From positions 1,550,001 to 1,614,000 of the forward strand of contig NZ_CP019791.1 in the NCBI RefSeq assembly GCF_002007645.1: DNA of 64,000 nt. Direction: 5' to 3'. Under the pieces are notes generated by a model that had not been told where the DNA came from, did not search any database, and saw only the letters and a list, made by a program, of their open reading frames with translations. Positions within the stretch are counted from its first letter, which is position 1, and every line of letters begins with the position of its first letter. This DNA is from Anaerohalosphaera lusitana. Lineage in GTDB: Bacteria > Planctomycetota > Phycisphaerae > Sedimentisphaerales > Anaerohalosphaeraceae. Shown piece after piece: positions 1 to 64,000 of this stretch. The position numbers and the translations under genes are program-made.

Positions 1-1001
1 AATTCAAATGGTTCCGCAACGGAACGGAAGTTCCTAGTGCTACATCTGCAACGCTGCAGATCCCGGCTGCTGGTGAGAGTGATGAAGGTGTTTACTATTG
101 TGAAGTTTCAAATGCGGTAGGTTCCGTGCAGTCAGGCAATGCGGTTGTTATGACCCAACGTCTTGTCGCGCACTGGGACTTTGAAAATGACTTGATCGAC
201 GAAGTTGGCGGTCGAGAGGGCGTATTTACCGACCCCAATGCTCCAACTGCAAGATATGTTGCTGGTTTCGACGGTACGAGCACCGGTTTCGAATTTATTG
301 GTGACAACAAGTTCATCGAGGTTCCAGGAACCGAAGAGCTGTTCAATTTCTACACCAACGGATTCAGTGTCGGGTACTGGGTCAAGACGACAGGCGGCAC
401 TCATCTGTTCTCTGCGATGGTTGCCAAGCACACCTATTCAGATCCTAGAGCCGGCTTTATATGCACACAGTATAACGGTAATGGTCAGACACGCATTCAG
501 GTTGACGGTTTCGGCGGTCTCTATGGCCCATCGGCTGATATAGCGGGTCTGCAGGACGGTGGATGGCATTATGTGATCATGACTTATGAGCCTGACGCTG
601 ACCCTGAGAACCCTGGTCAGGTACGTGCACGCGTATATGTTGACGGCGGCGGGGTAACGATCGACCCGGACGGCAACGCTATCTGGATGCGTACTGCAGA
701 TACCAGAGAACCTGAAGCTGCAACTCTGCCGGTTCGCTGGGACACACCTCTGCGTATCGGTGCTGATGACGAAGCTGGTGCCGGCAGTCTTGTCGGTACG
801 CTGGACGAAGTGAAGGTCTGGAGTTATGCACTTGATCCTACCGAGGCGGCACAGCAGTATACAGGCTACGTCACAGGTACTGAGATATGCACGGACATAC
901 TTGCCAATGACATCAACGGAGACTGTAAGGTTAATATTGCCGACCTTGCTGATCTGGCGGGCAACTGGCTGAGCTGCAACAGGGTACCTGACTGTAAATA
1001 A
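1..1001 (+). CDS. Secreted Ig-like/LamG protein with dockerin-like C-terminus (5' partial)
   Basis: The reading frame is already open at base 3, so the gene begins before the window. The visible part starts with the end of an Ig-like domain (D-E-G-V-Y-Y-C-E-V-S-N). A concanavalin/LamG-like domain of about 220 residues follows, beginning LVAHWDFENDLIDEVGG and ending with LDEVKVWSYALDPTEAAQQY. The last 35 residues form a dockerin-like calcium loop repeat (DINGDCKVNIADLADLAGNW) flanked by cysteines. The same Ig-LamG-dockerin order recurs in the next gene, so the two are probably paralogues. A role in binding or degrading extracellular polysaccharide is inferred from this architecture; no catalytic domain is visible. 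A GTG at 126 could be mistaken for a start, but the Ig domain continues upstream of it. Confidence 0.85.
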   Translation, partial: FKWFRNGTEVPSATSATLQIPAAGESDEGVYYCEVSNAVGSVQSGNAVVMTQRLVAHWDFENDLIDEVGGREGVFTDPNAPTARYVAGFDGTSTGFEFIGDNKFIEVPGTEELFNFYTNGFSVGYWVKTTGGTHLFSAMVAKHTYSDPRAGFICTQYNGNGQTRIQVDGFGGLYGPSADIAGLQDGGWHYVIMTYEPDADPENPGQVRARVYVDGGGVTIDPDGNAIWMRTADTREPEAATLPVRWDTPLRIGADDEAGAGSLVGTLDEVKVWSYALDPTEAAQQYTGYVTGTEICTDILANDINGDCKVNIADLADLAGNWLSCNRVPDCK

Positions 1002-1020
1002 CCGCTAATGCATAATTCCT

Positions 1021-1040
1021 TTCGTCACGCTGGTGACGAA
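1021..1040 (+). other. Intergenic hairpin
   Basis: Perfect 8-bp inverted repeat (TTCGTCAC / GTGACGAA) with a 4-nt loop between the stop of the upstream gene and the RBS (AAAGGAG at 1047-1053) of the next. There is no T-tract, so it is more likely an mRNA-stability or processing hairpin than a full terminator. Confidence 0.5.
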
Positions 1041-1060
1041 ATATTGAAAGGAGAATCTTT

Positions 1061-3055
1061 ATGAAATGCAGAAATAAGATATGGCTGGCAGTTGCCTGTC
1101 TGATCGCTTTCGTCGGTTATGCCCAGGCGGTTCCGCCGAGCATGGACTCGCTGACGTTCGACTGGAAGTATGAGATGGACACTCCGCCGAATGATCTCGA
1201 TCTCGATTCTAATGGCACGGACGACTGGTGGGACGGCGGAGCTCCCGCGGTCTCGAATGGTCTGGCTATAGGCGGCGTGGAAGGTGAATTCTTCCGGACT
1301 GACTACGGCGGAAGCATCTGGCGTGAGAACGTGACGGGAGCTGCGTTTACGATTGAATTCAGTGTTCAGGTCTTGACGACAGGAACTGAAGGAACCGTAG
1401 GTACGCTTGGCTGTTATGCCAGAAACCCTGCTACCGGCGGCGGGCCTTACTTTAACGTTGCACGTTCCGGTCAGAGCCTGATCAACACCCAGGCCACGCT
1501 TGATCTGGGTACTCAGGACAACACCGACGGTCAGCACGTCTTCCGTATTGCACGCGAAGAAGACGGCAGTGTATGGGCATGGAGAGACGGCGAATTACTC
1601 AATCCCAACGGCGAAGCAATGCTGGGTGATCTTGCGGTGTTCAATAATGACATACTGCAGATTGGTGACATTTGGAGTACGGGGCATAGCGGCGACTATG
1701 AACTGGATTACCTTCGTTTCACTTCCGGTGCGTACGCTCCTTACACCAATCAGGCTAAGCTGGTTTCGCCGGCTTATGGCGCTGACATGGTTGAGACGAC
1801 GGCTATACTTGAATGGGCCGCTCCGAACGAAGGCACACCGACTGGCTATGACGTTTACTTTGGTACCGATCCCAATGTTACCAACATGACAAAGGTCGTT
1901 TCGGACCAGCTCGTTTACCAGTATGATCCTGAGCCTGATATGGCAAATGATACCACGTACTACTGGCGTGTCGATGCTCTCGACAGCACTGCAGGAACGA
2001 CAGTGGAAGGGCAGGTATGGGAATTTACTACGATACCTGCAGTTCCCGTTGTGACCGTCAATCCGACAGGTACAACTGTTCCAGTTGGAGCGATCGCTCA
2101 GTTCAGCGCTGAAGGCACGAATACAACGGACTACGACTGGTACAAGTATGTCGACGGTATAAATGATACGTTTGTTGGTTCGGGTTCGACGCTGCTGCTG
2201 GAAAACATCCAGCAAGGCGACGAGGGCTATTACTACTGCATACTGAGCAATACTGCAGGCACTGCAACCAGCGAATCTGCTTACCTGATGACCGAGCGTG
2301 CAGTTGCCGGTTGGACGTTTGAAGGTGATGCTCTCGACAGTGTTGGTACGAATGATGCTTTGATCGATGTCCCAACATACGTGACGGATGGTATCGCAGG
2401 CGCACAGTCTTTGCAGGTCACCGTTGACGATCCGAATACATTCGCGATCGTGCCGAATGTAGATGAACTGAATCAGCCGACAAGCTTCACAGTTGAATCA
2501 TGGTTCAAGGTTAACGGCTTCGGTAACCATCAGGCGATCGTAAGCAACCGCGGCGGCACCCTGGAAACAGGTGCGATCGCCGGCTGGGTCGTTTACATTC
2601 TTCCTGGTGGCGGTGTTGGTCTCTGGGCCAATGACAGCGGCTGGACGCAGGTAAACAGCACTGATCCGCTTACGGCAAATGAGTGGCATCATGTTGTTGC
2701 GACTTATGACTCCGGCGATGTGAAAGTCTACATCAATGGTGAAGTCGCTGCCGAAGCTACAGAGGTTTCAATGGCAGTCAACACCTATACTGATCTGTAC
2801 ATAGGTGCGGGCAACAATGACGCTACGGCTCCTGCCTTCTATCTGGACGGCGTTATCGACGAAGTCAACTTCTGGTCGTATGCAAAGACCAATTATGAAG
2901 TTGCTCATATGTATACCGGCGTTGCAGGCGGGACTATCTGTGTTGAACCTGTCGAGTTCGATCTCAACGGGGACTGCACGGTTGACTTGAGTGATCTGGC
3001 TCAGCTTTCCTCTTCCTGGATGGACTGCAACCTCGTTCCAAGCTGTCTTGAGTAG
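1061..3055 (+). CDS. Secreted multidomain LamG/FN3/Ig protein with dockerin-like C-terminus
   Basis: 664 residues. Starts at ATG 1061 behind AAAGGAG. A signal peptide (about residues 1-23, ending Y-A-Q-A) is followed by a concanavalin-like module of about 200 residues (27-230) that is also present twice in the sialidase gene at 5361. Next come a fibronectin-III-like segment (about 231-330, ending TTYYWRVDALDS), an Ig-like domain (about 333-410, G-Y-Y-Y-C-I-L-S-N), a LamG-like domain (about 415-620) and a terminal dockerin-like repeat (DLNGDCTVDLSDLAQLSSSW). No catalytic residues are recognised. It is probably a surface or extracellular glycan-binding protein that works with the sialidases downstream. 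A terminator follows. Confidence 0.85.
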   Translation: MKCRNKIWLAVACLIAFVGYAQAVPPSMDSLTFDWKYEMDTPPNDLDLDSNGTDDWWDGGAPAVSNGLAIGGVEGEFFRTDYGGSIWRENVTGAAFTIEFSVQVLTTGTEGTVGTLGCYARNPATGGGPYFNVARSGQSLINTQATLDLGTQDNTDGQHVFRIAREEDGSVWAWRDGELLNPNGEAMLGDLAVFNNDILQIGDIWSTGHSGDYELDYLRFTSGAYAPYTNQAKLVSPAYGADMVETTAILEWAAPNEGTPTGYDVYFGTDPNVTNMTKVVSDQLVYQYDPEPDMANDTTYYWRVDALDSTAGTTVEGQVWEFTTIPAVPVVTVNPTGTTVPVGAIAQFSAEGTNTTDYDWYKYVDGINDTFVGSGSTLLLENIQQGDEGYYYCILSNTAGTATSESAYLMTERAVAGWTFEGDALDSVGTNDALIDVPTYVTDGIAGAQSLQVTVDDPNTFAIVPNVDELNQPTSFTVESWFKVNGFGNHQAIVSNRGGTLETGAIAGWVVYILPGGGVGLWANDSGWTQVNSTDPLTANEWHHVVATYDSGDVKVYINGEVAAEATEVSMAVNTYTDLYIGAGNNDATAPAFYLDGVIDEVNFWSYAKTNYEVAHMYTGVAGGTICVEPVEFDLNGDCTVDLSDLAQLSSSWMDCNLVPSCLE

Positions 3056-3069
3056 TTTAGGTTTATTTT

Positions 3070-3108
3070 ATCTGTCGGGGCCATGCAGGTGGTCCCGGCA
3101 GATTTTTC
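3070..3108 (+). terminator. Intrinsic terminator
   Basis: Hairpin with arms ATCTGTCGGGGCC and GGTCCCGGCAGAT followed by TTTT, 15 nt after the stop of the preceding gene. It separates that gene from the sialidase at 3157. Confidence 0.7.
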
Positions 3109-3156
3109 GAAATTCTGATATTGGGTGCTAAAGTCTTTTTCTTAAGGTGTTTTGTT

Positions 3157-5313
3157 ATGCAGAATTTGATGCGAATTCTTTTGTGCATGTGTTTGAGTCT
3201 GACAGCCGCAGTTTATGCTGTAGATACGGTTACTGTCAGCAATACGCCTACTTACAATTATGCTAACGGGATTTACGGTCAGTCATTTACCCCGTCAATT
3301 GGTGCCGATACGAGCCAGTTGACGCAAACCGTTCTGCTTCAAGAGTTCGTTTTAAGAGCTCCCGCCAGTCGACCTGAAGAACAATACGATGGGGCGGTTT
3401 ATCTAAATGTTTACGAAAATTACCAGGATGCTTCCAATTACGGTACCCTGACAGGTTCCAGCTCGAATACGGTCAATCCTCTGACGGTTGCGGGCGGGGA
3501 CTATATGTACTTCCAGTTCGACGTACTTGAGATGGACAAGGATACACAGTACGCTGTTGTGCTGTCGACCACTGCTGCGGCAGGTGATATCGTCAACAGC
3601 CGTCTGCAGGTTGCCACAGGCGATCCATATGCAGGCGGGCAGTGCATAAGTGTTTCCGGTGCTTCTGACTGGGAAGCCGAATTCATCGCCACGATGATCT
3701 CCGGTGACGTTGTCGTTCTCACGAATCATACCGATGGGGATACAAATGTTGTCGAAGCCGGACAGGGCGATACTTATGATCTCATGCTGGTCCAGGAAAT
3801 CACCTCAAATTTGACTGTAACAGTCACGCCGGATGCTCAACTCGATCTCGGCAGTGGTGCTGGACAGGCGATAAACGTGACTTTCATACCGGGAGGAGCC
3901 GAGTCAATATCAATAGATGTTGCTGCTGTTGACGATAGCGAGTCTGAAGGGCCGCACACGGGCACAATCCAGCATGATATCGCCGCCAGTGAGCCTGAGT
4001 TCGCTTCGTATCCTGTTGATCCGTTGACGGTTAATATAGAGGACAACGAACGATACTGCGGCGACGACTACACGACATTTCTTTCTGCCGATCTGAACCA
4101 GGACTGCTATGTTGACTTCAATGATTTTGCACTGGTTGCTTCAAATTGGCTGCAGTGCTCCGATCCGACTGATATCGAGTGTCTGCCTAATGTGCCGGGC
4201 CTTCCTCCGGTGCAGACGGATCTGTTTGTGGGTACAGGCATAGCGGGCGGGACAGAAGACAACCCCGCACACACTTATCGTATACCGGCAATGGAAACTA
4301 CAAGCACGGGTACGATCATTGCGGTCGCCGACGCACGCGTAAACAACAGCGGCGATCTGCCGGGCGCCATCGACGTAGCGATCAGGCGAAGCTTCGATAA
4401 CGGCAAGACATGGACACCGGTCAGAATAATCGTGGATTATCCCGGCAGTGAAGGCGCGGGAGATCCGTGCATCCTCGTGGACAAGCAGACCGATCCGGAT
4501 ACGATCTACATCTTCTACCTGTACGGTCCTGAGGGCATTGGTCTCTGGCAGTCTCAGCCAGGTCTTGATGGTCCCAGTACCTGTCAGATCCAGTACGTTA
4601 AAAGCACCGATGATGGTGATACATGGACCCAACCTGTAAATCTCAATCCGCAGGTCAAGAATCCCGACTGGGGCTGTGCGCTCGCTTCGCCGGGCAACGC
4701 TCTGCAGATGCGTGACGGAACACTCGTAGTGCCTGCGTACTATCGCAAGACCAACGGTGTTATGCAGTCCTACTTCTTCTACAGTGTGGACCACGGCCAG
4801 ACATGGCAGTACAGCAATGCCCCCGGCGAGCTGCAGAACAGCGCAAGCACGACCGAGTGTGCTATCGTCGAGCTCGAAGACGGCGGGCTGATACTCAACA
4901 TGAGAAACCATCGTGGTCAGGGTTCGCGTGCCATATCAAAAACGTATGATATGGGCCAGACATGGACGCCGATCGAGCACGATTTCGATCTGCCAGAGCC
5001 AGTCTGTCAGGCAGCCTTGATCCGCATGACCGATACTCGCGACGGCTACGAACGCAGCAGGGTCCTGTTCTCCAATCCGGCCAGCAGTTCCGGCAGGGTA
5101 AACATGAAGGTCAAACTGAGTTATGACGGTTGCGATACATGGCCCGTTGCAAAGCAGATACATGCAGGCAGTTCAGCCTATTCCTCGATGACAATTCTGG
5201 AAAACGGAAACATTGGTTTGTTGTACGAAGCCGACAGCTATTCGAAAATTGTCTTTGCTGAGATATCGCTTAAATGGCTGACTGACAATCAGGACTGGCT
5301 ACCGATCCAGTAA
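3157..5313 (+). CDS. Secreted sialidase (BNR/Asp-box, GH33-like) with internal dockerin-like repeat
   Basis: 718 residues from ATG 3157, which has AAGG 5-8 nt upstream; an in-frame TTG at 3121 is less likely. A signal peptide (ending V-Y-A-V-D) is followed by a beta-rich N-terminal region, a Calx-beta-like segment (around residues 180-290) and a dockerin-like repeat (about 305-335, DLNQDCYVDFNDFALVASNW). The C-terminal half is a six-bladed sialidase domain. It has the Arg-Ile-Pro motif (T-Y-R-I-P) and Asp-boxes such as S-F-D-N-G-K-T-W, S-T-D-D-G-D-T-W and S-V-D-H-G-Q-T-W. GH33 enzymes release terminal sialic acids from glycoconjugates. It shares module order and close sequence with the C-terminal half of the gene at 5361, so the pair looks duplicated. 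Confidence 0.88.
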   Translation: MQNLMRILLCMCLSLTAAVYAVDTVTVSNTPTYNYANGIYGQSFTPSIGADTSQLTQTVLLQEFVLRAPASRPEEQYDGAVYLNVYENYQDASNYGTLTGSSSNTVNPLTVAGGDYMYFQFDVLEMDKDTQYAVVLSTTAAAGDIVNSRLQVATGDPYAGGQCISVSGASDWEAEFIATMISGDVVVLTNHTDGDTNVVEAGQGDTYDLMLVQEITSNLTVTVTPDAQLDLGSGAGQAINVTFIPGGAESISIDVAAVDDSESEGPHTGTIQHDIAASEPEFASYPVDPLTVNIEDNERYCGDDYTTFLSADLNQDCYVDFNDFALVASNWLQCSDPTDIECLPNVPGLPPVQTDLFVGTGIAGGTEDNPAHTYRIPAMETTSTGTIIAVADARVNNSGDLPGAIDVAIRRSFDNGKTWTPVRIIVDYPGSEGAGDPCILVDKQTDPDTIYIFYLYGPEGIGLWQSQPGLDGPSTCQIQYVKSTDDGDTWTQPVNLNPQVKNPDWGCALASPGNALQMRDGTLVVPAYYRKTNGVMQSYFFYSVDHGQTWQYSNAPGELQNSASTTECAIVELEDGGLILNMRNHRGQGSRAISKTYDMGQTWTPIEHDFDLPEPVCQAALIRMTDTRDGYERSRVLFSNPASSSGRVNMKVKLSYDGCDTWPVAKQIHAGSSAYSSMTILENGNIGLLYEADSYSKIVFAEISLKWLTDNQDWLPIQ

Positions 5314-5360
5314 AGATCATTTTGAATATGCCGTGATGCGGAAAGAATAAAGGAGTTAAT

Positions 5361-8300
5361 GTGAGTAAAAGATTTGTACTTTCGATGCTGGTTGTAACGA
5401 TTTTGTTGTGTGCGGTTTCTCAAGCTGTAACCCTGCCCCAGTCGGACGATCTCGCCTGGCGTTATGATATGGACGTTCAGCCGAACAATCAGGACCTGGA
5501 CCTCAACGGTGTCGACGACTGGTTCGATGGCGGGGCGCCCACAGTTTCGGGTGGTGTAGCTGTAGGCGGAGTAGAAAGTGAATACTATCGCACCGATTTT
5601 GGCGGCAGTATATGGAGGGCTAACGTTACCGGTTCAGCCTTTACGATCGAATTCAGCGTGCAGGTGCTCAACACAGGAACCGAAGGAACGGCCGGTACTT
5701 TGGGCTGTTATGCACGTAATCCGGCAACCGGGGGCGGGCCTTACTTCAACGTTGCACGTTCCGGTCAGAGCCTAATCAACTCCCAGGCAACACTTGATCT
5801 GGGAACGCAGGACAATACCGATGCGCAGCACGTTTTCCGCATCGCACGTGAAGAGGACGGCAGTGTATGGATCTGGCGTGATGGGGAACTGCTCAATCCT
5901 GACGGGTTGCCTTTGACAGGTGATCTGGCGGTGTTTAACGGTGATATCTTGCAGATCGGTGATATATGGTCCAGCGGACATTCGGGGGATTATGAGTTAG
6001 ATTATGTCGCGCTCGATTCCGCGGCATATGCTCCCGAGCCGGGACTGTTCCAGTGGGTATACGACATGGACGTTCAGCCTAACAACCAGGATCTCGATGG
6101 CAACGGCATCGATGACTGGGCGGATGCCGGCGCTCCAGCGGTTTCAGACGGCGTCGCGCTGGGCGGCGTAGAATCCGAGTTCTTCCGCAATGATTTTGAC
6201 GGCAGCATTTGGCGTAACAATATACAGGGCATGGAGTTCACTGTCGAATTCAGCGTCCAGATACTAAACGGCGGTACGGAGGGCACAGCCGGCACGATGG
6301 GCTGCTATGTTCGTAATCCCGCCGCTGCCGGCGGACCTTACTTTACGATCGCTCGTACTGGGCAGACATACATCGACTCGACAGGATCGATCCAGTTGGG
6401 GACGCACGACAACACCGACGGCCAGCACATCTTCCGGATCACTCGCGAAAGTGACGGCAGTGTATGGGTCTGGCGGGATGGCGAACTGCTCAATCCAAAC
6501 GCTCAACCCCTTATCGGCGACAAGGCCATAACGTATTATAACCTCGTAAAGATAGGCGATATCTGGTCCTCGGGCCTTTCCGGCGAATACGAGCTCGACT
6601 ATATAGCATTGACAGATCAGTCGGTTGTGCAGGGTGATAGTGCACCTCAGCAGATCGTCTTCCAGGATGATTTCGAAGCATACGATGTGGACAACCCCAC
6701 CGACTTCTCGGTGAACGATCAGCCAACCGGCAACTGGCAGGCGGATCCATCTATTGCTGACTCAAGCAGAATATTCGACACGGGTAACTTTGGCGGCACA
6801 CGCTTGTGGATCAGTCATGTTGACGGCACCGAGCTTATGAGCAAGCCATTGCCTGTCGATCCGGCAACGGACTACAAATTCTCCGCTGCGATCATGAGCG
6901 AGACTTCTTCGGGCACCAGTCAGCTCGATGTAAGTTACGATATCCTTATCGGCGAAGACCCGGCAACCGCTACAAGCGCGATTTCCGGGCCTGTACAGAT
7001 CGTCACTACCGGCGACGATGCGGACATAGCTGATTCTAAGCAGGACCACATCTTCGAACACGAATTCACCACGCCGATCACCAGTTCCGCAGACAATTTG
7101 TACATCGTGATTAATCGCATCGGTGTAAACCAGGTAGGTGCCTGGCTGGGCGTTGATGATGTCCAGCTCGAAAAATACCCAACGATCTATATTGAAGAAA
7201 CGGACGAAACCACACAGGTCGAAGAGGCGGGTGTGACCGATTCATATGAAATCAACCTGGCGTATGCCCCTGTTGCAGATATCACTGTTACAGCAACACC
7301 TGACGCGCAGCTCGATCTCGGAAACGGTGCGGGTCAGCCGATAACGCTGACTTTCACGCCCGACGGTGCTCTCACGCAGACCGTCACGGTAAGTGCTGTG
7401 GATGACAATGTCTCAGAAGGCCCGCAGAATGCGGAAATCACGCACACCGTTGATTCTACAGATGCTGAATTCGTCGCCCTTCGTGCCGTTTCAGTTTTGA
7501 TCGATGACGACGAACGCTATTGCGGTGACGAGCATACTGTCTATCTTGCAGGCGACCTGAACAAGGACTGCTATCTCACCATCGACGATCTTGCGATCTT
7601 CGCCGAAGACTGGCTCGAATGTTCCGATCCGGTCAACGACGACTGCATTGCAAACATCCCGATAGAACCTCTCAGGCAGACGGATGTTTACGTCTCGGGC
7701 CAGGACAATATCAACACATACCGGATACCTTCGCTTATAACTGCTCCGGACGGCACGCTTCTGGCATTCTGCGAGGCACGTAAATATTCCAGCCGGGACA
7801 AGAGCCCGTCTATGATGGTCGTCAAACGCAGCTTCGACAATGGCCTGACCTGGGGACCAATGGAGATTCTGCACGATGCAGGCCAGCATGCCGCGATGGA
7901 TCCGATGCCTGTCGTGGATGAATCGAATGGCCGACTGTGGCTGCTATACGAACTCTGGCCCGAAGGCTGGGATTCGAACCCGCAGCCCGGACTCACAACG
8001 CCGCCCTCGACAACTATCTGGGCTCAGTACACCGATGATAATGGCGAAACCTGGTCAGGTCCGACAGACATTACCGAACAGGTCAAAAAGCCCGAATGGG
8101 AATATTACGCAAACGGACCCGGCAGGGCGATACAGACTGTCGGCGGTTCGCACCCCGGCAGAATGATAGTGGCATGCTCGCATAATGGCGGAACCGACGG
8201 AACGCAGCACTACTATTATAGCGACGACCACGGCCAGACCTGGCAGCTCGGCGACGGATATCTCAACACAGGCAGCGAGAGTCAGATGGTCGAACTCATC

Positions 8301-8735
8301 GACGGTACGCTCCTCTGGAATATTCGCGGAGGTGGTGCTGCGGGCAGACGCATCAGCTACAGCTACGATGACGGGCAGACCTGGACATCGGTTACGAACG
8401 ACCCTGCACTGATCGAGCCGGGCGGCTGTCAGGCAAGCCTGCTGCGGTACACCCGTACAGACCAGGGTTACAACCAGAACAGGATCCTGTTCTCGAATCC
8501 TGCGTCGACCTCCAGCAGGGTTAATATGACGGTGAAAATGAGTTATGACGAGTGCGATACCTGGCCGGTCGCAAAGCAGATCTACGGCGGTTCGTCAGCT
8601 TATTCGTGCTTGACAATACTAGATGACGGCAGCATAGGCCTGCTCTACGAAGCGGACGGGTACGGCAGAATAAGATTCGCCAGGTTCACCTTGCGGTGGC
8701 TTACAGACGGTGAAGACTGGCTCGGAAAACCATAA
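5361..8735 (+). CDS. Large secreted sialidase with duplicated LamG-like module and dockerin-like repeat
   Basis: 1124 residues, GTG start at 5361 behind AAGGAG (5350-5355). A signal peptide (to about residue 22) precedes two tandem copies of a roughly 195-residue concanavalin-like module. A jelly-roll-like region follows (around 430-610), then a Calx-beta-like segment (about 615-715) and a dockerin-like repeat (DLNKDCYLTIDDLAIFAEDW). The C-terminal sialidase domain has T-Y-R-I-P and Asp-boxes S-F-D-N-G-L-T-W, D-D-N-G-E-T-W, S-D-D-H-G-Q-T-W and S-Y-D-D-G-Q-T-W. The putative substrate is sialylated polymer outside the cell. Only 47 nt separate it from the sialidase upstream, without a clear terminator, so the two are probably co-transcribed. 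Confidence 0.88.
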   Translation: MSKRFVLSMLVVTILLCAVSQAVTLPQSDDLAWRYDMDVQPNNQDLDLNGVDDWFDGGAPTVSGGVAVGGVESEYYRTDFGGSIWRANVTGSAFTIEFSVQVLNTGTEGTAGTLGCYARNPATGGGPYFNVARSGQSLINSQATLDLGTQDNTDAQHVFRIAREEDGSVWIWRDGELLNPDGLPLTGDLAVFNGDILQIGDIWSSGHSGDYELDYVALDSAAYAPEPGLFQWVYDMDVQPNNQDLDGNGIDDWADAGAPAVSDGVALGGVESEFFRNDFDGSIWRNNIQGMEFTVEFSVQILNGGTEGTAGTMGCYVRNPAAAGGPYFTIARTGQTYIDSTGSIQLGTHDNTDGQHIFRITRESDGSVWVWRDGELLNPNAQPLIGDKAITYYNLVKIGDIWSSGLSGEYELDYIALTDQSVVQGDSAPQQIVFQDDFEAYDVDNPTDFSVNDQPTGNWQADPSIADSSRIFDTGNFGGTRLWISHVDGTELMSKPLPVDPATDYKFSAAIMSETSSGTSQLDVSYDILIGEDPATATSAISGPVQIVTTGDDADIADSKQDHIFEHEFTTPITSSADNLYIVINRIGVNQVGAWLGVDDVQLEKYPTIYIEETDETTQVEEAGVTDSYEINLAYAPVADITVTATPDAQLDLGNGAGQPITLTFTPDGALTQTVTVSAVDDNVSEGPQNAEITHTVDSTDAEFVALRAVSVLIDDDERYCGDEHTVYLAGDLNKDCYLTIDDLAIFAEDWLECSDPVNDDCIANIPIEPLRQTDVYVSGQDNINTYRIPSLITAPDGTLLAFCEARKYSSRDKSPSMMVVKRSFDNGLTWGPMEILHDAGQHAAMDPMPVVDESNGRLWLLYELWPEGWDSNPQPGLTTPPSTTIWAQYTDDNGETWSGPTDITEQVKKPEWEYYANGPGRAIQTVGGSHPGRMIVACSHNGGTDGTQHYYYSDDHGQTWQLGDGYLNTGSESQMVELIDGTLLWNIRGGGAAGRRISYSYDDGQTWTSVTNDPALIEPGGCQASLLRYTRTDQGYNQNRILFSNPASTSSRVNMTVKMSYDECDTWPVAKQIYGGSSAYSCLTILDDGSIGLLYEADGYGRIRFARFTLRWLTDGEDWLGKP
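5449..6620 (+). repeat. Tandem duplication of LamG-like module (third copy at about 1150-1740)
   Basis: Copy 1 runs from about 5449 to 6035 and copy 2 from about 6043 to 6620; a third copy lies in the gene at 1061. Key shared stretches are YDMDVQPNNQDLD, GGVESE, FTIEFSVQVLN and RDGELLNP. At the DNA level 1438-1510 and 5728-5800 are nearly identical over long runs, so duplication between the two genes is recent or homogenised by gene conversion. Confidence 0.8.
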
Positions 8736-8772
8736 GGAAATATCACGGAAAAGCGGAAAAAGGGGAACTACA

Positions 8773-9582
8773 ATGAAAAAGCGGAAAACACAAAGAGCGG
8801 GTTTTACACTTATCGAACTGCTGGTGGTCATCGCGATCATAGCGCTGCTGCTGTCGATCATGATGCCCGCGCTGAGCATGGTAAAAAAACGTGCCAAACT
8901 CGTCGTATGCGGATCTAATCAGAAACAGCTCCTTACAGGCGTGCTTTCTTACGCCACAGAAAACGAGGGCAAGTTCCCGCCAAAGATCCACACCAATGAT
9001 TCCTGGCCAAGCTATCTCAACTACAAGTGGGGTGCCGGAGTGGATCAGGGTCGCTATATGTATGAGTACCTCGGCAGCTATCTGCCCACTGTCGATGTAT
9101 ATATATGTCCCCTCGGTCCGAATCCGGATGGTTATGATCTGCAGGAGCGATATGCTGACTATCGCGAGCCGGGTGTTATTCCTAACTATCCATCTGGAGG
9201 CGGGACTGTCGTGTCCAGTAATTTCTTGTGGGGCGGTTTCAGCTTCAGCGGCGCCACTGGTTCTGAGACAGGGCGAACATTCGTCGGCCCCAAACGGCAG
9301 AGCAGTAAGTCAGCCAAGCTGCTGGTCAGCGACGTATTTACGGAATGGGTTGGCGGAGAATGGCTTACAGCCCATCAAGGCGACCTCAATGCAGCAAAAG
9401 GGCCTGTAGAAGACCGTCACTACGGCAATAATCTTTCTGCATTGTGGTTGGTAGAAGGTGTTGATGAAGGATCTATCGATCTGACCATGAACGCTGGATA
9501 CATAGACGGCCACGTAGAACGATTTGACGCCGATGAAACAGAAGCATTCGGCTGGCAGCGTATTCCCCAGGACTGGAAATAG
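8773..9582 (+). CDS. Type II secretion/type IV pilin-like pseudopilin (DUF1559-like)
   Basis: 269 residues from ATG 8773 (AGGGGA just upstream). The N-terminus is a class III prepilin leader (AGFTLIELLVVIAIIALLL): cleavage by prepilin peptidase after the Gly and N-methylation of the Phe are expected, followed by a long hydrophobic helix. The soluble domain ends with a planctomycete-type motif (Y-I-D-G-H-V-E-R-F). Such proteins occur in many copies in planctomycete genomes, often beside secreted hydrolases, but their individual roles are unknown. It lies 37 nt after the sialidase and before a strong terminator, so it closes that operon. Confidence 0.85.
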   Translation: MKKRKTQRAGFTLIELLVVIAIIALLLSIMMPALSMVKKRAKLVVCGSNQKQLLTGVLSYATENEGKFPPKIHTNDSWPSYLNYKWGAGVDQGRYMYEYLGSYLPTVDVYICPLGPNPDGYDLQERYADYREPGVIPNYPSGGGTVVSSNFLWGGFSFSGATGSETGRTFVGPKRQSSKSAKLLVSDVFTEWVGGEWLTAHQGDLNAAKGPVEDRHYGNNLSALWLVEGVDEGSIDLTMNAGYIDGHVERFDADETEAFGWQRIPQDWK

Positions 9583-9637
9583 TACTGGCCGAAAAAAACA
9601 CACACTCCTCCGTCTAAGCCTGTAAAGGCTTGTGCAG

Positions 9638-9664
9638 GCTCTCCTTTCAGGAGAGTCTGTTTTT
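9638..9664 (+). terminator. Intrinsic terminator
   Basis: CTCTCCT-TTC-AGGAGAG hairpin followed by TCTGTTTTT ends the secreted-hydrolase operon. It faces the convergent kinase gene. Confidence 0.8.
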
Positions 9665-9724
9665 ATGTTGAATATGAAAACGTCTGTGCTGTTTGCTAAT
9701 TCTATGATAGGCAGGATGACAAAA

Positions 9725-12700
9725 TCACACCTTAGGACTGTAAGTAAAACTCTCAAAAGTTTCGATCAAGCCTTCGATTTCTTTGAAGCTGCAATTCAAT
9801 GCACTAAGTTCGAGAGTTTCAGCGTTTTTTCTTACCGATTCTACTGTGATATTCGCTGCTGATCCTTTTATCTTGTGAGCAAGCGAGCTGATGCGATCTC
9901 GATCTTTTCTGCTTACAGCTTGTTTGAGTTCTGCTATTGTTTCACACATATCTTCATGCCAGATTTCAATTAACATTTCCGCATTATCTATTCCTCCCGC
10001 ACGTGCAACCAGCTCCGTCCAATTCAAATCCAGCTTCAAGCCTTCTCGCAAATCTTCTTCACTGGTGTTAATATCGGTCCTGTCAATTTCAGAATTTCTG
10101 TCATGACTTTTTGCACTTTCCGCCGGATTTTCACTGCTTCTTTCAATGTGTTTGTCCAGGATTCGAATCAGCTCACCACGCTGAATTGGCTTGGAAAGAT
10201 AGTCGTCAAAACCATTTGCAAGGCATTTTTCCTTATCTCCGCTCATAGCATTGGCTGTCAATGCGACAATCGGCACTGAGATTTTTCGTTTCTTGATCAG
10301 TTTGGCCGCTTCATATCCATTCATATGCGGCATCTGTATGTCCAGGAATATCAAATCATATCTATCCTTTTCTGTTTGATCGACAGCTTTCTTCCCGTCC
10401 CCTACAATAGTGACAGATACCCCCAGTTTTGAAAGCATCTGCTTTATCAGGAGCTGGTTGGTCTTTACATCCTCGGCCACCAGTACTTCACCCTTGAAAC
10501 TGTAAACTTCATCCTTTACGAATTCAGACTTTTTCTGTTTATATGTATAAAGGTTGGGGCTGTCGCTCTTTAAGTTTTCGATGCCAGACGGAATAGTGAT
10601 CGTAAAGATCGACCCTTCCCCTTTTGTACTTTCCAGCGTAAGGGTGCCATCCATTAGCTCGGTAAGCTTTTTAGTGATTGTCAGACCCAAGCCCGTACCT
10701 CCATATTTCCTGGTGGTACTTCCGTCCTCCTGAGTGAATGATTCAAAAATACTCTGTTGTCTCGCTTTTGAAATCCCAATTCCTGTATCCTCAACTGATA
10801 AAGATATATATTGATTGCCGCTTTCTTCGAAATTTCTGACTCTCACATAAACATGGCCCGTATCAGTGAATTTGACAGCATTATTTACCAGGTTTATAAG
10901 GCATTGATTCAGCCTGTTAGGGTCGGAGAATATTTTAGGCGGCAGACTTGTCTCTTCCAGTATTTTGAACTCAATTTCTTTCTCAACAGCTCGCGCATGC
11001 ATCATCGATTCGACACTTCTCAACAGCTCGTTTAGTGAAAACGTTTTTTTATCGACGTCCAGTTTGCCTGCTTCGATCTTCGAATAGTCCAGTATGTCAT
11101 TGATGATATTCAACAGATTTGTGGCCGAATTCCTGACTATATCAACATGTGTTTTTTGCTGATGGTCCAAAGGTTCCTCGGCCAGCATTTCCGAGAATCC
11201 TATTATTGCATTCATTGGAGTTCTTATCTCATGGCTCATGTTCGCAAGGAACTGGCTCTTGTATGCATTTGCCATCTCCGCTTCAGCGGCCATATCGTTG
11301 GCGATAGCAGTCTGCATTTCGAGGTATTGGTTGGTCTTTTCGAGCTCACATTTTGCTTGTTCGGAATTCTTCTTGGCTTCTACGAGCTCCGTTACATCTA
11401 TAACATTGAGAAGAACTCCGTCGTAATCATCATTCCGGTAAATTGGCTGAACCCTGAGAATGACTTCCGATTTGCCGATAGCTCGTTGAATTGTGAGCGG
11501 CTCTGTTTTTTGTCTTGTTCTGTATTGATCTATCATTTCAAGGACACGCTTCCGAACATTACCATTGTGCAGTTCATCGATAGATTTGCCAATAATCTCT
11601 TTTTGGTCAATATTCAGGAAACTGCAAAAGTAATCGTTGACTTCTACAATCACATTGTCAGGGTCCGCAAAAACAACGCCCTCTTCCATTCCCGATATCA
11701 TGGACTTGAGTTTGGCTCTCTCACACTCTGCAGCTAATTTAGAATCTTCTGATTCCTTGTATAATGAAATGGCAGAATCTCGGCTTGTTTTAAGTTCGGT
11801 TTCCCTCTCTGCAAGCACAGATAACATGGTGTTGAATGACAGAGATAAATTTTCAATTGGATTCTTGCAGACATCTTTGTATACTTGACAGGATTTGCAG
11901 GTTTTAAGCTTTTGTGCATAATTACCCTGCACGGTGTTATTGCAAAATGTTCCGACTATCTCCCAGCATCTTACGGGCTCGTCTTCTTTATATGCGGGGC
12001 AGCTAGTGTTATTACACTTCATAGCTTTATGGCAATTCACAGATTTTGCATGTAATATCTTTTGTGTTTCAGAGGATGACTTAGTTTCGATGATTGAATG
12101 CATTTTTTCACTAACAGAATTTGCGACTCTATTGAGTTTTATATTGTTTCTATGAATATGAGCAGCAAAGGCAATTACAACAAGAATCAGTATGGCAAGT
12201 GCAATTAATATTGGCCAGTAATGACGTAATGTCGTAAGCATGGCATTGCTGAAGTAATTCTCGTAAGGCCCTATTCTCAACTCTTTGAGGCACAGATGAA
12301 CCTCCCGGTCGTTTTGTGGGACTGCCCATCCTTCGAAACCACTTTCAATGCCCACTCCACTGCCTGCGGGCATATTCAAAAGCGCTATAGCTACGTTCAA
12401 GGCGGTTTCTTCACTGATATGTTCCAGAGCCATGAACGGCCATTCCGGATAGAGGCGTGTTGATCTTAAATAAGGAAAACCTGAACGATTTTCATGTGAA
12501 TTGAGTACTTTTATTTCCTCTATATCAATAAGGCCGCGTTCAGCCATGCTCTCCAGTACTCCAGTGCGAACCAGACCCGCCGCTGCCGTTCCGCTTAGAA
12601 CATCTTTGACGACTGTTTCATGATTCTTCGTGTATTTAACCCGGCCCTGTCGATCTGACAAATTAATGCCGGATTTTTTGAATAACCGTTGTGCCATTAT

Positions 12701-13228
12701 CCATCCGCCAAATGAATTCCGGTCAACAGCCGCAATATGATTACCCTTAATATCAGATAATTTATTGATGTCTCTATTATCTGACCGGCAGAAGATGACC
12801 CCGGCATATCTGCTTAATATGCCTTCTGGTCCTTTCCTGGCAAGTGTGGCTATCGGCTTTGCAGAATAATTTATCTCCGTAAGGATTCCTATGTAAGTAT
12901 TGCCAATTAGAAAATCGATTCTTTTGTTCTTACTTGCTTCGTCAATTTCTTTGAACTTTAAGGGGACCAATATAAACTGTCTGTTCAGTTTGTCGCTGAG
13001 ATAGTCAGCCGTGCTCTGCCATTCTCTGATACATTTATATATGTCTTTGTTTGCTAACACTCCGACTTTGAAAGTATCACTTGAATCTGTCGTCACTGCA
13101 GATTCGGAAGCGTAAAGCCTAGTGTTGAATAGTTCTCCAACACACAAAATGCCCAAGACTAAGGCAAATATATGCAGTTTAATTCTTTTCGATGCTACTT
13201 CAAATTGGTGATTATCTGCATTGGTCAT
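9725..13228 (-). CDS. Hybrid histidine kinase: PhnD-like sensor, two-CW-like Cys motif, PAS, HisKA, HATPase, REC, HPt
   Basis: 1167 residues from ATG 13228 (GGGA upstream). A signal anchor leads into a periplasmic phosphonate/phosphate-type substrate-binding domain (about residues 50-330, VGVLANKDI...YLSDKL). One membrane helix follows (about 345-365), then a cysteine-rich segment of about nine Cys (CHKAMKCNNTSCPAY, CWE, CKSCQVYKDVC) resembling two-CW domains. A PAS domain follows. The kinase core has the H-box SHEIRTPMNAIIGFSEM, N-box NLVNNAVKFTD and G-boxes DTGIGI and GTGLGL. The receiver has its phospho-acceptor Asp in LIFLDIQMP. An HPt domain (AHKIKGSAANI) ends the protein. Its neighbours are a chemoreceptor and CheW on the same strand. 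The ligand is unknown. Confidence 0.9.
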   Translation of the reverse strand: MTNADNHQFEVASKRIKLHIFALVLGILCVGELFNTRLYASESAVTTDSSDTFKVGVLANKDIYKCIREWQSTADYLSDKLNRQFILVPLKFKEIDEASKNKRIDFLIGNTYIGILTEINYSAKPIATLARKGPEGILSRYAGVIFCRSDNRDINKLSDIKGNHIAAVDRNSFGGWIMAQRLFKKSGINLSDRQGRVKYTKNHETVVKDVLSGTAAAGLVRTGVLESMAERGLIDIEEIKVLNSHENRSGFPYLRSTRLYPEWPFMALEHISEETALNVAIALLNMPAGSGVGIESGFEGWAVPQNDREVHLCLKELRIGPYENYFSNAMLTTLRHYWPILIALAILILVVIAFAAHIHRNNIKLNRVANSVSEKMHSIIETKSSSETQKILHAKSVNCHKAMKCNNTSCPAYKEDEPVRCWEIVGTFCNNTVQGNYAQKLKTCKSCQVYKDVCKNPIENLSLSFNTMLSVLAERETELKTSRDSAISLYKESEDSKLAAECERAKLKSMISGMEEGVVFADPDNVIVEVNDYFCSFLNIDQKEIIGKSIDELHNGNVRKRVLEMIDQYRTRQKTEPLTIQRAIGKSEVILRVQPIYRNDDYDGVLLNVIDVTELVEAKKNSEQAKCELEKTNQYLEMQTAIANDMAAEAEMANAYKSQFLANMSHEIRTPMNAIIGFSEMLAEEPLDHQQKTHVDIVRNSATNLLNIINDILDYSKIEAGKLDVDKKTFSLNELLRSVESMMHARAVEKEIEFKILEETSLPPKIFSDPNRLNQCLINLVNNAVKFTDTGHVYVRVRNFEESGNQYISLSVEDTGIGISKARQQSIFESFTQEDGSTTRKYGGTGLGLTITKKLTELMDGTLTLESTKGEGSIFTITIPSGIENLKSDSPNLYTYKQKKSEFVKDEVYSFKGEVLVAEDVKTNQLLIKQMLSKLGVSVTIVGDGKKAVDQTEKDRYDLIFLDIQMPHMNGYEAAKLIKKRKISVPIVALTANAMSGDKEKCLANGFDDYLSKPIQRGELIRILDKHIERSSENPAESAKSHDRNSEIDRTDINTSEEDLREGLKLDLNWTELVARAGGIDNAEMLIEIWHEDMCETIAELKQAVSRKDRDRISSLAHKIKGSAANITVESVRKNAETLELSALNCSFKEIEGLIETFESFTYSPKV

Positions 13229-13258
13229 TATGGCAGTCCCTTGTCGTTGATAATCAAT

Positions 13259-13289
13259 GACGGGCACGACCTGTTTGGTCATGCCCGCC
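13259..13289 (-). terminator. Hairpin between chemoreceptor and kinase genes
   Basis: Arms GGGCATGACC and GGTCGTGCCC (one G-T pair) with a 5-nt loop, just after the chemoreceptor stop on the minus strand. There is no long T-tract, so it may be only a partial terminator. The kinase could be translated from a read-through transcript. Confidence 0.45.
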
Positions 13290-13306
13290 ACGGTTTTTAA
13301 GCTAGA

Positions 13307-15289
13307 TTACGAATTGAACTTGGCGAAATCGTTTTCGTCCAGGGGTATTTCCTGAGATGCCTGGCTGTTGTCAGACTTCTTGTTTGCTATCTGGTGGAAC
13401 GTATGATCCGAGCTGTTAAGATGTCCGGCTGATCTGCTTTTCTTCGTAGTTTTGCCGGCTGTCTTCAGATCGACAGTGCTCGACGAACCGCCTACAAGGC
13501 TCGTCAGTTCGCGAACAATGCCCTGCATCTGTTCTGCCTGGGCGCTGAGCTCTTCGGAAGCACTCGCGCTTTCCTCGGCATTTGCCGCGTTCTGCTGGGT
13601 TACCTTATCCATCTGCGTTACAGCCGTGTTGATCTGCTCGATTCCCTGAGACTGTTCGTTGGATGCTGCCGCGATCTCACTGACCAGGTCGCTGGTCTTT
13701 GTCACGCCCTCGATCACTCCCTTGAGAACCTTGCTGACCTCGCCGGCGATCTCGACACCCTGATTGGTGTTCTTGACTGACGAATCGATCATCGCTGTCG
13801 TATCCTTGGCTGCTTCAGCGGACCGCATCGCGAGATTGCGAACCTCCTCAGCAACAACGGCAAATCCCTTGCCTGCCTCTCCTGCCCTGGCCGCTTCGAC
13901 CGCTGCATTCAGAGCCAGAAGATTAGTCTGGAACGCGATCTCATCGATAACCTTGATGATCTTTGATGTTTCTTCTGCGGACTTCTGTATCTCCGCGATG
14001 GCCTTGTTCATCTTCTCCATCGACTGATCACCTTCGTTAGCCGACTTCTTCGCTTCGTCCGACAGTGAATTAGCCTGCTGAGCGTTTTCTGCGTTCTGCT
14101 TGGTCATAGAAGACATCTCTTCGATACTGCTCGATGTCTCTTCAAGGCCTGCCGCCTGCTCGGTTGCTCCCTCAGCAAGCGACTGCGATGCACTGCTAAC
14201 CTGACCCGACGCCGAAGCAACCTGCTCGGATCCTTCGGTCAGATCAGATATCATCCTGTTGATCGGCTTGGTGATGCTTCTCGTGATAAAGAACGCAAGA
14301 CCCGTACCGGTAATGGCTGCGATAATAAGCCCCGCGATCATGATAACTGTGGAAGTGCTCAAAGCAGCTTCAGCCATCGTTGCGATTTCATCCGTATTAT
14401 CGACACCTGCCTTGGCAACCGCTTGTGCGGCAGCGACTACGTCGTCACCCTTTTCACCCATTTGCTCATCGAGTCTCTGGACCTCTAGCCAGTTCTTCTT
14501 GAGATTGAACATGGCATCACGGTAGTTTTCACCTGCCTTACGGGTTGTTGCGATGGCTTGAAGGTCTGCATCCAGCTTAGTCAAAGCCTTAAGTTCATCG
14601 AACATTACCATCATTTTTTCAAATTGCGGCCTGGTTTCTTCGATAATAGAGGGGTCACGCCTGGCCTGAGATTTAAAAGCGCTTATCCGGACTGTATTAC
14701 CGATGTCGATAATGTCATTGACCAGCCCAACCTTTTGCATCCTCTCTCGCAAAGCTGCAGCCGAAGTGTCAGTTGTGATCTCCTCTTCGAACTGCTTTTC
14801 CTGACTTTTCAGAAAAGCGGTGCATGCCTGCATATAGTTCTGGGCGCTTGTATCAAGCTGTTCTCTTTCAGCCTCTATTGCAGCGTTTTTGGTTTTGGTG
14901 TTACTGGCTAGGCTCTTGTAAGAGTCGAGGTCCTTTTTGACCTGATCGATCTGCTCTTGAAGTTTGACCAGATGCTCGGAATTGTTTGCCAACTCTTCAC
15001 ATTTGCCGAGCCATTCTTCCACTTCACTCAGCCCGGTCATGCCTTCCTGGAAGTATTCGTTCTCGCCGGTGAAGGAATAGCCTCGCATGGAGTACATAGT
15101 ACCAAGCGAATTACGCTCCAGTTCGTTTGCCATTTTTACTTCCGGCACATATTCCTGGGCAAGCATTTCAGAAGAAGTGCCCACTCGCTTCATGTTGTAA
15201 ACAGCAACGCCGCCTAAAAGACATGCGATTACTATAAGCAAAGCAAACCCAAGGCCGATCTTTGCGCCCAATTTCAGATTCTTAAACAT
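13307..15289 (-). CDS. Methyl-accepting chemotaxis protein
   Basis: 660 residues; start ATG 15289 behind GGAG. An N-terminal membrane helix (about 10-30) is followed by a large helical periplasmic sensor region (about 35-310), a second membrane helix (about 312-335) and HAMP-like residues. The cytoplasmic signalling hairpin carries the highly conserved tip [20 protein letters not shown]. The C-terminal tail is long and polar and ends [10 protein letters not shown], which could be a tether for an adaptation enzyme. It would pass ligand signals through CheW to CheA. CheW is encoded 55 nt upstream on the same strand, so the two form a transcription unit. Confidence 0.93.
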
Positions 15290-15344
15290 TTCGTGTCTCC
15301 TAAATAGTACATTTTCTGTTTACGTGCTTACTGATGCTCTCTGA

Positions 15345-15851
15345 TTACATTCCCGGTATTCCGCTCATATCGCTGGTTCCGATGACTTTGTCGATGTCCA
15401 GCAGGATCTTGACGGCTTCATTGACTTTTCCCACACCCATTATGAAGTCCGTATCCACATCGCTGCCGAACTGCGGCGTGTCGTCAATCTGGTTCTGCTC
15501 GATGTCCAGCACTTCGCAGACCCGGTCAACGATAATGCCTGCCGAAAAGGGTCTGCCGTCAATAGTGGTCTCTATGACGATGATGCAGGTCTGGTCCGTG
15601 ACCTCCGTTTCCTGCATACCGAATTTGGCCCGGATGTCGATCACCGGTATCACCTGGCCGCGAAGGTTTGTGATTCCCTTCACATAATGCGGCGTCTGCG
15701 GCAGGGGGGTGACGTCCATGCACCCTATGATCTCGCGGACACTCATGATCCCGATTCCGAATTCCTCATCTCCCAACGCGAAAGTGAGAAACTTCTCGGC
15801 ATCGGAGCTCATCTTGTCCCGCTTTGCAGCGGTTGCTTTTGTCTCAGCCAT
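15345..15851 (-). CDS. cheW: CheW chemotaxis coupling protein
   Basis: 168 residues; ATG 15851 preceded by AAGGAG with 7-nt spacing. It contains the CheW core signatures FALGDEEFGIGIMSVREII, ITNLRGQVIPVIDIRAKFG and FSAGIIVDRVCEVLDI. CheW bridges chemoreceptors and CheA at the membrane. The 22-residue polar N-terminal extension rich in Lys/Ala is a little longer than in typical CheW. It is first in the operon with the chemoreceptor. cheA and the other che genes are not in this window. Confidence 0.93.
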   Translation of the reverse strand: MAETKATAAKRDKMSSDAEKFLTFALGDEEFGIGIMSVREIIGCMDVTPLPQTPHYVKGITNLRGQVIPVIDIRAKFGMQETEVTDQTCIIVIETTIDGRPFSAGIIVDRVCEVLDIEQNQIDDTPQFGSDVDTDFIMGVGKVNEAVKILLDIDKVIGTSDMSGIPGM

Positions 15852-16289
15852 GATTTGCTCCTTAAATTTAATAGTTTTAGCTCTAATGATTGATCTAACG
15901 GCAATCTGACTAACTTCAGCACTGATAGTTTAAGACTCGGGATATAAGAATAGATTTATAACTTGCAATTGGCACTTAAGAATTATTCTTAGGTAGTTAC
16001 CTGTCCTTAAGAAAGTGTGGAATCAGTACAGTCTTGCTAAAATTATAGATGTTATCGGGAGTTGCCCTGAATCAGCACTCAGGTGAAATTACTAGTTTTT
16101 TTGGAGTTACGTCCGAGTATGGGGCAATTACCCGTTGATCAATTAGGTGTATTTGCCCCCAACCCAGGCTTAAGACTTCGCATTCGGCTCATAAAATGTC
16201 AATATCACTATTTTGGACTTGCCGTTTATGGAAAAGCCGGTTAATCTTGTTTGCACACGTAAAATGCTTTCGTTTTCGAGGACATAGTC
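15852..16289. other. Divergent intergenic region
   Basis: About 440 nt between divergent cheW and the GspE-like gene, AT-richer than its surroundings. I see no convincing ORF or RNA gene. A possible promoter for the plus-strand gene is TTGCCG at about 16221 with TAATCT 17 nt downstream; this is weak. Confidence 0.4.
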
Positions 16290-17870
16290 ATGGCTTTTCA
16301 GTCGATCATGACCGCCCCCGTTGCAGCCGCAAGCGAGATTTCGGGACTCCTTGCTGCCGTACCGGCTGAATTCAGGCCGGCCAGACTCATCTTTCTGGTC
16401 TGTTGGGTATACCTGTGCATGTATTCTGTTCAGCGGATCGAATTCGGCAATCTGGTCTCAAAGAAACACAAGCCAGTCGCCAACGCATTCGCGCTGTTGA
16501 TCGGCCCGTTCATCCTTTTCACGATTCACGTAGTCGAGATCACCAAAGGCATCCAGGATGGCAGGATCCAGCTCGCCGACGTCCTCACGTTGAACATATT
16601 CAAAAAGTCCGCTGTCCCCCGCAAACCCCAGAAGATGATCGAACTGCTGGACTCGAGCGGCCGCAGTTTCGCCGAAATATACGGAACCGACAGCCAGGGC
16701 GTTGACCGCGAGACCCTCGATCATACCGAACAGATCATTCTCGAAGGCCTTGAGCAGCATGCATCAGATATCCTCATCGACCCGAAAACCTCCGGAATAG
16801 ACACCGTACGGTACCGAGTTGACGGTTTTCTTCGGCTCGCAGAAGAGATCGAACACACCAGGTGTTCAGCCATAGTCAACAGCATCAAAGCCATCGCGGG
16901 CATGGACATCGCAGAACGCAGACGACCCCAGGACGGCACATTCATCGCCCAGACATCCGACGGCCGGGCACAGTTCCGAGTCGCAAGCGCCGGCGTGCTC
17001 GGCGGCGAGAAGCTATCCATCCGCGTACTCGACCAGTCAGTCGGTATGCTCCGCCTTGATGATCTGCATATGACGAAAAAGCACCACCAGATCGTATCCA
17101 ATTCAGTAAAACAGCCCAGCGGCATGATCCTCGTCTGCGGCCCGACCGGCTCAGGCAAGACAACCTCGCTATACGCTATGCTCAGCACCATCGACTTTGA
17201 CAGCCACAATGTCATCACAGTCGAGGACCCGGTCGAGCACGTCCTGCCAAACGCCAGCCAGATCGAGGTCAATCGCAAAGCCGACATCACATTCGCAAAC
17301 ACTCTCCGGAGTATTCTCCGGCAGGATCCCGACGTAATTGTCGTCGGCGAGATACGTGACGCCGAAACCGCCGCCATGGCCCTGCAGGCATCTCAGACGG
17401 GCCATCTCGTGCTTGCGACGATACATTCCAGCTCCAACGCCGCCACCCTCGTCCGCCTGATGGACCTGGGCATAAAACCACTGCTGATTGGTTCCGCATT
17501 GAGCCTGGTTATCTCACAGCGGCTTGTTCGCCGCCTATGTGATAACTGCAAAAAGCCCGCTAACCTTCCTCCGGACAAGGTTAAACAGTTCCAGCAAAAA
17601 GGCATAGACGCAAGAAACATCATGAAGCCGGTCGGCTGTAAACGCTGCGGCAACACCGGCTTCAGCGGTCGAATGGCCATCATGGATGTCATGACAATAG
17701 ATGAGAACGTAAGGTCCCAGATCGTCAACAGTACTCTTGACCTGGGCGCATTTAAGAAGAAGGGCGATACCAGGGGCAAAAACATACTCCGTCAGCAGGG
17801 TTTAAGGCTCGTGGTCAGCGGGCAGACCACGATGGATGAAGTGAAACGCGTAACCTCAAGGATCGGGTGA
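16290..17870 (+). CDS. GspE/PilB-type secretion ATPase with N-terminal membrane segments
   Basis: 526 residues. The C-terminal two thirds is a type II secretion/type IV pilus assembly ATPase. It has Walker A GPTGSGKTT, an Asp box VEDPVEH, Walker B DPDVIVVGEIRD and a His box TGHLVLATIHS. A zinc-binding tetracysteine follows (CDNCKKP and CKRCG, about residues 413 and 452). In place of the usual MshEN N-domain, the first 90 residues carry two hydrophobic stretches (about 28-45 and 65-82), so the ATPase looks directly membrane-tethered. The start ATG 16290 follows GAGG. The next gene overlaps or abuts its stop, so the two are translationally coupled. Confidence 0.87.
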   Translation: MAFQSIMTAPVAAASEISGLLAAVPAEFRPARLIFLVCWVYLCMYSVQRIEFGNLVSKKHKPVANAFALLIGPFILFTIHVVEITKGIQDGRIQLADVLTLNIFKKSAVPRKPQKMIELLDSSGRSFAEIYGTDSQGVDRETLDHTEQIILEGLEQHASDILIDPKTSGIDTVRYRVDGFLRLAEEIEHTRCSAIVNSIKAIAGMDIAERRRPQDGTFIAQTSDGRAQFRVASAGVLGGEKLSIRVLDQSVGMLRLDDLHMTKKHHQIVSNSVKQPSGMILVCGPTGSGKTTSLYAMLSTIDFDSHNVITVEDPVEHVLPNASQIEVNRKADITFANTLRSILRQDPDVIVVGEIRDAETAAMALQASQTGHLVLATIHSSSNAATLVRLMDLGIKPLLIGSALSLVISQRLVRRLCDNCKKPANLPPDKVKQFQQKGIDARNIMKPVGCKRCGNTGFSGRMAIMDVMTIDENVRSQIVNSTLDLGAFKKKGDTRGKNILRQQGLRLVVSGQTTMDEVKRVTSRIG

Positions 17871-17872
17871 TT

Positions 17873-18517
17873 ATGATATTCTGGCTGCTGCTAATAACCG
17901 CACTTGCGACCGCATATCTCTGTCTTAAAAACATGAATTTTTATTCCATGTGGCAGATATCCTTCAATCTGGCTGTATCCATATATCTGGCGATAATTTC
18001 GGCACCACTGATAGTCAATCTGCTTCGCGACCAGGAAAAGGCACTTCCATACAATCTGGCCGCATGCATGCTTCTGATCGCAATTCTCTCTTTTGTCGTT
18101 CTACACATAATCTCTACAGCCGTACTGGGCTGGCGCATTGAGGTGACTCTGCCCGCGTTTTTCGAAACTCTGGGAGTGGGTGCTCTTGGGTTCATTTCGG
18201 GCTATCTGATTATCAGCTTCCTGCTGTTTACGTTCTGCATTATGCCCATCACGAGAAAGCCCTGCATGGATTTCCTCAACGGGACTAAGGGCCCCAAAGC
18301 GGCCTTTTTGTATCCGGTGCAGGCAACCTGCAGCTTTGTTGGACAGATATCTCTTCAGCCCAAGGAAAACTCTGTTTTGCAGTTGGCAATGGAGCTGGTG
18401 GACCCTGGAAGTAAGTTTTACACGCCTTCTCAGCAGGAAGATTCACAGCGACCCGAGCAAGAGGGCGAATGGGGCGACAAGCCGGAATCCAAAGAAACAC
18501 CTATTTCTGCTCAGTAA
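17873..18517 (+). CDS. Membrane protein, four-helix, CvpA-like
   Basis: About 214 residues. ATG 17873 has AAGGA 10 nt upstream; an overlapping GTG at 17867 is an alternative start. Four hydrophobic segments (about residues 2-17, 28-48, 64-90 and 104-128) are followed by a polar cytoplasmic-looking tail rich in Glu, Gln and Ser. The spacing of helices resembles CvpA-like proteins, but no diagnostic motif is visible. Because it is coupled to the secretion ATPase gene, it could be a partner in the same envelope process. The function is unknown. Confidence 0.7.
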   Translation: MIFWLLLITALATAYLCLKNMNFYSMWQISFNLAVSIYLAIISAPLIVNLLRDQEKALPYNLAACMLLIAILSFVVLHIISTAVLGWRIEVTLPAFFETLGVGALGFISGYLIISFLLFTFCIMPITRKPCMDFLNGTKGPKAAFLYPVQATCSFVGQISLQPKENSVLQLAMELVDPGSKFYTPSQQEDSQRPEQEGEWGDKPESKETPISAQ

Positions 18518-18792
18518 TCAAGGTTTCTGCTTTCTCGGCTCAGACGTCACCTAAGACATCGCTTCGCCGCACTGGATTTCCATTCCCTGAAGTGCTATAC
18601 TATTTGGCAGGGTGTAGCGGTCTGCAATTAGTAAGGAAGGATTTTAAGGTATTCCATGACCTCGTAAGGCTTGTAAGTTGCGTCCGCAGCCCAAAAAAAA
18701 GTTTTTTTGCAATTTTGTCCGCCATTCGCGGCAGTTCAGTGTCATAAAATAGTGAGTCGGTGTGAAATTCTTCATGCAAACCAAGGTTGCAT

Positions 18793-19326
18793 ATGTCCGA
18801 TATGAGCAAAGCAGATAGATTCGTCCGCCTTTTGGCCACTCACCATGGGCGCATCTACGCTTACATTTTCACTCTCGTTCCAAATTGGTCGGACGCGGAC
18901 GATCTGATGCAGGAAGTGACAGCGATCATGCTGCGAAAATTTGATGATTTTGAGCCTGGAACCAACTTTGTTGCCTGGGCCACCAGCATAGCACGTTACG
19001 AGGTGCTAAGGCTAAAACGTGATAAAAAGAGAAGTTCGGCCCTGTCACTTGATGCTGTGGGTCAGATATCGGCTGAAATGGAACTGCAGAATAACGATAC
19101 GGAGCTTCGATTGGACGCTCTGAAAAATTGTCTCAGCAAACTTAACGAAAAAGACCGAAGACTTATACTCTTGAAATACCAGAGCGATCAGACAACACGA
19201 AACGTAGCATCCACACTCGGCATCTCGATCTACGCTGTCTATCGTGCAGTAGATCGGATACACAGCGTGCTTCTTCGCTGTGTTCGAAGAACCGTCAGAC
19301 AAGTCGGGGGGGTCGCAAATGGATAG
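18793..19326 (+). CDS. ECF-family RNA polymerase sigma factor (planctomycete type)
   Basis: About 177 residues from ATG 18793 (AAGG 6 nt upstream). Sigma region 2 is visible around DADDLMQEVTAIMLRKFDDF followed by FVAWATSIARYEVLRLKRDK. Region 4 reads LNEKDRRLILLKYQSDQTTR with a helix-turn-helix (VASTLGISIYAVYRAVDRIH). It directs RNA polymerase to a special promoter set. Its last 8 nt overlap the start of the FecR-like gene, a common planctomycete sigma/regulator arrangement. The three sulfatase genes that follow on the same strand are plausible targets, which is inference. Confidence 0.9.
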   Translation: MSDMSKADRFVRLLATHHGRIYAYIFTLVPNWSDADDLMQEVTAIMLRKFDDFEPGTNFVAWATSIARYEVLRLKRDKKRSSALSLDAVGQISAEMELQNNDTELRLDALKNCLSKLNEKDRRLILLKYQSDQTTRNVASTLGISIYAVYRAVDRIHSVLLRCVRRTVRQVGGVANG

Positions 19327-21004
19327 CCCTTTCAGGGAAAAACAATTTGACCGTCTCGTCACCCAGTTGATCGAGGGCAATATCAGCCCAGAAAGACTTG
19401 CCTGCCTCAATGAGCTGCTCGAAAAATCTGCGGAGGCTCGCAACCGGTACATCGAGATCACCACGCTTGCCGTCGGTCTTCGCAAGCAGAGTGAACTCCA
19501 TGATGCCAGGACAAACTGCAACTCCTGCGGAATTGGAATGAGCAACGAGGTGTGGACCGCTCTCGCTGCCAATGAAATGCTAGCTGAAGCTGTTGATGTC
19601 CCCAGGCAGCAACCTGATGACGGGTATGTGTCGTTGCGGCCCACAAGCCCTGTCGAAGTATCGCGGAAGAGAGTCATATCGAAATTTGCACTGGCAACCG
19701 CTGCACTCAGCAGTGCGGCAATGTTCGTTATCGCGATGCTCCTTATCTTTACCCCCGCTCGACCGCCGGTAGTCGCAACCCTTGTCGAAAACGCAGGAGC
19801 AGAGTGGTCCAGCCAGTTCGAAGCCAGTCCCGGTGCAGACATCCGCATGGGAAAAATGCATTTACAGCAGGGTTTTGCTAAGCTGGCATTTTTCGACGGG
19901 ACCAAACTCATAGTCCAGGCCCCGGCCGAGTTCGACGTAGAGGGAGAGGATCAGATTTACCTGCACAGCGGACGGGTCTTTGCCCGAATGGATGGCCCCA
20001 ATGTAGGCTTTACCGTGCGCACTCCCGGCGCAACAGTAGTAGACTACGGCACCGAATTCGGTGTCAGTGTCGATTCCCAGGGCAGGACAGAGGCACATGT
20101 TTTCAAGGGACGCGTAGACCTTCGCTCAGGATCTGATGCTCGGGTGTATGAATCCTCCATAAGACTCTCGGCGGGGCAGGCTTCCGCAGCTAACCAGAAT
20201 GGAACGCTTTCAGAGGATGCCTGGCAATGCAATCACTCCGGATTCGTTCAAAGTCTTCCGCCTGAAGGTGCTTTCGGCTGGCCCGGTCAGAGGCTTGACC
20301 TGGCGGATATCATAGGCGGTGGAAATGGCTTTGGAACTGGCCAGCAGGAACGCGTCATTCACCCCAAGACAGGCGAGGTTGCCGACCAGTTCGTATACAG
20401 CTCTCGCAAAGCGGACGGCAAGTTCAGTCCCGTTGCATCATTGAAATACGTTGACGGTGTATTCGTCCCGAACGCGTCAGAGCCCCCACAGCAGATCAGC
20501 TCTGCCGGCCACACCTTCGCCGCCTGCCCTGACACTACGGGGAAGTTTTATCGAAACATTGCGAACGGATTTGGCCAGCAAGGCAGCGAAACGCTCAGCA
20601 AAAACAGAAAGCTGCTTAACGGCGTCAGCTACGGCAGCATGGAGAAACCTGCAATCTCTATGCACGCCAATCTCGGTGTAACCTTTGATCTGGACAGCAT
20701 AAGAGCTGACAATCCAGGCATGCGGATTGACTCATTTAGTGCTATTTGCGGAGTCGCAGGCAGCAACCCGCCAAAAAAACACAAAGCGGGTTTCTTTGTC
20801 CTCGTCGACGGGCAGGTAAGATTTCAAATTCACGCAAGCCATTCGGAGCTTACAGGACGGCCATGTTCGATTTCCATTCGTGACAATGACAGATACCTGA
20901 CTCTTGTCACAACCGATGGAGGCGACAGTCCGCTCGGTGACTGGTGCATGTTCGCAATGCCCGCTCTGGAACTGGAATATTTCGAACGGCAGCAGCAGAA
21001 CTAG
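19319..21004 (+). CDS. FecR-like membrane regulator (putative anti-sigma factor)
   Basis: 561 residues from ATG 19319 with a GGGGGG-rich RBS inside the end of the sigma gene. A cytoplasmic N-terminal segment of about 110 residues (FDRLVTQLIEGNISPERLACL) is followed by one membrane helix (about residues 120-143). Then comes an exported FecR domain (VDYGTEFGVSVDSQGRTEAH, FKGRVDLRS). The C-terminal 230 residues look like an extracellular beta-sandwich (NPB/LamG-like in planctomycete homologues). The 8-nt overlap with the ECF sigma gene indicates coupling and a role in controlling that sigma factor. The signal sensed is unknown. Confidence 0.82.
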   Translation: MDSPFREKQFDRLVTQLIEGNISPERLACLNELLEKSAEARNRYIEITTLAVGLRKQSELHDARTNCNSCGIGMSNEVWTALAANEMLAEAVDVPRQQPDDGYVSLRPTSPVEVSRKRVISKFALATAALSSAAMFVIAMLLIFTPARPPVVATLVENAGAEWSSQFEASPGADIRMGKMHLQQGFAKLAFFDGTKLIVQAPAEFDVEGEDQIYLHSGRVFARMDGPNVGFTVRTPGATVVDYGTEFGVSVDSQGRTEAHVFKGRVDLRSGSDARVYESSIRLSAGQASAANQNGTLSEDAWQCNHSGFVQSLPPEGAFGWPGQRLDLADIIGGGNGFGTGQQERVIHPKTGEVADQFVYSSRKADGKFSPVASLKYVDGVFVPNASEPPQQISSAGHTFAACPDTTGKFYRNIANGFGQQGSETLSKNRKLLNGVSYGSMEKPAISMHANLGVTFDLDSIRADNPGMRIDSFSAICGVAGSNPPKKHKAGFFVLVDGQVRFQIHASHSELTGRPCSISIRDNDRYLTLVTTDGGDSPLGDWCMFAMPALELEYFERQQQN

Positions 21005-21076
21005 AAGTTGTTTCAAGACGGTTTCTTATATATAATTCACAAGATAAAATCAGGTTTATTTAAAGGAAATGTGCAC

Positions 21077-22606
21077 ATGGATAGACGGAGCTTTATCAAA
21101 CTCTCAGGCGTAAGTGCAGCGGCCTTTTGTATGCAGGGCTGTGCCGCTACCAGCATGTCCAAACTCTCCAAGGCCAGAGGCAGCAAACCAAATATCGTTT
21201 ACATAATGGCTGATGACCTGGGCTATTCTGAGCTGGGCTGTTATGGACAGGAAAAGATCAAAACCCCTAACATAGACAGGATTGCAAAGCAGGGCGTTAA
21301 ATTTACTCAGCATTATTCCGGCAGCCCGGTATGTGCTCCCACACGAAGTACCCTTCTCGAAGGTAAGCACACTGGACACAGCTTTGTTCGCAGCAACTAT
21401 GAGCTGGGCGGCTGGGAACGCGGCAACCGAGAAGGCCAGCTCCCATTGCCCGCCGATACCGTCACTCTACCCAAGCTCCTCAAAAAGGCCGGCTACACGA
21501 CTGGTGCGATGGGCAAGTGGGGACTGGGCGGCCCGGACACCTCCGGCGAACCGCACAAGCAGGGTTTCGACTACTTCTACGGCTATCTCTGCCAGCGTCA
21601 GGCCCACAACTATTACCCCACGCATCTCTGGAAAGACTCTGCGGCAGGACTTGAAAAGGTCGAGCTGGACAACGAATATTTCTCCGCTCATCAGCGGTTC
21701 CCCAAAGACAAGAATCCCAACGATCCTGAGAATTACGAGCAGTATTCCGGAAATGACTATGCACCGGATCTCATGACCGAAGAGGCACTAAAGTTCGTCA
21801 AACGTAACAAGGACAATCCCTTCTTCCTTTATCTGCCCTACACCATTCCACACGTTGCGCTGCAGGTCCCGGAGGATTCACTCGAACAATACGAAGGCAT
21901 GGAAGACGACCCATACCTTGGTGACCAGGCCTATCTGCCCAACAGGACCCCTCACGCTACCTATGCAGCGATGATAACCCGCATGGACGATTATGTCGGC
22001 AAGGTCATGGACCTCCTCGAGAAATTGGGTCTCGAAGAAAATACCCTGATCATGTTCTCCAGCGATAATGGCACCACATTTAACGGCGGCTGCGATGCGG
22101 ACTTCTTCGACAGCGTAGAACCACTCCGCGGCCTCAAGTGCTCCGTCTACGAAGGCGGCATACGCGTCCCGCTGGTTGCAAAATGGCCGGGCCGAATACC
22201 AGCAGGCACCACCACCGATCATATTTCCGCGATATGGGATGTCCTTCCGACCTGTACCGCTGCTGCGGGTGCACCAACCCCGGACGACATCAGCGGTATA
22301 TCGATGCTGCCCACCATGCTTAGTAAAGACGAAAAACAGAAAAAGCATGAATACCTTTATTGGGAATACAACAGGCAGATCGCCGTCCGCATGGGCAAAT
22401 GGAAGGCTGTGCGTCGCCGAACCGACAAGACAGTCGATACACCCATCAAGCTTTACAACCTCGAAAAAGATATCGATGAATCCGACAACGTCGCCGACAA
22501 GCATCCCGAAGTGGTCGCAAAGATCAAGAAGATAATGAAAGAGGCCCACACGCCTTCTGAGTACTTCCCCTTCCCGGGCGAACCTCGTAAAAAGTGGACC
22601 GAGTAG
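21077..22606 (+). CDS. Type I sulfatase (Cys-type), exported
   Basis: About 509 residues from ATG 21077 (AAAGGA upstream). The N-terminus MDRRSFIKLSGVSAAAFCMQ is Tat-like, and a Cys in the following M-Q-G-C-A-A could serve as a lipobox. The metal-binding start is NIVYIMADDLGYSELGCYG. The catalytic motif is C-A-P-T-R-S-T-L-L-E-G-K, whose Cys is converted to formylglycine. Further active-site elements are MGKWGLGG and FSSDNGT. It removes sulfate esters from polysaccharides; the exact substrate is not readable. It heads a run of three sulfatase genes and is closely related to the third. Confidence 0.92.
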   Translation: MDRRSFIKLSGVSAAAFCMQGCAATSMSKLSKARGSKPNIVYIMADDLGYSELGCYGQEKIKTPNIDRIAKQGVKFTQHYSGSPVCAPTRSTLLEGKHTGHSFVRSNYELGGWERGNREGQLPLPADTVTLPKLLKKAGYTTGAMGKWGLGGPDTSGEPHKQGFDYFYGYLCQRQAHNYYPTHLWKDSAAGLEKVELDNEYFSAHQRFPKDKNPNDPENYEQYSGNDYAPDLMTEEALKFVKRNKDNPFFLYLPYTIPHVALQVPEDSLEQYEGMEDDPYLGDQAYLPNRTPHATYAAMITRMDDYVGKVMDLLEKLGLEENTLIMFSSDNGTTFNGGCDADFFDSVEPLRGLKCSVYEGGIRVPLVAKWPGRIPAGTTTDHISAIWDVLPTCTAAAGAPTPDDISGISMLPTMLSKDEKQKKHEYLYWEYNRQIAVRMGKWKAVRRRTDKTVDTPIKLYNLEKDIDESDNVADKHPEVVAKIKKIMKEAHTPSEYFPFPGEPRKKWTE

Positions 22607-22634
22607 TTCTTGCAGATTTCAATGCTAACACAAC

Positions 22635-22665
22635 TGAAGCCGTTTCATTCATTGGAACGGCTTCA
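22635..22665 (+). terminator. Hairpin between sulfatase genes
   Basis: TGAAGCCGTT and AACGGCTTCA form a perfect 10-bp stem with an 11-nt loop, ending in ATATTTC. It lacks a solid T-tract and sits just before the RBS of the next gene, so it may attenuate or protect rather than fully terminate. Confidence 0.5.
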
Positions 22666-22686
22666 TATTTCACAAGGAGAAGAATA

Positions 22687-24222
22687 ATGAATAGACGTGA
22701 CTTTCTAAAAAATTGTGCGGCAGCAGCTTCCATCGCAGCAGCAGGCCCTATGGCAAAACTGGCACAAGCCAAACCTGCAACCGTGAAGAAGCCTAACGTA
22801 GTTATCATCTACGGCGATGACGTTGGCTACGGTGATGTCGGGGCATACGGTGCAGAAAAGATACCCACACCCAACATTGACAAGCTCGCCGAACAGGGCC
22901 TGATGTTTACCGACGGCCACTGTACTGCCGCAACCTGCACGCCTTCGCGTTTTTCGCTCCTGACCGGAATACAGGCGTTCAGATATGGTGCCCGTGTCCT
23001 GCCGCCGAACGCTCCACTGATCATCCCCACGGACATCATGACCATGCCCAAGGTGTTCAAACAGGCAGGCTACAAGACAGGCGTGGTTGGCAAATGGCAC
23101 CTCGGCCTCGGTAAGAAGGGCGAAGAGACCAACTGGAACGAGGAAGTGAAGCCCGGCCCGCTCGAAATCGGCTTCGACTATTCCTTCCTTCTGCCCTACA
23201 CCAACGACCGCGTTCCCTGCGTCTACCTCGACGGCCACAAGGTCGTAAACCTTGACCCGGATGACCCCATCTCGATCGGCAGAAAGAAAAAATATGAACA
23301 AAGCACCGAGTATCCCGATGGTAAGAAAAACCGCGAAGCGATGACCTACTATGAAAGCTCTCATGGCCACAACAACAGCGTGATCAATGGTATCGGCAGG
23401 ATCGGCTACATGTACGGCGGCAAGTCCGCACTCTGGGATGATGAAGGGATGGCCGACGTATTCGTTGACAAAATGAAAGATTTTGTTGCTGAGAACAAGG
23501 ACGAACCTTTCTTCCTGTACTTTTCATCGCAGGACATCCACGTGCCGCGCACCCCGCACCCGCGTTTCCAGGGCAAGTCTGAGCTCGGCTACCGTGGTGA
23601 TGCAATGGTCCAGTTCGACTGGAGCACGGGTCAGATCATGAAAACGTTAGAAGAGCACGGCCTGACTGAAAATACTATTGTGATCTTCTCCAGCGACAAC
23701 GGACCCGTTTACGACGACGGCTACAAGGACGGCACCACCGTTCGAACCTCTACAAAGCCCGTAGATCGCGGTCACCGAGCAGCCGGACCGTTCCGCGGGG
23801 GTAAGTATCAGATATACGAAGGCGGCACACGCGTACCGTTCATTGTTCGCTGGCCCGGCAAGGTCAAACCCGGCGTGTCGGAGGCTCTCGTCAATCAGGT
23901 CGACCTTCTCGCTTCATTCGCAAAGCTGCTTAACGTTGAGCTTCAGACCAACCAGGCTCAGGATAGTATCGATACACTTGACGCCTTCCTGGGCAAAGAC
24001 AAAACTGGAGCACCCAACATTATCGAAGAGGCTCGTCCGCTTGCTCTGCGTCAGGGCAAATGGAAATATGTCAGAAGAAACAAAAATCCCGAGCTCTACG
24101 ATGTTGAGAACGATATCGCCGAGGCTAATAATATTGCCGAAAAGCATCCTGATCGCGTCAAACAGATGGAAGCCAGGCTCGCCGAGCTGATCGAAAAGGG
24201 ACGGCGCAAGGCCACCACTTGA
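22687..24222 (+). CDS. Type I sulfatase (Cys-type), Tat-like signal
   Basis: 511 residues from ATG 22687. The leader MNRRDFLKNCAAAASIAAAG is a Tat-type signal. Metal ligands are in VVIIYGDDVGYGDVGAYG. The formylglycine motif is C-T-P-S-R-F-S-L-L-T-G. Further conserved parts are VGKWHLG and IFSSDNGPV with a long insertion around residues 200-260. It is more diverged than its two neighbours and resembles arylsulfatase-like subfamilies, so it probably attacks a different position or sugar. The gene order implies that the three enzymes act on one sulfated polymer. Confidence 0.92.
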   Translation: MNRRDFLKNCAAAASIAAAGPMAKLAQAKPATVKKPNVVIIYGDDVGYGDVGAYGAEKIPTPNIDKLAEQGLMFTDGHCTAATCTPSRFSLLTGIQAFRYGARVLPPNAPLIIPTDIMTMPKVFKQAGYKTGVVGKWHLGLGKKGEETNWNEEVKPGPLEIGFDYSFLLPYTNDRVPCVYLDGHKVVNLDPDDPISIGRKKKYEQSTEYPDGKKNREAMTYYESSHGHNNSVINGIGRIGYMYGGKSALWDDEGMADVFVDKMKDFVAENKDEPFFLYFSSQDIHVPRTPHPRFQGKSELGYRGDAMVQFDWSTGQIMKTLEEHGLTENTIVIFSSDNGPVYDDGYKDGTTVRTSTKPVDRGHRAAGPFRGGKYQIYEGGTRVPFIVRWPGKVKPGVSEALVNQVDLLASFAKLLNVELQTNQAQDSIDTLDAFLGKDKTGAPNIIEEARPLALRQGKWKYVRRNKNPELYDVENDIAEANNIAEKHPDRVKQMEARLAELIEKGRRKATT

Positions 24223-24272
24223 GCTGTTGTTCTGCAGGGCTTAATTTGATGGTTTAGAAAAAAGGTTATATA

Positions 24273-25712
24273 ATGAATAGACGTGAATTCCTTAAAAACG
24301 CAGCATTCGCCGCATCCGTTGCAGCCGCGCCGGGGCTGACGAAATCGGCCTCCGCAAAACCTGCCAAAAAGCCGAACGTAATTTACATACTTGCAGATGA
24401 TCTCGGTTATCGTGAACTCGGCTGTTACGGCCAGGAAAAAATAAGAACACCCTACATCGACAAGCTTGCCGAGCAGGGCATGAAATTCACCAACCACTAC
24501 TGCGGCCAGGCCGTCTGCGCCCCCTCACGCTGTGCCCTTATGACAGGCAAGCACATGGGCCACGCATACGTCCGCAACAACCGGCCAGTCGGTGGAGGCT
24601 ACCAGCTTCCGCTTCCCGAAGGTACCACCACCATCGGTACGCTCTTCCAGAAGCACGGCTATAAAACCGGCGCGATGGGCAAGTGGGGCCTCGGTGGTCC
24701 GGACAGCGTCGGCAGACCGAACAACCAGGGTTTCGATCACTTCTTCGGCAACATCGGCCAGGTCCAGGCCCATTGGTACTACCCGCCTTACATGTACCGC
24801 AACACCACAAAGATCGAATACCCCGAGAACAAAAAGCATACCGGCAACAAGTACTCCCACGATCTGATGGAAAAAGAGGCCCTCGACTTCATCAAGGACA
24901 ACAAGGACAATCCTTTCTTCCTCTACCTGCCATTTATCATTCCTCATGTATCACTGCAGGTGCCCGACGACGAAATACTGCAGAGTTATCTTGACAAGGG
25001 CTGGGAAGAGAAACCCTACAAGGGCGGCCATTACACCGGCAGTGACACGCCAAAGGCAGTATACGCAGCCATGATCACGCGAATGGACCGCAGCGTCGGC
25101 CGTGTCATGTCCCTGCTCTCCGAGCTCGGCCTCGAAGATGACACTCTCATTATGTTCTCCAGCGACAACGGCACAACATACTGCTGCGGTGTCGATTATG
25201 AGTTCTTTAACAGCGTCGGCGACTTCCGCGGCCTCAAAGGCAGTCTTTACGAAGGCGGCATCCGCGTTCCGATGATCGCAAAATGGCCCGGCCGCATAAA
25301 GCCCGGCACCACCACCGACCACATTTCCGCATTCTGGGATGTCCTGCCCACAATGTGCGACGTCCTAAACGCCGACAAACCCGCCGATACCGACGGCATA
25401 TCATTCATGCCGATCCTGCTCGGCAAACCTGAACACCAGAAGCCTCACGAGTACCTCTACTGGGAATTCCCCAGCTACGGTTTCCAGCAGGCAGTCCGTA
25501 TGGGCGACTGGAAGGGCTACAGGCGAAATCTCAAAAAGGATCCCGACCCCAAGCTCCAGCTTTACAATCTCAAAACCGATCCTTCCGAGCAGAATGATGT
25601 CGCCGACCAGCACCCCGAGGTCGTAAAGAACATAGAGACCATCATGAAAGAGGCTCATACGCCTAGCGAAAAATTCCCGCTTCTTCACGAGGAATTTCAG
25701 AAAAAGGCGTAG
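24273..25712 (+). CDS. Type I sulfatase (Cys-type), Tat-like signal
   Basis: 479 residues from ATG 24273. The Tat-like leader MNRREFLKNAAFAASVAAA is followed by the metal site VIYILADDLGYRELGCYG and the formylglycine motif C-A-P-S-R-C-A-L-M-T-G-K. MGKWGLGG and FSSDNGTTY follow. Over its whole length it is clearly a paralogue of the sulfatase at 21077 (shared endings KEAHTPSE and F-P). It ends the sulfatase run before a large terminator. Confidence 0.92.
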   Translation: MNRREFLKNAAFAASVAAAPGLTKSASAKPAKKPNVIYILADDLGYRELGCYGQEKIRTPYIDKLAEQGMKFTNHYCGQAVCAPSRCALMTGKHMGHAYVRNNRPVGGGYQLPLPEGTTTIGTLFQKHGYKTGAMGKWGLGGPDSVGRPNNQGFDHFFGNIGQVQAHWYYPPYMYRNTTKIEYPENKKHTGNKYSHDLMEKEALDFIKDNKDNPFFLYLPFIIPHVSLQVPDDEILQSYLDKGWEEKPYKGGHYTGSDTPKAVYAAMITRMDRSVGRVMSLLSELGLEDDTLIMFSSDNGTTYCCGVDYEFFNSVGDFRGLKGSLYEGGIRVPMIAKWPGRIKPGTTTDHISAFWDVLPTMCDVLNADKPADTDGISFMPILLGKPEHQKPHEYLYWEFPSYGFQQAVRMGDWKGYRRNLKKDPDPKLQLYNLKTDPSEQNDVADQHPEVVKNIETIMKEAHTPSEKFPLLHEEFQKKA

Positions 25713-25736
25713 TTCGTTTGAAACAGCATAAAAAAC

Positions 25737-25820
25737 ACCCCGTCGATGCCCGAACCGCCTTTGCAACCCGATGCAAAGGAGGATGACCACGGTTCAACAG
25801 CATCGGCGGGGTATTTTTTT
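25737..25820 (+). terminator. Large branched terminator hairpin
   Basis: The outer stem ACCCCG-T-CGATGC pairs with GCATCG-G-CGGGGT and is followed by TTTTTTT. Inside, CCTTTGCA/TGCAAAGG forms a second perfect stem, and CGAACCG lies opposite CGGTTC. The total is about 76 nt, longer than needed for termination. It ends the sulfatase operon. Confidence 0.75.
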
Positions 25821-25894
25821 GAAATTTTTCTAATTTCTCTGTAACGTCTGCCCGGAAACCGCATCTAATCTATAGACGAACCCGAAAGAAAATA

Positions 25895-25919
25895 TAAAAG
25901 ACGATTTACGCATCTTTTA
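25895..25919. promoter_or_regulatory. Inverted repeat, candidate operator
   Basis: TAAAAGA ... TCTTTTA (7-bp arms, 11-nt spacer) ends one base before the -35 box of the promoter at 25921. The position suits a regulator-binding site controlling the selenoprotein operon. The regulator is unknown. Confidence 0.4.
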
Positions 25920-25920
25920 T

Positions 25921-25949
25921 TTGACGTGTCGGCATGTCAATGGTATAAA
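25921..25949 (+). promoter_or_regulatory. Sigma-70-type promoter of selenoprotein operon
   Basis: TTGACG, 17-nt spacer, TATAAA. Transcription should start near 25956. An ORF that appears to start at 25921 therefore cannot use that start. Confidence 0.7.
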
Positions 25950-25971
25950 CAAGAACGTAAACTGCTACTTA

Positions 25972-27351
25972 TTGCGGGCCAGGCGGTTGGAGAACAATAC
26001 AACAAACAGAATATTGCGTAGTTCGATCCTGGGTTGGATCGTAATCTGCTGTATGGGTGTCGCATCTCTTTGCCCGGCCGAATCGCCCGAAGACAATGCC
26101 CCTACAGGCGCCCTCCGAATCACTGGTAAGTTCGTTAGAAGTATAACACTTGAATCCGTTGGTACTGAAGAGGTTAACACCGACGGCACATTAGAAGTGC
26201 CCACCGGCAGCCACCAAATCCGTAAGATCACTCTCGAAAACGGCTGGACCGCTTATCCCTATCAGCTCGTGGACATCAAAGCGGGCCAAACCACCGACGT
26301 CAAACTCGGCGGTCCGCTAAAACAAAAGATAACCGCAAACCGGCAGGGCGGCTATCTCAATCTCGACCACTCCGTCGAAGGCGTCTGCGGAAAACAGTAC
26401 CGCAACGGCGACAACCCGCCTGCCTTCACCATCTACAAGGGCGATACAAAGGTCCACAGCGGCAAGTTCGCCTATGGGTGAGGCGGCACATGCAGGTACT
26501 CGTGGCGAGTACCCACCCAAGTCTACGGCGATCTCAAGATCGTCACCACAGCAGATCTAGGCGAAACAGGCGAAAATCAGGCCCAGACAACATTGAACTG
26601 GCCCCTTGTATCGCATTTCATAGGTTTGCTGCCGTGGCTTATACTGGCGGGGGCGTTTCTTGTTTTCAAGAAGAACAGGGACCTGCGTTCACTGTGGCTT
26701 TTGGTGCCGGTAGGTGTCGTTTTACTAGGCTGGAACCTGCTCAAAGCTCTGGCACATGTCCAGGGATCCGCAGGATCTTATTTTGATTCCCTTATGCAGA
26801 CAGCACTTATTTCGTATGCGTTATGGTGGCTGATTCTCCGGATGATAAGCAGGTTTCAGTCATTGACAGGCTTTCTGCTATTTTTATTTACTGCTTTAAT
26901 TGTTACCGCCTGCAATCTGAGCGGCGACTTATTCACTTTCATGCAAATGGGCATCACGACGACGTTCTTAGGACTTATTTTCTGGTCGTCTCATGCAATC
27001 GCGCGACTCATCTGCCGCAAATATCCTACCAGACTGAAATTCGCCCTCACCTTGGCAGTTTCTCTGCTCGTCATCAGTCTTTTATTGTGCGTTGCCTACT
27101 ACACCTTGTTGATGTCCAGGTTCATGGGCTTCAGATTTGACATATTACTTGGCACATTTATGGTATCTCTTGTGGTCTCAGGCATTCTGTTCGGCGGCAT
27201 CCTGCCCTTCCTTCTCATCGCCTTTTTCACGGACTTCTATTACACCCGCTTCAAAGAATTTCTAGGCGTGGAGGATAAAACATACGTCGAGCTGGCCGAA
27301 ACCCAGGCTCCCGACAAAACAGAACCCGCCCAGAAATGGGTCGATCTATAA
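25972..27351 (+). CDS. Membrane selenoprotein with in-frame UGA (Sec near residue 170), new family
   Basis: The frame runs from a non-ATG start (TTG 25972 is my best guess; other TTGs are possible) through an in-frame UGA at 26479-26481 to a stop at 27351, about 459 residues. A hydrophobic signal segment (ILGWIVICCMGVASL) is followed by a beta-rich exported domain with the Sec motif F-A-Y-G-U-G-G-T-C, then S-W-R-V-P. Beyond it come seven or eight membrane helices (from about residue 215) and a charged tail. A hairpin matching two other genes in the window follows the UGA. The motif has Cys four residues after Sec, so a selenenylsulfide bond is possible. It shares only the Sec domain with the genes at 27391 and 36306. 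A conventional caller would report two unrelated fragments. Redox or metal chemistry outside the membrane is inferred; the function is unknown. Confidence 0.8.
26482..26512 (+). promoter_or_regulatory. Bacterial SECIS element (copy 1)
   Basis: Starting 15 nt after the UGA, GUACUC pairs with GAGUAC around the loop GUGGC (26502-26506). Spacing and loop are identical in copies at 28558, 37524 and, on the minus strand, 44780. Stem positions 2 and 3 covary between copies. Confidence 0.85.
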
Positions 27352-27390
27352 GCAAAATACTATGGTAACCGTTAAAAACGAAAGGTATCC

Positions 27391-30252
27391 ATGAAAAAAC
27401 TGTTAATTTTGATGACGGCCTTGACGCTCACGGCCCTTGTTCCAGCCGCTGAACAGGGTGGCACAGGCGAGCGTTTCTGGCTTAACTATGTCAAGTCCAG
27501 GGCTGCACAGCGGCTGCCCGGCGTTCCTGGTGTTTATTCCAGCACCAACAAGGACAAGCCCGAAGACGTAAAACTTCCTCAACTGGAAAACGTTGACTGG
27601 TCCTTTAGAACGTGGAAGCCTGACCTGGTCGATACGGAAGTACTCGTCGCCGTTGCAGGGACCGGATCTGGCTTTACTCTTTATGTTGACAGCGACCAGG
27701 ACCGTGACCTTACAGACGAAGTCGCACATGAGTCCTGGCTGAACGAGTATTCATCCTGGTATTTCGGTCCCGCACAGGTCATCCTCGAAACTGCGAACGG
27801 CCCGGTTACCTATCATCTGAATATGCGTCTGAGTGCTGGCAATCGAAGTCGGCCGTACCTTTCATTAGTCACGGGCTGCTGGTACGAAGGAACCGTTGTC
27901 GTAAACGGCAAAGAGAAAAACTGCATGATCGTCGACGTGGACTCCAATGGTGTTTTCAATGATCTGAACCCCGGCGGCAGAAGCGACAGGATAGCCATCT
28001 TCGAAGACGGCACCGGCTCGCCGATCCCCTTGACGAAGTATGTCCAGGTCGACGGCGAACTCTATACACCGACGGTTGCCAGAGACGGCAGCTACATCGA
28101 GATCGCCCCGGCTCAAAACGTCCCGTACGGCTATCTGGAAGTATCCGACAACCTAAGCGAGATAATCATATCCGGGACCAATGGCTATTTCCAGCCGGAC
28201 CTGGGCAAGGAACGCAAACTAAAGATCCCGGCGGGCGATTACATCGTCTCGCGCTGGTACATAAGTGACAAGGACAAGACCGGCCGCGAGTGGAGGCTCG
28301 GCCGCTACTCGAGCCAGAAGTCGGTAACGGTTGCAGAAGATGAAACCTCCGAACTCAACATAAGCTCCGACATCTATGCCTTCCTCGAAGTCTCCAGAAA
28401 AGGAAACGGGTACACCTTCAACCGCAGCATGATAGGTGCCGACGGCAAGTCTGTCGACCTGCGTATGGGCACCGGCGGCTACCCGCCAACACCCAAACTC
28501 CGCTTCCGAGACGCCTCAGGAAATTATGACAAAACCTTCAGCCTGGAATATGGGTGAGGCGGCACATGTTCGCTCTCGTGGCGAGAGCCCAAAAACGTAA
28601 AACTACCGATCATAGTAACCATCGAATCAGATACAGGTCCCTTCGACCTGAAAACAAATCCGTACTGGATAAAGAGCGATAACCGCACGATGCCCTTTGC
28701 GGGCGAGCAGATCGCGGTCAACGACATTCTTGCAGGCGACAAGTCCCTGGGCGACGCTGCAGATGCGCTTATCGCGGGCACGGACCTCAAAGACAACGAC
28801 CTCGACGGGCTGAAGGAGCATTCCAAAGAATCCGAATCCATGTGGGCCAGCGATGACCCCGTAGACTCACTCACGTTTCAGCTTGAAAGCTCGCAGGAAC
28901 TTGAAACGGTTTTCGTCTACAACTACAACCATCCATACCTGACCGGGTCCGGCATAAAAACCGCTGACGTTCAGGTCTGGCAGGACGGTTCGTGGAAGAC
29001 CGTCAAGAAGGGCTTCGAACTCGAACCCGCCCAGGGTTCGGAAGATTATGACATGCCCTCGGTGATCGAACTCGAACCCGTCAAGACGGATAAGGTGCGT
29101 TTCGCAAACCTGATCACCTTCAATGACGCAGCACCAATCGGTCTCAGCGAAGTCGCCTTCTACAAGGTCCGCGGCCCCGAGGCGATCCTCATTTCGCCCG
29201 AGGACGACGCGAAACTTCGCGTTTCCGACAGCATAACCCTTTCCTGGGCTCCGGGCAGAAATGCCCAGCAGCACGAGATCCACATCGGCGACAGCCCGGA
29301 CACCCTCGAATCGATGGGCACGCTAGAGACCGAGTCCGCCATCGTCAACGGCCTGGAACGCGGCAAGAAGTACTACTGGCGAGTCGATTCAATCGACGAA
29401 CAGGACAACGCCCATGCCAGCAGAATCCGCAGCTTCCAGCTAGCCGGCGACATCGTCGGTCACTGGGTTTTCGACGGCCTTGAGGACGGCTTCGCCCCCG
29501 ACGCGGTCGGCGAACGCGATGCCGAACTATCAGGCAACGCATCCATTGCCCCTGATGCGGGCAAATACTGGAGCGCCCTAAAGCTCGACGGCAAAAGCAG
29601 TGCAAAGATCCTGCCGCTCAATCTTGAATCTGACGGCGTGACCATCACCGGCTGGATCAAAGCTACCGAAAAGCCCTCAGGCGTGACAGGTCTTATGATG
29701 ACCCGCGATGCGGGCACCGTCGCAGGCATAAACCTGCTCGGATCGGAATTACGCTATCACTGGGACCAGGGCAACTGGGACTGGGGTTCAGGCCTGGATA
29801 TACCCACTGGCCAGTGGACCTTCGTAGCACTTGTCGTCCAGCCGCAACAGGCCACGCTCTACATGCACGACGGCAATGAAATGCAGTCATCCGTCCACAT
29901 GGGCCCTCACTCCGCTGAGGAATTCTACGGCGACTTCGGTCTGGGCCTCGACCCCGGTCGAAACGATCGTTACTTTACAGGCCTTATGGACGATGTCCGC
30001 GTATACGACTACTCGCTCAAGCCCAACGAAGTCGAATCGGTTTGCAAGAACGAGTCCATGCCCTCAACCGGCGAACTCGCTGTCGTTGGCGTCGAACGTT
30101 CAAAGCTTGAACCTATGTCCGAGCAGGCCGGCGACACCGGAGAACAGTCAGCCGATGACAAAAACAACATGCTGCCCGTTCTCACCATCGTCGGCATCAT
30201 CGCCGGCATAGGCATCTTCAGCGCCTTCGTCAAACGAGGCAAATCCGACTAG
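27391..30252 (+). CDS. Exported selenoprotein with in-frame UGA (Sec389), discoidin-like, FN3-like and LamG modules, C-terminal anchor
   Basis: 953 residues when UGA 28555-28557 is read as Sec. Start ATG 27391 (GAAAGG upstream). A signal peptide (to about residue 20) is followed by beta-rich repeats that match the gene at 36306. The Sec motif is L-E-Y-G-U-G-G-T-C then S-W-R-E-P-K-N-V. After it come a discoidin-like region (about 480-600), an FN3-like segment ending Y-Y-W-R-V-D-S (about 600-665), a LamG-like domain (about 685-880) and a single membrane helix (about 925-945) before K-R-G-K-S-D. The protein is thus anchored with Sec outside the cytoplasm. It lies 39 nt after the previous selenoprotein, probably in the same operon. 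The second fragment (from 28690) stays in the same frame, arguing against a decayed gene. Confidence 0.85.
28558..28588 (+). promoter_or_regulatory. Bacterial SECIS element (copy 2)
   Basis: 14 nt after the UGA, GCUCUC/GAGAGC encloses GUGGC (28578-28582). Compared with copy 1, two stem positions changed on both sides at once (U-A to C-G and A-U to U-A), while the loop is unchanged. Confidence 0.87.
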
Positions 30253-30261
30253 TACGACCAC

Positions 30262-30304
30262 AGGCCCTTTCCTGACCACTCATCAGGAAGGGCCTCTTCT
30301 TTTC
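30262..30304 (+). terminator. Intrinsic terminator
   Basis: AGGCCCTTTCCTGA pairs with TCAGGAAGGGCCT (one bulge), followed by CTTCTTTT. It ends the operon of the two selenoproteins ahead of the next gene. Confidence 0.8.
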
Positions 30305-30327
30305 ACATTTCAGAAAGGAAACAACAA

Positions 30328-32766
30328 ATGCAGATACGCAGAATACTAACCCTCACAACTCTCGCCGTCCTTTTCACCACGGGTCTGACCACAGCCGAAA
30401 CAAAAACTTTTACCTGCAAAGGCACCGTCCTCGACACCGAGAACAACCCTATCGATGGGGCCGAGGTTATAAACTATGAGATCGGAATGGATCTAGAAAC
30501 ACGCGCCCTCACCACTTACGGCAAAACCTCCGGTAACACCGGCCCTGATGGTGCCTTCGAATTTACTAATAACACAGAAGACGAAAAAGGCAATTCCGTC
30601 TCCGTCGCGAACATCATAGTTGCCCGAAAGGAAGGCTATTCTCTCGGCTGGCTCCAGTGGCAAGGACCCAAGGATAAAAATGAGAATATTATCCTGAAAG
30701 CCCCCAAAAACCTAGTCGGTCGCATCGTCGACGAAAACGGCAAACCCATCGAGAACGCCGACATCAGTGTGATCATCCTCGGTCCCCCAAGCGACCCCTC
30801 CATGTTTCTCATCAATCCCCAGGCAATGCCCTTCCTGCAAGACAAGACCGATTCACAGGGCAATTTCAATATTACCGGCCTGCCTTCCGAGTGCGCTGCA
30901 GATTTCAATATCAGCAAAGAAGGCTATGCCTCCATTTCCACCTTCACCGTCAATTCGGGCCAGCCGCCGCGTCCGACCTATGACGCAGGCACCGAAGAAA
31001 TCGAACTCACTCTCCCACCAGAGAGCATCATCAAGGGTAAAGTCATCTCATCTGCCGACGGCTCACCTGTGCCCAACGTAAAAGTCGCAGCCGTCGAGCC
31101 GGGCTATAACATTACAAAACCTAATAATTTTGCCACCACCAATGCCGATGGCAGCTTCACGATCAAAGCACTTGCCCCCAACGATTATGAGTTGATGCTT
31201 GCCACGGACGAAGAAGCAGGATATATCGCCGATAAAACCAAACTTTCTGTCGTAAAGGCTCAGACGCTCAAAGATATTGAGATCCAGGCCTCCCAGGGCG
31301 GTCTGCTCGAAGTCAAGGTGACCGACTCCCAGACCAACGAACCCATGCCCCAGGTCTCAGTAAATCTCGCCCCGCAGTCGGGCGGCTCCATGGTGCCACT
31401 CCGTACGAACGCTGACGGCGTTGCAACCAGAAGACTCGCTCCGGGCGAATACAAGATAAATAACCTTTACATGAGCGGTATGGGATCAAAATCACCCGGT
31501 GAAACAATAACTATAAAGGAAGGCGAAACCACGAACTGGCAATATGAATTCGAAGGTCCGCCGACCGTCACTGGCACCATCACTGACCCCAGCGGCGAAC
31601 CTGTCTCAGGCGCCACTGTCTTTATCAGGCCGGGCGGGTCTGATATGGACACAACCGACGAACAGGGAAAATACAGCACAAGGTTTAGCTCACATACATA
31701 TAATAACACACCGAATTTCCTGATAGCAGCTCTCCCAGAGAAAAACCTCGCCGCTATCACCCAGGTCATGCGTGAAAGTCAAACCCAGGACCTGCAGCTC
31801 ACAGAAGGCATCACCGCCAAATGCCGCGTTATCGACGCCGAAGGCAAACTCCTGCAAAACGCAACCGTTCGTCCCTGGATCGAATACGAACGCGGCGCGT
31901 CCAGCATGTCCGAATCTGTCATCGAAAAGGATGGCGACACCTACGTCTGGAAAGCCATTCCCGCAGACGGCGACTTCCGCTTCGATATATACGCCGACGG
32001 CTACGGAAGCATCGATGCCGACATCGATCCGGAAAAGGCCGTCGATTTCGTAGTCGATCTGGGTGACATGACCCTTCCCCTCGCAGACAAAATCGTCTCA
32101 GGCGTGGTCCTCGACGCCGACCGCGAACCTGTCGGAGGCGCACGCGTCAGATTAAGCGGCGACAATCAGCCGAGTAGTTCTCGGGTCGAGACCGGCAAAG
32201 ACGGTAAATTCGAGTTCAAGGCCTGTGACGGACCGCTACGCTTGTACGCTTATACCAACATAGACAGCCGGCACCACTGGGGTGATATAAACCTCAAGCA
32301 GCCGACTGAAGATGTAGAAGTATTCATCAGTCCCAACGGGGCCCGAGGCGTGCATTTCGCCCGCAAAAAAGCTGAAGACATTTCTAACAAGCCGCTCGGC
32401 GACCTTGCCGCATTCGGCATCGACGCTCAGCCGGCCGGCAAAACCCTCGTATGCTTCTTCGACATGATGCAGCGCCCCAGCCGACACCTCGCGAAACAGC
32501 TCGCCGCCAAAGCTGATAATCTGAAACAGCAGGGCGTCAACCTGGTATTCGTCCAGTCCAGCAAAATAGACTCACAGCGCCTTACCGACTGGCTCGAGTC
32601 TCAGAAGATCGGCACCCCCGCAGGTATGATCAAATCCGACAACCCCGACGATACCCTCAAGCAGTGGGGCGTTGAAAACCTCCCCTGGCTGATCCTCACC
32701 GACACCGACAAAAATGTAACCGCCCAGGGCTTCCGCCTGACCAAACTGGACGAAAAGCTAGAATAG
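30328..32766 (+). CDS. Secreted carboxypeptidase-regulatory-like repeat protein with C-terminal thioredoxin-fold domain lacking CxxC
   Basis: 812 residues. ATG 30328 follows AAAGGA. After a signal peptide (to about residue 23) come five or six CarboxypepD_reg/Cna-B-like beta repeats (recurring G-x-V-x-D-x-x-G-x-P-V-x-G-A-x-V). The C-terminal 115 residues (from about 700) read as a thioredoxin/redoxin fold: KTLVCFFDMMQRPSRH, then a helix, NLVFVQSSKID and WGVENLPWLILTD. Where active thioredoxins have CxxC, this one has no cysteine, so it may act as a binding or scaffold module. In position it follows two selenoproteins and could be their partner, though a terminator separates them. The role is inferred. 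Confidence 0.8.
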   Translation: MQIRRILTLTTLAVLFTTGLTTAETKTFTCKGTVLDTENNPIDGAEVINYEIGMDLETRALTTYGKTSGNTGPDGAFEFTNNTEDEKGNSVSVANIIVARKEGYSLGWLQWQGPKDKNENIILKAPKNLVGRIVDENGKPIENADISVIILGPPSDPSMFLINPQAMPFLQDKTDSQGNFNITGLPSECAADFNISKEGYASISTFTVNSGQPPRPTYDAGTEEIELTLPPESIIKGKVISSADGSPVPNVKVAAVEPGYNITKPNNFATTNADGSFTIKALAPNDYELMLATDEEAGYIADKTKLSVVKAQTLKDIEIQASQGGLLEVKVTDSQTNEPMPQVSVNLAPQSGGSMVPLRTNADGVATRRLAPGEYKINNLYMSGMGSKSPGETITIKEGETTNWQYEFEGPPTVTGTITDPSGEPVSGATVFIRPGGSDMDTTDEQGKYSTRFSSHTYNNTPNFLIAALPEKNLAAITQVMRESQTQDLQLTEGITAKCRVIDAEGKLLQNATVRPWIEYERGASSMSESVIEKDGDTYVWKAIPADGDFRFDIYADGYGSIDADIDPEKAVDFVVDLGDMTLPLADKIVSGVVLDADREPVGGARVRLSGDNQPSSSRVETGKDGKFEFKACDGPLRLYAYTNIDSRHHWGDINLKQPTEDVEVFISPNGARGVHFARKKAEDISNKPLGDLAAFGIDAQPAGKTLVCFFDMMQRPSRHLAKQLAAKADNLKQQGVNLVFVQSSKIDSQRLTDWLESQKIGTPAGMIKSDNPDDTLKQWGVENLPWLILTDTDKNVTAQGFRLTKLDEKLE

Positions 32767-32795
32767 AGCGGACAAACTGACCTGAAACAGCCCCG

Positions 32796-32832
32796 GGCAA
32801 GGGTTTGCATCGCGCAGACCCTTGCCTTTTTT
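32796..32832 (+). terminator. Intrinsic terminator
   Basis: GGCAAGGGTTTGC-ATCGC-GCAGACCCTTGCC followed by TTTTTT, a strong rho-independent terminator after the repeat protein. Confidence 0.88.
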
Positions 32833-32880
32833 ACTTGTTATCGAACAGCTCCGTCCTTATCCCATGCAGCTCAAGCCCGA

Positions 32881-33726
32881 CTACTCGCCGGCCTTCTTGC
32901 TATCCTCATCGGTCCCGCTGTCGCTTTTCTCCCCGCCGCCCTTATCGAACACCGTCCCCATCTCCAGTGCCTGCGTCCCGCACTTCGTACACTCCAGGCA
33001 CCGGATACACTGCGAACTGTTCGGACTCTTATCCGGCACATGCCCGTAACTGCACATACTGTGACACCGCTTGCAGCTCGTGCACTTATAATCGTCCAGC
33101 TTCATCGAAAGAATGCTGAAGCGGTTCAAAAATCCGAACATCGCCCCCAGCGGACACAGCACCCGGCACCACGGCCGAACTGTGAAAAATATCGCCCCTA
33201 CGAACAGCACCACCACCGTCACCTTCAGCATGTTAGGCACGATTCCCCGCAGCAGTGCAGCCTCGAGCCCTCCAGCCGGACACCAACTACAGATAAACAG
33301 CGGATCGCTACTGCCAAAAAAATACGGTATCGCAAAAACCGTCCCGATTAGCACGACATACCGAAAATGCCCCATCCATGCCGGTATCCGCCACCTTGGC
33401 GTCTTCATCTTCGCCGCCAGATCCTGCATCAGACCGAACGGACACATCCACCCGCACACCATCGCCCCGAACAGCGCCCCGATCGCGACCACCGTTCCGA
33501 TTGCCACAAACGGTATCATCTGGATCGCACTGAACTGCGCCATCACCCCGATCGGACACGCAAACGTCGACAGCGGACATGCATAGCAATGAAACACCGG
33601 ACTGCAAACGCTGTGCATCCGCATCCCCATCGGATCCAGCCAGACCAGCAGAAACGCCGTCTGAAACCACATCCGCCACGGAACGATCTTCTCAAAAAAC
33701 TTTCGCGACTTCGATTTCTCTGCCAT
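32881..33726 (-). CDS. NapH/RdxA-type membrane polyferredoxin (4Fe-4S)
   Basis: About 281 residues from ATG 33726; ATG 33735 and GTG 33732 are alternative starts behind the same AAGGAG. Five or six membrane helices carry cysteine motifs: C-Y-A-C-P then C-P-I-G, C-G-W-M-C-P-F-G and C-S-W-C-P, W-C-R-V-L-C-P-L-G. Two ferredoxin-like clusters follow (CTSCKRCHSMCSYG and CIRCLECTKCG). NapH-family proteins pass electrons through the membrane to periplasmic acceptors. It ends in a polar Lys/Glu/Asp tail. It is encoded directly after the small membrane protein at 34008, a likely partner. As an exit route for electrons it could feed exported redox proteins such as the selenoproteins; this is speculation. 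Confidence 0.88.
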   Translation of the reverse strand: MAEKSKSRKFFEKIVPWRMWFQTAFLLVWLDPMGMRMHSVCSPVFHCYACPLSTFACPIGVMAQFSAIQMIPFVAIGTVVAIGALFGAMVCGWMCPFGLMQDLAAKMKTPRWRIPAWMGHFRYVVLIGTVFAIPYFFGSSDPLFICSWCPAGGLEAALLRGIVPNMLKVTVVVLFVGAIFFTVRPWCRVLCPLGAMFGFLNRFSILSMKLDDYKCTSCKRCHSMCSYGHVPDKSPNSSQCIRCLECTKCGTQALEMGTVFDKGGGEKSDSGTDEDSKKAGE

Positions 33727-33753
33727 GGACACCATGACTCCTTACTAGCTCGT

Positions 33754-34008
33754 TCACGTAGGACAGGCTTCAGGAGCTTCCTCGGCCTCCCCGTAAGTCT
33801 TTCGCAGTTTACCTTCCTCGTCTCGCTCAACTCCCCCGATCGTCACCTGCTTCACGATCACCGGCTCGGCCACAGTCGCGGGCTCACCGGCCGTCCCCTC
33901 CTTCGGAAACAGCGTCGCCGCATTTATCTCAGCACCGAAGTACCAGACCGCGGCACCGCCACCCAGCACCACCAATGCGATAAAGATCCTCAAAACTTGA
34001 TTATTCAT
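33754..34008 (-). CDS. Small membrane-anchored protein ending in Cys-Pro-Thr before UGA
   Basis: 84 residues from ATG 34008 to a UGA at 33756-33754. One N-terminal membrane helix (about residues 6-26) is followed by a short exported domain and the tail E-A-P-E-A-C-P-T. The UGA could be a normal stop. Read as Sec it would give C-P-T-U-T-S and then UAG at 33747-33745, a CxxU redox motif at the very end. A small stem (CATGG/CCATG) starts 18 nt after the UGA but overlaps the next gene's start region and does not match the SECIS copies elsewhere. I annotate the short form and flag the longer one. The pairing with the polyferredoxin gene suggests a redox role. Confidence 0.65.
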   Translation of the reverse strand: MNNQVLRIFIALVVLGGGAAVWYFGAEINAATLFPKEGTAGEPATVAEPVIVKQVTIGGVERDEEGKLRKTYGEAEEAPEACPT

Positions 34009-34176
34009 AGCCAAACCCAAATTGAAACTGTAAAAAAGCTGCTATGCCGTATTTTATCTATATCTTATACACAAAACTGTGCTTTCTGTCTACAACAATT
34101 CGTGTTATTATTGTATCGCATAGCCTGCTTTTCCGGCTGACGATCCAGTAATAAAAAATCCTGCCCCGCCTTCCCT

Positions 34177-34205
34177 TTGACTTATCCACCGCTCATGTGT
34201 ATGCT
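34177..34205 (+). promoter_or_regulatory. Promoter of umuDC
   Basis: TTGACT, 17-nt spacer, TATGCT, about 30 nt ahead of the umuD start. An inverted repeat overlaps it. Confidence 0.6.
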
Positions 34206-34215
34206 GTTGATGAGC
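34191..34215. promoter_or_regulatory. Candidate SOS operator overlapping the -10 box
   Basis: GCTCAT ... ATGAGC inverted repeat with a 13-nt spacer straddles the -10 element of the umuDC promoter. It matches neither the E. coli nor the Bacillus LexA box, so a lineage-specific LexA site is possible. Confidence 0.4.
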
Positions 34216-34235
34216 ATTCTTTTGGGGATTGATAA

Positions 34236-34661
34236 ATGTCGAAAGTGGATAAAATATGTAAGCCTGAATTCAGTGAACAGGCTCTGCCGGTCTTCACCGC
34301 CCGTATCTCAGCCGGGTTTCCTTCTCCAGCCGCCGACTACGAAGAGGGCAAGCTGGACCTCAATAAACACTTGATCAAGAACCCCCCAGCCACATTCTTC
34401 GTCAGGGTCACAGGCGACTCGATGGAAGGGGCCGGTATCTACGATGGGGACCTGCTGATCGTCGACCGCTCCGTCGAACCCAAGTCCGGCAAAGTGGTGA
34501 TCGCCGTCCTGAACGGTGAACTGACCGTGAAACGGCTAAGGGTATATCGAGGCAAATATTCACTGATAGCCGAAAACACTAACTATCCCGATATAAAAAT
34601 TTCCAGGGACATGGAATTTGAGGTGTGGGGAGTTGTTACAAATGTGATCCATCAGCTATGA
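34236..34661 (+). CDS. umuD: UmuD-like S24 peptidase
   Basis: 141 residues from ATG 34236 behind GGGG. The self-cleavage site is in R-I-S-A-G-F-P-S-P. The catalytic Ser is in [11 protein letters not shown] and the catalytic Lys in L-T-V-K-R-L. UmuD is trimmed after RecA activation and then joins UmuC in translesion synthesis. Its stop overlaps the umuC start by 4 nt (ATGA). Confidence 0.94.
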
Positions 34662-35917
34662 GCGATATCTTTGCATTAGTTGACTGCAATAATTTCTATG
34701 CTTCCTGCGAGCGCGTCTTCCAGCCGTCTCTCAAGCACCGACCGGTTGTCGTCTTATCGAACAATGACGGCTGCATCGTGGCTCGCAGCAACGAGGCCAA
34801 GGCCTTGGGCATCGCGATGGGCACTCCTTATTTCAAGGCCGAAGACATCATCAAGAAATATAATGTTGCTGTCTTCTCTTCCAACTACGCCCTTTATGCG
34901 GACATGTCCAACCGGGTAATGCAGACACTGAGCCGGTTCACATCCGAAATGGAAATCTATTCCATAGATGAAGCGTTTCTTGCACTCGACGGCATTCAGG
35001 GAAGCCTGGACTCCTACGGAAGACAGATAAGAAGCACGGTCCTGCAATGGACAGGGCTTCCCGTCTCGGTGGGAATTGCAAGGACCAAGACACTTGCCAA
35101 GATCGCTAATCACCTCGCCAAAAAGTCCGACAAAGCAGCCGGCGTACTGGACCTGACCCAGCAAAGATATATAGACCACGCTCTCGCCAAGACCGATGTT
35201 GAAGATGTCTGGGGCGTGGGCAGAAGGATTGCTGCAAAGCTCAGGCGAGCGGGAATCACAACCGCCAGGAAATTAGCTGAATGTGATATCGACTGGGTCT
35301 TGAGAACCTTTTCGATCATGACCGTCAGAACTGTCCTGGAATTGCGAGGCCAAAAGCATTTTGGTCTTGAAGAGGTCCCGGAACCAAAAAAGAACATTAC
35401 CGTATCAAGGTCCTTCGGCAAAGAAATAGAAACCGTCGAGCAACTGCAGCAGGCCCTTACCCAGTATGCGTCCAGGGCAGGCGAGAAACTCCGCTGCCAG
35501 AATCAGTACGCCCAGATCTTGACCGCCTTCGCCATGAGTAATCGCTTCGACAAAAAGAATGCCTATTACGGCTCAGCCAGTTATATATTTGACTCAGCGA
35601 CAGACAGCAGCCTGGACCTGGTGGGGGCGGCTAACAAGCTGGTTGATGAAATCTACAGGGATGGGGTAAAATTCAAAAAGGCAGGAGTGATGCTGAACAA
35701 ACTGGCTACCTCGAAGAATTTTCAGCGAAACCTTTTCGCAGATAGGGAGGCCATCAGCAGAGACAGACGGCTCATGCAGGTCCTTGACAGGATCAACGAA
35801 CGAGGCAAGCAGGTGGCGTTTGCTTCCGAAGGAACGGTAAAGCCCTGGCAAACAAAGTTCGACCATAGATCCCCATGCTACACGACCCGCTGGGATGAAT
35901 TCGTCACAGTCGTATAA
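34658..35917 (+). CDS. umuC: UmuC-like Y-family DNA polymerase (Pol V)
   Basis: 419 residues from ATG 34658, coupled to umuD. The polymerase active site is visible as [17 protein letters not shown] and [10 protein letters not shown], and the steric region as [16 protein letters not shown] helix-hairpin-helix region ([18 protein letters not shown]) and the UmuC-specific C-terminal domain ([20 protein letters not shown]) follow. It bypasses DNA lesions with low fidelity. Promoter and operator lie upstream of umuD. Confidence 0.95.
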
Positions 35918-36018
35918 AGCTTCCAAAGGGCAACAAAACGTGATGTGCCGAACAAGCGAAACATTCGCCCGGATAGCTCTAAGTTGAAGTGATTTCGAGT
36001 GTGACTGTATTCAAAAAA

Positions 36019-36113
36019 TGGCGGAGGCGAATGGGAATCGAACCCACCCAGGACTTTCTCAGCCCAACACTGGTTTTGAAGACCAGGGGCACCACCAGGC
36101 ACCAATCACCTCC
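36019..36113 (-). tRNA. selC: tRNA-Sec (anticodon UCA)
   Basis: 95 nt including an encoded CCA. An 8-bp acceptor stem (GGAGGTGA with TCGCCTCC, one G-T pair), discriminator G, anticodon loop CTTCAAA with TCA at 36079-36077, a long variable arm and T-loop TTCGATT. The long acceptor and variable arm with UCA are diagnostic for selenocysteine tRNA. A T-run follows the CCA (36013-36018) and a good promoter precedes it. Confidence 0.96.
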
Positions 36114-36175
36114 GAGAGCAAGGTTCCGCGCCGACCGGCGGCGTCCGAAAACGCACTATCAGCCGAAACATCATA

Positions 36176-36203
36176 ATCATACCAGTTTGCAGTCATAAGT
36201 CAA
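36176..36203 (-). promoter_or_regulatory. Promoter of selC
   Basis: On the minus strand TTGACT, 16-nt spacer, TATGAT, giving a start near 36169 and a leader of about 55 nt before the tRNA. Confidence 0.75.
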
Positions 36204-36243
36204 CCCGAAAGGCCTTTTTTATGCAACTTATATATATTTATAG

Positions 36244-36271
36244 TTGAAACAACTCCCTTTTGCTTTATAAT
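36244..36271 (+). promoter_or_regulatory. Promoter of selenoprotein gene at 36306, divergent from selC
   Basis: TTGAAA, 16-nt spacer, TATAAT, start near 36278. The -35 boxes of this and the selC promoter are about 40 nt apart, so regulation may be shared. The ATG at 36279 is at the transcription start, supporting the later start at 36306. Confidence 0.75.
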
Positions 36272-36305
36272 TCAACGCATGTTCCTATTTCGGAGACCAC
36301 AAACC

Positions 36306-37841
36306 ATGTCGAAACCCACAAAGTTGATGATGATCGCCATACTGGCCGCGACTTTAAGTGCACCGGCCTGGGCTGACTCCCGCGCGATTGACCTGAAGCC
36401 CGAAAAAATGACTTCCGCTCAGGGATTTCGCCCGGCATTTGTACGCCCCGAGCCCGCGCCCACGGAAGATCTCACGATCAATGCCGAATTTCAGGCGTCG
36501 GATCAGTTTTACTTTAATTTCACCTACGGCCCGGACGAAGATAAAATCTACTCGGCCGTACTTGACAAGCAGGGCGGTGCACGCGCAGGCGTGGGTCTGC
36601 TCTATATCGATCTCAACAACGATGAAATCCTCGATCCCGAAAAGGAGTGCATCACAGTCCTTGTCGGTGCAAGCTACGGCTCTCCTCCCGTTCATGTTCC
36701 CCTTTCAGGTTTCAAAGACGGCTCTACCCGTCATGTAGCGCTCGCCTTTAACAGTTCCAAAGTTCCTGATGGCGAATATGTCATCACGGCTCAGCTAACC
36801 TCCCTAACCCGTTTCGAGGGCACCACCGAATTCGCCGGCAAAAAAACCAAAATAGCCCTCTGTGACAACAACGGAAACGGCACATACAACGATATAAATA
36901 CACGTGACGTTGCGACCAGCAATGATGTTGTCCTTGTGGACACGGACTCCGACGGCTTCTTCAACATGTCCTTCGACAGCCCCGAAATGTTCGAACTCAA
37001 CCGCTATGTCAAGGTCCACTCCGATTGGTACAGCTTTGAGCCCTCGCCCGATGGTAAAACTCTTGACATCCAAACCGAAGATCCCGAAACAGGCATCGTT
37101 ATCGCCCCCGACAACATCGACTACCTCGAACTCCACTCACCCAACCAGGACCTCAAACTGACCTTCACTCCTAACAACCGGCATGTCGAGGCCCTCGCCG
37201 GTGAATACAATCTCGCTGAGGTACGCTTCGCCGCCAAAGACGATAACGGCCGCCAGTGGTTTGCCCGCGCATACGACACTTCAACACAGTCCCTGAATTT
37301 CGAGGTCAAACCCGACGAAAAGATAGAGCTGCCCGACCTGCTTCCCCTCAAAGTATCCGTAGAGCCGCAATTCAAATCCAATGGCAAAGAGATCGTCTTC
37401 GAGCCCCATACGACAACCGCCAACGGCCTGCAAATTTCGGTCTTCGGCGGCGACGTGCCTTCCGTGATCCTTAAGGACCCTGACGGAAAAATCCTCGCCA
37501 AACCAAAATTCGAATATGGGTGAGGCGGTCCCATCCCGTGCTCGTGGCGAGTACCAAAAAACATAAACGGCAAGGTCACCATCGAACCCAGCTTTGACAT
37601 GGGACCGTTCGAAGCAAAGGCCCAGTCCGTAAGCTTAACCATAACCGACGGCGTAGCAAAATTGTCCGACAGTGCTGATCAGGGCAGTAATAACGACGAG
37701 AATCTCGAACTGGCCGATGTCGATGAAACCGAAAAACCAAACTACGTTGTCATAATAGTCATCGGCACCATCCTGATCGTCTCAGCGGTCGTAATTCTCA
37801 CCAAAAACAGAAAGGGTAAGGGCAACCCGCCGACCGAATAA
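36306..37841 (+). CDS. Exported, C-terminally anchored selenoprotein with in-frame UGA (Sec406)
   Basis: 511 residues when UGA 37521-37523 is read as Sec. ATG 36306 has GGAG about 12 nt upstream. A signal peptide (to about residue 24, P-A-W-A) is followed by beta-rich repeats with acidic loops (DLNNDEILDPEKE, DTDSDGFFN) that align with the gene at 27391. The Sec motif is F-E-Y-G-U-G-G-P-I-P-C, then S-W-R-V-P-K-N-I, so the nearby Cys is at +6 instead of +4. After about 75 residues there is an acidic linker and one membrane helix (about 480-500) with a basic tail (K-N-R-K-G-K-G). The Sec domain therefore lies outside the membrane. Divergent selC and the following selD operon frame it. The function is unknown. 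Confidence 0.87.
37524..37554 (+). promoter_or_regulatory. Bacterial SECIS element (copy 3)
   Basis: GUGCUC/GAGUAC (one G-U pair) with loop GUGGC at 37544-37548, the stem starting 15 nt after the UGA as in the other copies. Confidence 0.86.
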
Positions 37842-37872
37842 CCCCCGAGCGGGCTGCAATAGAGTCGCAACA

Positions 37873-37905
37873 AAAAGGCCTTCCGAACAAATCGGAAGGC
37901 CTTTT
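37873..37905. terminator. Bidirectional intrinsic terminator
   Basis: AAAAGGCCTTCCGA-ACAAA-TCGGAAGGCCTTTT lies between the convergent selenoprotein gene and selD and has A/T runs on both sides. Confidence 0.85.
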
Positions 37906-37921
37906 CCGAGCCCCTGTAACT

Positions 37922-39529
37922 TTATTCTGCCTTTCGCACCTGCTTATACATCATCATCGCAGGTGAGCCCCCGAACGAGACACCCATCCACGCCGCCTCG
38001 TCTATCTCCGCATCCGCAAATCCCATCTTTTTCGCTTTCGCAATATGCGTCCGCAGACATGGCTCACACCGCGTCGCCACCGACAACGCCAAGTTCATCG
38101 CCTGTTTTGTAAATGCATCCAGCCCGCCCGGTCGCGAGCTGCTCGCCAGAAATCGCATATAATCCGCCTCCGTCCCGCCGCCTTCCATCCCCCCAGCCTC
38201 AACACAACAGCACGCCTCCTCAAGGCCCTTAGCAGCTTTATTGATCTCCGCCTTCTCGGCCGGACCACCCTCAGCCGCCGCACGCTCCCCGTCCTTCTTA
38301 CCTGCACTCCCGCCAGCAACCGGCATACTCCGCGATCCATTCGTCTCAAGCCGCACCTGCCCTTTGCCTTCACCCACGACCCGTCCGATCACCGTCGCCC
38401 GCTCAACTCCCCGCTCCCGCAGCGCCGTGACAAACTCCTCTGCCTTGTCCGGCGGGATTGCCACCAAAAGCCCACCCGACGTCTGCGCATCAAAACACAT
38501 GTCGTGCATCTCCTCCGTCACACCCTCACCCGCTCGCACATGCCGCCCGCACGATTCCTTGTTACGCTCGATCGCCCCTGGCAGCATCCCCTCCGCCACA
38601 TAATCCAGCACCCCGTCAAAGAACGGCACCTTGTCCCAAACGACTTCCACATCGACTCCGCTCCGCAACGCCAGCTCCGACAGGTGCCCCATCAGGCTGA
38701 ACCCCGTCACATCCGTACACGCACTCGCTCCGAACTCCGTCATCAGCTCCGCCGCTGTCTTGTTCAACTGCGCCATCGACCGACCGATCGCCTCCACATG
38801 CTCCGCCTTCGCTCGCCCGATCTGCCCGGCAAACGCAACGATGCCCGTACCCAACGGCTTCGTCAGAATCAACACATCCCCCGCCTTCGCCGTTGAATTG
38901 CTCGCGATCCTCTCCGTCTCGATGATGCCCGTCACTGCGAACCCGGCCTTCACTTCCGGATCGTTAATGCTGTGCCCTCCGATCACCGCAACCCCAGCCT
39001 CGGCCATCTTGTCCATCCCACCGCGCAGCATCTCCGACATCGCCTTGTCCGCGATCTTCCGCACCGGAAATCCCAGCACCGACAACGCAGTCAAAGGCTT
39101 GCCGCCCATCGCATAAACATCGCTCACCGAATTTGCCGCCGCGATCTGCCCGAACAGATACGGATCGTCCACCGAAGGCGTAAACACATCCACCGTCTGC
39201 ACCAGCGCACGCCCGTCCCCCAGGTCATACACCCCAGCGTCATCCCCAGCCGGAAATCCGATCAGCACATTCGGATCATCGACCGCAGGCAGCCCCTTCA
39301 GCACCTCCTTCAAAAACGCCTGATCAATCTTCGACGCACAGCCCGGCTTCTCGATCAGCTCCGTCAGCCGTACAGGCCCCGTCGGTCCGTCCAGCCGCTC
39401 GCCCGCACACAGACAAACGTTCTTCTCCTTGAACAGATCGCATGGGCAGGGCTTCTTAGGATCGCAAACACAATGCCCCAGTCGAATCGACCGCTGCATA
39501 ACCCGTTTTCTTCTTTCCATATTTATCAT
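37922..39529 (-). CDS. selD: Selenophosphate synthetase fused to Cys-rich N-terminus and AhpD-like (CMD) domain
   Basis: 535 residues from ATG 39529, behind AAGGAA that overlaps the end of the upstream gene. Residues 1-45 are an unusual cysteine-rich extension (H-C-V-C-D, K-P-C-P-C-D, N-V-C-L-C-A-G-E). The SelD/AIR-synthetase core follows, with the active-site Cys and Lys in K-P-G-C-A-S-K-I, then GFPAGDDAGVYDLGDGRALV, AVIGGHSIND and CTDVTGFSLMGHLSELA. After a Gly/Ala/Glu-rich linker, the last 85 residues are a carboxymuconolactone-decarboxylase/AhpD-like domain with C-E-P-C-L-R-T-H. SelD makes selenophosphate from selenide and ATP for selenocysteine synthesis. The AhpD-like CxxC could reduce or deliver selenium to the synthetase, which is inference. 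It is last in a six-gene minus-strand operon. Confidence 0.93.
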   Translation of the reverse strand: MINMERRKRVMQRSIRLGHCVCDPKKPCPCDLFKEKNVCLCAGERLDGPTGPVRLTELIEKPGCASKIDQAFLKEVLKGLPAVDDPNVLIGFPAGDDAGVYDLGDGRALVQTVDVFTPSVDDPYLFGQIAAANSVSDVYAMGGKPLTALSVLGFPVRKIADKAMSEMLRGGMDKMAEAGVAVIGGHSINDPEVKAGFAVTGIIETERIASNSTAKAGDVLILTKPLGTGIVAFAGQIGRAKAEHVEAIGRSMAQLNKTAAELMTEFGASACTDVTGFSLMGHLSELALRSGVDVEVVWDKVPFFDGVLDYVAEGMLPGAIERNKESCGRHVRAGEGVTEEMHDMCFDAQTSGGLLVAIPPDKAEEFVTALRERGVERATVIGRVVGEGKGQVRLETNGSRSMPVAGGSAGKKDGERAAAEGGPAEKAEINKAAKGLEEACCCVEAGGMEGGGTEADYMRFLASSSRPGGLDAFTKQAMNLALSVATRCEPCLRTHIAKAKKMGFADAEIDEAAWMGVSFGGSPAMMMYKQVRKAE

Positions 39530-39530
39530 C

Positions 39531-40334
39531 TTAGTTCCTTCCACCGATCTTGTTGATATTTCTCACACGCCTCGCCGCCAGCAGCGCCGCTCCCATCGCC
39601 CCCGTCTTCTGCGGCGAAGAACACACTCGCACTTCCGCACCGACCGCATCCTCGAGCGTCTCCCTCATTCCCGGTATCATCGCGACCCCGCCCGTAAACG
39701 TCACACCTCCACCGTTCACCGGCCCGCTCATCGCCGCGATCCGCTCTGCGATCGAAAACTGCACCCCCGCGATAATGTCACTCGTCTCAACCCCCTCCGC
39801 CATCAATCCCACGATCTCCGTCTCCGCGAAAACCACGCACATACTGCTTATTGCCGCCGGACTGCGGCTCTTGCTCGCCAGCTCCCCCAGCCTCTCTATA
39901 GGCACCTCCGTCCGATTTGCAACCAGCTCCAGAAACCGCCCCGTACCTGCCGCACATCGGTCATTCATGCTGAAATCATAAACCGTCCCGTCAGCCTCCA
40001 GGTGTATTACCTTGCTGTCCTGCCCGCCGATATCGATGATAACGCTCGTCTCCGGCAAATGATACGTCACGCCTGCCGCATGACACGTTATCTCCGTGAT
40101 CGTCTTGTCCGCAAAATCAAGCATCCCCCGCCCATACCCCGTAGCAACCGTATATGCAATGTCGTCCATCCCGATCCCGCTCTCCTCCGCGATCCGCTCC
40201 AGCAGCAGCCTCGCAAGACGCTTCTGTTCGATCCCCTGATCGACCACCCCCTCACCCAGCACCACCATCCGCTCAGCATCCAGCAGCACCGCCTTTATCG
40301 TCCTCGATCCTGCATCAATTCCCGCACATATCAT
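39531..40334 (-). CDS. BadF/BadG/HgdC-type ATPase, activator of 2-hydroxyacyl-CoA dehydratase-like enzyme
   Basis: 267 residues. An actin-fold ATPase: GIDAGSRTIKAVLLD at the start and IDIGGQDSKVIHL as the second phosphate loop. The bridging [4Fe-4S] ligands are Cys in N-D-R-C-A-A-G-T-G-R-F and S-S-M-C-V-V-F-A-E-T-E. These activators use ATP hydrolysis to push an electron at very low potential into a partner iron-sulfur protein. The partners are encoded directly upstream. Its stop precedes the selD start by one base, so selD translation is coupled. Confidence 0.92.
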   Translation of the reverse strand: MICAGIDAGSRTIKAVLLDAERMVVLGEGVVDQGIEQKRLARLLLERIAEESGIGMDDIAYTVATGYGRGMLDFADKTITEITCHAAGVTYHLPETSVIIDIGGQDSKVIHLEADGTVYDFSMNDRCAAGTGRFLELVANRTEVPIERLGELASKSRSPAAISSMCVVFAETEIVGLMAEGVETSDIIAGVQFSIAERIAAMSGPVNGGGVTFTGGVAMIPGMRETLEDAVGAEVRVCSSPQKTGAMGAALLAARRVRNINKIGGRN

Positions 40335-41710
40335 ATTTGTTTTACGCTCCCAACTGTTTCCACCAGCGCCTCGATCCGAGTCCGTAAACTTTCATGATCC
40401 GCGTCGATCACCGACGGCACCTCGATCTCCAGCACTTTCAAACTCGTTCGTCTTTTCAATTCATCTCGTATTATCGTTCCCTCCATCGCGCAATGACTCG
40501 CCCCCGGCACTCGCGACACAATCACAGCTCCCGCCCCGAACTCTTCCGCATCCCGCGCGATCCTCTCAGCTCTCTGACCGCTAGACCCAACCATCGGATC
40601 CGCCATCGCCGCCCGCGCCAGCGCCTCCATCGGCTCTACGTCCTCACTGATCGCATCGATCGCATGCGTAAACAGATAATCCGTCCCGCAAAGCCTCGCC
40701 CCACAATCCTCCAGCAGATTCATCACCCGCAGATCGGCAGGGGGATTCACCCAGAACACCTTCACCGCCGACGCATCCAGCACTCCCGCTCCTCTCGCAG
40801 CTCGTTTCCTCACCAGCTCCAACAGTCCCTCCAGCACCCGCACACACATGTTCCTGTCCGAACAGTAATGTATCGCCAGCATCTCCGCCACCAGCATCTC
40901 AACCGCGCCCAGCGGACAAACTTCCGCCCCGAAAACCACCCTCCTCAATTCCCGCAGCAACCCACGCACTCTGTTCGCTTCCCGGATACTCTTCGCCAGC
41001 TCCTCCTCGTCCAGCTTCCGTCCAGCGGCCCCCTCCAGCATGCCAAGAACACCCTCCAACTGTCCCCTGACAAAATCCACCTGCTCCCGCGCAGCCCTCA
41101 CCCCGCCGGGCAAACTCATCGCATCTTCCCTTTTTTCGACCTCCCGCCTGTAAGGGACCTCCCACCAATGTATCGCAAATCCCAAACCCTCAAGCCGCTG
41201 CGCTATCACCGAAAAGTCATCGCACACCGCCCCCGCACTGCACGTCAGTACATCAGGCCGCGGAAAATGCTTTCCGTTCACAAACGCCCCCAGCATCGCC
41301 CGCACCGGGCAGAACGACTCATCCATACCCAGCGAATCCGCGATTTTCAAAAGCCCCGCACTCATCTGCATTACGCACGGCGTCCACCACGCACCGTCCG
41401 GATAGAACGCGACCATCTCGTCGAACGCATACGCCAGCACCGGTACTGTCCCCAGATCCTTCATCGCCCCTACGATTATCTTCCCCTCATCCCTGTGCCG
41501 CGCGAGCCGCTCTTCCTCGCTCAACAGCATGTTCCACAGCCGCAGCGCCTCAACCGAATTGTCAAACTCCAGCTTACCCAGCCTTCTGTCCCCATCCTCA
41601 AAATAATACCCAAGCCTCCGCACCTCCCCCGCATCGATCACGCCGCTCGCGCAAAGCCGTTCATACCTCTGCTTCCATTCCCCAAGCGAAATTTTCCTCG
41701 GCCCATCCAT
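40331..41710 (-). CDS. 2-hydroxyacyl-CoA dehydratase D-like (HgdB-like) protein
   Basis: 459 residues from ATG 41710, which overlaps the preceding stop (TAATG). Family traits are a Rossmann-like start (KIIVGAMKDLGTVPVLAYAFDEM), C-P-V-R-A-M-L-G-A-F, the Cys region TCSAGAVCDD and the last lobe GAGAVIVSRVPGASHCAMEG. It differs from the classical substrate-bearing subunits in that several expected cluster Cys positions vary, so it may be a diverged partner. It would accept low-potential electrons from the ATPase at 39531. The substrate is unknown. Its position in the selD operon suggests a selenium-related reduction. Confidence 0.78.
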   Translation of the reverse strand: MDGPRKISLGEWKQRYERLCASGVIDAGEVRRLGYYFEDGDRRLGKLEFDNSVEALRLWNMLLSEEERLARHRDEGKIIVGAMKDLGTVPVLAYAFDEMVAFYPDGAWWTPCVMQMSAGLLKIADSLGMDESFCPVRAMLGAFVNGKHFPRPDVLTCSAGAVCDDFSVIAQRLEGLGFAIHWWEVPYRREVEKREDAMSLPGGVRAAREQVDFVRGQLEGVLGMLEGAAGRKLDEEELAKSIREANRVRGLLRELRRVVFGAEVCPLGAVEMLVAEMLAIHYCSDRNMCVRVLEGLLELVRKRAARGAGVLDASAVKVFWVNPPADLRVMNLLEDCGARLCGTDYLFTHAIDAISEDVEPMEALARAAMADPMVGSSGQRAERIARDAEEFGAGAVIVSRVPGASHCAMEGTIIRDELKRRTSLKVLEIEVPSVIDADHESLRTRIEALVETVGSVKQI

Positions 41711-42555
41711 TAACTCAACATCTCCCCAAACGCATTCAACCTCGTCACAGTATTCGCCGACGCATAACTCCCAGCCTCGTTTATCTCCAGATCGATAACC
41801 GCCACTCCTGCTGCCTCCTTTATCCGCCCGAGCTCACCGTGCCACAGATCGCACCACGTATACCGATGCAGGATAAGCCCGTCCACAGCTCCCGAGCCGC
41901 TCCACTCCCTAAGCCACTCGTACCATCCCGCGTTCGATCTCTGCCGAATGTCCAGCACCTCTACAAAATACTTCCTCACCAACCCGTCCATATCACTTTC
42001 GCAACCTCCGAACTCGCCCAACCGCACGGGCCCCATCATATCCACCAGCCGAGCCCCCGCGATCTCACCTAACATCAATCCCTCCGCCGCAATAGGCGCC
42101 CCGATCACCCCCAGCACCAGCTCTCCGCTCCCATCCTCGAACCTCGTCCGCTGTTCATCCCTGCCATCCTCCAAAACTTCATCGTCATTGGTGCTATCTT
42201 TTAGTTCCTTCAGAAACCGCTCCAGCCTCTCAACCTCCGCACCGAACATCCCCTGCGAAGCCGTTCCCCTCGTTACCGGCACGTTCAGCACGAACATCTC
42301 CCCGCCGAACTCATCCCTCATCGCCTCAAAACAACGTCGCACCTGGTCGCACGTACCCGCCCCCACAAACGCGTCCAGATCATCCCTCCCCAACAGACTC
42401 GCAACCGTTCCAGCCGCATACGGACACATTCCCTCTCTCAGCCTCAAGCACTCCGCACCGCCCGCCATGCTGGGCCTTACGAATTTCGCCTCATGCCCCG
42501 CCGCCTCGATTAGTTCGACCGGCACATACCCCGATGTATAACCAACCACCGCCAA
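41710..42555 (-). CDS. Short HgdB-like protein
   Basis: About 281 residues. I chose TTG 42555 with GGAGGG 8 nt upstream and a 1-nt gap to the upstream stop; longer forms would run deep into that gene. It starts A-V-V-G-Y-T-S-G-Y-V-P-V-E-L-I-E-A-A-G, a typical start of 2-hydroxyacyl-CoA dehydratase D proteins, and has C-P-Y-A-A-G and G-A-G-T-C-D-Q-V-R-R-C. It ends with a cysteine near H-R-Y-T-W-C-D-L-W. It is much shorter than full-length family members (about 380-430). It probably forms a complex with the products on both sides. Confidence 0.72.
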   Translation of the reverse strand: MAVVGYTSGYVPVELIEAAGHEAKFVRPSMAGGAECLRLREGMCPYAAGTVASLLGRDDLDAFVGAGTCDQVRRCFEAMRDEFGGEMFVLNVPVTRGTASQGMFGAEVERLERFLKELKDSTNDDEVLEDGRDEQRTRFEDGSGELVLGVIGAPIAAEGLMLGEIAGARLVDMMGPVRLGEFGGCESDMDGLVRKYFVEVLDIRQRSNAGWYEWLREWSGSGAVDGLILHRYTWCDLWHGELGRIKEAAGVAVIDLEINEAGSYASANTVTRLNAFGEMLS

Positions 42556-42556
42556 G

Positions 42557-43780
42557 CTAATTACCCTCCACCATCTCGAACATCGCCTCCAGTCGAACCG
42601 CGATCCTTGCAGCATCAGAAGGCGAATAATCCGTCTCGATCTTCAAATAAGGCAGACCAAGCTCACCCTCCGCGAGCTCCTTCACCAGCCGCGACTCCAC
42701 ATCGTAAGTCAGACACGCCTGCCACACCAGGTCTACCACGCAATCCGCCCGGTATTGCTTTGCAAGCCGCTCTATCGACTCCAGCCTGCCCGCATTAGGC
42801 GTCATAACCGAACATGGCAGATGCAGGTACTTAGCCGCGATCGCCTCTATCGCGTCCTCCGCCTCCTCGTCCACGTCCTCCAGTATCGGCTTGACCCCTG
42901 TGCAGTTCTCCATGCACACCACGACCCCGCCAGCCTCCTCTATAAGCTTCACCACCTTCTCCGCCCCATGCACCGTCGGCACCCCCGTCAGCAGCACCCG
43001 CACACGATTCTCGCCAACGCTCCCAGCCGCGCCGCTGCCGTAATACTCCGCCGCCTCCTCATACTTTACAAGGTCGGCCTCTATACCCGAAATAGTACTT
43101 TTCATCGCCAGTACCTCGCTCCCGCTCAAAGGCGGATCCTCCGCTTCCATCAACTCTGCGATCCTCCGCCGCAGCCTTCGCTCCCTGTTCATCACCCGCA
43201 CTGCCTCCCACAGCTTCTCATCCGTGATCTCCACCCCCAGCTTTTCCCCAAGCCGATCCCGCAGTTTCACCACCTCAGCCGTCCACCGCGCCAAAGCTCC
43301 CTCTTCGCCCGGCTTCTGCACCAGCTCCAGCACGATCATATCCTTCTTCCTCGCCATCAGCTCATACATCTTCTTCTTGCCGTCACACGTTGTCTCCGCC
43401 ACCACCACATCCGCCATCTTCAGAAACAAATTCGACCCGTCCATTACATATCCGTACGTCGACTTGATCAGCGGACACAGATTCGCCGGCAGCTCCCTAT
43501 GCGCCTCCACCGCTTTCTCCGCACTCCCCCCGCAAAGACAGACCGGAAGCGCACCCGCCGCCATGATCACCTCCCTCGGCGTATACTCGCACATGATCCC
43601 GACGATCCCGCGCCCGCTCTCCTTCGCCGCAGTCGCATACTCATAACAGTTCGAGATCATATTCTCAAAATGCCCTAAAGGCCCGCTCGCACCGCCGCAA
43701 CCATCATCAGCACCGCAACCACCGCTCCGCTCATCCTGACCGTTTCCGCCTCCAGCACCGCATCCGCAATTCGTACTCAT
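42557..43780 (-). CDS. Double-cubane-type cluster protein (YjiM/HgdB family) with Cys/Gly-rich N-terminal extension
   Basis: 407 residues from ATG 43780, 10 nt after the previous stop. A Cys/Gly-rich tail of about 33 residues (NCGCGAGGG and GGCGADDGCGG) precedes the family core. The core has G-I-M-C-E-Y-T-P-R-E, N-L-C-P-L-I-K-S-T-Y-G, T-T-C-D-G-K-K-K-M-Y-E and E-N-C-T-G-V-K-P, positions that ligate the double-cubane cluster in characterised relatives. Such proteins reduce small molecules after activation by a BadF-type ATPase. The ATPase is encoded in the same operon. The N-terminal extension resembles a metal or selenium handling segment; this is inference. Confidence 0.85.
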   Translation of the reverse strand: MSTNCGCGAGGGNGQDERSGGCGADDGCGGASGPLGHFENMISNCYEYATAAKESGRGIVGIMCEYTPREVIMAAGALPVCLCGGSAEKAVEAHRELPANLCPLIKSTYGYVMDGSNLFLKMADVVVAETTCDGKKKMYELMARKKDMIVLELVQKPGEEGALARWTAEVVKLRDRLGEKLGVEITDEKLWEAVRVMNRERRLRRRIAELMEAEDPPLSGSEVLAMKSTISGIEADLVKYEEAAEYYGSGAAGSVGENRVRVLLTGVPTVHGAEKVVKLIEEAGGVVVCMENCTGVKPILEDVDEEAEDAIEAIAAKYLHLPCSVMTPNAGRLESIERLAKQYRADCVVDLVWQACLTYDVESRLVKELAEGELGLPYLKIETDYSPSDAARIAVRLEAMFEMVEGN

Positions 43781-43790
43781 ATTCGTACCT

Positions 43791-44597
43791 CTAACCCTTC
43801 TTCTTCGCAACGAACAACGCCTGACATATCTTTCCAGCCTTCGCCATATCCCGCAGAAAACACATCTCTTCCGCAACCGCCCCCAGCGCATCCATATCGA
43901 ATCCCAGTATCTTCAGCGCATCATACATATACTGCCTCCGCACCGAGTCTATATACAGATCACAGCACCCCGCAAATCGCCCCGTATCCTCCGCGATCTC
44001 GACCTCGCACCCCGTCGCCTCCAGCAACCCCGCATACCCGTCGACATCCTGCACATTCGCAAACTTCATGAACCGCAAAAATCTCTCCGCCTCATTCTCA
44101 TTCATCGCGACCGCTCCCTCCACCCAGTCCGTAAACGCGATTTCCCCCCCGTCCCGCACCAGCCGAACCGCCTCCACGATCAGTGTATCCTTATCCTTCA
44201 CATAGCACCATGCATCCTCACCCCACACAAAATCGTACATTCCATCTGCCAGCCCCGTCGCACACGCATCCGCATGCACGAACTCCAGCCTCTCCGCAAG
44301 TCCTTCCTGATGTGCCCGCTCCCTCGCCTCGGCTACCATCATTTCCGTCACATCTATCCCGACCATCGACTCCACCCCGCACATCCGCACCAGAAATTTC
44401 ATCCCCGCACCCGTACAGCAGCAAAGATCCACACCGCGCGACCCCGCCTGGATCCCCGCCTTCTCCGCCAGCTCCATCGAAGATTCCAGCCCGCCGACAT
44501 GGATCTGCTCACCCATCAGCAATTCCCACAGCCGCATCTCCGCACCGCTGTAAACCTCCTGTACATCCTCGACCGAAATCTCCTCATTGCACTTCAT
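43791..44597 (-). CDS. SAM-dependent methyltransferase, class I
   Basis: 268 residues from ATG 44597 with GGAG 7 nt upstream; an in-frame ATG at 44678 lies inside a terminator and is not used. SAM-binding motif I is V-D-L-C-C-C-T-G-A-G-M-K-F-L, followed by V-G-I-D-V-T and FVHADACATGLADGMYDFVWGEDAWCYV. Many cysteines (C-C-C-T-G, G-C-C-D-L-Y) recall methyltransferases acting on metalloids. It leads the operon that ends with selD. Methylation of selenium (making volatile or exportable species) or of a cofactor is possible. The substrate is not readable from sequence. Confidence 0.82.
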   Translation of the reverse strand: MKCNEEISVEDVQEVYSGAEMRLWELLMGEQIHVGGLESSMELAEKAGIQAGSRGVDLCCCTGAGMKFLVRMCGVESMVGIDVTEMMVAEARERAHQEGLAERLEFVHADACATGLADGMYDFVWGEDAWCYVKDKDTLIVEAVRLVRDGGEIAFTDWVEGAVAMNENEAERFLRFMKFANVQDVDGYAGLLEATGCEVEIAEDTGRFAGCCDLYIDSVRRQYMYDALKILGFDMDALGAVAEEMCFLRDMAKAGKICQALFVAKKKG

Positions 44598-44649
44598 TGC
44601 GATTCTCCAAAAAACGAGCATTCCAAATAATTCCAACTCATAGATGCAC

Positions 44650-44694
44650 AAAAAAAGCAGGCGAAGAGCATTTATCAAAATAGCTCTCGCCTGC
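44650..44694 (-). terminator. Intrinsic terminator before the methyltransferase-selD operon
   Basis: On the minus strand, GCAGGCG-AGAGC and GCTCT-CGCCTGC (one bulge, 13-nt loop) are followed by TTTTTTT. It lies between the selenopeptide stop (44736) and the methyltransferase start (44597). I see no clear promoter between it and that gene. Confidence 0.85.
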
Positions 44695-44735
44695 CGATAA
44701 CCGTGGCGTCAAAACTCGATTTTCACTTCCCTCAT

Positions 44736-44858
44736 TCACAACGGCATGGTAGTCGCCTTATGCCGAACAGGGATCGAGGGCGCCCGCCACGAGCACCGGC
44801 AGACCGCACCTCACCCGTACTCCAGTTCGAAATCAATTATAAACAAATATTGATCCAT
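44736..44858 (-). CDS. Short selenopeptide/leader with in-frame UGA (Sec16)
   Basis: 40 codons from ATG 44858. The UGA (44813-44811) is in the same context as in the three large selenoproteins: L-E-Y-G-U-G-A-V-C-R-C, then S-W-R-A-P. The SECIS hairpin follows at the same distance. The peptide ends at a second UGA (44738-44736) with no hairpin. No strong RBS is visible before the ATG. The frame stays open upstream to about 44936, so a longer form with a GTG start is possible. There is no signal peptide. It is separated from the methyltransferase-selD operon by a terminator, so a role as a selenium-sensing leader is inferred. A small redox peptide or a relic of a larger gene is the alternative. 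Confidence 0.7.
44780..44810 (-). promoter_or_regulatory. Bacterial SECIS element (copy 4)
   Basis: GUGCUC pairs with GGGCGC (two G-U pairs) around GUGGC (44790-44786), 14 nt after the UGA. The loop-spanning sequence CGUGGCG (44791-44785) is exactly complementary to CGCCACG at 44708-44702 on the same transcript. Confidence 0.8.
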
Positions 44859-44942
44859 TAAGACACTTGTCCATCTGAAACTAACCGTCTGCACTGATAG
44901 ACACCGCAAACGCGCCAGCGTTACAAAAAATCTAGCAAAAAC

Positions 44943-44971
44943 AGTCTAACCCGCACAAATTCGCTTCGCAA
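44943..44971 (-). promoter_or_regulatory. Candidate promoter of selenopeptide and selD operon
   Basis: On the minus strand TTGCGA, 17-nt spacer, TAGACT. It lies inside inverted repeats (44937-44945 with 44979-44987, and 44952-44959 with 44985-44992). It is moderately convincing. Confidence 0.45.
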
Positions 44972-45006
44972 GCCAAAAACTGTTTTTGTGCGTCCTCTTA
45001 AACCTG

Positions 45007-45034
45007 TTGATTTTCCCGGCCGAATCCGTAAAAT
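45007..45034 (+). promoter_or_regulatory. Promoter of selAB
   Basis: TTGATT, 16-nt spacer, TAAAAT about 50 nt before the selA start, divergent from the selenopeptide gene. Confidence 0.65.
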
Positions 45035-45082
45035 AGCACTCGTTCCGACTCATAAGCCGACTTTTACGTGCGAGAACTGCCC

Positions 45083-46492
45083 ATGTCAAATACAGACAAA
45101 CAAACGCTCCTGCGAAATATCCCCTCCGTCAGCGCCGTCCTCGAACAGCTAAAGCACCAGATCGACACCCAGCCGACCCTGCTCCACTCCGACATCACCC
45201 GCGCCTGCCTCGACGACCTCCGCAGTCGGATCCTCGCAGGCAACGGCTTCGAACCGCCTGCCGATCTGCCGCAATATGTGCTCGATCAGGTAACCGACCG
45301 CATCACCCAGCTTAACGGCATATATCACGCCCGCGTCGTCAACGCCGCAGGCATCGTCCTCCACACGGGCCTCGGCAGGGCGGTCGTCCCCAAACCCGCA
45401 CTCGACCACCTCACCTCCGACCTCGCCGGCTACTCGCTCCTTCAGCTCTCAACCGACACCGGCAAACGCTCCCGTCGTGACGCACGTATCGAACAGCTCC
45501 TGCAAACCCTCACTGGCGCTCCCGCCGCAACCGTCGTCAACAACAACGCCGCCGCAACCTCAATCGTCCTCAACACCATCGCCAAAGATAAAGAAGTCAT
45601 TGTCTCCCGAGGCCAGCTCGTCGAGATCGGCGGCTCGTTCCGCCTTCCGGATGTGATGGCCTTCAGCGGCGCAAAGCTCGTCGAGGTCGGCACCACCAAC
45701 AAAACCCACCCCCGCGACTACCTCAGCGCCATCACCGAAAACACCGCCGCCATCCTCCGCGTCCACCCCAGCAATTACAAGGTCCAGGGCTTCAGCTCCG
45801 AGGTCCCCCTCGACGAGCTCGTCGACATCGCCCACTGCAACGATCTGCTCATGTTCGACGACGTAGGCGCAGGCTCACTCTTAGACTTCACCCGCTACGG
45901 CTTTGACCACGAACCTACGCTCGTCGAATCCGTCAACGCCGGAGCAGACGTCATTACCTCGTCAGGCGACAAGCTCATCGGCGCCTCCCAGGCAGGCATC
46001 ATCCTCGGCAAACCCGACATCATCACCGCCATCCGCAAAAACCAGTTCGCCCGCATCCTCCGCGTCGACAAAATGACCCTCACTGTCCTCGAACAGACCC
46101 TCAAGCTCTTCCTCGACCAGGAAAATGCTCTCAAAACCGTCCCCACCCTCCGCATGATGCTCCGCAAACCCGATTCCATCCGTCGCCAGGCAAACCGCAT
46201 AAAACGCAAGCTCGCCGCTGCCTGCCCCAACGCACAGCTTGCCATCACAAAGGGCCACTCCCAGCCCGGCTCAGGCTCGCTGCCCGCCCAGTCCATGCCC
46301 ACCAGCCTCGTAACCGTTACCGCACCCAACTACAGCGCCGACCAGCTCGCACGCAAACTCCGCAAATACAAAACACCCGTCTTCGTCCGCATCCAGAACG
46401 AACAGGTCCTCATCGACCCCCGAACTCTCCTCGACGGTGACGAAAAAACGTTAATACAAGCCCTAACCTGGGCCCTGAGTACGAAAGAATAA
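45083..46492 (+). CDS. selA: L-seryl-tRNA(Sec) selenium transferase
   Basis: 469 residues from ATG 45083; GTG 45068 is an alternative. It has the SelA N-terminal domain (LLRNIPSVSAVLEQ) and the core INAAG-type motif VVNAAGIVLHTGLGRAVV. The PLP lysine is in TSSGDKLIGASQAGII, with GAGSLLDF before it. It converts serine on tRNA-Sec to selenocysteine using selenophosphate. The stop is 2 nt before the selB start, so the two are one operon. Codon use is strongly C-ending here, unlike the accessory region after 53 kb. Confidence 0.97.
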   Translation: MSNTDKQTLLRNIPSVSAVLEQLKHQIDTQPTLLHSDITRACLDDLRSRILAGNGFEPPADLPQYVLDQVTDRITQLNGIYHARVVNAAGIVLHTGLGRAVVPKPALDHLTSDLAGYSLLQLSTDTGKRSRRDARIEQLLQTLTGAPAATVVNNNAAATSIVLNTIAKDKEVIVSRGQLVEIGGSFRLPDVMAFSGAKLVEVGTTNKTHPRDYLSAITENTAAILRVHPSNYKVQGFSSEVPLDELVDIAHCNDLLMFDDVGAGSLLDFTRYGFDHEPTLVESVNAGADVITSSGDKLIGASQAGIILGKPDIITAIRKNQFARILRVDKMTLTVLEQTLKLFLDQENALKTVPTLRMMLRKPDSIRRQANRIKRKLAAACPNAQLAITKGHSQPGSGSLPAQSMPTSLVTVTAPNYSADQLARKLRKYKTPVFVRIQNEQVLIDPRTLLDGDEKTLIQALTWALSTKE

Positions 46493-46494
46493 AA

Positions 46495-48408
46495 ATGTCA
46501 TCCAGCCAGATAAACATAACTCTCGGCACCGCCGGCCACATCGACCACGGCAAGACCGCACTTATCAAACTCCTCACAGGCTGCGAAACCGACCGCCTCA
46601 AAGCCGAAAAGGATCGCGGAATGTCCATAGAACTCGGCTTCGCTCCCTGCACCATCTCCGACCTCGAAGTCGGCATCGTCGACGTACCGGGCCACGAAAA
46701 CTTCATCAAAACAATGGTCGCAGGCGCCACCGGCATCGACGCGGTCATTTTCGTCATCGCAGCCGATGACGGCGTCATGCCCCAGACCCGCGAACACCTC
46801 GACATCCTCACCATCCTCGGCGTCTCCCACGGCATCATCGCCCTCACCAAGGTCGACACCGTCGACGACGAACTCCGCGACCTCGTCGCTGACGACGTCC
46901 GCAATTTCATCACCGGCACCTTCCTCGAAAACGCTCCCATCCTCCCTGTCTCCTCCATTACCGGCCAGGGCTTTGATGCTTTTTACGGATCCCTCCGCGA
47001 AATGGTCTCCCGCGTCACCCCCAAACCCTCCGACGGCATCTTCCGCGTACCCGTCGAAAACGTCTTCTCCGTCAAGGGCTACGGCTCTGTCATTACCGGC
47101 ATTCCCGTCGCGGGCTCCGCCTCTATCGGCGACGAACTCATCATCCTCCCGCAAGACGAAACAGGCCGCATCAAAGCCGCCCAGGTCTACTCCAAACCCG
47201 CCCAAAAGGCACAGACGGGCCAGTGCGCCGCGATTAACGTTCCGCAGTGGGACTACAAAGCCATATCACGAGGCGACGTCGCCACTGTTCCCGGCTATTT
47301 CGAACCCGCCCACTTCTATCTCGCAAAAATGTCCCTCATCCCCCATGTAGGCCACAAACTCAAGACCGGCTCACAGCTCAAGCTCCACACCGGCACCAGT
47401 GAACACACCGCAAAAATATACCTCATGGAAGACAACACCCTCCAGCCCGGTACTGAAACCCTCGTCCAGTTCCGCCTCGACACACCTCTCGTCGCAGGCC
47501 CCCGCGATCCCTTCATCGTCCGCTCGCTCACTCCGCCCCGGACCATCGGAGGCGGCACCATCCTAAAACCCCTCACCCGCAGACTCAAACGCAGCAAACC
47601 CGCCGTCCTCGAAAATGCCCGCTCACTCGCCCGCGCGATCGAAAACGACAAAACTTTCGTCTTCTATACCGTAAATGATTCGCCGAACCACACCGCGACC
47701 ACCGAGGACATCGCCCGCACAGTCAAGCTCCGGCCCCAAACCGTCACCGCCATCACCGACCATCTCGTCTCCACAGGCGACCTCATCCGTACCGCCGACA
47801 ACACATACATGGCCGCCGAAACCGAATCCATCTTGCGAAGCAACCTCCTCGATACGCTGAAAACCTATCACGCCGAAAACCCCCAAAGTCCCGGCATGAC
47901 GTTCGACGACCTCCGCAACGCCGTCGACCTCGACCCCTCACTATTCAAATTCATGATCAGCAGGCTGACAGACGCAGGCAGGATCGAACATCGCAAAGGC
48001 AGGGCGGCCCTGTCCACGCATAAGGTGCAATTTGACACCGCCCAGGCCGATCTTATGAACACCATCGAAACCATCTTTCTAGATCGCCTCTTCAACCCGC
48101 CCGGCACAGACGAACTCCTCCGCACAACAAAAGCCAACACCCGCGACCTCACCCAGGCCCTCAACACCCTCGCCCAGCACAAAAAGCTCGTCCGCATAGA
48201 CTCGAAGATCACCTTTCACACCGCTGCCGTTGAAAAGGCAAAAGAACTCCTCATCGCGGACCTCCAGGAAAACGGCCGATTCGAAAGCGTCCGCTTCAAG
48301 TACCTCCTCGACACCTCGCGCAAATACGCTCTGCCCCTGCTCGACTTCTTCGACGACATAGGCCTGACCCGCCGCGACGGCAACACCCGCTACCTCAAAA
48401 ATGGCTGA
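46495..48408 (+). CDS. selB: Selenocysteine-specific elongation factor
   Basis: 637 residues. The G domain has GTAGHIDHGKT, DRGMSIELGF, DVPGHENF and LTKVD. EF-Tu-like domains 2 and 3 follow, then C-terminal winged-helix domains (about residues 380-637) that bind the SECIS hairpin. It brings Sec-tRNA to UGA codons next to a SECIS. Its natural targets would be the four UGA/hairpin sites in this window. It is co-transcribed with selA. Confidence 0.97.
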   Translation: MSSSQINITLGTAGHIDHGKTALIKLLTGCETDRLKAEKDRGMSIELGFAPCTISDLEVGIVDVPGHENFIKTMVAGATGIDAVIFVIAADDGVMPQTREHLDILTILGVSHGIIALTKVDTVDDELRDLVADDVRNFITGTFLENAPILPVSSITGQGFDAFYGSLREMVSRVTPKPSDGIFRVPVENVFSVKGYGSVITGIPVAGSASIGDELIILPQDETGRIKAAQVYSKPAQKAQTGQCAAINVPQWDYKAISRGDVATVPGYFEPAHFYLAKMSLIPHVGHKLKTGSQLKLHTGTSEHTAKIYLMEDNTLQPGTETLVQFRLDTPLVAGPRDPFIVRSLTPPRTIGGGTILKPLTRRLKRSKPAVLENARSLARAIENDKTFVFYTVNDSPNHTATTEDIARTVKLRPQTVTAITDHLVSTGDLIRTADNTYMAAETESILRSNLLDTLKTYHAENPQSPGMTFDDLRNAVDLDPSLFKFMISRLTDAGRIEHRKGRAALSTHKVQFDTAQADLMNTIETIFLDRLFNPPGTDELLRTTKANTRDLTQALNTLAQHKKLVRIDSKITFHTAAVEKAKELLIADLQENGRFESVRFKYLLDTSRKYALPLLDFFDDIGLTRRDGNTRYLKNG

Positions 48409-48462
48409 ATGACTTCCTCTACATGATCATGCTGGGTGATTCTACGAGATCATAGATCAAAC

Positions 48463-48491
48463 TTGAGTTCGCTAGGTATCTATGGTACAAT
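48463..48491 (+). promoter_or_regulatory. Promoter of Hcp-like gene
   Basis: TTGAGT, 17-nt spacer, TACAAT, about 65 nt upstream of the start. Confidence 0.65.
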
Positions 48492-48557
48492 TAGGAATAA
48501 AAGGCGAGGAGCCTTATGAAAACAGAAATTTCATTTAGCTTTTAGGAGGTAGAGAAA

Positions 48558-49178
48558 ATGAAAAGAACCGCACTCACCCTGATCGTTGCCCTGTTACTTT
48601 GTACATCCACATCCTTCGCTGCACTGAATGCCTACCTGCGAGCCACCGGCGAAACACAGGGAAATATTGCAGGCTCGGTAACAGAGCCCGGGCTCGAAGG
48701 CTCAATCGCAGTCATAGGCTCCATCCATGAAGTCGTGAGCCCGCGCGATGCAGCAAGCGGCCTGCCGACAGGCAAACGCCAGCACAAACCCTTCAAAATC
48801 ACCAAAACGGTCGATAAAGCCAGCCCGCTGCTTGCCAATTCTCTCACCAGCGGCGAGCATTTCACCCAGTTCGAACTGCAATACTGGCAGCCCGCCCCGG
48901 ACGGAACCCAGATACTGGCCTACACTATAAGATTGCACAATGCTCAGGTTTGCGGCATAAAGCAGCAAATCAGCGATACTTTCACCGAGCAGGTATCTCT
49001 GACTTATGACAGCATCGAATGGATATGGGAACCCGAAGCCATCGCAGCTCAGGACGATTGGGACTATCAGTCGAGCGATATAAGGCTTACCGACCTCAGC
49101 GGTGACGGCATCGTCGACATAATCGACCTGGCGATCCTCGCAAGCGATTGGCTCGAAAGAACAGAACCCGCTCAATAA
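48558..49178 (+). CDS. Exported Hcp-like protein with dockerin-like C-terminus
   Basis: 206 residues; ATG 48558 behind AGGAGGT. A Sec signal peptide (to about residue 21) precedes a domain of about 135 residues with features of the Hcp (type VI secretion tube) family: G-S-I-A-V-I-G-S-I-H-E-V, H-K-P-F-K-I-T-K-T-V-D-K-A-S-P-L-L and the ending E-Q-V-S-L-T-Y-D-S-I-E-W-I-W. The last 30 residues are a dockerin-like repeat (DLSGDGIVDIIDLAILASDW). Hcp is normally cytosolic and lacks both parts, so this version acts outside the cell. It has its own promoter. Confidence 0.8.
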   Translation: MKRTALTLIVALLLCTSTSFAALNAYLRATGETQGNIAGSVTEPGLEGSIAVIGSIHEVVSPRDAASGLPTGKRQHKPFKITKTVDKASPLLANSLTSGEHFTQFELQYWQPAPDGTQILAYTIRLHNAQVCGIKQQISDTFTEQVSLTYDSIEWIWEPEAIAAQDDWDYQSSDIRLTDLSGDGIVDIIDLAILASDWLERTEPAQ

Positions 49179-49397
49179 TACAAACTCCGTTGGTCTACAC
49201 AACTTCAAACCTTGGTATGTAAACAAACCGCACAATCCTGCGCACCGCTTATTTTGCGCGCAAACCTAAGGAATTTCCCGATACCATATAAGGTTGCATT
49301 TTCCCAACCTGAGCCCTTAAAGTAAGATATGTACCACGCTGACCCATTATGATTCGCTGAAAAAGTTATTGTCTCTGAAATAACAGGGGTGATGCGT

Positions 49398-50714
49398 ATG
49401 GAAACACAAAAGAAGAACATTTTCGTACTCGGCATGGACGAAGAAAACGCCGAGAAACTCAACCAGGTGCCCGGCTCGGAAAACTTGATTTTTCACCAGC
49501 TCCTGTCCTATGACTACATCCATGACTTCGAACATACACCGATGGACGAGATCATGGAGTCCGCCAGACAGCAGCTAAAGGGTTTCGACGGCAGCATAGA
49601 TGGTATGCTCTGGCTCTTCGACTTCCCGGGCGTACTCATGGGTCCCATACTCTGCAAGGAATTCGGCATACAAACTGCCGAACCCCTAAGCGTCTTCAAG
49701 GCCGAGAACAAATACCTCAGCCGGGTCGAACAGCAGAAGGTGATTCCAGAATGCACCCCGAAATTCTTTGGCTTCAACCCCGGCGACCCAGAAAGCATAA
49801 AAAAGATCGACCTTGAATACCCCTTCTGGATTAAACCCGCAATATCGTTCTCCGGACATCTGGGTTTCGAGATAAAGTCGGACCAGGATCTAGGCCATGC
49901 AGTCGATCAGATACAGCACCGCAAGGATCTTTTCGCCGACCCATATTTCACGCTCGAAAAACAGATCGAGATGTCTGAAGACATGCACCACGCAAGCGAA
50001 AAGATTTTCGTCGCAGAACAGATAATCTCAGGCAAACAATGCACCTTGGAAGGCTACATCTACAACGGCGAATTCGACTTCCACGGCCTCATAGACTCCT
50101 TCAGATATCCCAATCGAATGTCCTTCTCCCGCTACCAGTACCCCTCCAAAATCCCGCAGCGGGTTCAGAAACAAATGCACGAGAAAGCAGAAAAGATACT
50201 TCGCCGGATGGGTTATGAAAACGCATCCTTCAACATAGAATTCTTCTGGGACAGAAAGAACGAAGAACTCTGGCTGCTCGAAATAAACACCCGCATCTCG
50301 CAATCGCACTGCAATCTCTTTAAAATGGTCGACGGCGTACTCAGCCACAAGATCCCGATCGACCTCGCCCTGGGTCGCCGCCCCGAACTGCCTCACCGCA
50401 AGGGCGAATACAAACTCGCCGCCAAACTATTCCTCCGCAGTTTCATCGCCGGCAAGGTGACCCGATCACCAAGCAAAGAACAGATCAGAGAGATCGAAAA
50501 AGAATTCGACGCCGAGATAACCCACACCGTCACCGAAGGCATGCAGCTCGAAGACCTCAAATGGCAGGACAGTTATAGTTACGTCCTGACGATCTTATAT
50601 CTCGGCGCTCAGTCACAGAAGGAACTGCTCGACAAATTCGACATCATCGCAAACAAGCTTGACATCGAAGTAGAAGGCAAGAAAATTCGTTCAAAACAAG
50701 GGAGGCGAATGTGA
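49398..50714 (+). CDS. ATP-grasp family ligase
   Basis: 438 residues from ATG 49398 with GGGG upstream. The ATP-grasp fold is seen in K-A-E-N-K-Y-L-S-R, FWIKPAISFSGHLGFEIKS, an adenine-binding stretch FVAEQIISGKQCTLEGYIYNG and the metal site WLLEINTRIS. Such enzymes join a carboxylate to an amine or thiol using ATP. The substrate cannot be told from sequence. Its end overlaps the start of the S15/CocE-type hydrolase gene by 4 nt, so the two work together, perhaps making and trimming a peptide or amide. Confidence 0.82.
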   Translation: METQKKNIFVLGMDEENAEKLNQVPGSENLIFHQLLSYDYIHDFEHTPMDEIMESARQQLKGFDGSIDGMLWLFDFPGVLMGPILCKEFGIQTAEPLSVFKAENKYLSRVEQQKVIPECTPKFFGFNPGDPESIKKIDLEYPFWIKPAISFSGHLGFEIKSDQDLGHAVDQIQHRKDLFADPYFTLEKQIEMSEDMHHASEKIFVAEQIISGKQCTLEGYIYNGEFDFHGLIDSFRYPNRMSFSRYQYPSKIPQRVQKQMHEKAEKILRRMGYENASFNIEFFWDRKNEELWLLEINTRISQSHCNLFKMVDGVLSHKIPIDLALGRRPELPHRKGEYKLAAKLFLRSFIAGKVTRSPSKEQIREIEKEFDAEITHTVTEGMQLEDLKWQDSYSYVLTILYLGAQSQKELLDKFDIIANKLDIEVEGKKIRSKQGRRM

Positions 50715-52726
50715 AACGCATCACCGATTTTCCCGAAAAAGTAAAACATATCGAAAACACATTCATAACCATGCGAGATGGATGCAAACTAGCCGCCCGC
50801 ATCTGGATGCCGGAATCCGCCGACGAACAACCCGTCCCCGCAGTACTCGAATATCTGCCTTACCGCAAACGCGACGGCACCAGAAACCGCGACGACCAGG
50901 TACAGACCTACTTCGCAGGCCACGGCTACGCCGGCGTCCGCGTCGACATGCGCGGCAGCGGCGATTCCGAAGGCATCCTCGAAGACGAATACCTCGAACT
51001 CGAACAGCGGGACTGCCTCGACGTTCTTGAATGGCTCGAAAAGCAGCCTTGGTGCACCGGCGACGTCGGCATGATCGGCATTTCGTGGGGCGGTTTCAAC
51101 GGTCTCCAGGTAGCAGCACTCCGGCCCCCCCAGCTCAAGACCATCATCACCGTCTGCAGCACCGACGACCGCTACGCGGACGACGTACACTACATGGGTG
51201 GATGTCTGCTAGGCGACAACCTGTCCTGGGCGTCCACCATGTTCGCCTACAATTCGTGCCCACCGGACCCGGAGATCGTCGGCGACAAATGGCGCCAGAT
51301 GTGGCTCGACAGACTCGAGCACAGCGGTCTCTGGCTCAAGAAATGGCTCCACCACCAGCACCGCGACGCCTACTGGAAACACGGGTCCATATGCGAAGAT
51401 TTCTCAACCGTACAAATACCCGTACTAGCCGCCAGCGGTTGGGCTGACGGTTACACAAACTCTGTCTTCCGCCTTGTTGAAAACCTCCAGGGCCCGGTAA
51501 AAGGCCTCGTAGGACCCTGGTCGCACAAATACCCCCACGAAGGCAAACCCGGCCCCGCGATAGGTTTCCTGCAGGAGTGCGTAAAATGGTGGGACAAATG
51601 GCTCAAGGGTAAAGACAACGACATCATGGAAGGTCCCGCGCTGATCGCGTGGATGCAGGACAGCGTACCGCCATTCACCAAATACGAATACCGCCCAGGC
51701 AGATGGGTAGGCGAGGACACCTGGCCCAGCGACAACGTCAAGTATCGAGATTACAAAATAGCTCCCCACGCTCTGACCGAAAGCGGCGAACCCGAGGTCA
51801 AGCCGTTCCCCATACAGTCCCCGCTCACCGTCGGTCTGTTCGCCGGCAAATGGTGCAGCTATCACGCTGGCCCGGACCTGCCCCACGATCAGCGGCAGGA
51901 GGACGGCGGAGCACTTGTCTTCGAAACTGAGGCACTTGACGAACAGGTCGAGATATTCGGTGCCCCCGTCGCCGATCTCGTACTGACCTCTGACAAACCC
52001 GTCGCCATGGTCGCATGCAGACTCTCTGATGTCGCCCCTGACGGCAAGACGACACGAATCACCTATGGCATCTTGAATCTGACGCATCGCGAAAGCCACG
52101 AAAAACCCGAAAAGCTCCTACCCGGCCAAAAGTACCGCGTGCAGGTCCAGCTAAACGATATCGCCCAGATATTTCCCGCTGGCCATAAGATAAGGCTCTC
52201 CATATCGAGTTCCTACTGGCCTCTCGCCTGGCCCAGCCCCGAACCTGCCATGCTCAACATTTACAGCGGTGAAAGTGAGTTCAAGTTACCCACCCGTAAA
52301 CGCCGCGACATAGATCAGAAGATTCATTTTGATCGCCCCGAGGCCGGTCCGCCCACCAATAAGGAAGTCATCGAGGGCGAACACCACGTCTGGAACGTAA
52401 TACGCAATCTCGCCACCGACGAGTCGGTTCTGGAAGTCGTAAAGGACCTCGGCAAGTTCAGGATCAAGGACATCGACACCGAGATGGGCTGCTCAACTTA
52501 TGAGTGGTACCGCAATCAAAACGACGATTACAACAGCGCCCAGGGCGAAACCCTATGGGAAAGGAGCTTCAAAAGAGGTGACTGGGACGCCGGCACCATC
52601 ACCAAAACCCGTCTGAGCTGCGACGAAAGATTCTTCTATGTACACGCACAACTAGACGCCTACGAGGGCCCGAACCGCGTTTTCAGCAAAGACTGGAACG
52701 AGAAGATTCCCCGCAGGCTCGTTTAA
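50711..52726 (+). CDS. CocE/NonD family hydrolase (X-Pro dipeptidyl-peptidase-like, S15)
   Basis: 671 residues; GTG 50711 within the 4-nt overlap. The alpha/beta-hydrolase domain has the oxyanion region LEYLPYRKRDGT, RVDMRGSGDSEG and the nucleophile elbow G-M-I-G-I-S-W-G-G-F-N-G. Asp and His of the triad are expected in SGWADGYTN and VGPWSHKYPH. The C-terminal jelly-roll (X-ProDP C-like) follows, with an unusual extension of about 130 residues. Relatives cleave amide or ester bonds in esters, beta-lactams or peptides. No signal peptide is visible, so it acts in the cytoplasm. Confidence 0.88.
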   Translation: MKRITDFPEKVKHIENTFITMRDGCKLAARIWMPESADEQPVPAVLEYLPYRKRDGTRNRDDQVQTYFAGHGYAGVRVDMRGSGDSEGILEDEYLELEQRDCLDVLEWLEKQPWCTGDVGMIGISWGGFNGLQVAALRPPQLKTIITVCSTDDRYADDVHYMGGCLLGDNLSWASTMFAYNSCPPDPEIVGDKWRQMWLDRLEHSGLWLKKWLHHQHRDAYWKHGSICEDFSTVQIPVLAASGWADGYTNSVFRLVENLQGPVKGLVGPWSHKYPHEGKPGPAIGFLQECVKWWDKWLKGKDNDIMEGPALIAWMQDSVPPFTKYEYRPGRWVGEDTWPSDNVKYRDYKIAPHALTESGEPEVKPFPIQSPLTVGLFAGKWCSYHAGPDLPHDQRQEDGGALVFETEALDEQVEIFGAPVADLVLTSDKPVAMVACRLSDVAPDGKTTRITYGILNLTHRESHEKPEKLLPGQKYRVQVQLNDIAQIFPAGHKIRLSISSSYWPLAWPSPEPAMLNIYSGESEFKLPTRKRRDIDQKIHFDRPEAGPPTNKEVIEGEHHVWNVIRNLATDESVLEVVKDLGKFRIKDIDTEMGCSTYEWYRNQNDDYNSAQGETLWERSFKRGDWDAGTITKTRLSCDERFFYVHAQLDAYEGPNRVFSKDWNEKIPRRLV

Positions 52727-52773
52727 GCTCAAGCGAACATTGTCGGCAACTTTAATGTGATTAACGTTCGGGC

Positions 52774-53205
52774 TTACCTCAGCGGTGTCGCCGGTTCTGA
52801 AATGGCTTCGAGTACCTCACCTGAGAATATGTCCTCGCCGCACTTGGCCGCAAGATCACCTAGCGAGAGAACGCCCACGAGTTTGTCGTTCTGATCGGAT
52901 ACCAGAAGACGACGGACCTGCTTTTCTTCCATCAGCTTGCCTGCCTCGTGTATGTCGTCACCTTCCGAGCAGAAGATCAGATTCGTGGTCATTACCTCGC
53001 TGACAGTTGTTTGCCCGGGTTGTTTGTCCTGCGCCAGGCCGCGTATCACAATGTCGCGGTCTGTTATAACCCCCACGATCTGGTCTGCTTTGCTGACAGG
53101 AAGAATTCCCACGTCCCGATAGCTCATGTGCTTCGCCGCTTCTGTAAGACTGGCGGTAGATTCAATCTTATCCAGAGCCTGTGTCATAATATCTTTTACC
53201 TGCAT
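52774..53205 (-). CDS. Tandem CBS domain protein
   Basis: 143 residues; start ATG 53205 behind GGGAG. Two CBS motifs are visible: M-T-Q-A-L-D...V-G-V-I-T-D-R-D-I-V-I-R-G and M-T-T-N-L...L-V-G-V-L-S-L-G-D-L. Such stand-alone CBS pairs bind adenine nucleotides and regulate partners; the partner is unknown. It is the last chromosomal gene before the integrated element. Confidence 0.9.
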   Translation of the reverse strand: MQVKDIMTQALDKIESTASLTEAAKHMSYRDVGILPVSKADQIVGVITDRDIVIRGLAQDKQPGQTTVSEVMTTNLIFCSEGDDIHEAGKLMEEKQVRRLLVSDQNDKLVGVLSLGDLAAKCGEDIFSGEVLEAISEPATPLR

Positions 53206-53354
53206 GATCTCCCTGCCTTTCTTTTTTCGAGTTGTTAGTAAATCTCAATCTGAAAATGCATTCTAAGAGAGTGCCGGCAAAACTTGTATAGCGGACTTCC
53301 TTAAACAGGGACGGTTTTATGCTTAACCAGGACGTGGTAAAGGATGAAATGAAA

Positions 53355-53376
53355 GCGGGTGGCGGGAATCGAACCC
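53355..53376 (-). other. tRNA 3' fragment, likely attachment site (left junction)
   Basis: The minus strand reads GGGTTCGATTCCCGCCACCCGC: T-loop, T-stem 3' side and the 3' acceptor strand of a tRNA (tRNA-Leu-like). The remainder of the T-stem and the 5' two thirds of the tRNA are missing. This is typical of the core copied when an element integrates in a tRNA 3' end. The integrase gene starts 118 nt away. Confidence 0.65.
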
Positions 53377-53494
53377 TATGAAAAATAGCTACTAGTGCTA
53401 TTTTAAAGTGAATCTTAGACAATTAGTTAGACATTAAAGCCAGCTTTTGCTATGCTTTCTGGGAGTAGAATTGACCCGAAAATGAGGCGAATTC

Positions 53495-54952
53495 ATGAGC
53501 AAAAGAGAGACTCCGCCAAGGAAGAAAGTGGGCAGGAATTGGTATGTCTGCGACCGACAAGGAAAGATAGTTGAGGGGTTGGCATACGACACAGGTAATG
53601 GCTATTATTTCTACAGCGGATGGAGGCAGGAACCAGGGGTAAAACAAAAAAAGAAAACACGCAAAGACTATCAGTTTGGGCGGGATTATGATGAAGCTAT
53701 TTACCTGTTTCGGCAGTGGCAGGAGAAGGACAAAAGTTTTTCCCCCATAAACTATGACAGCGTAATGGAGAATGGAGGGCTAATCCACACTCCCGATGAC
53801 GCTCCCAAGGGGTCTGAAATTGTTGAAGAATATGATGAAGATGGGTTTTTGAGTGCCTATGCCATTCAGCATGAAATAGACGACGATGAAGTATGGAGAA
53901 GGGCGAGAAGTCTCATCTTGCAGGATATTCGAGAAGCTGCTAAGAAGCTTGGTTTTCCGTGCCTGCTTGAAATAGAAGATAAGCTTTTAAAGCACAGAGA
54001 AATCCCCAAGCTCACCATTCAAAATATTCGAGACTTCTTCTGGGACCACAACGGTAGCAAGCCTCAAGAGAAGAGAATGGTAAGACTTGCAATAAATGAG
54101 TTTATGGAATATGTCAAAGATTCAGATGTTTCCTCGATGGATAAATTTGATGTAATGGCCTGGAACGAGTTTCTTCATTCCGATGGACATTCCAGCAATT
54201 TCATCAATAAAAGAATAGAAAGGGTTATCACCTGCCTTAACTTCTATCTCAAAAACTTCGAAAAGAAGAAGCGTCAGGAGAATCAACATAAAGCTGAAAT
54301 CAAGAGGACCGTAGACTTAATCAAAGAACACACTGACAAGAAGAGTGCACAAATCAAGGACACTCCGAAGACCTTTTCTGTCAAGACTCTCAAGAAGCTT
54401 TTCAAAAAAATCAATAACGATAGGCAGTTTGTCCTTATCAACCTTCTTGCTCTGAACTGTGGATTTTACGCAAAGGATATAGAAGGCATTAAGAAAGATA
54501 TGGTAAGGGAAAAAGACGGCTTAACCTTCATCAGTTATCCGAGAGATAAAACCCAAAAGACAAGTCCCCGGGTTATTGTTCTGTGGGAAAAGACAACGAG
54601 TCTTCTGCAGGACTACATGAATGACAATCCAAATAATACAGACTATGTTTTTTTGAATAAGGCTGGGACCAACCTGAAAGTCCCTTCTATCCAAAAGAAA
54701 TTCAGGCAGTACAAAGCTAAGGTAAAGAATGAAGACAAAACCGACATCAACTTCAAGAGCTATAGGGATACAGTGGCAAGTTCATTGGTCTACAAAGTAG
54801 ACAATACAGACTTAATCACTGTGACTCTTGGACATGATTTCGGTGGCAAGAAAAAAATGTATTGGAAGTACATCGAAACGAATCCCTCAGAAATTAAAGT
54901 AGTAGCTGACATACTTTACGACAAGTTCAAGGCTGTAATTGATGCAATCTGA
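53495..54952 (+). CDS. Tyrosine recombinase/integrase
   Basis: 485 residues from ATG 53495. The N-terminal 300 residues hold an unusual leader and a SAM-like core-binding domain. In the catalytic domain the second Arg is in F-K-S-Y-R-D-T-V-A-S, followed by L-G-H-D and the nucleophile Tyr in M-Y-W-K-Y-I-E. The first catalytic Arg is replaced in L-N-C-G-F-Y-A-K-D-I, as is common in planctomycete integrases of this type. It would catalyse integration and excision of the island in the tRNA gene. Confidence 0.88.
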   Translation: MSKRETPPRKKVGRNWYVCDRQGKIVEGLAYDTGNGYYFYSGWRQEPGVKQKKKTRKDYQFGRDYDEAIYLFRQWQEKDKSFSPINYDSVMENGGLIHTPDDAPKGSEIVEEYDEDGFLSAYAIQHEIDDDEVWRRARSLILQDIREAAKKLGFPCLLEIEDKLLKHREIPKLTIQNIRDFFWDHNGSKPQEKRMVRLAINEFMEYVKDSDVSSMDKFDVMAWNEFLHSDGHSSNFINKRIERVITCLNFYLKNFEKKKRQENQHKAEIKRTVDLIKEHTDKKSAQIKDTPKTFSVKTLKKLFKKINNDRQFVLINLLALNCGFYAKDIEGIKKDMVREKDGLTFISYPRDKTQKTSPRVIVLWEKTTSLLQDYMNDNPNNTDYVFLNKAGTNLKVPSIQKKFRQYKAKVKNEDKTDINFKSYRDTVASSLVYKVDNTDLITVTLGHDFGGKKKMYWKYIETNPSEIKVVADILYDKFKAVIDAI

Positions 54953-55273
54953 CTAAATCGCCAGTATTCAAATCGGTCTCTGACCATGGCTGTAGGGCCC
55001 TGCAGGTCAATGACTAAAGAGGCTTTTTTAATGTCTTCACTTCGTAAATTTTCCCTCGAAATGCCTCATATCGTCCAGAAATAGTACCAAATTATTAAGT
55101 GACTATTTCCAAGGCAGTCATAGGTGAGGCAAAAATGGGCCAAAATCATTCATTCCCAGAGATTTGAATCATCGTTGATTAAGACGGCATATCACCTTAA
55201 AATGAACTATGAACATCGGAATGGATTGATTTGTCCATTCATTCGTTTGTGTCAAATTTGAGAGGAGCAAACG
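54953..55273. other. Intergenic region
   Basis: 321 nt between the integrase and the next gene. I see no clear ORF, promoter or terminator apart from the RBS (GAGGAG) of the gene at 55274. Confidence 0.4.
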
Positions 55274-56671
55274 ATGGTCAAAAAGGTTGTGCTCAATGTG
55301 ATTGTGTACTTAGCTTTTCAGCCATTTGGGGGTTTTGCCAGAGGAGAATATCTCACTGACTACGTCTCAATTTTCAATCAGCAGGCGAAGCCGTCAAACT
55401 ATGATAAAGGTGACAATGCTGCATCTGACTATGACAAAGCAATTGAGCTTTTTCATGAAGCAGGGATTAGTATAGAGAAGGAAGACATACGATGCTGGCC
55501 TAATGAGCTTAAGGAGCAAAAACAGAAAGAGATTGAGAAGTGGCTGCAGCAAAATGATTCAGCTATTGAGCATGTTTTGGCCGGAACTCAAAAGCCCTAT
55601 TATTGGAAAAAGATGAAGTCGTCAAATGATTCCATCACGGGCATTTCGACATCAAACCTTGGGACGAAAGAAGATTTGATGCGATTGCTCTGCTACAGGG
55701 CTAAGCTCAAGGCGGTTCATGGAGATATTGCGGGTGCTGTTGAAGACTTGGCTGTTGTATGCAAGTTCGGCAAGCATATGACTGGACCTAAGACTGTCGT
55801 GGAGCAGATTGTTGGCGTTAGCTTTCAACGTCAAGCGGTAGAGACGGCTTTGATGGTACTCGACAGAGCGGAGGTGAAGGGTGAGGAGCTGGAAGTCTTC
55901 GACAGTTTGCTTCAGATATGTAAAGCAGATACCAATCTTGATTTCATGCCATTGAGATTGATTGCTGAGGAGTCTTTACAGTGGGCGTACATTTCCGATG
56001 GTAAATCAATGGCCTTTAGTGAGAAAGGGTTTCACAATAGACGTAGTAGGCTTAATTTGCATTTTCACAATTTGTTTTATAGGAACGGTATATTTCTGGG
56101 GGGATTCAGAAAAGGTCATGAGGCTGATATGAGTTATGCGATTGCGGAGAAGAGTATCATGCAGGGGATGGACGAGCTTGAACATATCTGCAGACTAGAG
56201 GCCTGGCAGCTCCATCAGCTTATGAACGATGACCTTAACGTCCTTGCTATTACACAACGGTCTCATCCGTTCTTGAATACAATCGCGTTAGTGGCTTTGA
56301 ATCATGAGATTTGTGCATTCGAGCGATTTAAAGCTTATGTTGAAGGGCTTGAGGCAACGTTAGGAGTGTTGCGTTTTGCTGATGAAGAAGGACGGTTACC
56401 TGAAGGATTGGATGAACTTCAGCATGCAGGAATAATGGCTCTTTTGCCAATGGACCCTTTCAGTGGTGATGAGATAAAGTACAAGAAAGTTGGAGATTCT
56501 TTTACCATCTACAGTTATGGGTTGGATTTTGATGATGATGCTGGAAAACGATGGGTTGCGAACTACTTAAGGCCGTCCGATGATGGTGACCTCGTGATGT
56601 TCCCATCTCCGAGAAAAAAGCCAAAGGTCATGAATCCCTTATTTGACGTGAGATGGCCTAAAACTCAATGA
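55274..56671 (+). CDS. Hypothetical exported helical protein
   Basis: 465 residues; ATG 55274 behind GAGGAG. The N-terminus is a weak signal peptide (LNVIVYLAFQPFGGFARG). The rest is mostly helical with a stretch around residues 145-215 (LLCYRAKLKAVHGDIAGAVE) that reads like a TPR-type repeat. The C-terminus L-P-M-D-P-F-S-G-D-E-I-K-Y...Y-S-Y-G-L-D is typical of exported planctomycete proteins of unknown function. I do not recognise its family. It lies convergent to the disrupted membrane gene. Confidence 0.65.
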   Translation: MVKKVVLNVIVYLAFQPFGGFARGEYLTDYVSIFNQQAKPSNYDKGDNAASDYDKAIELFHEAGISIEKEDIRCWPNELKEQKQKEIEKWLQQNDSAIEHVLAGTQKPYYWKKMKSSNDSITGISTSNLGTKEDLMRLLCYRAKLKAVHGDIAGAVEDLAVVCKFGKHMTGPKTVVEQIVGVSFQRQAVETALMVLDRAEVKGEELEVFDSLLQICKADTNLDFMPLRLIAEESLQWAYISDGKSMAFSEKGFHNRRSRLNLHFHNLFYRNGIFLGGFRKGHEADMSYAIAEKSIMQGMDELEHICRLEAWQLHQLMNDDLNVLAITQRSHPFLNTIALVALNHEICAFERFKAYVEGLEATLGVLRFADEEGRLPEGLDELQHAGIMALLPMDPFSGDEIKYKKVGDSFTIYSYGLDFDDDAGKRWVANYLRPSDDGDLVMFPSPRKKPKVMNPLFDVRWPKTQ

Positions 56672-57269
56672 GCGTGGAGTGCTACAAAGGTTTCAATCGC
56701 TTCTTGAATGTATTTCGCTGTAGTATAATGACCAACTACGAAGAAAGTCCCAACTGTGATGATTAGTGCTGTCAGTGCTAATTTACGATGCTTCTCTGTC
56801 TTGAGCATGTTCAATTTATACAAGCAAATTGCAAAAAGAAATAAGAACAGAAAAAACATTGGGATTGCCAAAATAGTATTTCGAAAAGTGGGTCAAGGAA
56901 CAGCAAAGGCGTAACGAATGCCACGAAGGATGATGCGATGCCCACGAGAATATTGTTGCTGTCGACAACTGGTGTAATAAGTAAACCTGAAACAATAGCC
57001 ATGCCCACGGTACAAAGATGGGCGTAGTAGACCGACCTCCAAAATGGGTTTTTAATTCCACATTTCAGACGAATAAACAATGGCAGAATTACGGCAGGGA
57101 TAAACAGGTACATAGCAGGCTCAAAGTATTTTTCAGGTAATGTGATTGCATCGATGTATTCACCTACAATGAGGCTGATTAGGGCAATCATAAAGCAAGT
57201 TCCGCTGATAATCAGATTCAATTTTGGAGAAGGCAGCCATTTTTTGAGGGTATTTTGTTTTTGTTCCAT
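56665..57269 (-). pseudogene. Membrane protein gene with probable frameshift
   Basis: The 5' part (ATG 57269, MEQKQ) encodes four or five membrane helices. Near 56883 (C-ACTTTT-CG) the frame changes: joining frame 1 (F-L-D-P-L-F) to frame 3 (R-N-T-I-L-A-I-P-M-F-F-L) gives a continuous membrane protein of about 200 residues that ends A-L-H-A-H at 56665. Without the shift, the first frame ends in a cysteine-rich, unnatural tail (ends C-I-N at 56811) and a second ORF starts at 56871. Two overlapping real genes is the alternative. Confidence 0.5.
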
Positions 57270-57436
57270 GCTTATGACCTCCAATTATTTAGCATAGACA
57301 AATAGAGCTGGTACTCCCTCTTATGCTTTCGAAATAGGTTTTCAGAGCTTGAATAAGACATTAACATATTTCGCCACATCGGTCAATGAATACTCCTTTT
57401 GTCAGTTGTTCAAATCTGGACAAATCAAATCAGTCC

Positions 57437-57465
57437 TTGACAATCTGCAATTCCTGCATTAATAT
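57437..57465 (+). promoter_or_regulatory. Strong sigma-70-type promoter of restriction operon
   Basis: TTGACA, 17-nt spacer, TAATAT, with a leader of about 200 nt before hsdR. Confidence 0.75.
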
Positions 57466-57554
57466 TGATGCCAATCAAAGGGTGGAACCGAGCTCTGGTT
57501 TTTCATCTCCCTCCTAAGCCCTCCTTAATTGAATCAATTGAAAGGAGCGGGTCT

Positions 57555-57623
57555 ATGTGTGTTTCAAAGGCTTTATTTTCTGGCAATATTACCTATAGAT
57601 TCTTGATTTGCAGGCCTTATTAG
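57555..57623 (+). CDS. Possible 22-codon leader peptide before hsdR
   Basis: ATG 57555 has a near-perfect RBS (AAAGGAG, 7-nt spacing) and encodes 22 residues ending C-R-P-Y before TAG. It lies between the promoter at 57437 and hsdR. Real translation is plausible because of the RBS, but there is no other evidence. Confidence 0.3.
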   Translation: MCVSKALFSGNITYRFLICRPY

Positions 57624-57671
57624 GCTATATTAGTGGCCGGTTATGTTGGTCTTTGGCGAGGTGGGAGTTTT

Positions 57672-60422
57672 ATGACGCCGGAAGAATGGGCACGAAAACT
57701 TATTGATGAGCAGCTCAAGGCGGCTGGTTGGGTGATACAGGACCGCAATCAGCTCAATCTTGGGGCTGGTATCGGTGTGGCTGTTCGTGAGTTCCCCATG
57801 ACTGCAGGGCCGGTTGACTATCTGCTGTTCGTGAACCGCAAAGCTGCCGGTGTTATTGAGGCTAAACCCGTGGGTGCTACGCTTGGCGGGGTTGATTGGC
57901 AGTCGGACAAGTACGCCAACGGTGTTCCAAGTCAGATTCAGTATTATCACAATCCCTTGCCGTATGTCTACGAAAGCACAGGCAAGGAGACGCTGTTTCG
58001 CAATCTGCTCGACCCTGACGCTCGAAGTAGAAACGTATTTTCCTTCTATCGTCCTGAGACAATCGCAGACGAAATCGAGCAAGCTGATTCGTTGCGAGCA
58101 AGGATGCAAAATTTTCCATCTCTTATAGAAGAGGGTCTTAGAGACTGTCAAGTCGAGGCGATTACCGAACTCGAAAAATCATTTGCTCAGGGAAGGCCCA
58201 GGGCGTTGATTCAGATGGCAACGGGTGCGGGCAAAAGTTTCACGGCGGTAACCTTCATCTATCGTTTAATCAAATTCGCCAAGGCGAAGCGTGTTCTGTT
58301 CCTTGTTGACCGCAACAATCTCGGCAGGCAGGCTTTGAAGGAATTCCAGCAGTACGTAACGCCTGACGATGGGCGTAAATTCACAGAGCTGTATGATGTT
58401 CAGCATCTCAAGTCCAATACCATCGACCCCATCAGCAAGGTCTGCATAACGACCATCCAGCGGCTTTATTCCATGCTTCGCGGTGATGCTGAAATCGAAA
58501 CCGACCTCGAAGAGCAGTCCGCGTACAAGGTGCTCAGTCCAAAGGAATCACCTGAAGTCGTCTACAATCCTGACATTCCCATCGAGACGTTTGATTTCAT
58601 CATTACCGATGAATGTCATCGCAGCATTTACAACCAGTGGCGTCAGGTGCTTGATTACTTTGACTCCTTCATCATCGGCCTTACCGCAACTCCGTCCAAG
58701 CAGACGCTGGGCTTTTTCAATCAGAATCTTGTCACGGAATACCCACACGAACGGGCTGTTGGTGACGGTGTGAACGTGGGCTATGAAGTCTATCGTATAA
58801 AGACACAGATTACAGACGGCGGAAGCAAAGTCGAGGCTGGCAGTTACATCGACAAACGCAACAAGCTCACCCGTGAGATGCGGTGGGAGGAGCTTGATGA
58901 TGACCTTGAATACGAAAGCACTCAGCTCGACAGAGCGGTTGTATCTGAGGACCAGATAAGGACGGTCATAAAGACGTTCAGAGATAAGCTGTTTACCGAG
59001 ATATTCCCCGGCAGGACAGATGTGCCCAAGACGCTTGTGTTCGCCAAGGATGATTCGCATGCTGAGGATATCGTCAGGATTATCCGTGAGGAGTTCGGCA
59101 AGGGCAACGATTTCGCCAAGAAAATAACCTACCGAACTACTGGCGAAAAGCCTGAGGACCTTATTGCGAGCTTCCGAAATTCGTACAATCCGCGAATCGC
59201 AGTTACTGTGGATATGATTTCGACGGGCACGGACATCAAGCCCTTGGAGTGTCTGCTGTTCATGCGTAGCATTCGTTCGCGTGTGTATTTTGAGCAGATG
59301 AAGGGCAGGGGGACAAGGACGATTACTCAGACCGACCTTAAGGCGGTAACGAGTGATGCGAAGGCCAAAACGCATTTTGTAATTGTCGATGCGGTCGGCG
59401 TATGCGAGCAGGACAAGACCGAATCGCGGCCATTAGAGCGGAAAAAGAGTGTTTCGTTTGAAAAGCTGCTAAACAAAATCGCTCTCGGTGCCAGGGACGA
59501 GGATACGATTACAACGCTTGCGGGCAGGCTTGCAAGGCTCAATCAGGAGCTGAGTAAGGCCGACAAGGAGGAAATATCACAGGTCTCCGAGGGCAAGTCT
59601 CTACCATCCCTCATAAACGGGCTGCTCGATGCGGTGGACCCTGACAAAGCCATTGAAGAAGCTAAAGCGGTAAACGACACAGCAGAGCCTACTAACGAGC
59701 AGATTGAACAAGCCGCTGAGAATCTTGCAAATACGGCATGTGAGCCGTTCGACAATCCTGACCTGCGTAATACGCTTGTAGATGTTAAAAAGAGAAATGA
59801 GCAGTACATCGATACAATCAGTCAGGATGCTATAATTTCTGCTGGTTTCGATGAGGCTGCGAAGGAACGGGCCAAGGGTGTTGTCGATACGTTCAAACAG
59901 TTCATCGAGGACAACAAGGACGAAATCACGGCCCTGCAGATAATCTACAACATGCCCTACAGCAAGCGGCACGTGACCTATGAGCAGATTGAGGAGCTGG
60001 TCAGGGCCATTGAAAAGCCGCCGTACGGTCTGAGTACCGATGTGGTCTGGATGGCCTATAAGCAGCTCGAAGAATCAAGGGTGAAAAATGCTTCGCCACA
60101 GAAGCTGCTTGCTGATACAATCTGCCTGATTCGGTTCGCCCTGGGCAAGGCGGATGTGCTGGAACCGTGGTCGGATGTCGAGCAGAGCAGATTCGAGAGG
60201 TGGCTTGGTGAGCAGAAGGAGCTTGGCAGGCAATTTACGCCTGAGCAGATGGAATGGCTGACGCTGATAAAGGACCATGTGACCGCAAGTCTTGCCATCG
60301 AGCCTGACGATTTCCAGTACGCTCCGTTCAACGAAAGAGGCGGCCTGATGCGGGCGTACAACCTGTTCGGGGACGACCTGAACAAGATTATTCAGGAATT
60401 GAACGAAGTTCTTGCGGCATAA
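57672..60422 (+). CDS. hsdR: Type I restriction enzyme R subunit
   Basis: 916 residues from ATG 57672 (GGGAG upstream). The N-terminal nuclease domain has G-P-V-D-Y-L-L-F and G-V-I-E-A-K-P. The SF2 translocase has Walker A M-A-T-G-A-G-K-S-F-T, the DEAH-like D-E-C-H-R-S box, L-T-A-T-P, S-T-G-T-D-I and Q-M-K-G-R-G-T-R. The C-terminal region is the EcoEI-type R-subunit extension. It cuts unmethylated DNA after translocation in a complex with HsdM and HsdS. No hsdM lies next to it in the window. Confidence 0.93.
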   Translation: MTPEEWARKLIDEQLKAAGWVIQDRNQLNLGAGIGVAVREFPMTAGPVDYLLFVNRKAAGVIEAKPVGATLGGVDWQSDKYANGVPSQIQYYHNPLPYVYESTGKETLFRNLLDPDARSRNVFSFYRPETIADEIEQADSLRARMQNFPSLIEEGLRDCQVEAITELEKSFAQGRPRALIQMATGAGKSFTAVTFIYRLIKFAKAKRVLFLVDRNNLGRQALKEFQQYVTPDDGRKFTELYDVQHLKSNTIDPISKVCITTIQRLYSMLRGDAEIETDLEEQSAYKVLSPKESPEVVYNPDIPIETFDFIITDECHRSIYNQWRQVLDYFDSFIIGLTATPSKQTLGFFNQNLVTEYPHERAVGDGVNVGYEVYRIKTQITDGGSKVEAGSYIDKRNKLTREMRWEELDDDLEYESTQLDRAVVSEDQIRTVIKTFRDKLFTEIFPGRTDVPKTLVFAKDDSHAEDIVRIIREEFGKGNDFAKKITYRTTGEKPEDLIASFRNSYNPRIAVTVDMISTGTDIKPLECLLFMRSIRSRVYFEQMKGRGTRTITQTDLKAVTSDAKAKTHFVIVDAVGVCEQDKTESRPLERKKSVSFEKLLNKIALGARDEDTITTLAGRLARLNQELSKADKEEISQVSEGKSLPSLINGLLDAVDPDKAIEEAKAVNDTAEPTNEQIEQAAENLANTACEPFDNPDLRNTLVDVKKRNEQYIDTISQDAIISAGFDEAAKERAKGVVDTFKQFIEDNKDEITALQIIYNMPYSKRHVTYEQIEELVRAIEKPPYGLSTDVVWMAYKQLEESRVKNASPQKLLADTICLIRFALGKADVLEPWSDVEQSRFERWLGEQKELGRQFTPEQMEWLTLIKDHVTASLAIEPDDFQYAPFNERGGLMRAYNLFGDDLNKIIQELNEVLAA

Positions 60423-60504
60423 AATGCTTGACATGTTTCACATTTCTTGTAAAATCATCAAAACACTTCGCCGATAAAGACGTAGATTCTAAAGGAAAAA
60501 CACC

Positions 60505-60819
60505 TTGGAATGGGATTTCAAGGATAAAAACCTCATAAAGCTCTACACCACGGGTAAGTCCCCGAAGCACAGAGGGTTGCCAAAAAATGTGGTCGTGAAT
60601 TTCGTTGCAAGAGTAAACGAGATAGATGCGGCGGTAGATATCTATGACCTTTGGAAAAAACCTGCACTAAAGTTTGAGAAGCTCAAGGGCAAAAAGGATT
60701 ATTGCTCGGTTCGGGTAACAGGGAAGTGGCGATTGGAGTTTAAGGTGGATTGGGAAGATGAGGAGCACACGAGAGGCTTCTGCTGGATAACCGCTCTTTC
60801 CAATCACTACGGAGACTAA
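60505..60819 (+). CDS. higB: HigB/RelE-type toxin
   Basis: 104 residues; start TTG 60505 behind AAAGGA. Signature parts are L-Y-T-T-G-K-S, L-K-G-K-K-D-Y-C-S-V-R-V-T-G-K-W-R-L-E-F and I-T-A-L-S-N-H-Y-G-D. Such proteins are mRNA endonucleases acting at the ribosome. The antitoxin gene follows after 3 nt, the reverse order (toxin first) typical of higBA. Confidence 0.88.
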   Translation: MEWDFKDKNLIKLYTTGKSPKHRGLPKNVVVNFVARVNEIDAAVDIYDLWKKPALKFEKLKGKKDYCSVRVTGKWRLEFKVDWEDEEHTRGFCWITALSNHYGD

Positions 60820-60822
60820 ACC

Positions 60823-61935
60823 ATGGCGGTAAAATACAAACCATTTATAAACATAGGGCCAGGCTTTTACATCGAGGAAGAGCTTGAGACTCGCGGCTGG
60901 ACCAAGCAGGATTTGGCGACGATACTCGGTTTGAGTTCCACTCATGTCAGCGAGCTAATCCACGGCAAGAGGGCCGTCAGTCTCGAAACCGCAAAGCTGT
61001 TGAGCAAAGCCTTTGGGCAGTCTCCTCAGTACTGGCTGAATCTCTACACCAACTACAAGCTGCGAGAAGAAAAGACCAGCAAAGCGGAAAATGAGACTGA
61101 GATAAAGGCCAACATCCTTTCTCATATGCCTATAGCCGATATGGTCAAGAAGGGGTGGCTGCCGAAATGGAACGGCAAACTTTCCAGGCTTGTTGAGAAT
61201 GTCGAACAGTTCTGGGGCAGACAAGGCCTTGACTTTGCTTTCATGGACAAGTGTGCAGCACCTGCGTTTCGCAAGTCTGATGCTTTTGAAAAATACAACA
61301 GGTATTATGCCTTGACGTGGCATCACATGGCAAGAAAATGTGCTGCACAGTACAAGGTTGAAAAGTATGACAGCAAAAAGCTTACAGCCATTGCAAACGA
61401 GCTGGCTGAATACAGCTATGCCGAAAATGGTATCGAGTGCCTGATTCAAGACCTTGCTTATGCGGGCGTAAAGTTCTTTATCCTGCCGCATCTTGAGAAG
61501 ACATATACTGACGGTTCCGCATTCTGGGATGGCGACAACCCTGTAATCGTCTGGACCGGCAGATTCAAGCGGGAAGATAACTTCTGGTTTACTGTTGCCC
61601 ATGAGATTGCACACATTCTTTTTCATCTCAGAAGCAAAAAAGCTGTGTTCATAGACAGTGAAAACATGGACATCACTGAGCAGGAAGATGAAGCGAATCT
61701 GTTCGCTCAGAAAGCCTATAAGTACGATGAAATAGTCAGCTTTCTCGGTGGCCATAAAATCACAGTTTTCATGGTTCGCAAGTGTTCCGAGGAACTGAAA
61801 ATATCTCCTTCCCTTATTGTCGGCCAGCTCCGCCATCACCAGATACTTAAGCATTATCAGTTGCGTAATCTTGTCAATAGTGACGTCCTCGAAAGCATAC
61901 CTGATGAATTTTTTGCTGATGTAAGGGCGGCGTAA
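60823..61935 (+). CDS. higA: HigA-type antitoxin fused to ImmA/IrrE-like metallopeptidase domain
   Basis: 370 residues. The N-terminal XRE helix-turn-helix (L-E-T-R-G-W-T-K-Q-D-L-A-T-I-L-G) and S-P-Q-Y-W-L-N-L-Y are those of HigA antitoxins. The C-terminal half has F-T-V-A-H-E-I-A-H-I-L-F-H, the HExxH zinc site of ImmA/IrrE peptidases, and E-D-E-A-N-L-F-A-Q. A fused peptidase may respond to a signal by cleaving a repressor or itself. The preceding HigB is its partner. Confidence 0.9.
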   Translation: MAVKYKPFINIGPGFYIEEELETRGWTKQDLATILGLSSTHVSELIHGKRAVSLETAKLLSKAFGQSPQYWLNLYTNYKLREEKTSKAENETEIKANILSHMPIADMVKKGWLPKWNGKLSRLVENVEQFWGRQGLDFAFMDKCAAPAFRKSDAFEKYNRYYALTWHHMARKCAAQYKVEKYDSKKLTAIANELAEYSYAENGIECLIQDLAYAGVKFFILPHLEKTYTDGSAFWDGDNPVIVWTGRFKREDNFWFTVAHEIAHILFHLRSKKAVFIDSENMDITEQEDEANLFAQKAYKYDEIVSFLGGHKITVFMVRKCSEELKISPSLIVGQLRHHQILKHYQLRNLVNSDVLESIPDEFFADVRAA

Positions 61936-62361
61936 ATGGTGGGTGCGGTGATTGGAATTGTCTGGGATGGTTGCAAGATGACGGGGGGCTGGTTATCTGG
62001 CTTGTGCCGTTCTCCACTAAAGCTTGAAATTGAGTATTTTGCCTATGAAGATGTGAGGGACGATGTTGTTGTCCGCTCTTGCGAAAATCAGGAACGGTAT
62101 CGTGTCGATGTTTCGATGACAAATCGAGCCCAATTCGATGTATACTTGAAAAGTGCGAGGCTGCTTATAAACAAGGATATTAGACCGCAATTTGCTGAGC
62201 ACTTGAAAGGAGTGAATCTTAAATCCGGTGAAATGAAAGAGCACTCGCTGATATTTACGTTAGATGGTATTGAGCCTGTGTCGGTTGGCGACTACGTGCT
62301 GTATGTTGTACCGACAGTTGGCAGAACTGCGAAGACTAAGGGACATTTCCCTGTGAAATAA
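61936..62361 (+). CDS. Hypothetical protein
   Basis: 141 residues from ATG 61936, directly after the previous stop. It starts with a hydrophobic stretch (V-G-A-V-I-G-I-V-W), followed by a beta-rich domain (V-D-V-S-M-T-N-R-A-Q-F-D-V-Y-L-K-S-A). I do not recognise a family. It lies between HigA and HsdS on the same strand and is probably co-transcribed. Confidence 0.6.
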   Translation: MVGAVIGIVWDGCKMTGGWLSGLCRSPLKLEIEYFAYEDVRDDVVVRSCENQERYRVDVSMTNRAQFDVYLKSARLLINKDIRPQFAEHLKGVNLKSGEMKEHSLIFTLDGIEPVSVGDYVLYVVPTVGRTAKTKGHFPVK

Positions 62362-62373
62362 GGGTGTAAAAGT

Positions 62374-63840
62374 TTGGGAAAGCAAAAGCAGAGCAAAGGA
62401 TTGCCAAAGGGATGGGTGTACGCAACTATTCCCAACATAGTAGCCAATGGTGGTGTTTTCAGTGATGGCGATTGGGTGGAGTCAAAAGACCAAGACCCCG
62501 ATGGAGATGTTAGACTGATTCAGCTGGCAGATGTTGGTGATGGTTGCTTTAAGAATAAGTCATCAAGATTTCTGACTGAGCAAAAATTCAAAAAACTTAA
62601 CTGTACTCAAATCTTACCTGGCGATGTACTGATTGCACGAATGCCAGACCCACTCGGTCGGGCATGCATTTTTCCGGGTGATAAAAAGAAAAGCGTGACC
62701 GTTGTTGATGTTTGTATTGTAAGAACAAGCCAAAACGGACCAGAGCATAGATGGCTGGTGCACACGATTAACGCACCACAATTCCGAAGGGATGTCGCTT
62801 TATACCAAAGTGGTTCAACAAGGAAACGTATTTCGCGAAAGAATTTGGCCAAAGTTCAGTTTCCTCTTCCGCCGTTGGGGGAGCAGGGGCGGATTGTTGG
62901 TAAGATTGAGGAGTTGTTCAGTGATTTGGATGCGGGGGTTGCGGCTCTTGAGAAGGTTCGCGGGGAGTTAAAGCGGTATCGCCAGTCCGTGCTTAAGCAT
63001 GCCTTTGAGGGTAAGCTTACGGCCAAGTGGCGGGAGGAGAACAAAGACAGGATTGAGCCTGCGGACAAGCTGCTCGAACGCATCGCAAATGAGCGAGAGA
63101 AAAACGCAAAGGGCAAAAAGCGAGAGAAACTGCCGCCGTTGGATACGTCAAAGCTGCCCGAACTGCCGGAGGGGTGGGTTTGGAGTCGAGGAGATGATGT
63201 TTTTTATTTCATAACCAGTGGTTCACGCGGCTGGGCAAAATACTACTCCGAAACTGGCAAGCTGTTCTTGCGAATGGGCAACCTCGACCATGACAGCATT
63301 TCGCTAGATTTGTCGGATATTCAGCTTGTTCAGCCACCAAGTGGTGCGGAAGGTATAAGGACAAGAGTTCAACCTGATGACATACTAATTTCCGTGACGG
63401 CTGATGTTGGAATGACTGCGTTGGTGCCAAAAAGTATTTCGGAAGCCTATGTTAACCAGCATGTTGCTTTAGCCCGTTCAGTTGATTCAATCGAGAAACG
63501 TTTCCTTGCATGGTTCATTGCCTCAAGTGATGGGGGACAGAGGCAATTTGCTCTACTCAGGCGAGGGGCTACAAAAGCAGGCCTTGGCTTGGACGATATC
63601 AAAACAATTGGGATTCCATTAGCATCTTTGGCTGAGCAAGGGCAGATAGTTGCAGAGATTGAGAAGCATTTCAGCATAGCGGACAAGGCGGAGCAGATGG
63701 TGGAGGATGCATTGAAGCAGTCCGGCCGACTACGGCAGAGCATCCTGAAAAAAGCCTTCGAGGGCAAACTGGTCCCCCAAGACCCAAACGACGAACCAGC
63801 AGAGAAACTTTTAGAAAGAATCAGGAAGGAGAAACAATAG
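62374..63840 (+). CDS. hsdS: Type I restriction enzyme S (specificity) subunit
   Basis: 488 residues; TTG start 62374. Two target recognition domains each begin with L-P-x-G-W-V and end with a conserved spacer helix (P-L-P-P-L-G-E-Q-G-R-I-V-G-K-I-E and S-L-A-E-Q-G-Q-I-V-A-E-I-E). Each is followed by L-K-H-A-F-E-G-K-L or L-K-K-A-F-E-G-K-L. It sets the target sequence for methylation and cleavage. Its spacing from hsdR (with higBA between) is unusual. Confidence 0.92.
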   Translation: MGKQKQSKGLPKGWVYATIPNIVANGGVFSDGDWVESKDQDPDGDVRLIQLADVGDGCFKNKSSRFLTEQKFKKLNCTQILPGDVLIARMPDPLGRACIFPGDKKKSVTVVDVCIVRTSQNGPEHRWLVHTINAPQFRRDVALYQSGSTRKRISRKNLAKVQFPLPPLGEQGRIVGKIEELFSDLDAGVAALEKVRGELKRYRQSVLKHAFEGKLTAKWREENKDRIEPADKLLERIANEREKNAKGKKREKLPPLDTSKLPELPEGWVWSRGDDVFYFITSGSRGWAKYYSETGKLFLRMGNLDHDSISLDLSDIQLVQPPSGAEGIRTRVQPDDILISVTADVGMTALVPKSISEAYVNQHVALARSVDSIEKRFLAWFIASSDGGQRQFALLRRGATKAGLGLDDIKTIGIPLASLAEQGQIVAEIEKHFSIADKAEQMVEDALKQSGRLRQSILKKAFEGKLVPQDPNDEPAEKLLERIRKEKQ

Positions 63841-63842
63841 TT

Positions 63843-64000
63843 ATGAGTTTAAGAAATCTGAAACTTAATATACCAAAAGGAGGGAAACCAGTTGACCCTT
63901 TGGAAATATTTAATAATCTGACTTTAAGAGGAAATATTGAGAATATATGGGGACCGCAAAAAGATGCACTCCAAGATTGGCACAAAAATAGAGAACTCAA
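63843..64000 (+). CDS. Start of an unknown gene, 3' partial
   Basis: ATG 63843 follows the hsdS stop by 2 nt. The first 52 residues (L-T-L-R-G-N-I-E-N-I-W-G-P-Q-K-D-A-L-Q-D-W) resemble the start of a superfamily 2 helicase; Walker A would lie just beyond the window. It is not an obvious HsdM start. Confidence 0.5.
   Translation, partial: MSLRNLKLNIPKGGKPVDPLEIFNNLTLRGNIENIWGPQKDALQDWHKNREL

Follow-up and report, generated by a model that had tools for sequence, protein, structure and literature searches.

A six-gene operon of Anaerohalosphaera lusitana, packed on the minus strand at positions 37922-44597 of the window analysed here (a 64,000-nt stretch of contig NZ_CP019791.1), is probably a selenium-acquisition module that would reductively free selenide for SelD under selenium limitation; we place the probability of this reading at roughly 0.55. 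The operon encodes a methyltransferase (MT), three HgdB-type proteins (H1, H2 and H3), a BadF-type ATPase and a SelD fusion (Table 1). Both the coordinates and the spacing of this tight arrangement, described in the initial annotation as having overlaps of 1-4 nt and gaps of at most 10 nt, were verified, with intergenic distances from MT to SelD of 10, 1, -1, -4 and 1 nt. To that description can be added the AhpD and Cys-rich parts of the SelD fusion, selC, selA and selB, and a UGA-SECIS leader with a terminator. The positions of selC, selA and selB place the entire Sec machinery at the operon locus. No HgdB-type genes other than H1, H2 and H3 were found in the 4.25 Mb genome. The start of H2 was assigned to TTG 42555, which is preceded by GGAGGG, in preference to a GTG start at 42564, where the actual codon is GTA. 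The SelD start was taken at 39529, while the mechanical ORF begins at GTG 39544.

Table 1 Features of the operon locus (positions within the 64,000-nt window).
Feature	Position	Strand	Evidence or remark
selC, tRNA-Sec	36023..36113	-	RF01852, 75.6 bits
Selenoprotein of FEYG-U-GG...SWRVP family	36279..37841	+	UGA at 37521; adjoins operon
SelD fusion	37922..39529	-	TIGR00476, Cys-rich N-terminus, C-terminal AhpD domain
BadF/HgdC-type ATPase activator	39531..40334	-	TIGR00241
H3, HgdB-like subunit	40331..41710	-	PF06050, HadB-like fold
H2, short HgdB-like subunit	41710..42555	-	PF06050, three invariant cysteines
H1, predicted double-cubane-cluster protein	42557..43780	-	NF040772, six cluster cysteines
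MT, SAM methyltransferase, ArsM/DVU_1556-like superfamily	43791..44597	-	Profile search and conserved Cys
Intrinsic terminator, 7-T tract	44650..44694	-	Ends about 53 nt 5' of MT start
Anti-SECIS segment, candidate antiterminator	44689..44707	-	Complementary to SECIS strand; overlaps terminator 5' arm
Leader mini-ORF MDQYLFIIDFELEYG-U-GAVCRCSWRAPSIPVRHKATTMPL	44736..44858	-	In-frame UGA 44813-44811; layout repeated in 12 other loci
SECIS-type hairpin GGTGCTCG[TGG]CGGGCGCC	44779..44797	-	13 nt past UGA
selA	45068..46492	+	TIGR00474, 525 bits
selB	46495..48408	+	TIGR00475, 344 bits

The module was found at 80 examined loci from about ten phyla, with conserved gene order relative to selD, selA and selB, and this repetition of gene set and order rules out a chance arrangement. 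Some loci consist of MT-H2-H3-activator without H1. Genes in GC-rich loci were called with a composition-scored caller and tblastn, longest-ORF calling having yielded false shadow genes. Among genomes with an H3 orthologue, selD was present in 12/12 Planctomycetota (base rate 164/246; hypergeometric P = 0.0067) and in 4/4 Verrucomicrobiota (base rate 11/194; P = 5.8e-6, or 1.0e-4 minus the centre genome); these statistics cover the two phyla named, and related genomes are non-independent samples. Frequent occurrence of the operon in genomes without selenium use, which the initial annotation had named as evidence against a selenium link, is thus not what we observed. Every genome that passed the double-cubane cut-off also carries selD (13/13 in Planctomycetota), and in a control set of 14 genomes E. 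coli and M. jannaschii alone carry the double-cubane family together with selD, both over the cut-off. Two further genomes, L149 and L150, have H1 immediately next to selD but no H2 or H3 there, which also favours a selenium link. The survey was extended to 40 further operon genomes, all incomplete, 37 of which had been picked because no selD was seen near H3. Even so, selD exceeded its cut-off in 35 and selB in 36, revealing the association with selD and Sec that had been proposed for survey; selD over the cut-off was missing from five of these incomplete genomes. By comparison, selU was found in only one of 41 operon genomes, and none was found in the A. lusitana genome. This led us to reject selenouridine as the purpose of the module and, taken with the selB count, associates it with selenocysteine. 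A selenium-independent, general anaerobic CoA-ester reductase is ruled out by the co-occurrence with selD. The selenium link of the module is therefore well supported by genome comparison.

H1 scores 410 bits against NF040772, above the curated cut-off of 350. Using the BzdN [8Fe-9S] cysteine ligands as a reference list (PMC11971306), H1 residues C64, C102, C132, C293, C323 and C356 were found to align with BzdN C36, C73, C100, C263, C293 and C327. All six are conserved at 98-100% across 57 H1 sequences, and H1 is accordingly a predicted double-cubane protein with a complete [8Fe-9S] ligand set. The wording of the initial annotation would have allowed H2 and H3 to be additional double-cubane proteins. 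We rejected this assignment: both are without the distal cluster cysteines, and they reach only 36 and 62 bits, respectively, against the NF040772 cut-off. They do score 83 and 136 bits against PF06050 (cut-off 28.4). Alignment of relatives shows H2 C47, C72 and C238 to be invariant, as are H3 C134 and C163, with H3 C407 nearly so (at least 90%). These three cysteines per subunit appear to be [4Fe-4S] ligand positions like those of 2-hydroxyacyl-CoA dehydratase and benzoyl-CoA reductase. The H3 model (pLDDT 92) matches HadB with a TM score of 0.87 by target, and the H2 model (pLDDT 86) resembles DCCP/BzdN (DCCP match E 4.5e-13). As neither subunit reaches the HadB/HadC, Bzd or Bcr equivalog cut-offs (best 34 bits versus >420), the models suggest that H2-H3 works like a HAD/class I BCR heterodimer but should not be filed as a member. 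Assignment of the activator is based on 238 bits against TIGR00241 (cut-off 125) and a match to the HgdC structure 1HUX (E 2e-57). The SelD fusion scores 368 bits against TIGR00476 (cut-off 125), and the catalytic C64 and K67 are present in 35/35 fused SelDs. Its N-terminus contains six Cys arranged as three CxC pairs, while the C-terminal domain scores 34.7 bits against the AhpD core model TIGR00778 (cut-off 27.8), with the CxxCxxxH active site (C488, C491 and H495) kept in all 35 fusions.

The leader preceding MT follows a common plan in 13 loci: a UGA, 13 nt, an 8-bp hairpin with a UGG loop and, ending 18-65 nt short of MT, a terminator whose stem covaries. All 13 combine a leader ORF bearing a regulatory codon with a subsequent intrinsic terminator, the arrangement expected of a ribosome-mediated transcription attenuator. 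The 13-nt spacing, 8 bp and UGG loop hold in nearly all leaders, identifying the hairpin as a candidate bacterial SECIS, and 98% of its cells are paired in the leader alignment. Such SECIS-type elements number 64 in 1.41 Mb of loci versus 2-3 in Markov controls. The terminator has a long loop, and was missed by a scanner with a loop limit; 7 of its 10 stem pairs show compensatory changes across the 13 leaders. Pairing between anti-SECIS and SECIS extends to 84% of cells, versus 28-48% when slid, and the duplex exceeds shuffles in 11/13 loci. No antiterminator covariation beyond shuffles was seen in the 13 leaders, where the SECIS strand is nearly invariant. Swapping cognate and non-cognate SECIS and anti-SECIS likewise gave no discrimination, because the SECIS strands are nearly identical. 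An Rfam search of the leader gave no match, and a consensus promoter scan performed at chance level. On this sequence evidence, we consider the leader a candidate selenocysteine-sensing attenuator.

It is entirely possible, if short of even odds, that the leader is no attenuator, in which case the terminator would close a selenoprotein gene lying upstream, and transcription of the operon would start at its own promoter or come from read-through. Indeed, the UGA ORF is a full, ordinary selenoprotein gene in 9/13 loci, which the terminator could simply end, and no terminator was found in L060, L083 and L088. However, the T tract lies only about 18-65 nt from MT, the anti-SECIS is conserved within a non-coding gap, and the mini-ORFs of A. 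lusitana, L042, L111 and L114 encode unrelated peptides while keeping the UGA-SECIS. Two more mini-ORFs, in L029 and L030, again combine unrelated peptides with a UGA-SECIS, in these cases without a terminator. The apparent selenocysteine-reading switch suggests that the module fetches selenium during cellular shortage. The combined proposal, that a UGA-SECIS attenuator using the SECIS strand as its switch turns on reductases that free selenide for a redox-fused SelD, is put forward tentatively.

For the acquisition module, we infer the following route. The BadF-type ATPase would push very-low-potential electrons into H1 and into the HAD/BCR-like H2-H3 heterodimer, and these would reduce a selenium compound that is hard for thiols to open. 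Probably this compound is taken up from outside as an organic or methylated selenium species, which MT would handle or activate. Selenide may then travel via the Cys-rich and AhpD (CxxC) domains to the SelD to which they are fused, which would produce selenophosphate for SelA/SelB. With sufficient selenium, the UGA-SECIS would be decoded, allowing the terminator to form and switching the operon off; under limitation, the SECIS strand would pair with the anti-SECIS, disrupting the terminator so that the operon is transcribed. Points that count against the acquisition reading include the chemistry: ordinary selenite or elemental selenium does not need so low a potential, and MT, as a user of SAM, would be expected to methylate its substrate, not to demethylate it. 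The earlier proposal of an ATP-driven, low-potential reductase tied to selenium and feeding SelD has strong comparative support, and its chemistry, reduction of a selenium compound or methylated species, is plausible, leaving the overall interpretation partly supported.

In favour of acquisition, sister operons at L051 and L095 (partly L041 and L062) include an ABC importer with an SsuA/SaoX-like binding protein and outer-membrane barrels, and the importer permease and ATPase have SaoP and SaoA as their best matches. DUF3034 barrels occur immediately 5' of MT in seven loci. At most loci, no importer was found near the operon.

The presence of SelD as the closing gene of the same operon, and of MT at nearly every locus, could also indicate that the module consumes selenophosphate, with SelD, MT and the reductases building a selenium (possibly methylated) metabolite or cofactor; selenoneine (PMC9814287) shows that gene clusters for selenium metabolites exist. 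We consider this unlikely. A search of the genome turned up no other SelD, and the operon enzyme has to supply SelA; nearly every genome with the operon also has selB. Among the operon proteins there was no selenium-transferring synthase, and a selenocysteine-codon leader indicates supply, not use. Processing of organometal(loids) (methylated arsenic, mercury or tellurium) helped by selenoproteins, which would make the selenium link indirect, seems similarly improbable. It would account for an ArsM-like MT with invariant Cys 59, 61 and 131 (Cys 60 almost invariant) and for an importer whose closest matches, SaoA and SaoP, belong to the selenocysteine-assisted organometallic system, and an ArsM-AhpD selenoprotein exists in NCBIfam. 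However, MT scores far below the ArsM cut-off, the sister loci fall far below those of SAO (bits/cut-off: SaoA 232/360, SaoP 151/295 and SaoX 39/300), and it is to SelD, not to a selenoenzyme, that the redox partners are joined by fusion or linkage. There is little likelihood that reductase and activator merely supply low-potential electrons to, or repair, SelD, selenide carriers or oxidised selenoproteins, with no imported substrate: L149 and L150, where H1 directly adjoins selD without H2 or H3, and the ten conserved non-catalytic cysteines of the SelD fusion would fit, but thioredoxin-type systems are normally enough, and H2-H3, MT and the importer would be left unexplained.

The initial annotation knew of no described pathway of this kind. 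This holds for the module itself: no description of the SelD-reductase module or its leader, nor any UGA-SECIS transcription attenuator, was found in the literature searched, although an earlier mention elsewhere is possible. It does not extend to hints of a DCCP-selenium link, as a STRING table of Slackia Se genes includes HgdB and activase genes (PMC5322559), and a dicubane protein has been termed provisionally selenium-linked (PMC10418091). The form in which selenium reaches SelD in cells and the system that donates it have been posed as open questions (PMC13188914), for which the operon offers a concrete and widespread candidate donor system with fused delivery domains. It also suggests a physiological role for double-cubane proteins, whose occurrence extends to E. 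coli (YjiM). Should the leader operate as proposed, transcription attenuation would here read the 21st amino acid, the SECIS would double as an RNA switch and the ribosome would read out selenium shortage.

When compared with known systems, H1 shares NF040772 membership and the six [8Fe-9S] cysteines with Carboxydothermus DCCP/DCCP-R (PDB 6ENO, 7YYL) and E. coli YjiM/YjiL, and the operon activator belongs to the same ATPase family as DCCP-R/YjiL. The A. lusitana operon adds SelD, MT and a second heterodimer to the DCCP arrangement and, unlike it, E. coli yjiML lies away from sel genes. In the case of HadBC and BzdNO, the three Cys per subunit are alike, with H3 modelled like HadB and H2 like DCCP/BzdN, whereas H2 is without part of the fold's middle, the context is one of selenium, and no signs of a CoA substrate were seen. 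Type 1 mlp clusters, and the use of dimethylselenide by Methanococcus voltae (PMC10418091), likewise involve a proposed release of selenide from methylated selenium and are associated with Sec genes and DCCP. These clusters use corrinoid methyltransferases, in contrast to the A. lusitana operon, where a profile search of the encoded proteins found no corrinoid protein, Mlps or RACE protein. The SAO system provides the nearest relatives of the importer at some loci, yet under its cut-offs, and neither an organometal lyase nor other Sao proteins were seen. SelD fused to NADH dehydrogenase or NifS (PMC2398784) also carries a redox or selenium-delivery domain. The A. lusitana SelD differs from these fusions in having AhpD and three CxC pairs at its N-terminus. 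In the E. coli selAB leader, a SECIS-like element lets the selenocysteine machinery control downstream genes, and in trp-type ribosome-mediated attenuators the reading of leader codons controls downstream genes, as proposed for the MT leader. Compared with both, A. lusitana has a UGA-SECIS ORF coupled to a transcription terminator.

All six genes described in the initial annotation, for a methyltransferase (MT), three HgdB-type proteins (H1, H2 and H3), a BadF-type activator and a SelD fusion, are present as a tightly packed operon, with gaps of 10, 1, -1, -4 and 1 nt. No HgdB-type genes beyond H1, H2 and H3 were found in the genome. The family scan places selA and selB divergent from the operon, and with tRNA-Sec also close by, the whole selenocysteine machinery lies at one locus. 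An Hcp-family protein adjoins selB, and a lesion-bypass polymerase adjoins tRNA-Sec.

Features of the operon and its surroundings, in coordinates of the window (G000:C1:1550001-1614000; genome a single contig of 4.25 Mb).
Feature	Position	Strand	Remark
MT	first gene, operon 37922-44597	-	SAM methyltransferase by family scan
H1	second gene, operon 37922-44597	-	NF040772, 410 bits (cut-off 350)
H2, H3	operon 37922-44597	-	HgdB-like, PF06050
Activator (activase)	operon 37922-44597	-	TIGR00241
SelD with C-terminal AhpD domain	operon 37922-44597	-	TIGR00476
Mini-ORF with in-frame UGA	44858-44736		upstream of MT
tRNA-Sec	36023-36113
Exported selenoprotein	25921-27351	+	UGA at 26479
Exported selenoprotein	27391-30252	+	UGA at 28555
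Exported selenoprotein	36279-37841	+	UGA at 37521
Secreted carboxypeptidase-regulatory/thioredoxin-like protein	30328-32766	+
NapH-like membrane protein	32881-33735	-	Fer4_5
UmuC/IMS-family polymerase	34625-35917	+
T6SS Hcp-family protein	48558-49178	+	PF05638

Scanning an H3 alignment against 84,980 species genomes gave 164 relatives, the best 80 of which fall in Planctomycetota, Verrucomicrobiota (including Lentisphaerae and Kiritimatiellae), Omnitrophota, Sumerlaeota, Hydrogenedentes, Armatimonadota, Myxococcota, Riflebacteria and unclassified bacteria. Within 10 kb of H3 in these 80 loci, many on short contigs, we found H2 in 77, the activator in 74, MT in 64, H1 in 62, SelD in 42, SelA in 28 and SelB in 26. 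The most frequent order is that of the window, (selB selA divergent) MT-H1-H2-H3-Act-SelD; SelD-MT-H1-... and SelA-SelD-SelB-MT-... also occur, so the link with sel genes was formed or kept repeatedly. Among 38 well-flanked loci, H1 is present in all 23 that bear SelD. In L149 and L150, H1 adjoins selD without H2 or H3. Two ORFs beside the activator in the distant H3 loci L029 and L030 resemble, by their translations, a NifS/Sec-lyase-like aminotransferase and a 2Fe-2S ferredoxin-domain protein.

The survey of the reductase genes against selD and Sec proposed in the initial annotation bears out their association. All 12 Planctomycetota genomes with H3 (at least 33% identity) have selD, as do all 13 with a double-cubane-cluster protein (DCCP) over cut-off, against a base rate of 164/246 (p 0.0067 and 0.0044, phylogeny ignored and thus indicative only). 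In Verrucomicrobiota, where selD occurs in 11 of 194 genomes, it is present in 4/4 with H3 (p 5.8e-6, or 1.0e-4 minus the centre genome, with the same caveat on phylogeny). Of the 16 genomes listed for the family, order and class to which the window belongs, none carries H3, DCCP or selD. Forty further H3 genomes, selected mainly where no selD had been seen close to H3, contain selD over cut-off in 35 cases and selB in 36; the exceptions are incomplete assemblies, one (L090) broken inside the SelD-AhpD gene. The selU gene is absent from 40/41 operon genomes. Of 14 control genomes, only E. coli and M. jannaschii exceed the DCCP cut-off, and the same two alone exceed that for selD.

All 35 fused SelDs examined carry three N-terminal CxC pairs (C20, C22, C28, C30, C39, C41), the catalytic C64 and K67 downstream, a CC pair (C441, C442) and an AhpD CxxCxxxH motif (C488, C491, H495). 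The Cys-rich N-terminus and AhpD domain are usually retained where selD lies away from H3. Known SelD fusions have NADH-dehydrogenase and NifS partners (PMC2398784); no account of a CxC-SelD-AhpD fusion was found in the literature searched. Most stand-alone Planctomycetota SelDs are themselves selenoproteins (one TGA), whereas those fused to AhpD have cysteine instead.

Alignment of H1 to the solved DCCP gives E 2e-57. Its C64, C102, C132, C293, C323 and C356, kept in 98-100% of 57 homologues, match all six cysteine ligands (C36/73/100/263/293/327) of the [8Fe-9S] cluster in BzdN (PMC11971306). H2 (C47, C72, C238) and H3 (C134, C163, C407) hold only the three proximal ligands per subunit, a pattern like that of HadBC and BzdO, which combine a [4Fe-4S] cluster with an open site. 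The predicted H3 structure (pLDDT 92) matches HadB (TM 0.87), and that of H2 (pLDDT 86) matches DCCP and BzdN. From this cysteine anatomy and the model matches, a single ATPase appears to serve both the double-cubane protein H1 and an H2-H3 heterodimer resembling 2-hydroxyacyl-CoA dehydratase (HAD) and benzoyl-CoA reductase. MT carries invariant cysteines next to the SAM motif (DLCCCxGxGM), plus one further Cys. A DCCP homologue of genome G033 (L171 1711) has an in-frame TGA (SGT-U-PYKK...GETTCD), followed by a hairpin, where the reference DCCP has Cys, and is a candidate selenocysteine-containing double-cubane protein.

The three exported selenoproteins share the motif [FL]xYG-U-GG...SWR(V/E)P, which is partly encoded by the SECIS hairpin itself; the family has no match in Pfam or NCBIfam. 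In their cluster, 43/45 ORFs end at a TGA followed by GGxCxxSWRVP-like codons, and 31/32 matches, from 19 of 246 Planctomycetota genomes, have exactly one TGA. Relatives of the NapH-like and carboxypeptidase-regulatory/thioredoxin-like proteins also turn up near the operon at other loci (clusters 7 and 10), so both may serve the exported selenoproteins as redox partners.

In the window's leader, the UGA is followed by 13 nt and a hairpin of 8 bp with a UGG loop; the same hairpin stands at equal spacing after the UGA of the family of exported selenoproteins found around the operon. Across 1.41 Mb of loci, 64 such elements were counted; Markov controls gave 2-3. In 13 loci an intrinsic terminator lies between the UGA ORF and MT, its T tract 18-65 nt before MT; its stem covaries (both sides changed in 7/10 pairs), and pairing in the stem of the SECIS reaches 98%. 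The non-coding gap also contains a segment, typically GCCACGAGCACCGGC, that overlaps the 5' arm of the terminator and is reverse-complementary to the SECIS strand GCCGGTACTCGTGGC. This SECIS:anti-SECIS duplex beats shuffles in 11/13 loci, with 84% of cells pairing against 28-48% when slid; it shows no covariation across the 13 leaders because the SECIS strand is nearly invariant. In nine loci a complete selenoprotein gene forms the UGA ORF. Mini-ORFs with unrelated peptides take its place in the window, L042, L111 and L114, and in L114 the frame behind the UGA differs too, which argues that the RNA, not the peptide, is kept. L029 and L030, in which no terminator was found, keep UGA-SECIS mini-ORFs ahead of MT, and their stems show compensatory changes.

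A minority of loci carry possible import genes. In L051 an outer-membrane barrel, binding protein, permease, ATPase and DUF3034 barrel precede MT, H1, H2, H3, activator and SelD on one strand; in L095 MT to activator are followed by a binding protein, permease, ATPase, barrel and selenocysteine-type SelD. SaoP and SaoA are the best matches of the permease and ATPase, with scores under their cut-offs; the binding protein belongs to the SsuA family and matches SaoX more weakly. A DUF3034 barrel immediately precedes MT in seven loci. The simplest reading is dedicated uptake of a selenium or organo-element compound.

Built on the anatomy, conservation and co-occurrence observed here, the most likely mechanism is a selenium-supply model, in which we infer the direction of the switch. 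When selenium suffices, SelB and Sec-tRNA would decode the UGA, the SECIS would be folded or ribosome-covered, and the terminator would form, turning the operon off. When selenium is short, the UGA would not be read through, and the free SECIS strand would pair with the anti-SECIS, breaking the terminator and turning the operon on. Its products would then import or take up a refractory selenium compound, the putative substrate, which ATP-driven electrons would reduce, selenide being handed to SelD, perhaps channelled through the AhpD domain. More speculatively, MT could methylate a selenoether to a selenonium, which cleaves reductively more easily.

In the literature searched, we found no description of the MT-H1-H2-H3-activator-SelD module or of the candidate UGA-SECIS attenuator; earlier mention by Haft and co-workers is possible. 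HgdB and activase genes are among the STRING partners of Se genes reported by Lin et al. (PMC5322559), and Duan et al. linked a dicubane protein "provisionally" to selenium (PMC10418091). The demethylation precedent (PMC10418091) is corrinoid-based, whereas the family scan found no corrinoid protein among the operon proteins. The kinds of system involved are known: DCCP/HAD-type reductases, here in a selenium role, and attenuation, here through a candidate selenocysteine-codon switch.

Follow-up and report, generated by a model that had tools for sequence, protein, structure and literature searches.

A putative selenocysteine-responsive transcription attenuator upstream of selD operons in planctomycete bacteria

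In the planctomycete Anaerohalosphaera lusitana, a short selenopeptide reading frame and an intrinsic terminator stand before an operon that ends in selD. This raises the question of whether decoding of selenocysteine (Sec) could decide whether transcription continues into the operon. A first-pass annotation made from the sequence alone had proposed such an attenuator on the basis of a perfect seven-base complementarity between a sequence downstream of the selenopeptide (CGCCACG, 44708-44702) and the loop region of the SECIS (CGTGGCG, 44791-44785). We examined this locus within a 64,000-nucleotide stretch of the genome (GCF_002007645.1, NZ_CP019791.1, positions 1,550,001 to 1,614,000; referred to here as the window) and in related genomes. 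The comparative evidence supports a selenium-linked transcription attenuator of the selD operon. Its anatomy is well supported, while the effector and the polarity of the response are inferred.

Anatomy of the leader

The leader and the genes around it are arranged as follows, with coordinates given in the window.

44943-44971, minus strand, possible leader promoter (TTGCGA, 17 nt, TAGACT; 8 of 12 matches)
44736-44858, minus strand, leader selenopeptide ORF (ATG at 44858, UGA as Sec, second UGA as stop at 44738-44736), start codon uncertain
44811-44813, minus strand, in-frame UGA, inferred to be read as selenocysteine
44779-44799, minus strand, SECIS-like hairpin CCGGTGCTCGTGGCGGGCGCC
44785-44803, minus strand, SECIS 5' arm and loop that pair with the anti-SECIS (18-pair helix, 44803-44786)
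44690-44708, minus strand, anti-SECIS or antiterminator strand CGCCACGGTTATCGGCAGG
44657-44695, minus strand, intrinsic terminator hairpin, whose first six nt (44695-44690) are shared with the anti-SECIS
44650-44656, minus strand, U-tract of the terminator (seven T)
43794-44597, minus strand, class I methyltransferase, first gene of the controlled operon
42557-43891, minus strand, double-cubane-cluster anaerobic reductase (HGD-D family)
40331-42615, minus strand, two further HGD-D family proteins
39531-40334, minus strand, BcrAD/BadFG-type activator ATPase
37922-39544, minus strand, SelD fused to an AhpD/CMD-like domain
45068-46492, plus strand, selA, divergent
46495-48408, plus strand, selB, divergent

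The seven-base match was confirmed, but the complementarity is larger than the first-pass annotation had recognized. SECIS nucleotides 44803-44786 pair at 17 of 18 positions with 44707-44690, and the 3' part of the anti-SECIS is the terminator's own 5' arm. The anti-SECIS is therefore an antiterminator that competes with both the SECIS hairpin and the terminator. A chance match was rejected, as 0 of 500 dinucleotide shuffles of the pre-terminator stretch reached the duplex energy of the window. The terminator folds far better than shuffled sequences (z = -4.2, 0 of 200 shuffles as stable). No T-box or other Rfam match was found in the leader, where no family reached an E value of 5, and no direct tRNA specifier was seen.

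The UGA is preceded by 44 open codons in its frame, and the encoded peptide carries the same YGUGxxCxxSWRxP motif as full-length selenoproteins of the window. selA, selB, selD, and tRNA-Sec (36113-36023) are all found in the window. The reductase at 42557-43891 matches NCBIfam NF040772 above its cutoff as well as Pfam HGD-D. No sigma-70-like site was found between the terminator and the methyltransferase ATG (44597). In seven relatives that gap is only 17 to 34 nt, which is too short for an ordinary promoter downstream of the terminator. The possible leader promoter was read by eye and falls below the cutoff of the promoter scan, so its assignment is inference only.

Occurrence of the leader in relatives

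Orthologs of the methyltransferase were searched in relatives (45 of 59 genomes hit at an E value of 0.001, of which eight, including the window's, are full-length orthologs by score), in the order (38 of 161 genomes at 1e-25), in the class (37 of 397), and in named genomes (80 loci kept of 240). Among 56 distinct methyltransferase loci, 15 have a UGA-SECIS 151 to 245 nt upstream plus a T-run before the ATG, and others have the same leader further upstream with genes in between. The leader motif is [YF]G-UGA-nine bases-TGCCGGTnCTCGTGGCGAG in most. In locus L062 (loci are numbered L in this study) the spacing is one base shorter, so that the peptide after Sec changes frame while the RNA motif stays. 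In other selenoprotein genes the SECIS upper stem shows a paired change (CTC/GAG to CAC/GTG), in line with a real hairpin. A phylum-wide pattern search gave hits in 65 of 392 genomes, most at two mismatches and not resembling this motif by eye, and yielded two further attenuators (L232 and L233).

The first count of SECIS-plus-terminator instances was 38. Four were left out before scoring: L052, L057 at 749, L065 at 14660, and L083 at 233, the last being a second UGA before the same SECIS. The first three have z scores of 0.2, 0.1, and -0.8. L156 was added by hand, giving 35 loci for the shuffling test. For pairing in register, L062, L146, and L156 were left out and L054 was added, giving 33 loci, and five of seven loci found later (not L255 or L259) brought the total to 38. 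Folding analyses used 32 loci.

Pairing between the SECIS and the anti-SECIS

The SECIS of each of the 35 loci was hybridized in silico to the stretch before the terminator and compared with 500 dinucleotide shuffles. In 22 loci no shuffle was as good, in 28 at most five were, and the mean z score was -4.1. In contrast, the mean z score was -0.16 for 46 SECIS copies without a detected terminator, and the single low one, L054, is a further attenuator whose terminator had been missed. Of six further instances, two had 0 of 500 shuffles as good, three had 5 to 8 of 500, and one had 160 of 500.

The 38 loci come from several planctomycete families and comprise 34 distinct combinations. In one register, 191 of 204 cells are paired within the terminator stem and 329 of 408 (81%) outside it, against 18 to 54% outside the stem in 18 shifted registers. 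The 30 distinct 12-base upstream halves of the anti-SECIS differ at 5.5 positions on average, so pairing is kept while the sequence turns over. Cognate covariation could not be shown, however. Shuffling the anti-SECIS partners gave 496 paired cells on average against 494 observed, because the SECIS side is nearly invariant, and pairing conservation is therefore one-sided evidence. This is the weak point of the case.

These data bear on the possibility that the hairpin is an ordinary end-of-gene terminator and that the complementarity is a by-product of shared terminator sequence or descent. In many loci the UGA does lie in a full-length selenoprotein gene of about 180 to 230 codons that ends just before the terminator. 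However, pairing outside the stem reaches 81% in one register only and survives sequence turnover, and it is absent from two SECIS-plus-terminator loci not followed by selenium genes (L052 and L255) and from SECIS copies without a terminator. The terminator stands 17 to 62 nt before the next ATG in 17 loci measured, so an independent promoter after it is unlikely. In the window and in loci L061 and L115, moreover, the upstream selenoprotein gene is reduced to a short ORF, yet the UGA, SECIS, anti-SECIS, and terminator persist. We consider this explanation very unlikely and infer that the attenuator arose from the end of a selenoprotein gene.

Predicted order of events

The antiterminator takes 4 to 6 nt from the base of the terminator, next to the U-tract, in 32 of 32 loci. 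In transcripts ending just past the anti-SECIS, the predicted probability of the antiterminator is above 0.5 in 32 of 32 loci (mean, 0.96), while at full length it is above 0.5 in 13 of 32 (mean, 0.38). This is the order of events expected of a kinetic switch. At full length the terminator state is more stable in most loci (by 4.9 kcal/mol on average), although the window is an exception in which the antiterminator is better by 1.1 kcal/mol, so the switch must be kinetic. Folding also predicts that the antiterminator is lost if the SECIS is held. On these predictions, the nascent RNA prefers antitermination unless something holds the SECIS.

The anti-SECIS could instead act in translation, lowering selenocysteine insertion by melting the SECIS, with the overlap with the terminator being incidental. 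The helix would indeed abolish the SECIS hairpin, and in L062 a 14-base near-complement of the UGA-proximal arm lies before the terminator without overlapping it. Nevertheless, the helix overlaps the base of the terminator in every locus folded and was seen only before selenium operons, which makes this reading improbable.

Model for selenium-dependent termination

SelB binds SECIS elements quickly and with nanomolar affinity and is thought to load before the ribosome arrives (PMC4513850). We favor a model, to which we assign a probability of roughly three in four, in which the SECIS doubles as one strand of the antiterminator. If the nascent SECIS is free, the anti-SECIS pairs with its 5' arm and loop, opening the hairpin and tying up the base of the terminator's 5' arm, so that transcription continues into the selenium-acquisition and selD operon. 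If the SECIS is held as a hairpin by SelB-GTP-Sec-tRNA, or is occupied by a ribosome that has decoded the UGA, the anti-SECIS cannot invade, the terminator forms, and the operon is off. The result would be negative feedback on selenocysteine supply. SelB as the effector and the polarity of the switch are inferences made without expression data.

The first-pass annotation had suggested that UGA decoding could set the outcome. In classical ribosome-mediated attenuation, ribosome position would decide and SelB would matter only through decoding. The UGA lies in an ORF with selA, selB, selC, and selD present, and a ribosome at the UGA would leave the SECIS exposed. In most of the loci folded the stop codon lies 12 to 16 nt before the anti-SECIS, about the front edge of a terminating ribosome. 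However, the predicted antiterminator probability is about the same for naked RNA (0.96) and with a ribosome at the UGA (0.98), and it stays high with one at the stop codon (0.90). The UGA-to-stop distance also varies from 45 to 138 nt. SelB-Sec-tRNA holding the SECIS is thus at least as likely a sensor as the ribosome, and a purely ribosome-based decision remains possible but is not favored. The stronger proposal that SelB-GTP-selenocysteyl-tRNA parked on a nascent SECIS directly blocks the antiterminator without need of a ribosome, and that this is used across planctomycetes to control selenium uptake, methyl-transfer, and selD operons, is about as likely as not.

Opposite polarity was also considered, in which a ribosome that reads through the UGA melts the SECIS and frees it for the anti-SECIS, so that selenocysteine insertion switches the operon on. 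A translating ribosome unwinds the SECIS (PMC13188914), and an operon dedicated to using selenium could be selenium induced. However, the SECIS refolds after the ribosome passes (PMC13188914), folding favors the antiterminator with no ribosome at all, and uptake genes behind the same leader fit derepression under shortage. We regard this polarity as unlikely.

Relationship to known control systems

Reviews of prokaryotic selenium biology name LysR_Se/HrsM and nested tRNA genes as control systems but no attenuator (PMC9312934, PMC13188914, PMC8124441). None of the titles or abstracts found in open-access PubMed Central, preprints not included, describes a selenocysteine attenuator or SECIS antiterminator (papers consulted also include PMC5322559, PMC8659212, and PMC2432076). 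The nearest precedent appears to be the E. coli selAB leader, in which SelB bound to a SECIS-like hairpin regulates selenium genes (Thanbichler and Boeck 2002, cited for SelB autoregulation in PMC8124441). That control is probably translational, on selAB, with no terminator, while here a UGA-SECIS with anti-SECIS and terminator precedes selD-type operons. Attenuators of the trp/his type likewise appear to combine a codon for the end product in a short ORF with mutually exclusive antiterminator and terminator before a biosynthetic operon. Here the codon is UGA read as Sec, sensing would need a SECIS and SelB, the antiterminator strand is the SECIS itself, and long versions use a full selenoprotein gene as leader. 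As is probably the case in the protein-binding attenuators of TRAP, PyrR, and LicT/SacY, a protein holding one RNA structure would set the choice, but the proposed protein is a translation factor carrying charged tRNA and its target is a recoding element inside a coding sequence. What would be new is attenuation that senses the 21st amino acid, with one RNA element serving both recoding and transcription control. It would also make a selenium regulon predictable from sequence and link unassigned genes to selenium supply.

Genes behind the leader

All 38 leaders with the helix stand before selenium-type genes, although some contigs end before selD is reached, and for L059 and L054 only an ATPase-like and an AhpD-like first gene, respectively, are in view. 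The first gene varies. It can be that of the methyltransferase operon itself, or an NMT1-type binding protein and ABC transporter, or a DUF3034 porin-like, outer-membrane-like protein, each followed by the same operon. The transporter genes lie between the attenuator and the methyltransferase operon in L164, L165, L134, and L069 and are a candidate selenium-compound importer. In L232, L233, and L258, from other families, a corrinoid protein and two URO-D/MtaA-like proteins replace the methyltransferase/HGD-D block between attenuator and selD (L232 ends before selD). In L256 and L257 the leader directly precedes selD. selA and selB lie divergent upstream where enough sequence was available.

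Five SECIS-plus-terminator leaders lack a register-0 helix. L062 (family f3) and L146 (Verrucomicrobia) precede methyltransferase operons with SelD further down, and L156 (a Phycisphaerales metagenome-assembled genome, MAG) precedes a methyltransferase operon in which no SelD was found within 9 kb. L259, before SelD, could not be scored properly, and L255 has no selenium gene that we could find. Four other methyltransferase loci (L163, L168, L174, and L179) have a selenoprotein frame upstream with no T-rich terminator close by. In L168, a very long G+C-rich inverted repeat resembling a mobile repeat lies between the selenoprotein stop and the methyltransferase ATG at 3667. L127 (at 261) and L182 (at 7891), from two genomes of one genus, carry an ultrashort selenopeptide (MEYGUVFSISRSW or a variant, then UGA inside the SECIS loop) just before the methyltransferase, without a T-rich terminator. 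By eye, their pre-ATG sequence resembles a short anti-SECIS over the ribosome-binding site, which would imply another mode, perhaps a translational version.

In the window, the segment at 37922-43891 (minus strand) encodes the double-cubane-cluster reductase, the two further HGD-D proteins, the activator ATPase, and the SelD fusion, and it is conserved near a methyltransferase in loci labelled as several phyla. It is possibly a route that demethylates or reduces selenium compounds for SelD. Three full-length selenoproteins of the window, at 26053-27351 (plus strand, UGA 26479), 27412-30252 (plus strand, UGA 28555), and 36306-37841 (plus strand, UGA 37521), share FxYGUGGxxxxSWRxP or a close variant with the leader peptide. 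None matches a Pfam or NCBIfam selenoprotein family, and related genomes carry many copies in clusters (for example, genome G088), so these are probably an undescribed selenoprotein family.

Follow-up and report, generated by a model that had tools for sequence, protein, structure and literature searches.

A truncated selenoprotein gene as a candidate selenocysteine-codon/SECIS attenuator ahead of a SelD operon in Anaerohalosphaera lusitana

Introduction

To our knowledge, the ways in which bacteria adjust selenophosphate production to need are little known beyond the leader of Escherichia coli selAB. Thanbichler and Boeck, in 2002, reportedly described a SECIS-like element in that leader, with SelB bound to the SECIS lowering expression of the downstream gene. 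The locus studied here raises a related question. In a stretch of 64,000 nucleotides from A. lusitana (hereafter the window), a 40-codon reading frame with an in-frame UGA and a SECIS hairpin lies between selA and an operon that runs from a methyltransferase gene to selD. What does so short a frame do at the head of a selenium operon? We propose, with a probability of roughly 0.6, that it belongs to a selenocysteine (Sec)-codon/SECIS attenuator that heads this operon and is on at low selenium. If this is true, a SECIS would double as the sensor of an attenuator and sense selenium directly, through the RNA signal for Sec insertion.

Results and discussion

The mini-ORF and its SECIS hairpin

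The features of the window leader and its surroundings are as follows.

44736..44858 (-): mini-ORF of 40 codons with a putative start and an in-frame UGA at 44813-44811, most likely derived from a truncated selenoprotein gene
44779..44797 (-): bacterial-type SECIS hairpin, 7-bp stem and GUGGC loop, fitting the bSECIS model (PMC13188914)
44785..44802 (-): SECIS 5' arm with loop segment, CUGCCGGUGCUCGUGGCG, the potential pairing partner of the anti-SECIS
44691..44708 (-): anti-SECIS (antiterminator), CGCCACGGUUAUCGGCAG, 17/18 complementary to 44802-44785 and reaching into the 5' base of the terminator
44650..44695 (-): intrinsic terminator separating the mini-ORF from the methyltransferase gene, with stem GGCAGGCGAGAG..CUCUUCGCCUGC and a U run behind it
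43791..44597 (-): class I SAM methyltransferase, the first gene after the terminator
37922..43891 (-): remainder of the presumed regulated operon, encoding a double-cubane reductase, two HGD-D proteins, a BadF-type activase, and a SelD-AhpD fusion
45068..48408 (+): selA and selB, divergent

Translation of 44736-44858 on the minus strand gives MDQYLFIIDFELEYGUGAVCRCSWRAPSIPVRHKATTMPL-stop, in agreement with the 40-residue frame that an earlier note on this DNA had described. The U is residue 16 and is followed by 24 residues, with Cys at +4 and +6, as that note had also said; of the three large selenoprotein genes of the window, which share a Y-G-U-G-G ... S-W-R-x-P motif, two have Cys at +4 and one has it at +6. 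The family motif is kept in the mini-ORF as FELEYGU..CRCSWRAP, and the match is confined to about 20 residues around the Sec of a selenoprotein domain of about 105 residues. A simple promoter scan found nothing convincing upstream of the mini-ORF ATG, and the best -10-like sequence, TATAAT at 44841-44836, lies 3' of this ATG; the proposed leader would be transcribed from upstream.

The hairpin reads GGTGCTC-GTGGC-GGGCGCC at 44797-44779, and 20 nt separate the UGA from the GUGGC loop at 44790-44786. The claim that this spacing equals that of the three large genes (UGAs at 26479, 28555, and 37521) proved correct. The bSECIS model describes a UGA, a hairpin whose loop begins with G, and the spacing between them (PMC13188914), and the loop and spacing of the mini-ORF agree with it. 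The locus thus resembles the selenoprotein genes covered by that model (PMC13188914) and differs from them in that the product is a fragment and the RNA is apparently the conserved part. The combined UGA and SECIS context pattern has four matches in the window, against none expected from shuffled sequences, and four in the 4.25-Mb genome, which also encodes the Sec machinery (tRNA-Sec at 36023-36113, selA, selB, and selD-AhpD). Rfam models gave no match at the leader locus, even at an E value of 5, and tRNA-Sec was their sole match in five related loci. As a caution, a UGA and a SECIS together do not prove a selenopeptide.

The same slot in related genomes

In the SelD-anchored loci of relatives that were compared, full-length selenoprotein genes run divergently from selA-selB and precede the methyltransferase/double-cubane/HGD-D/BadF/SelD operon. 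In L187, from the same family as the window genome, a full-length selenoprotein gene stands directly upstream of the methyltransferase gene. The slot is reduced to a mini-ORF in the window genome and in four other families, with the following short versions.

L219 and L223: family f2
L212: family f3, with an intact hairpin and a frameshift after the UGA
L191 and L192: two f7 genomes, followed by a transporter-SelD operon
L229 and L246: family f16, from another order, frame ending 8 codons past the UGA

Of the conservation that the earlier note had proposed to look for in relatives, the UGA and the hairpin indeed recur in the same slot, whereas the frame is lost in f3. We take the mini-ORF to be, most likely, a selenoprotein gene that was truncated and now serves, as RNA, as a selenium-responsive on/off switch ahead of the genes for activated selenium.

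The operon of the window (37922-44597, SAM methyltransferase to SelD-AhpD) is kept beside selA-selB in many relatives. Between the mini-leader and SelD, L191 and L192 have porin-like, substrate-binding, permease, ATPase, and PNPOx-like genes, all co-directional into SelD; this run is a candidate selenium uptake operon. The f16 mini-ORFs carry an invariant ACTCCATGGAGT palindrome just 5' of the UGA and a second UGA within the SECIS region.

Constraint on peptide and RNA

A DNA search of 59 relatives with the window leader found no homologous DNA beyond its own genome, and constraint was therefore measured in the leaders of relatives. In the f2 pair, the mini-ORF has 3 synonymous versus 15 nonsynonymous changes, showing no protein-level constraint, compared with 82 versus 69 in the methyltransferase gene (Fisher p = 0.0026), and the leader DNA is far better conserved than the DNA preceding it. 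In the f16 pair, the UGA-SECIS block is 87 to 97% identical per 30 columns, with flanks mostly at 40 to 70%. Both patterns, which were measured on relatives and not on the window copy, fit RNA-level constraint. Leader conservation tracks the RNA, together with the selenium operon behind it, and not the peptide.

A terminator and an anti-SECIS in the window leader

The earlier note mentioned neither the terminator at 44695-44650 nor the 18-nt anti-SECIS at 44708-44691. A simple terminator scan also misses the former, the loop limit of the scan being 8 nt. The terminator lies between the leader ORF and the operon, an arrangement repeated in relatives. The 17/18 complementarity of the window leader ties for the highest among all leaders and falls in the register that nearly all of them share, the next registers reaching at most 12. 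Folding calculations gave 17.1 expected anti-SECIS pairs, compared with a mean of 2.0 when the pre-terminator sequence was shuffled, and the full leader has a more stable predicted fold than its shuffles (z = -3.1). The SECIS-side and anti-SECIS folds are predicted to be mutually exclusive, such that the antiterminator would exclude the terminator base. Relative to the SECIS-forced fold, the predicted antiterminator fold is favored by 9 kcal/mol while the terminator is still incomplete and by 5 to 8 kcal/mol afterward.

These observations bear on the idea that the locus is a decaying relic, that is, the remnant of a truncated selenoprotein gene with an old terminator and no present function. 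In favor of such decay, full-length genes fill the slot in relatives, the match to the domain is limited to some 20 residues on either side of and including the Sec, and the f2 mini-ORFs lack protein-level constraint. We nevertheless consider it unlikely, since the UGA and SECIS are kept, with little else, in several lineages, the f2 and f16 pairs keep the leader far better than the upstream DNA, and the window copy, diverged elsewhere, is still 17/18 complementary.

Anti-SECIS pairing across leaders

Leaders taken as switch-bearing numbered 27, and 24 of these have 13 to 17 pairs in one ungapped register, with a terminator offset that is identical in all but one; two f2 leaders have 12 pairs, and the f3 leader L212, in which the pairing register differs, has 10. 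Mean pairing in the leaders is 15.3/18, compared with a mean best value of 12.1/18, with any register allowed, for 183 other terminators from the leader loci. The maximum among these other terminators is 15 after removal of the one at 16, a leader with an N-masked SECIS. The corresponding rank test (p = 1e-10) counts related sequences as independent and is descriptive only. When the register is slid, the paired share falls from 83.5% to 34 to 51%, the former figure being biased upward because the alignment omits L212, with its different register, and six leader-like sites without clear anti-SECIS pairing. In L198, at about 8385-8484 on the reverse strand, an N run covers the SECIS part of the leader, with the anti-SECIS and terminator intact.

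In the same alignment, SECIS/anti-SECIS covariation analysis found no two-sided compensatory changes and no signal above that of shuffled partners, and thus gives the helix no support; there is hardly any variation on the SECIS side. Since both sides are conserved, swapped partners pair about as well as a leader's own in most cases. Folding of the nascent RNA prefers the anti-SECIS pairing in most leaders; the SECIS/anti-SECIS duplex is weak in the f2 leaders. In the f16 mini-leaders, no terminator is evident, and a pairing of the methyltransferase ribosome site with the SECIS, apparent at first, was absent from the predicted folds. Six leader-like sites with a similar SECIS lack a convincing anti-SECIS, two of which (L040 and L107) are upstream of SelD.

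Could the SECIS act without attenuation, as a SelB-binding control element of the E. coli selAB type, in which bound SelB lowers downstream expression? The SECIS is intact in every mini-leader, and the f16 leaders without an evident terminator would suit such an element. Most leaders, however, have a terminator and an anti-SECIS in fixed register, which indicates transcription attenuation, and we regard an element that only binds SelB as less probable again than a relic.

Least credible is a functional 40-residue selenopeptide, the reading of the earlier note, of which the UGA and SECIS are confirmed, as homologues of their counterparts in the large genes: frame, ATG, UGA, SECIS, and family motif are all there, but the relatives have a full-length gene in the slot, the short versions share no conserved peptide outside the motif, the frame is too small for the domain of about 105 residues from which it derives and would, by structure prediction, lack most strands of its Ig-like fold, and the change counts of the f2 pair, the early end of the f16 frames, the broken f3 frame, and the -10-like sequence 3' of the ATG all argue against it.

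Genes behind the leaders

Among 28 distinct switch-bearing leaders (the above 27 plus L277, with L278 repeating L136), 26 precede the methyltransferase/SelD operon, a porin-like/substrate-binding/permease/ATPase operon, or SelD; in this count, L178 is included through a weak porin match alone, L094 through a double-cubane gene, and L209 through downstream genes read from the DNA of a near-identical leader. The methyltransferase gene of L209 itself starts about 215 nt past the UGA. The porin-like/substrate-binding/permease/ATPase operon, whose substrate-binding protein is SsuA/NMT1-like, often continues to SelD, and in L080 SelD itself follows the leader. In most leaders, the first such gene starts at most about 350 nt from the UGA, directly behind the terminator; in L065, L159, L165, L186, L189, and L208, it starts 1.2 to 3.3 kb on, and an intervening gene may exist. 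No selenium gene was found within 1.5 to 2.8 kb downstream of L136/L278 and L277.

The proposed attenuator

In the Sec-codon/SECIS attenuator that we propose, the leader would derive from the selenoprotein gene found at the head of the operon in relatives, truncated but with the UGA, SECIS, and terminator kept. When selenium is sufficient, SelB/Sec-tRNA, a decoding ribosome, or both would sit on the SECIS, the anti-SECIS could not pair, and the terminator would form, shutting the operon. When selenium is low, translation of the mini-ORF would stop at the UGA and leave the SECIS free of SelB; the SECIS 5' arm would then pair with the anti-SECIS and sequester the terminator base, so that the selenium-activation operon would be read. 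This direction of the response, like the binding of SelB, we infer from the arrangement of the elements.

Like the E. coli selAB leader, the leader described here places a SECIS structure before a selenium gene, with control, here proposed, through SelB; unlike it, it has an in-frame UGA within a mini-ORF, a terminator, and an anti-SECIS, and it precedes a SelD operon. Control of E. coli selAB is, as far as we know, translational, and we know of no terminator or anti-SECIS there. With leader-peptide attenuators of the trp/ilv type, the leader shares a short ORF in which the sensed amino acid has its codon (here Sec, in a putatively translated mini-ORF), mutually exclusive antiterminator and terminator structures (here predicted), and a biosynthesis operon downstream. 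It differs from these in that a recoded stop codon would be sensed, with the SECIS itself as the putative sensing structure.

It is a slightly better than even bet that these leaders form a new class of transcription attenuators in Planctomycetota, in which a Sec UGA and a SECIS serve as selenium sensor against an anti-SECIS/terminator, control SelD and selenium-uptake operons, and occur as stand-alone mini-ORF leaders as well as in the 3' ends of full-length genes for selenoproteins. A literature search found no Sec-codon attenuator, which is weak evidence of novelty, as subscription papers were poorly covered.

The large selenoproteins

The three large YGUGG..SWR selenoproteins are encoded at 25876-30252 and 36177-37841 of the window and are apparently exported or membrane proteins. 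Their family pattern matched more than 100 DNA stretches in public genomes, some of them by chance, with most matches in planctomycete, Sedimentisphaerales, Sumerlaeota, and Hydrogenedentota assemblies; among named assemblies, the labels of loci carrying this motif include Sedimentisphaerales and Phycisphaerae. Searches of the Sec domain against NCBIfam and Pfam gave no confident family. The domain, of about 105 residues, is predicted to be an Ig/MG2-like β-sandwich (pLDDT 86.5) with weak PDB matches, and the three proteins may represent an undescribed family of extracytoplasmic Ig-like selenoproteins.
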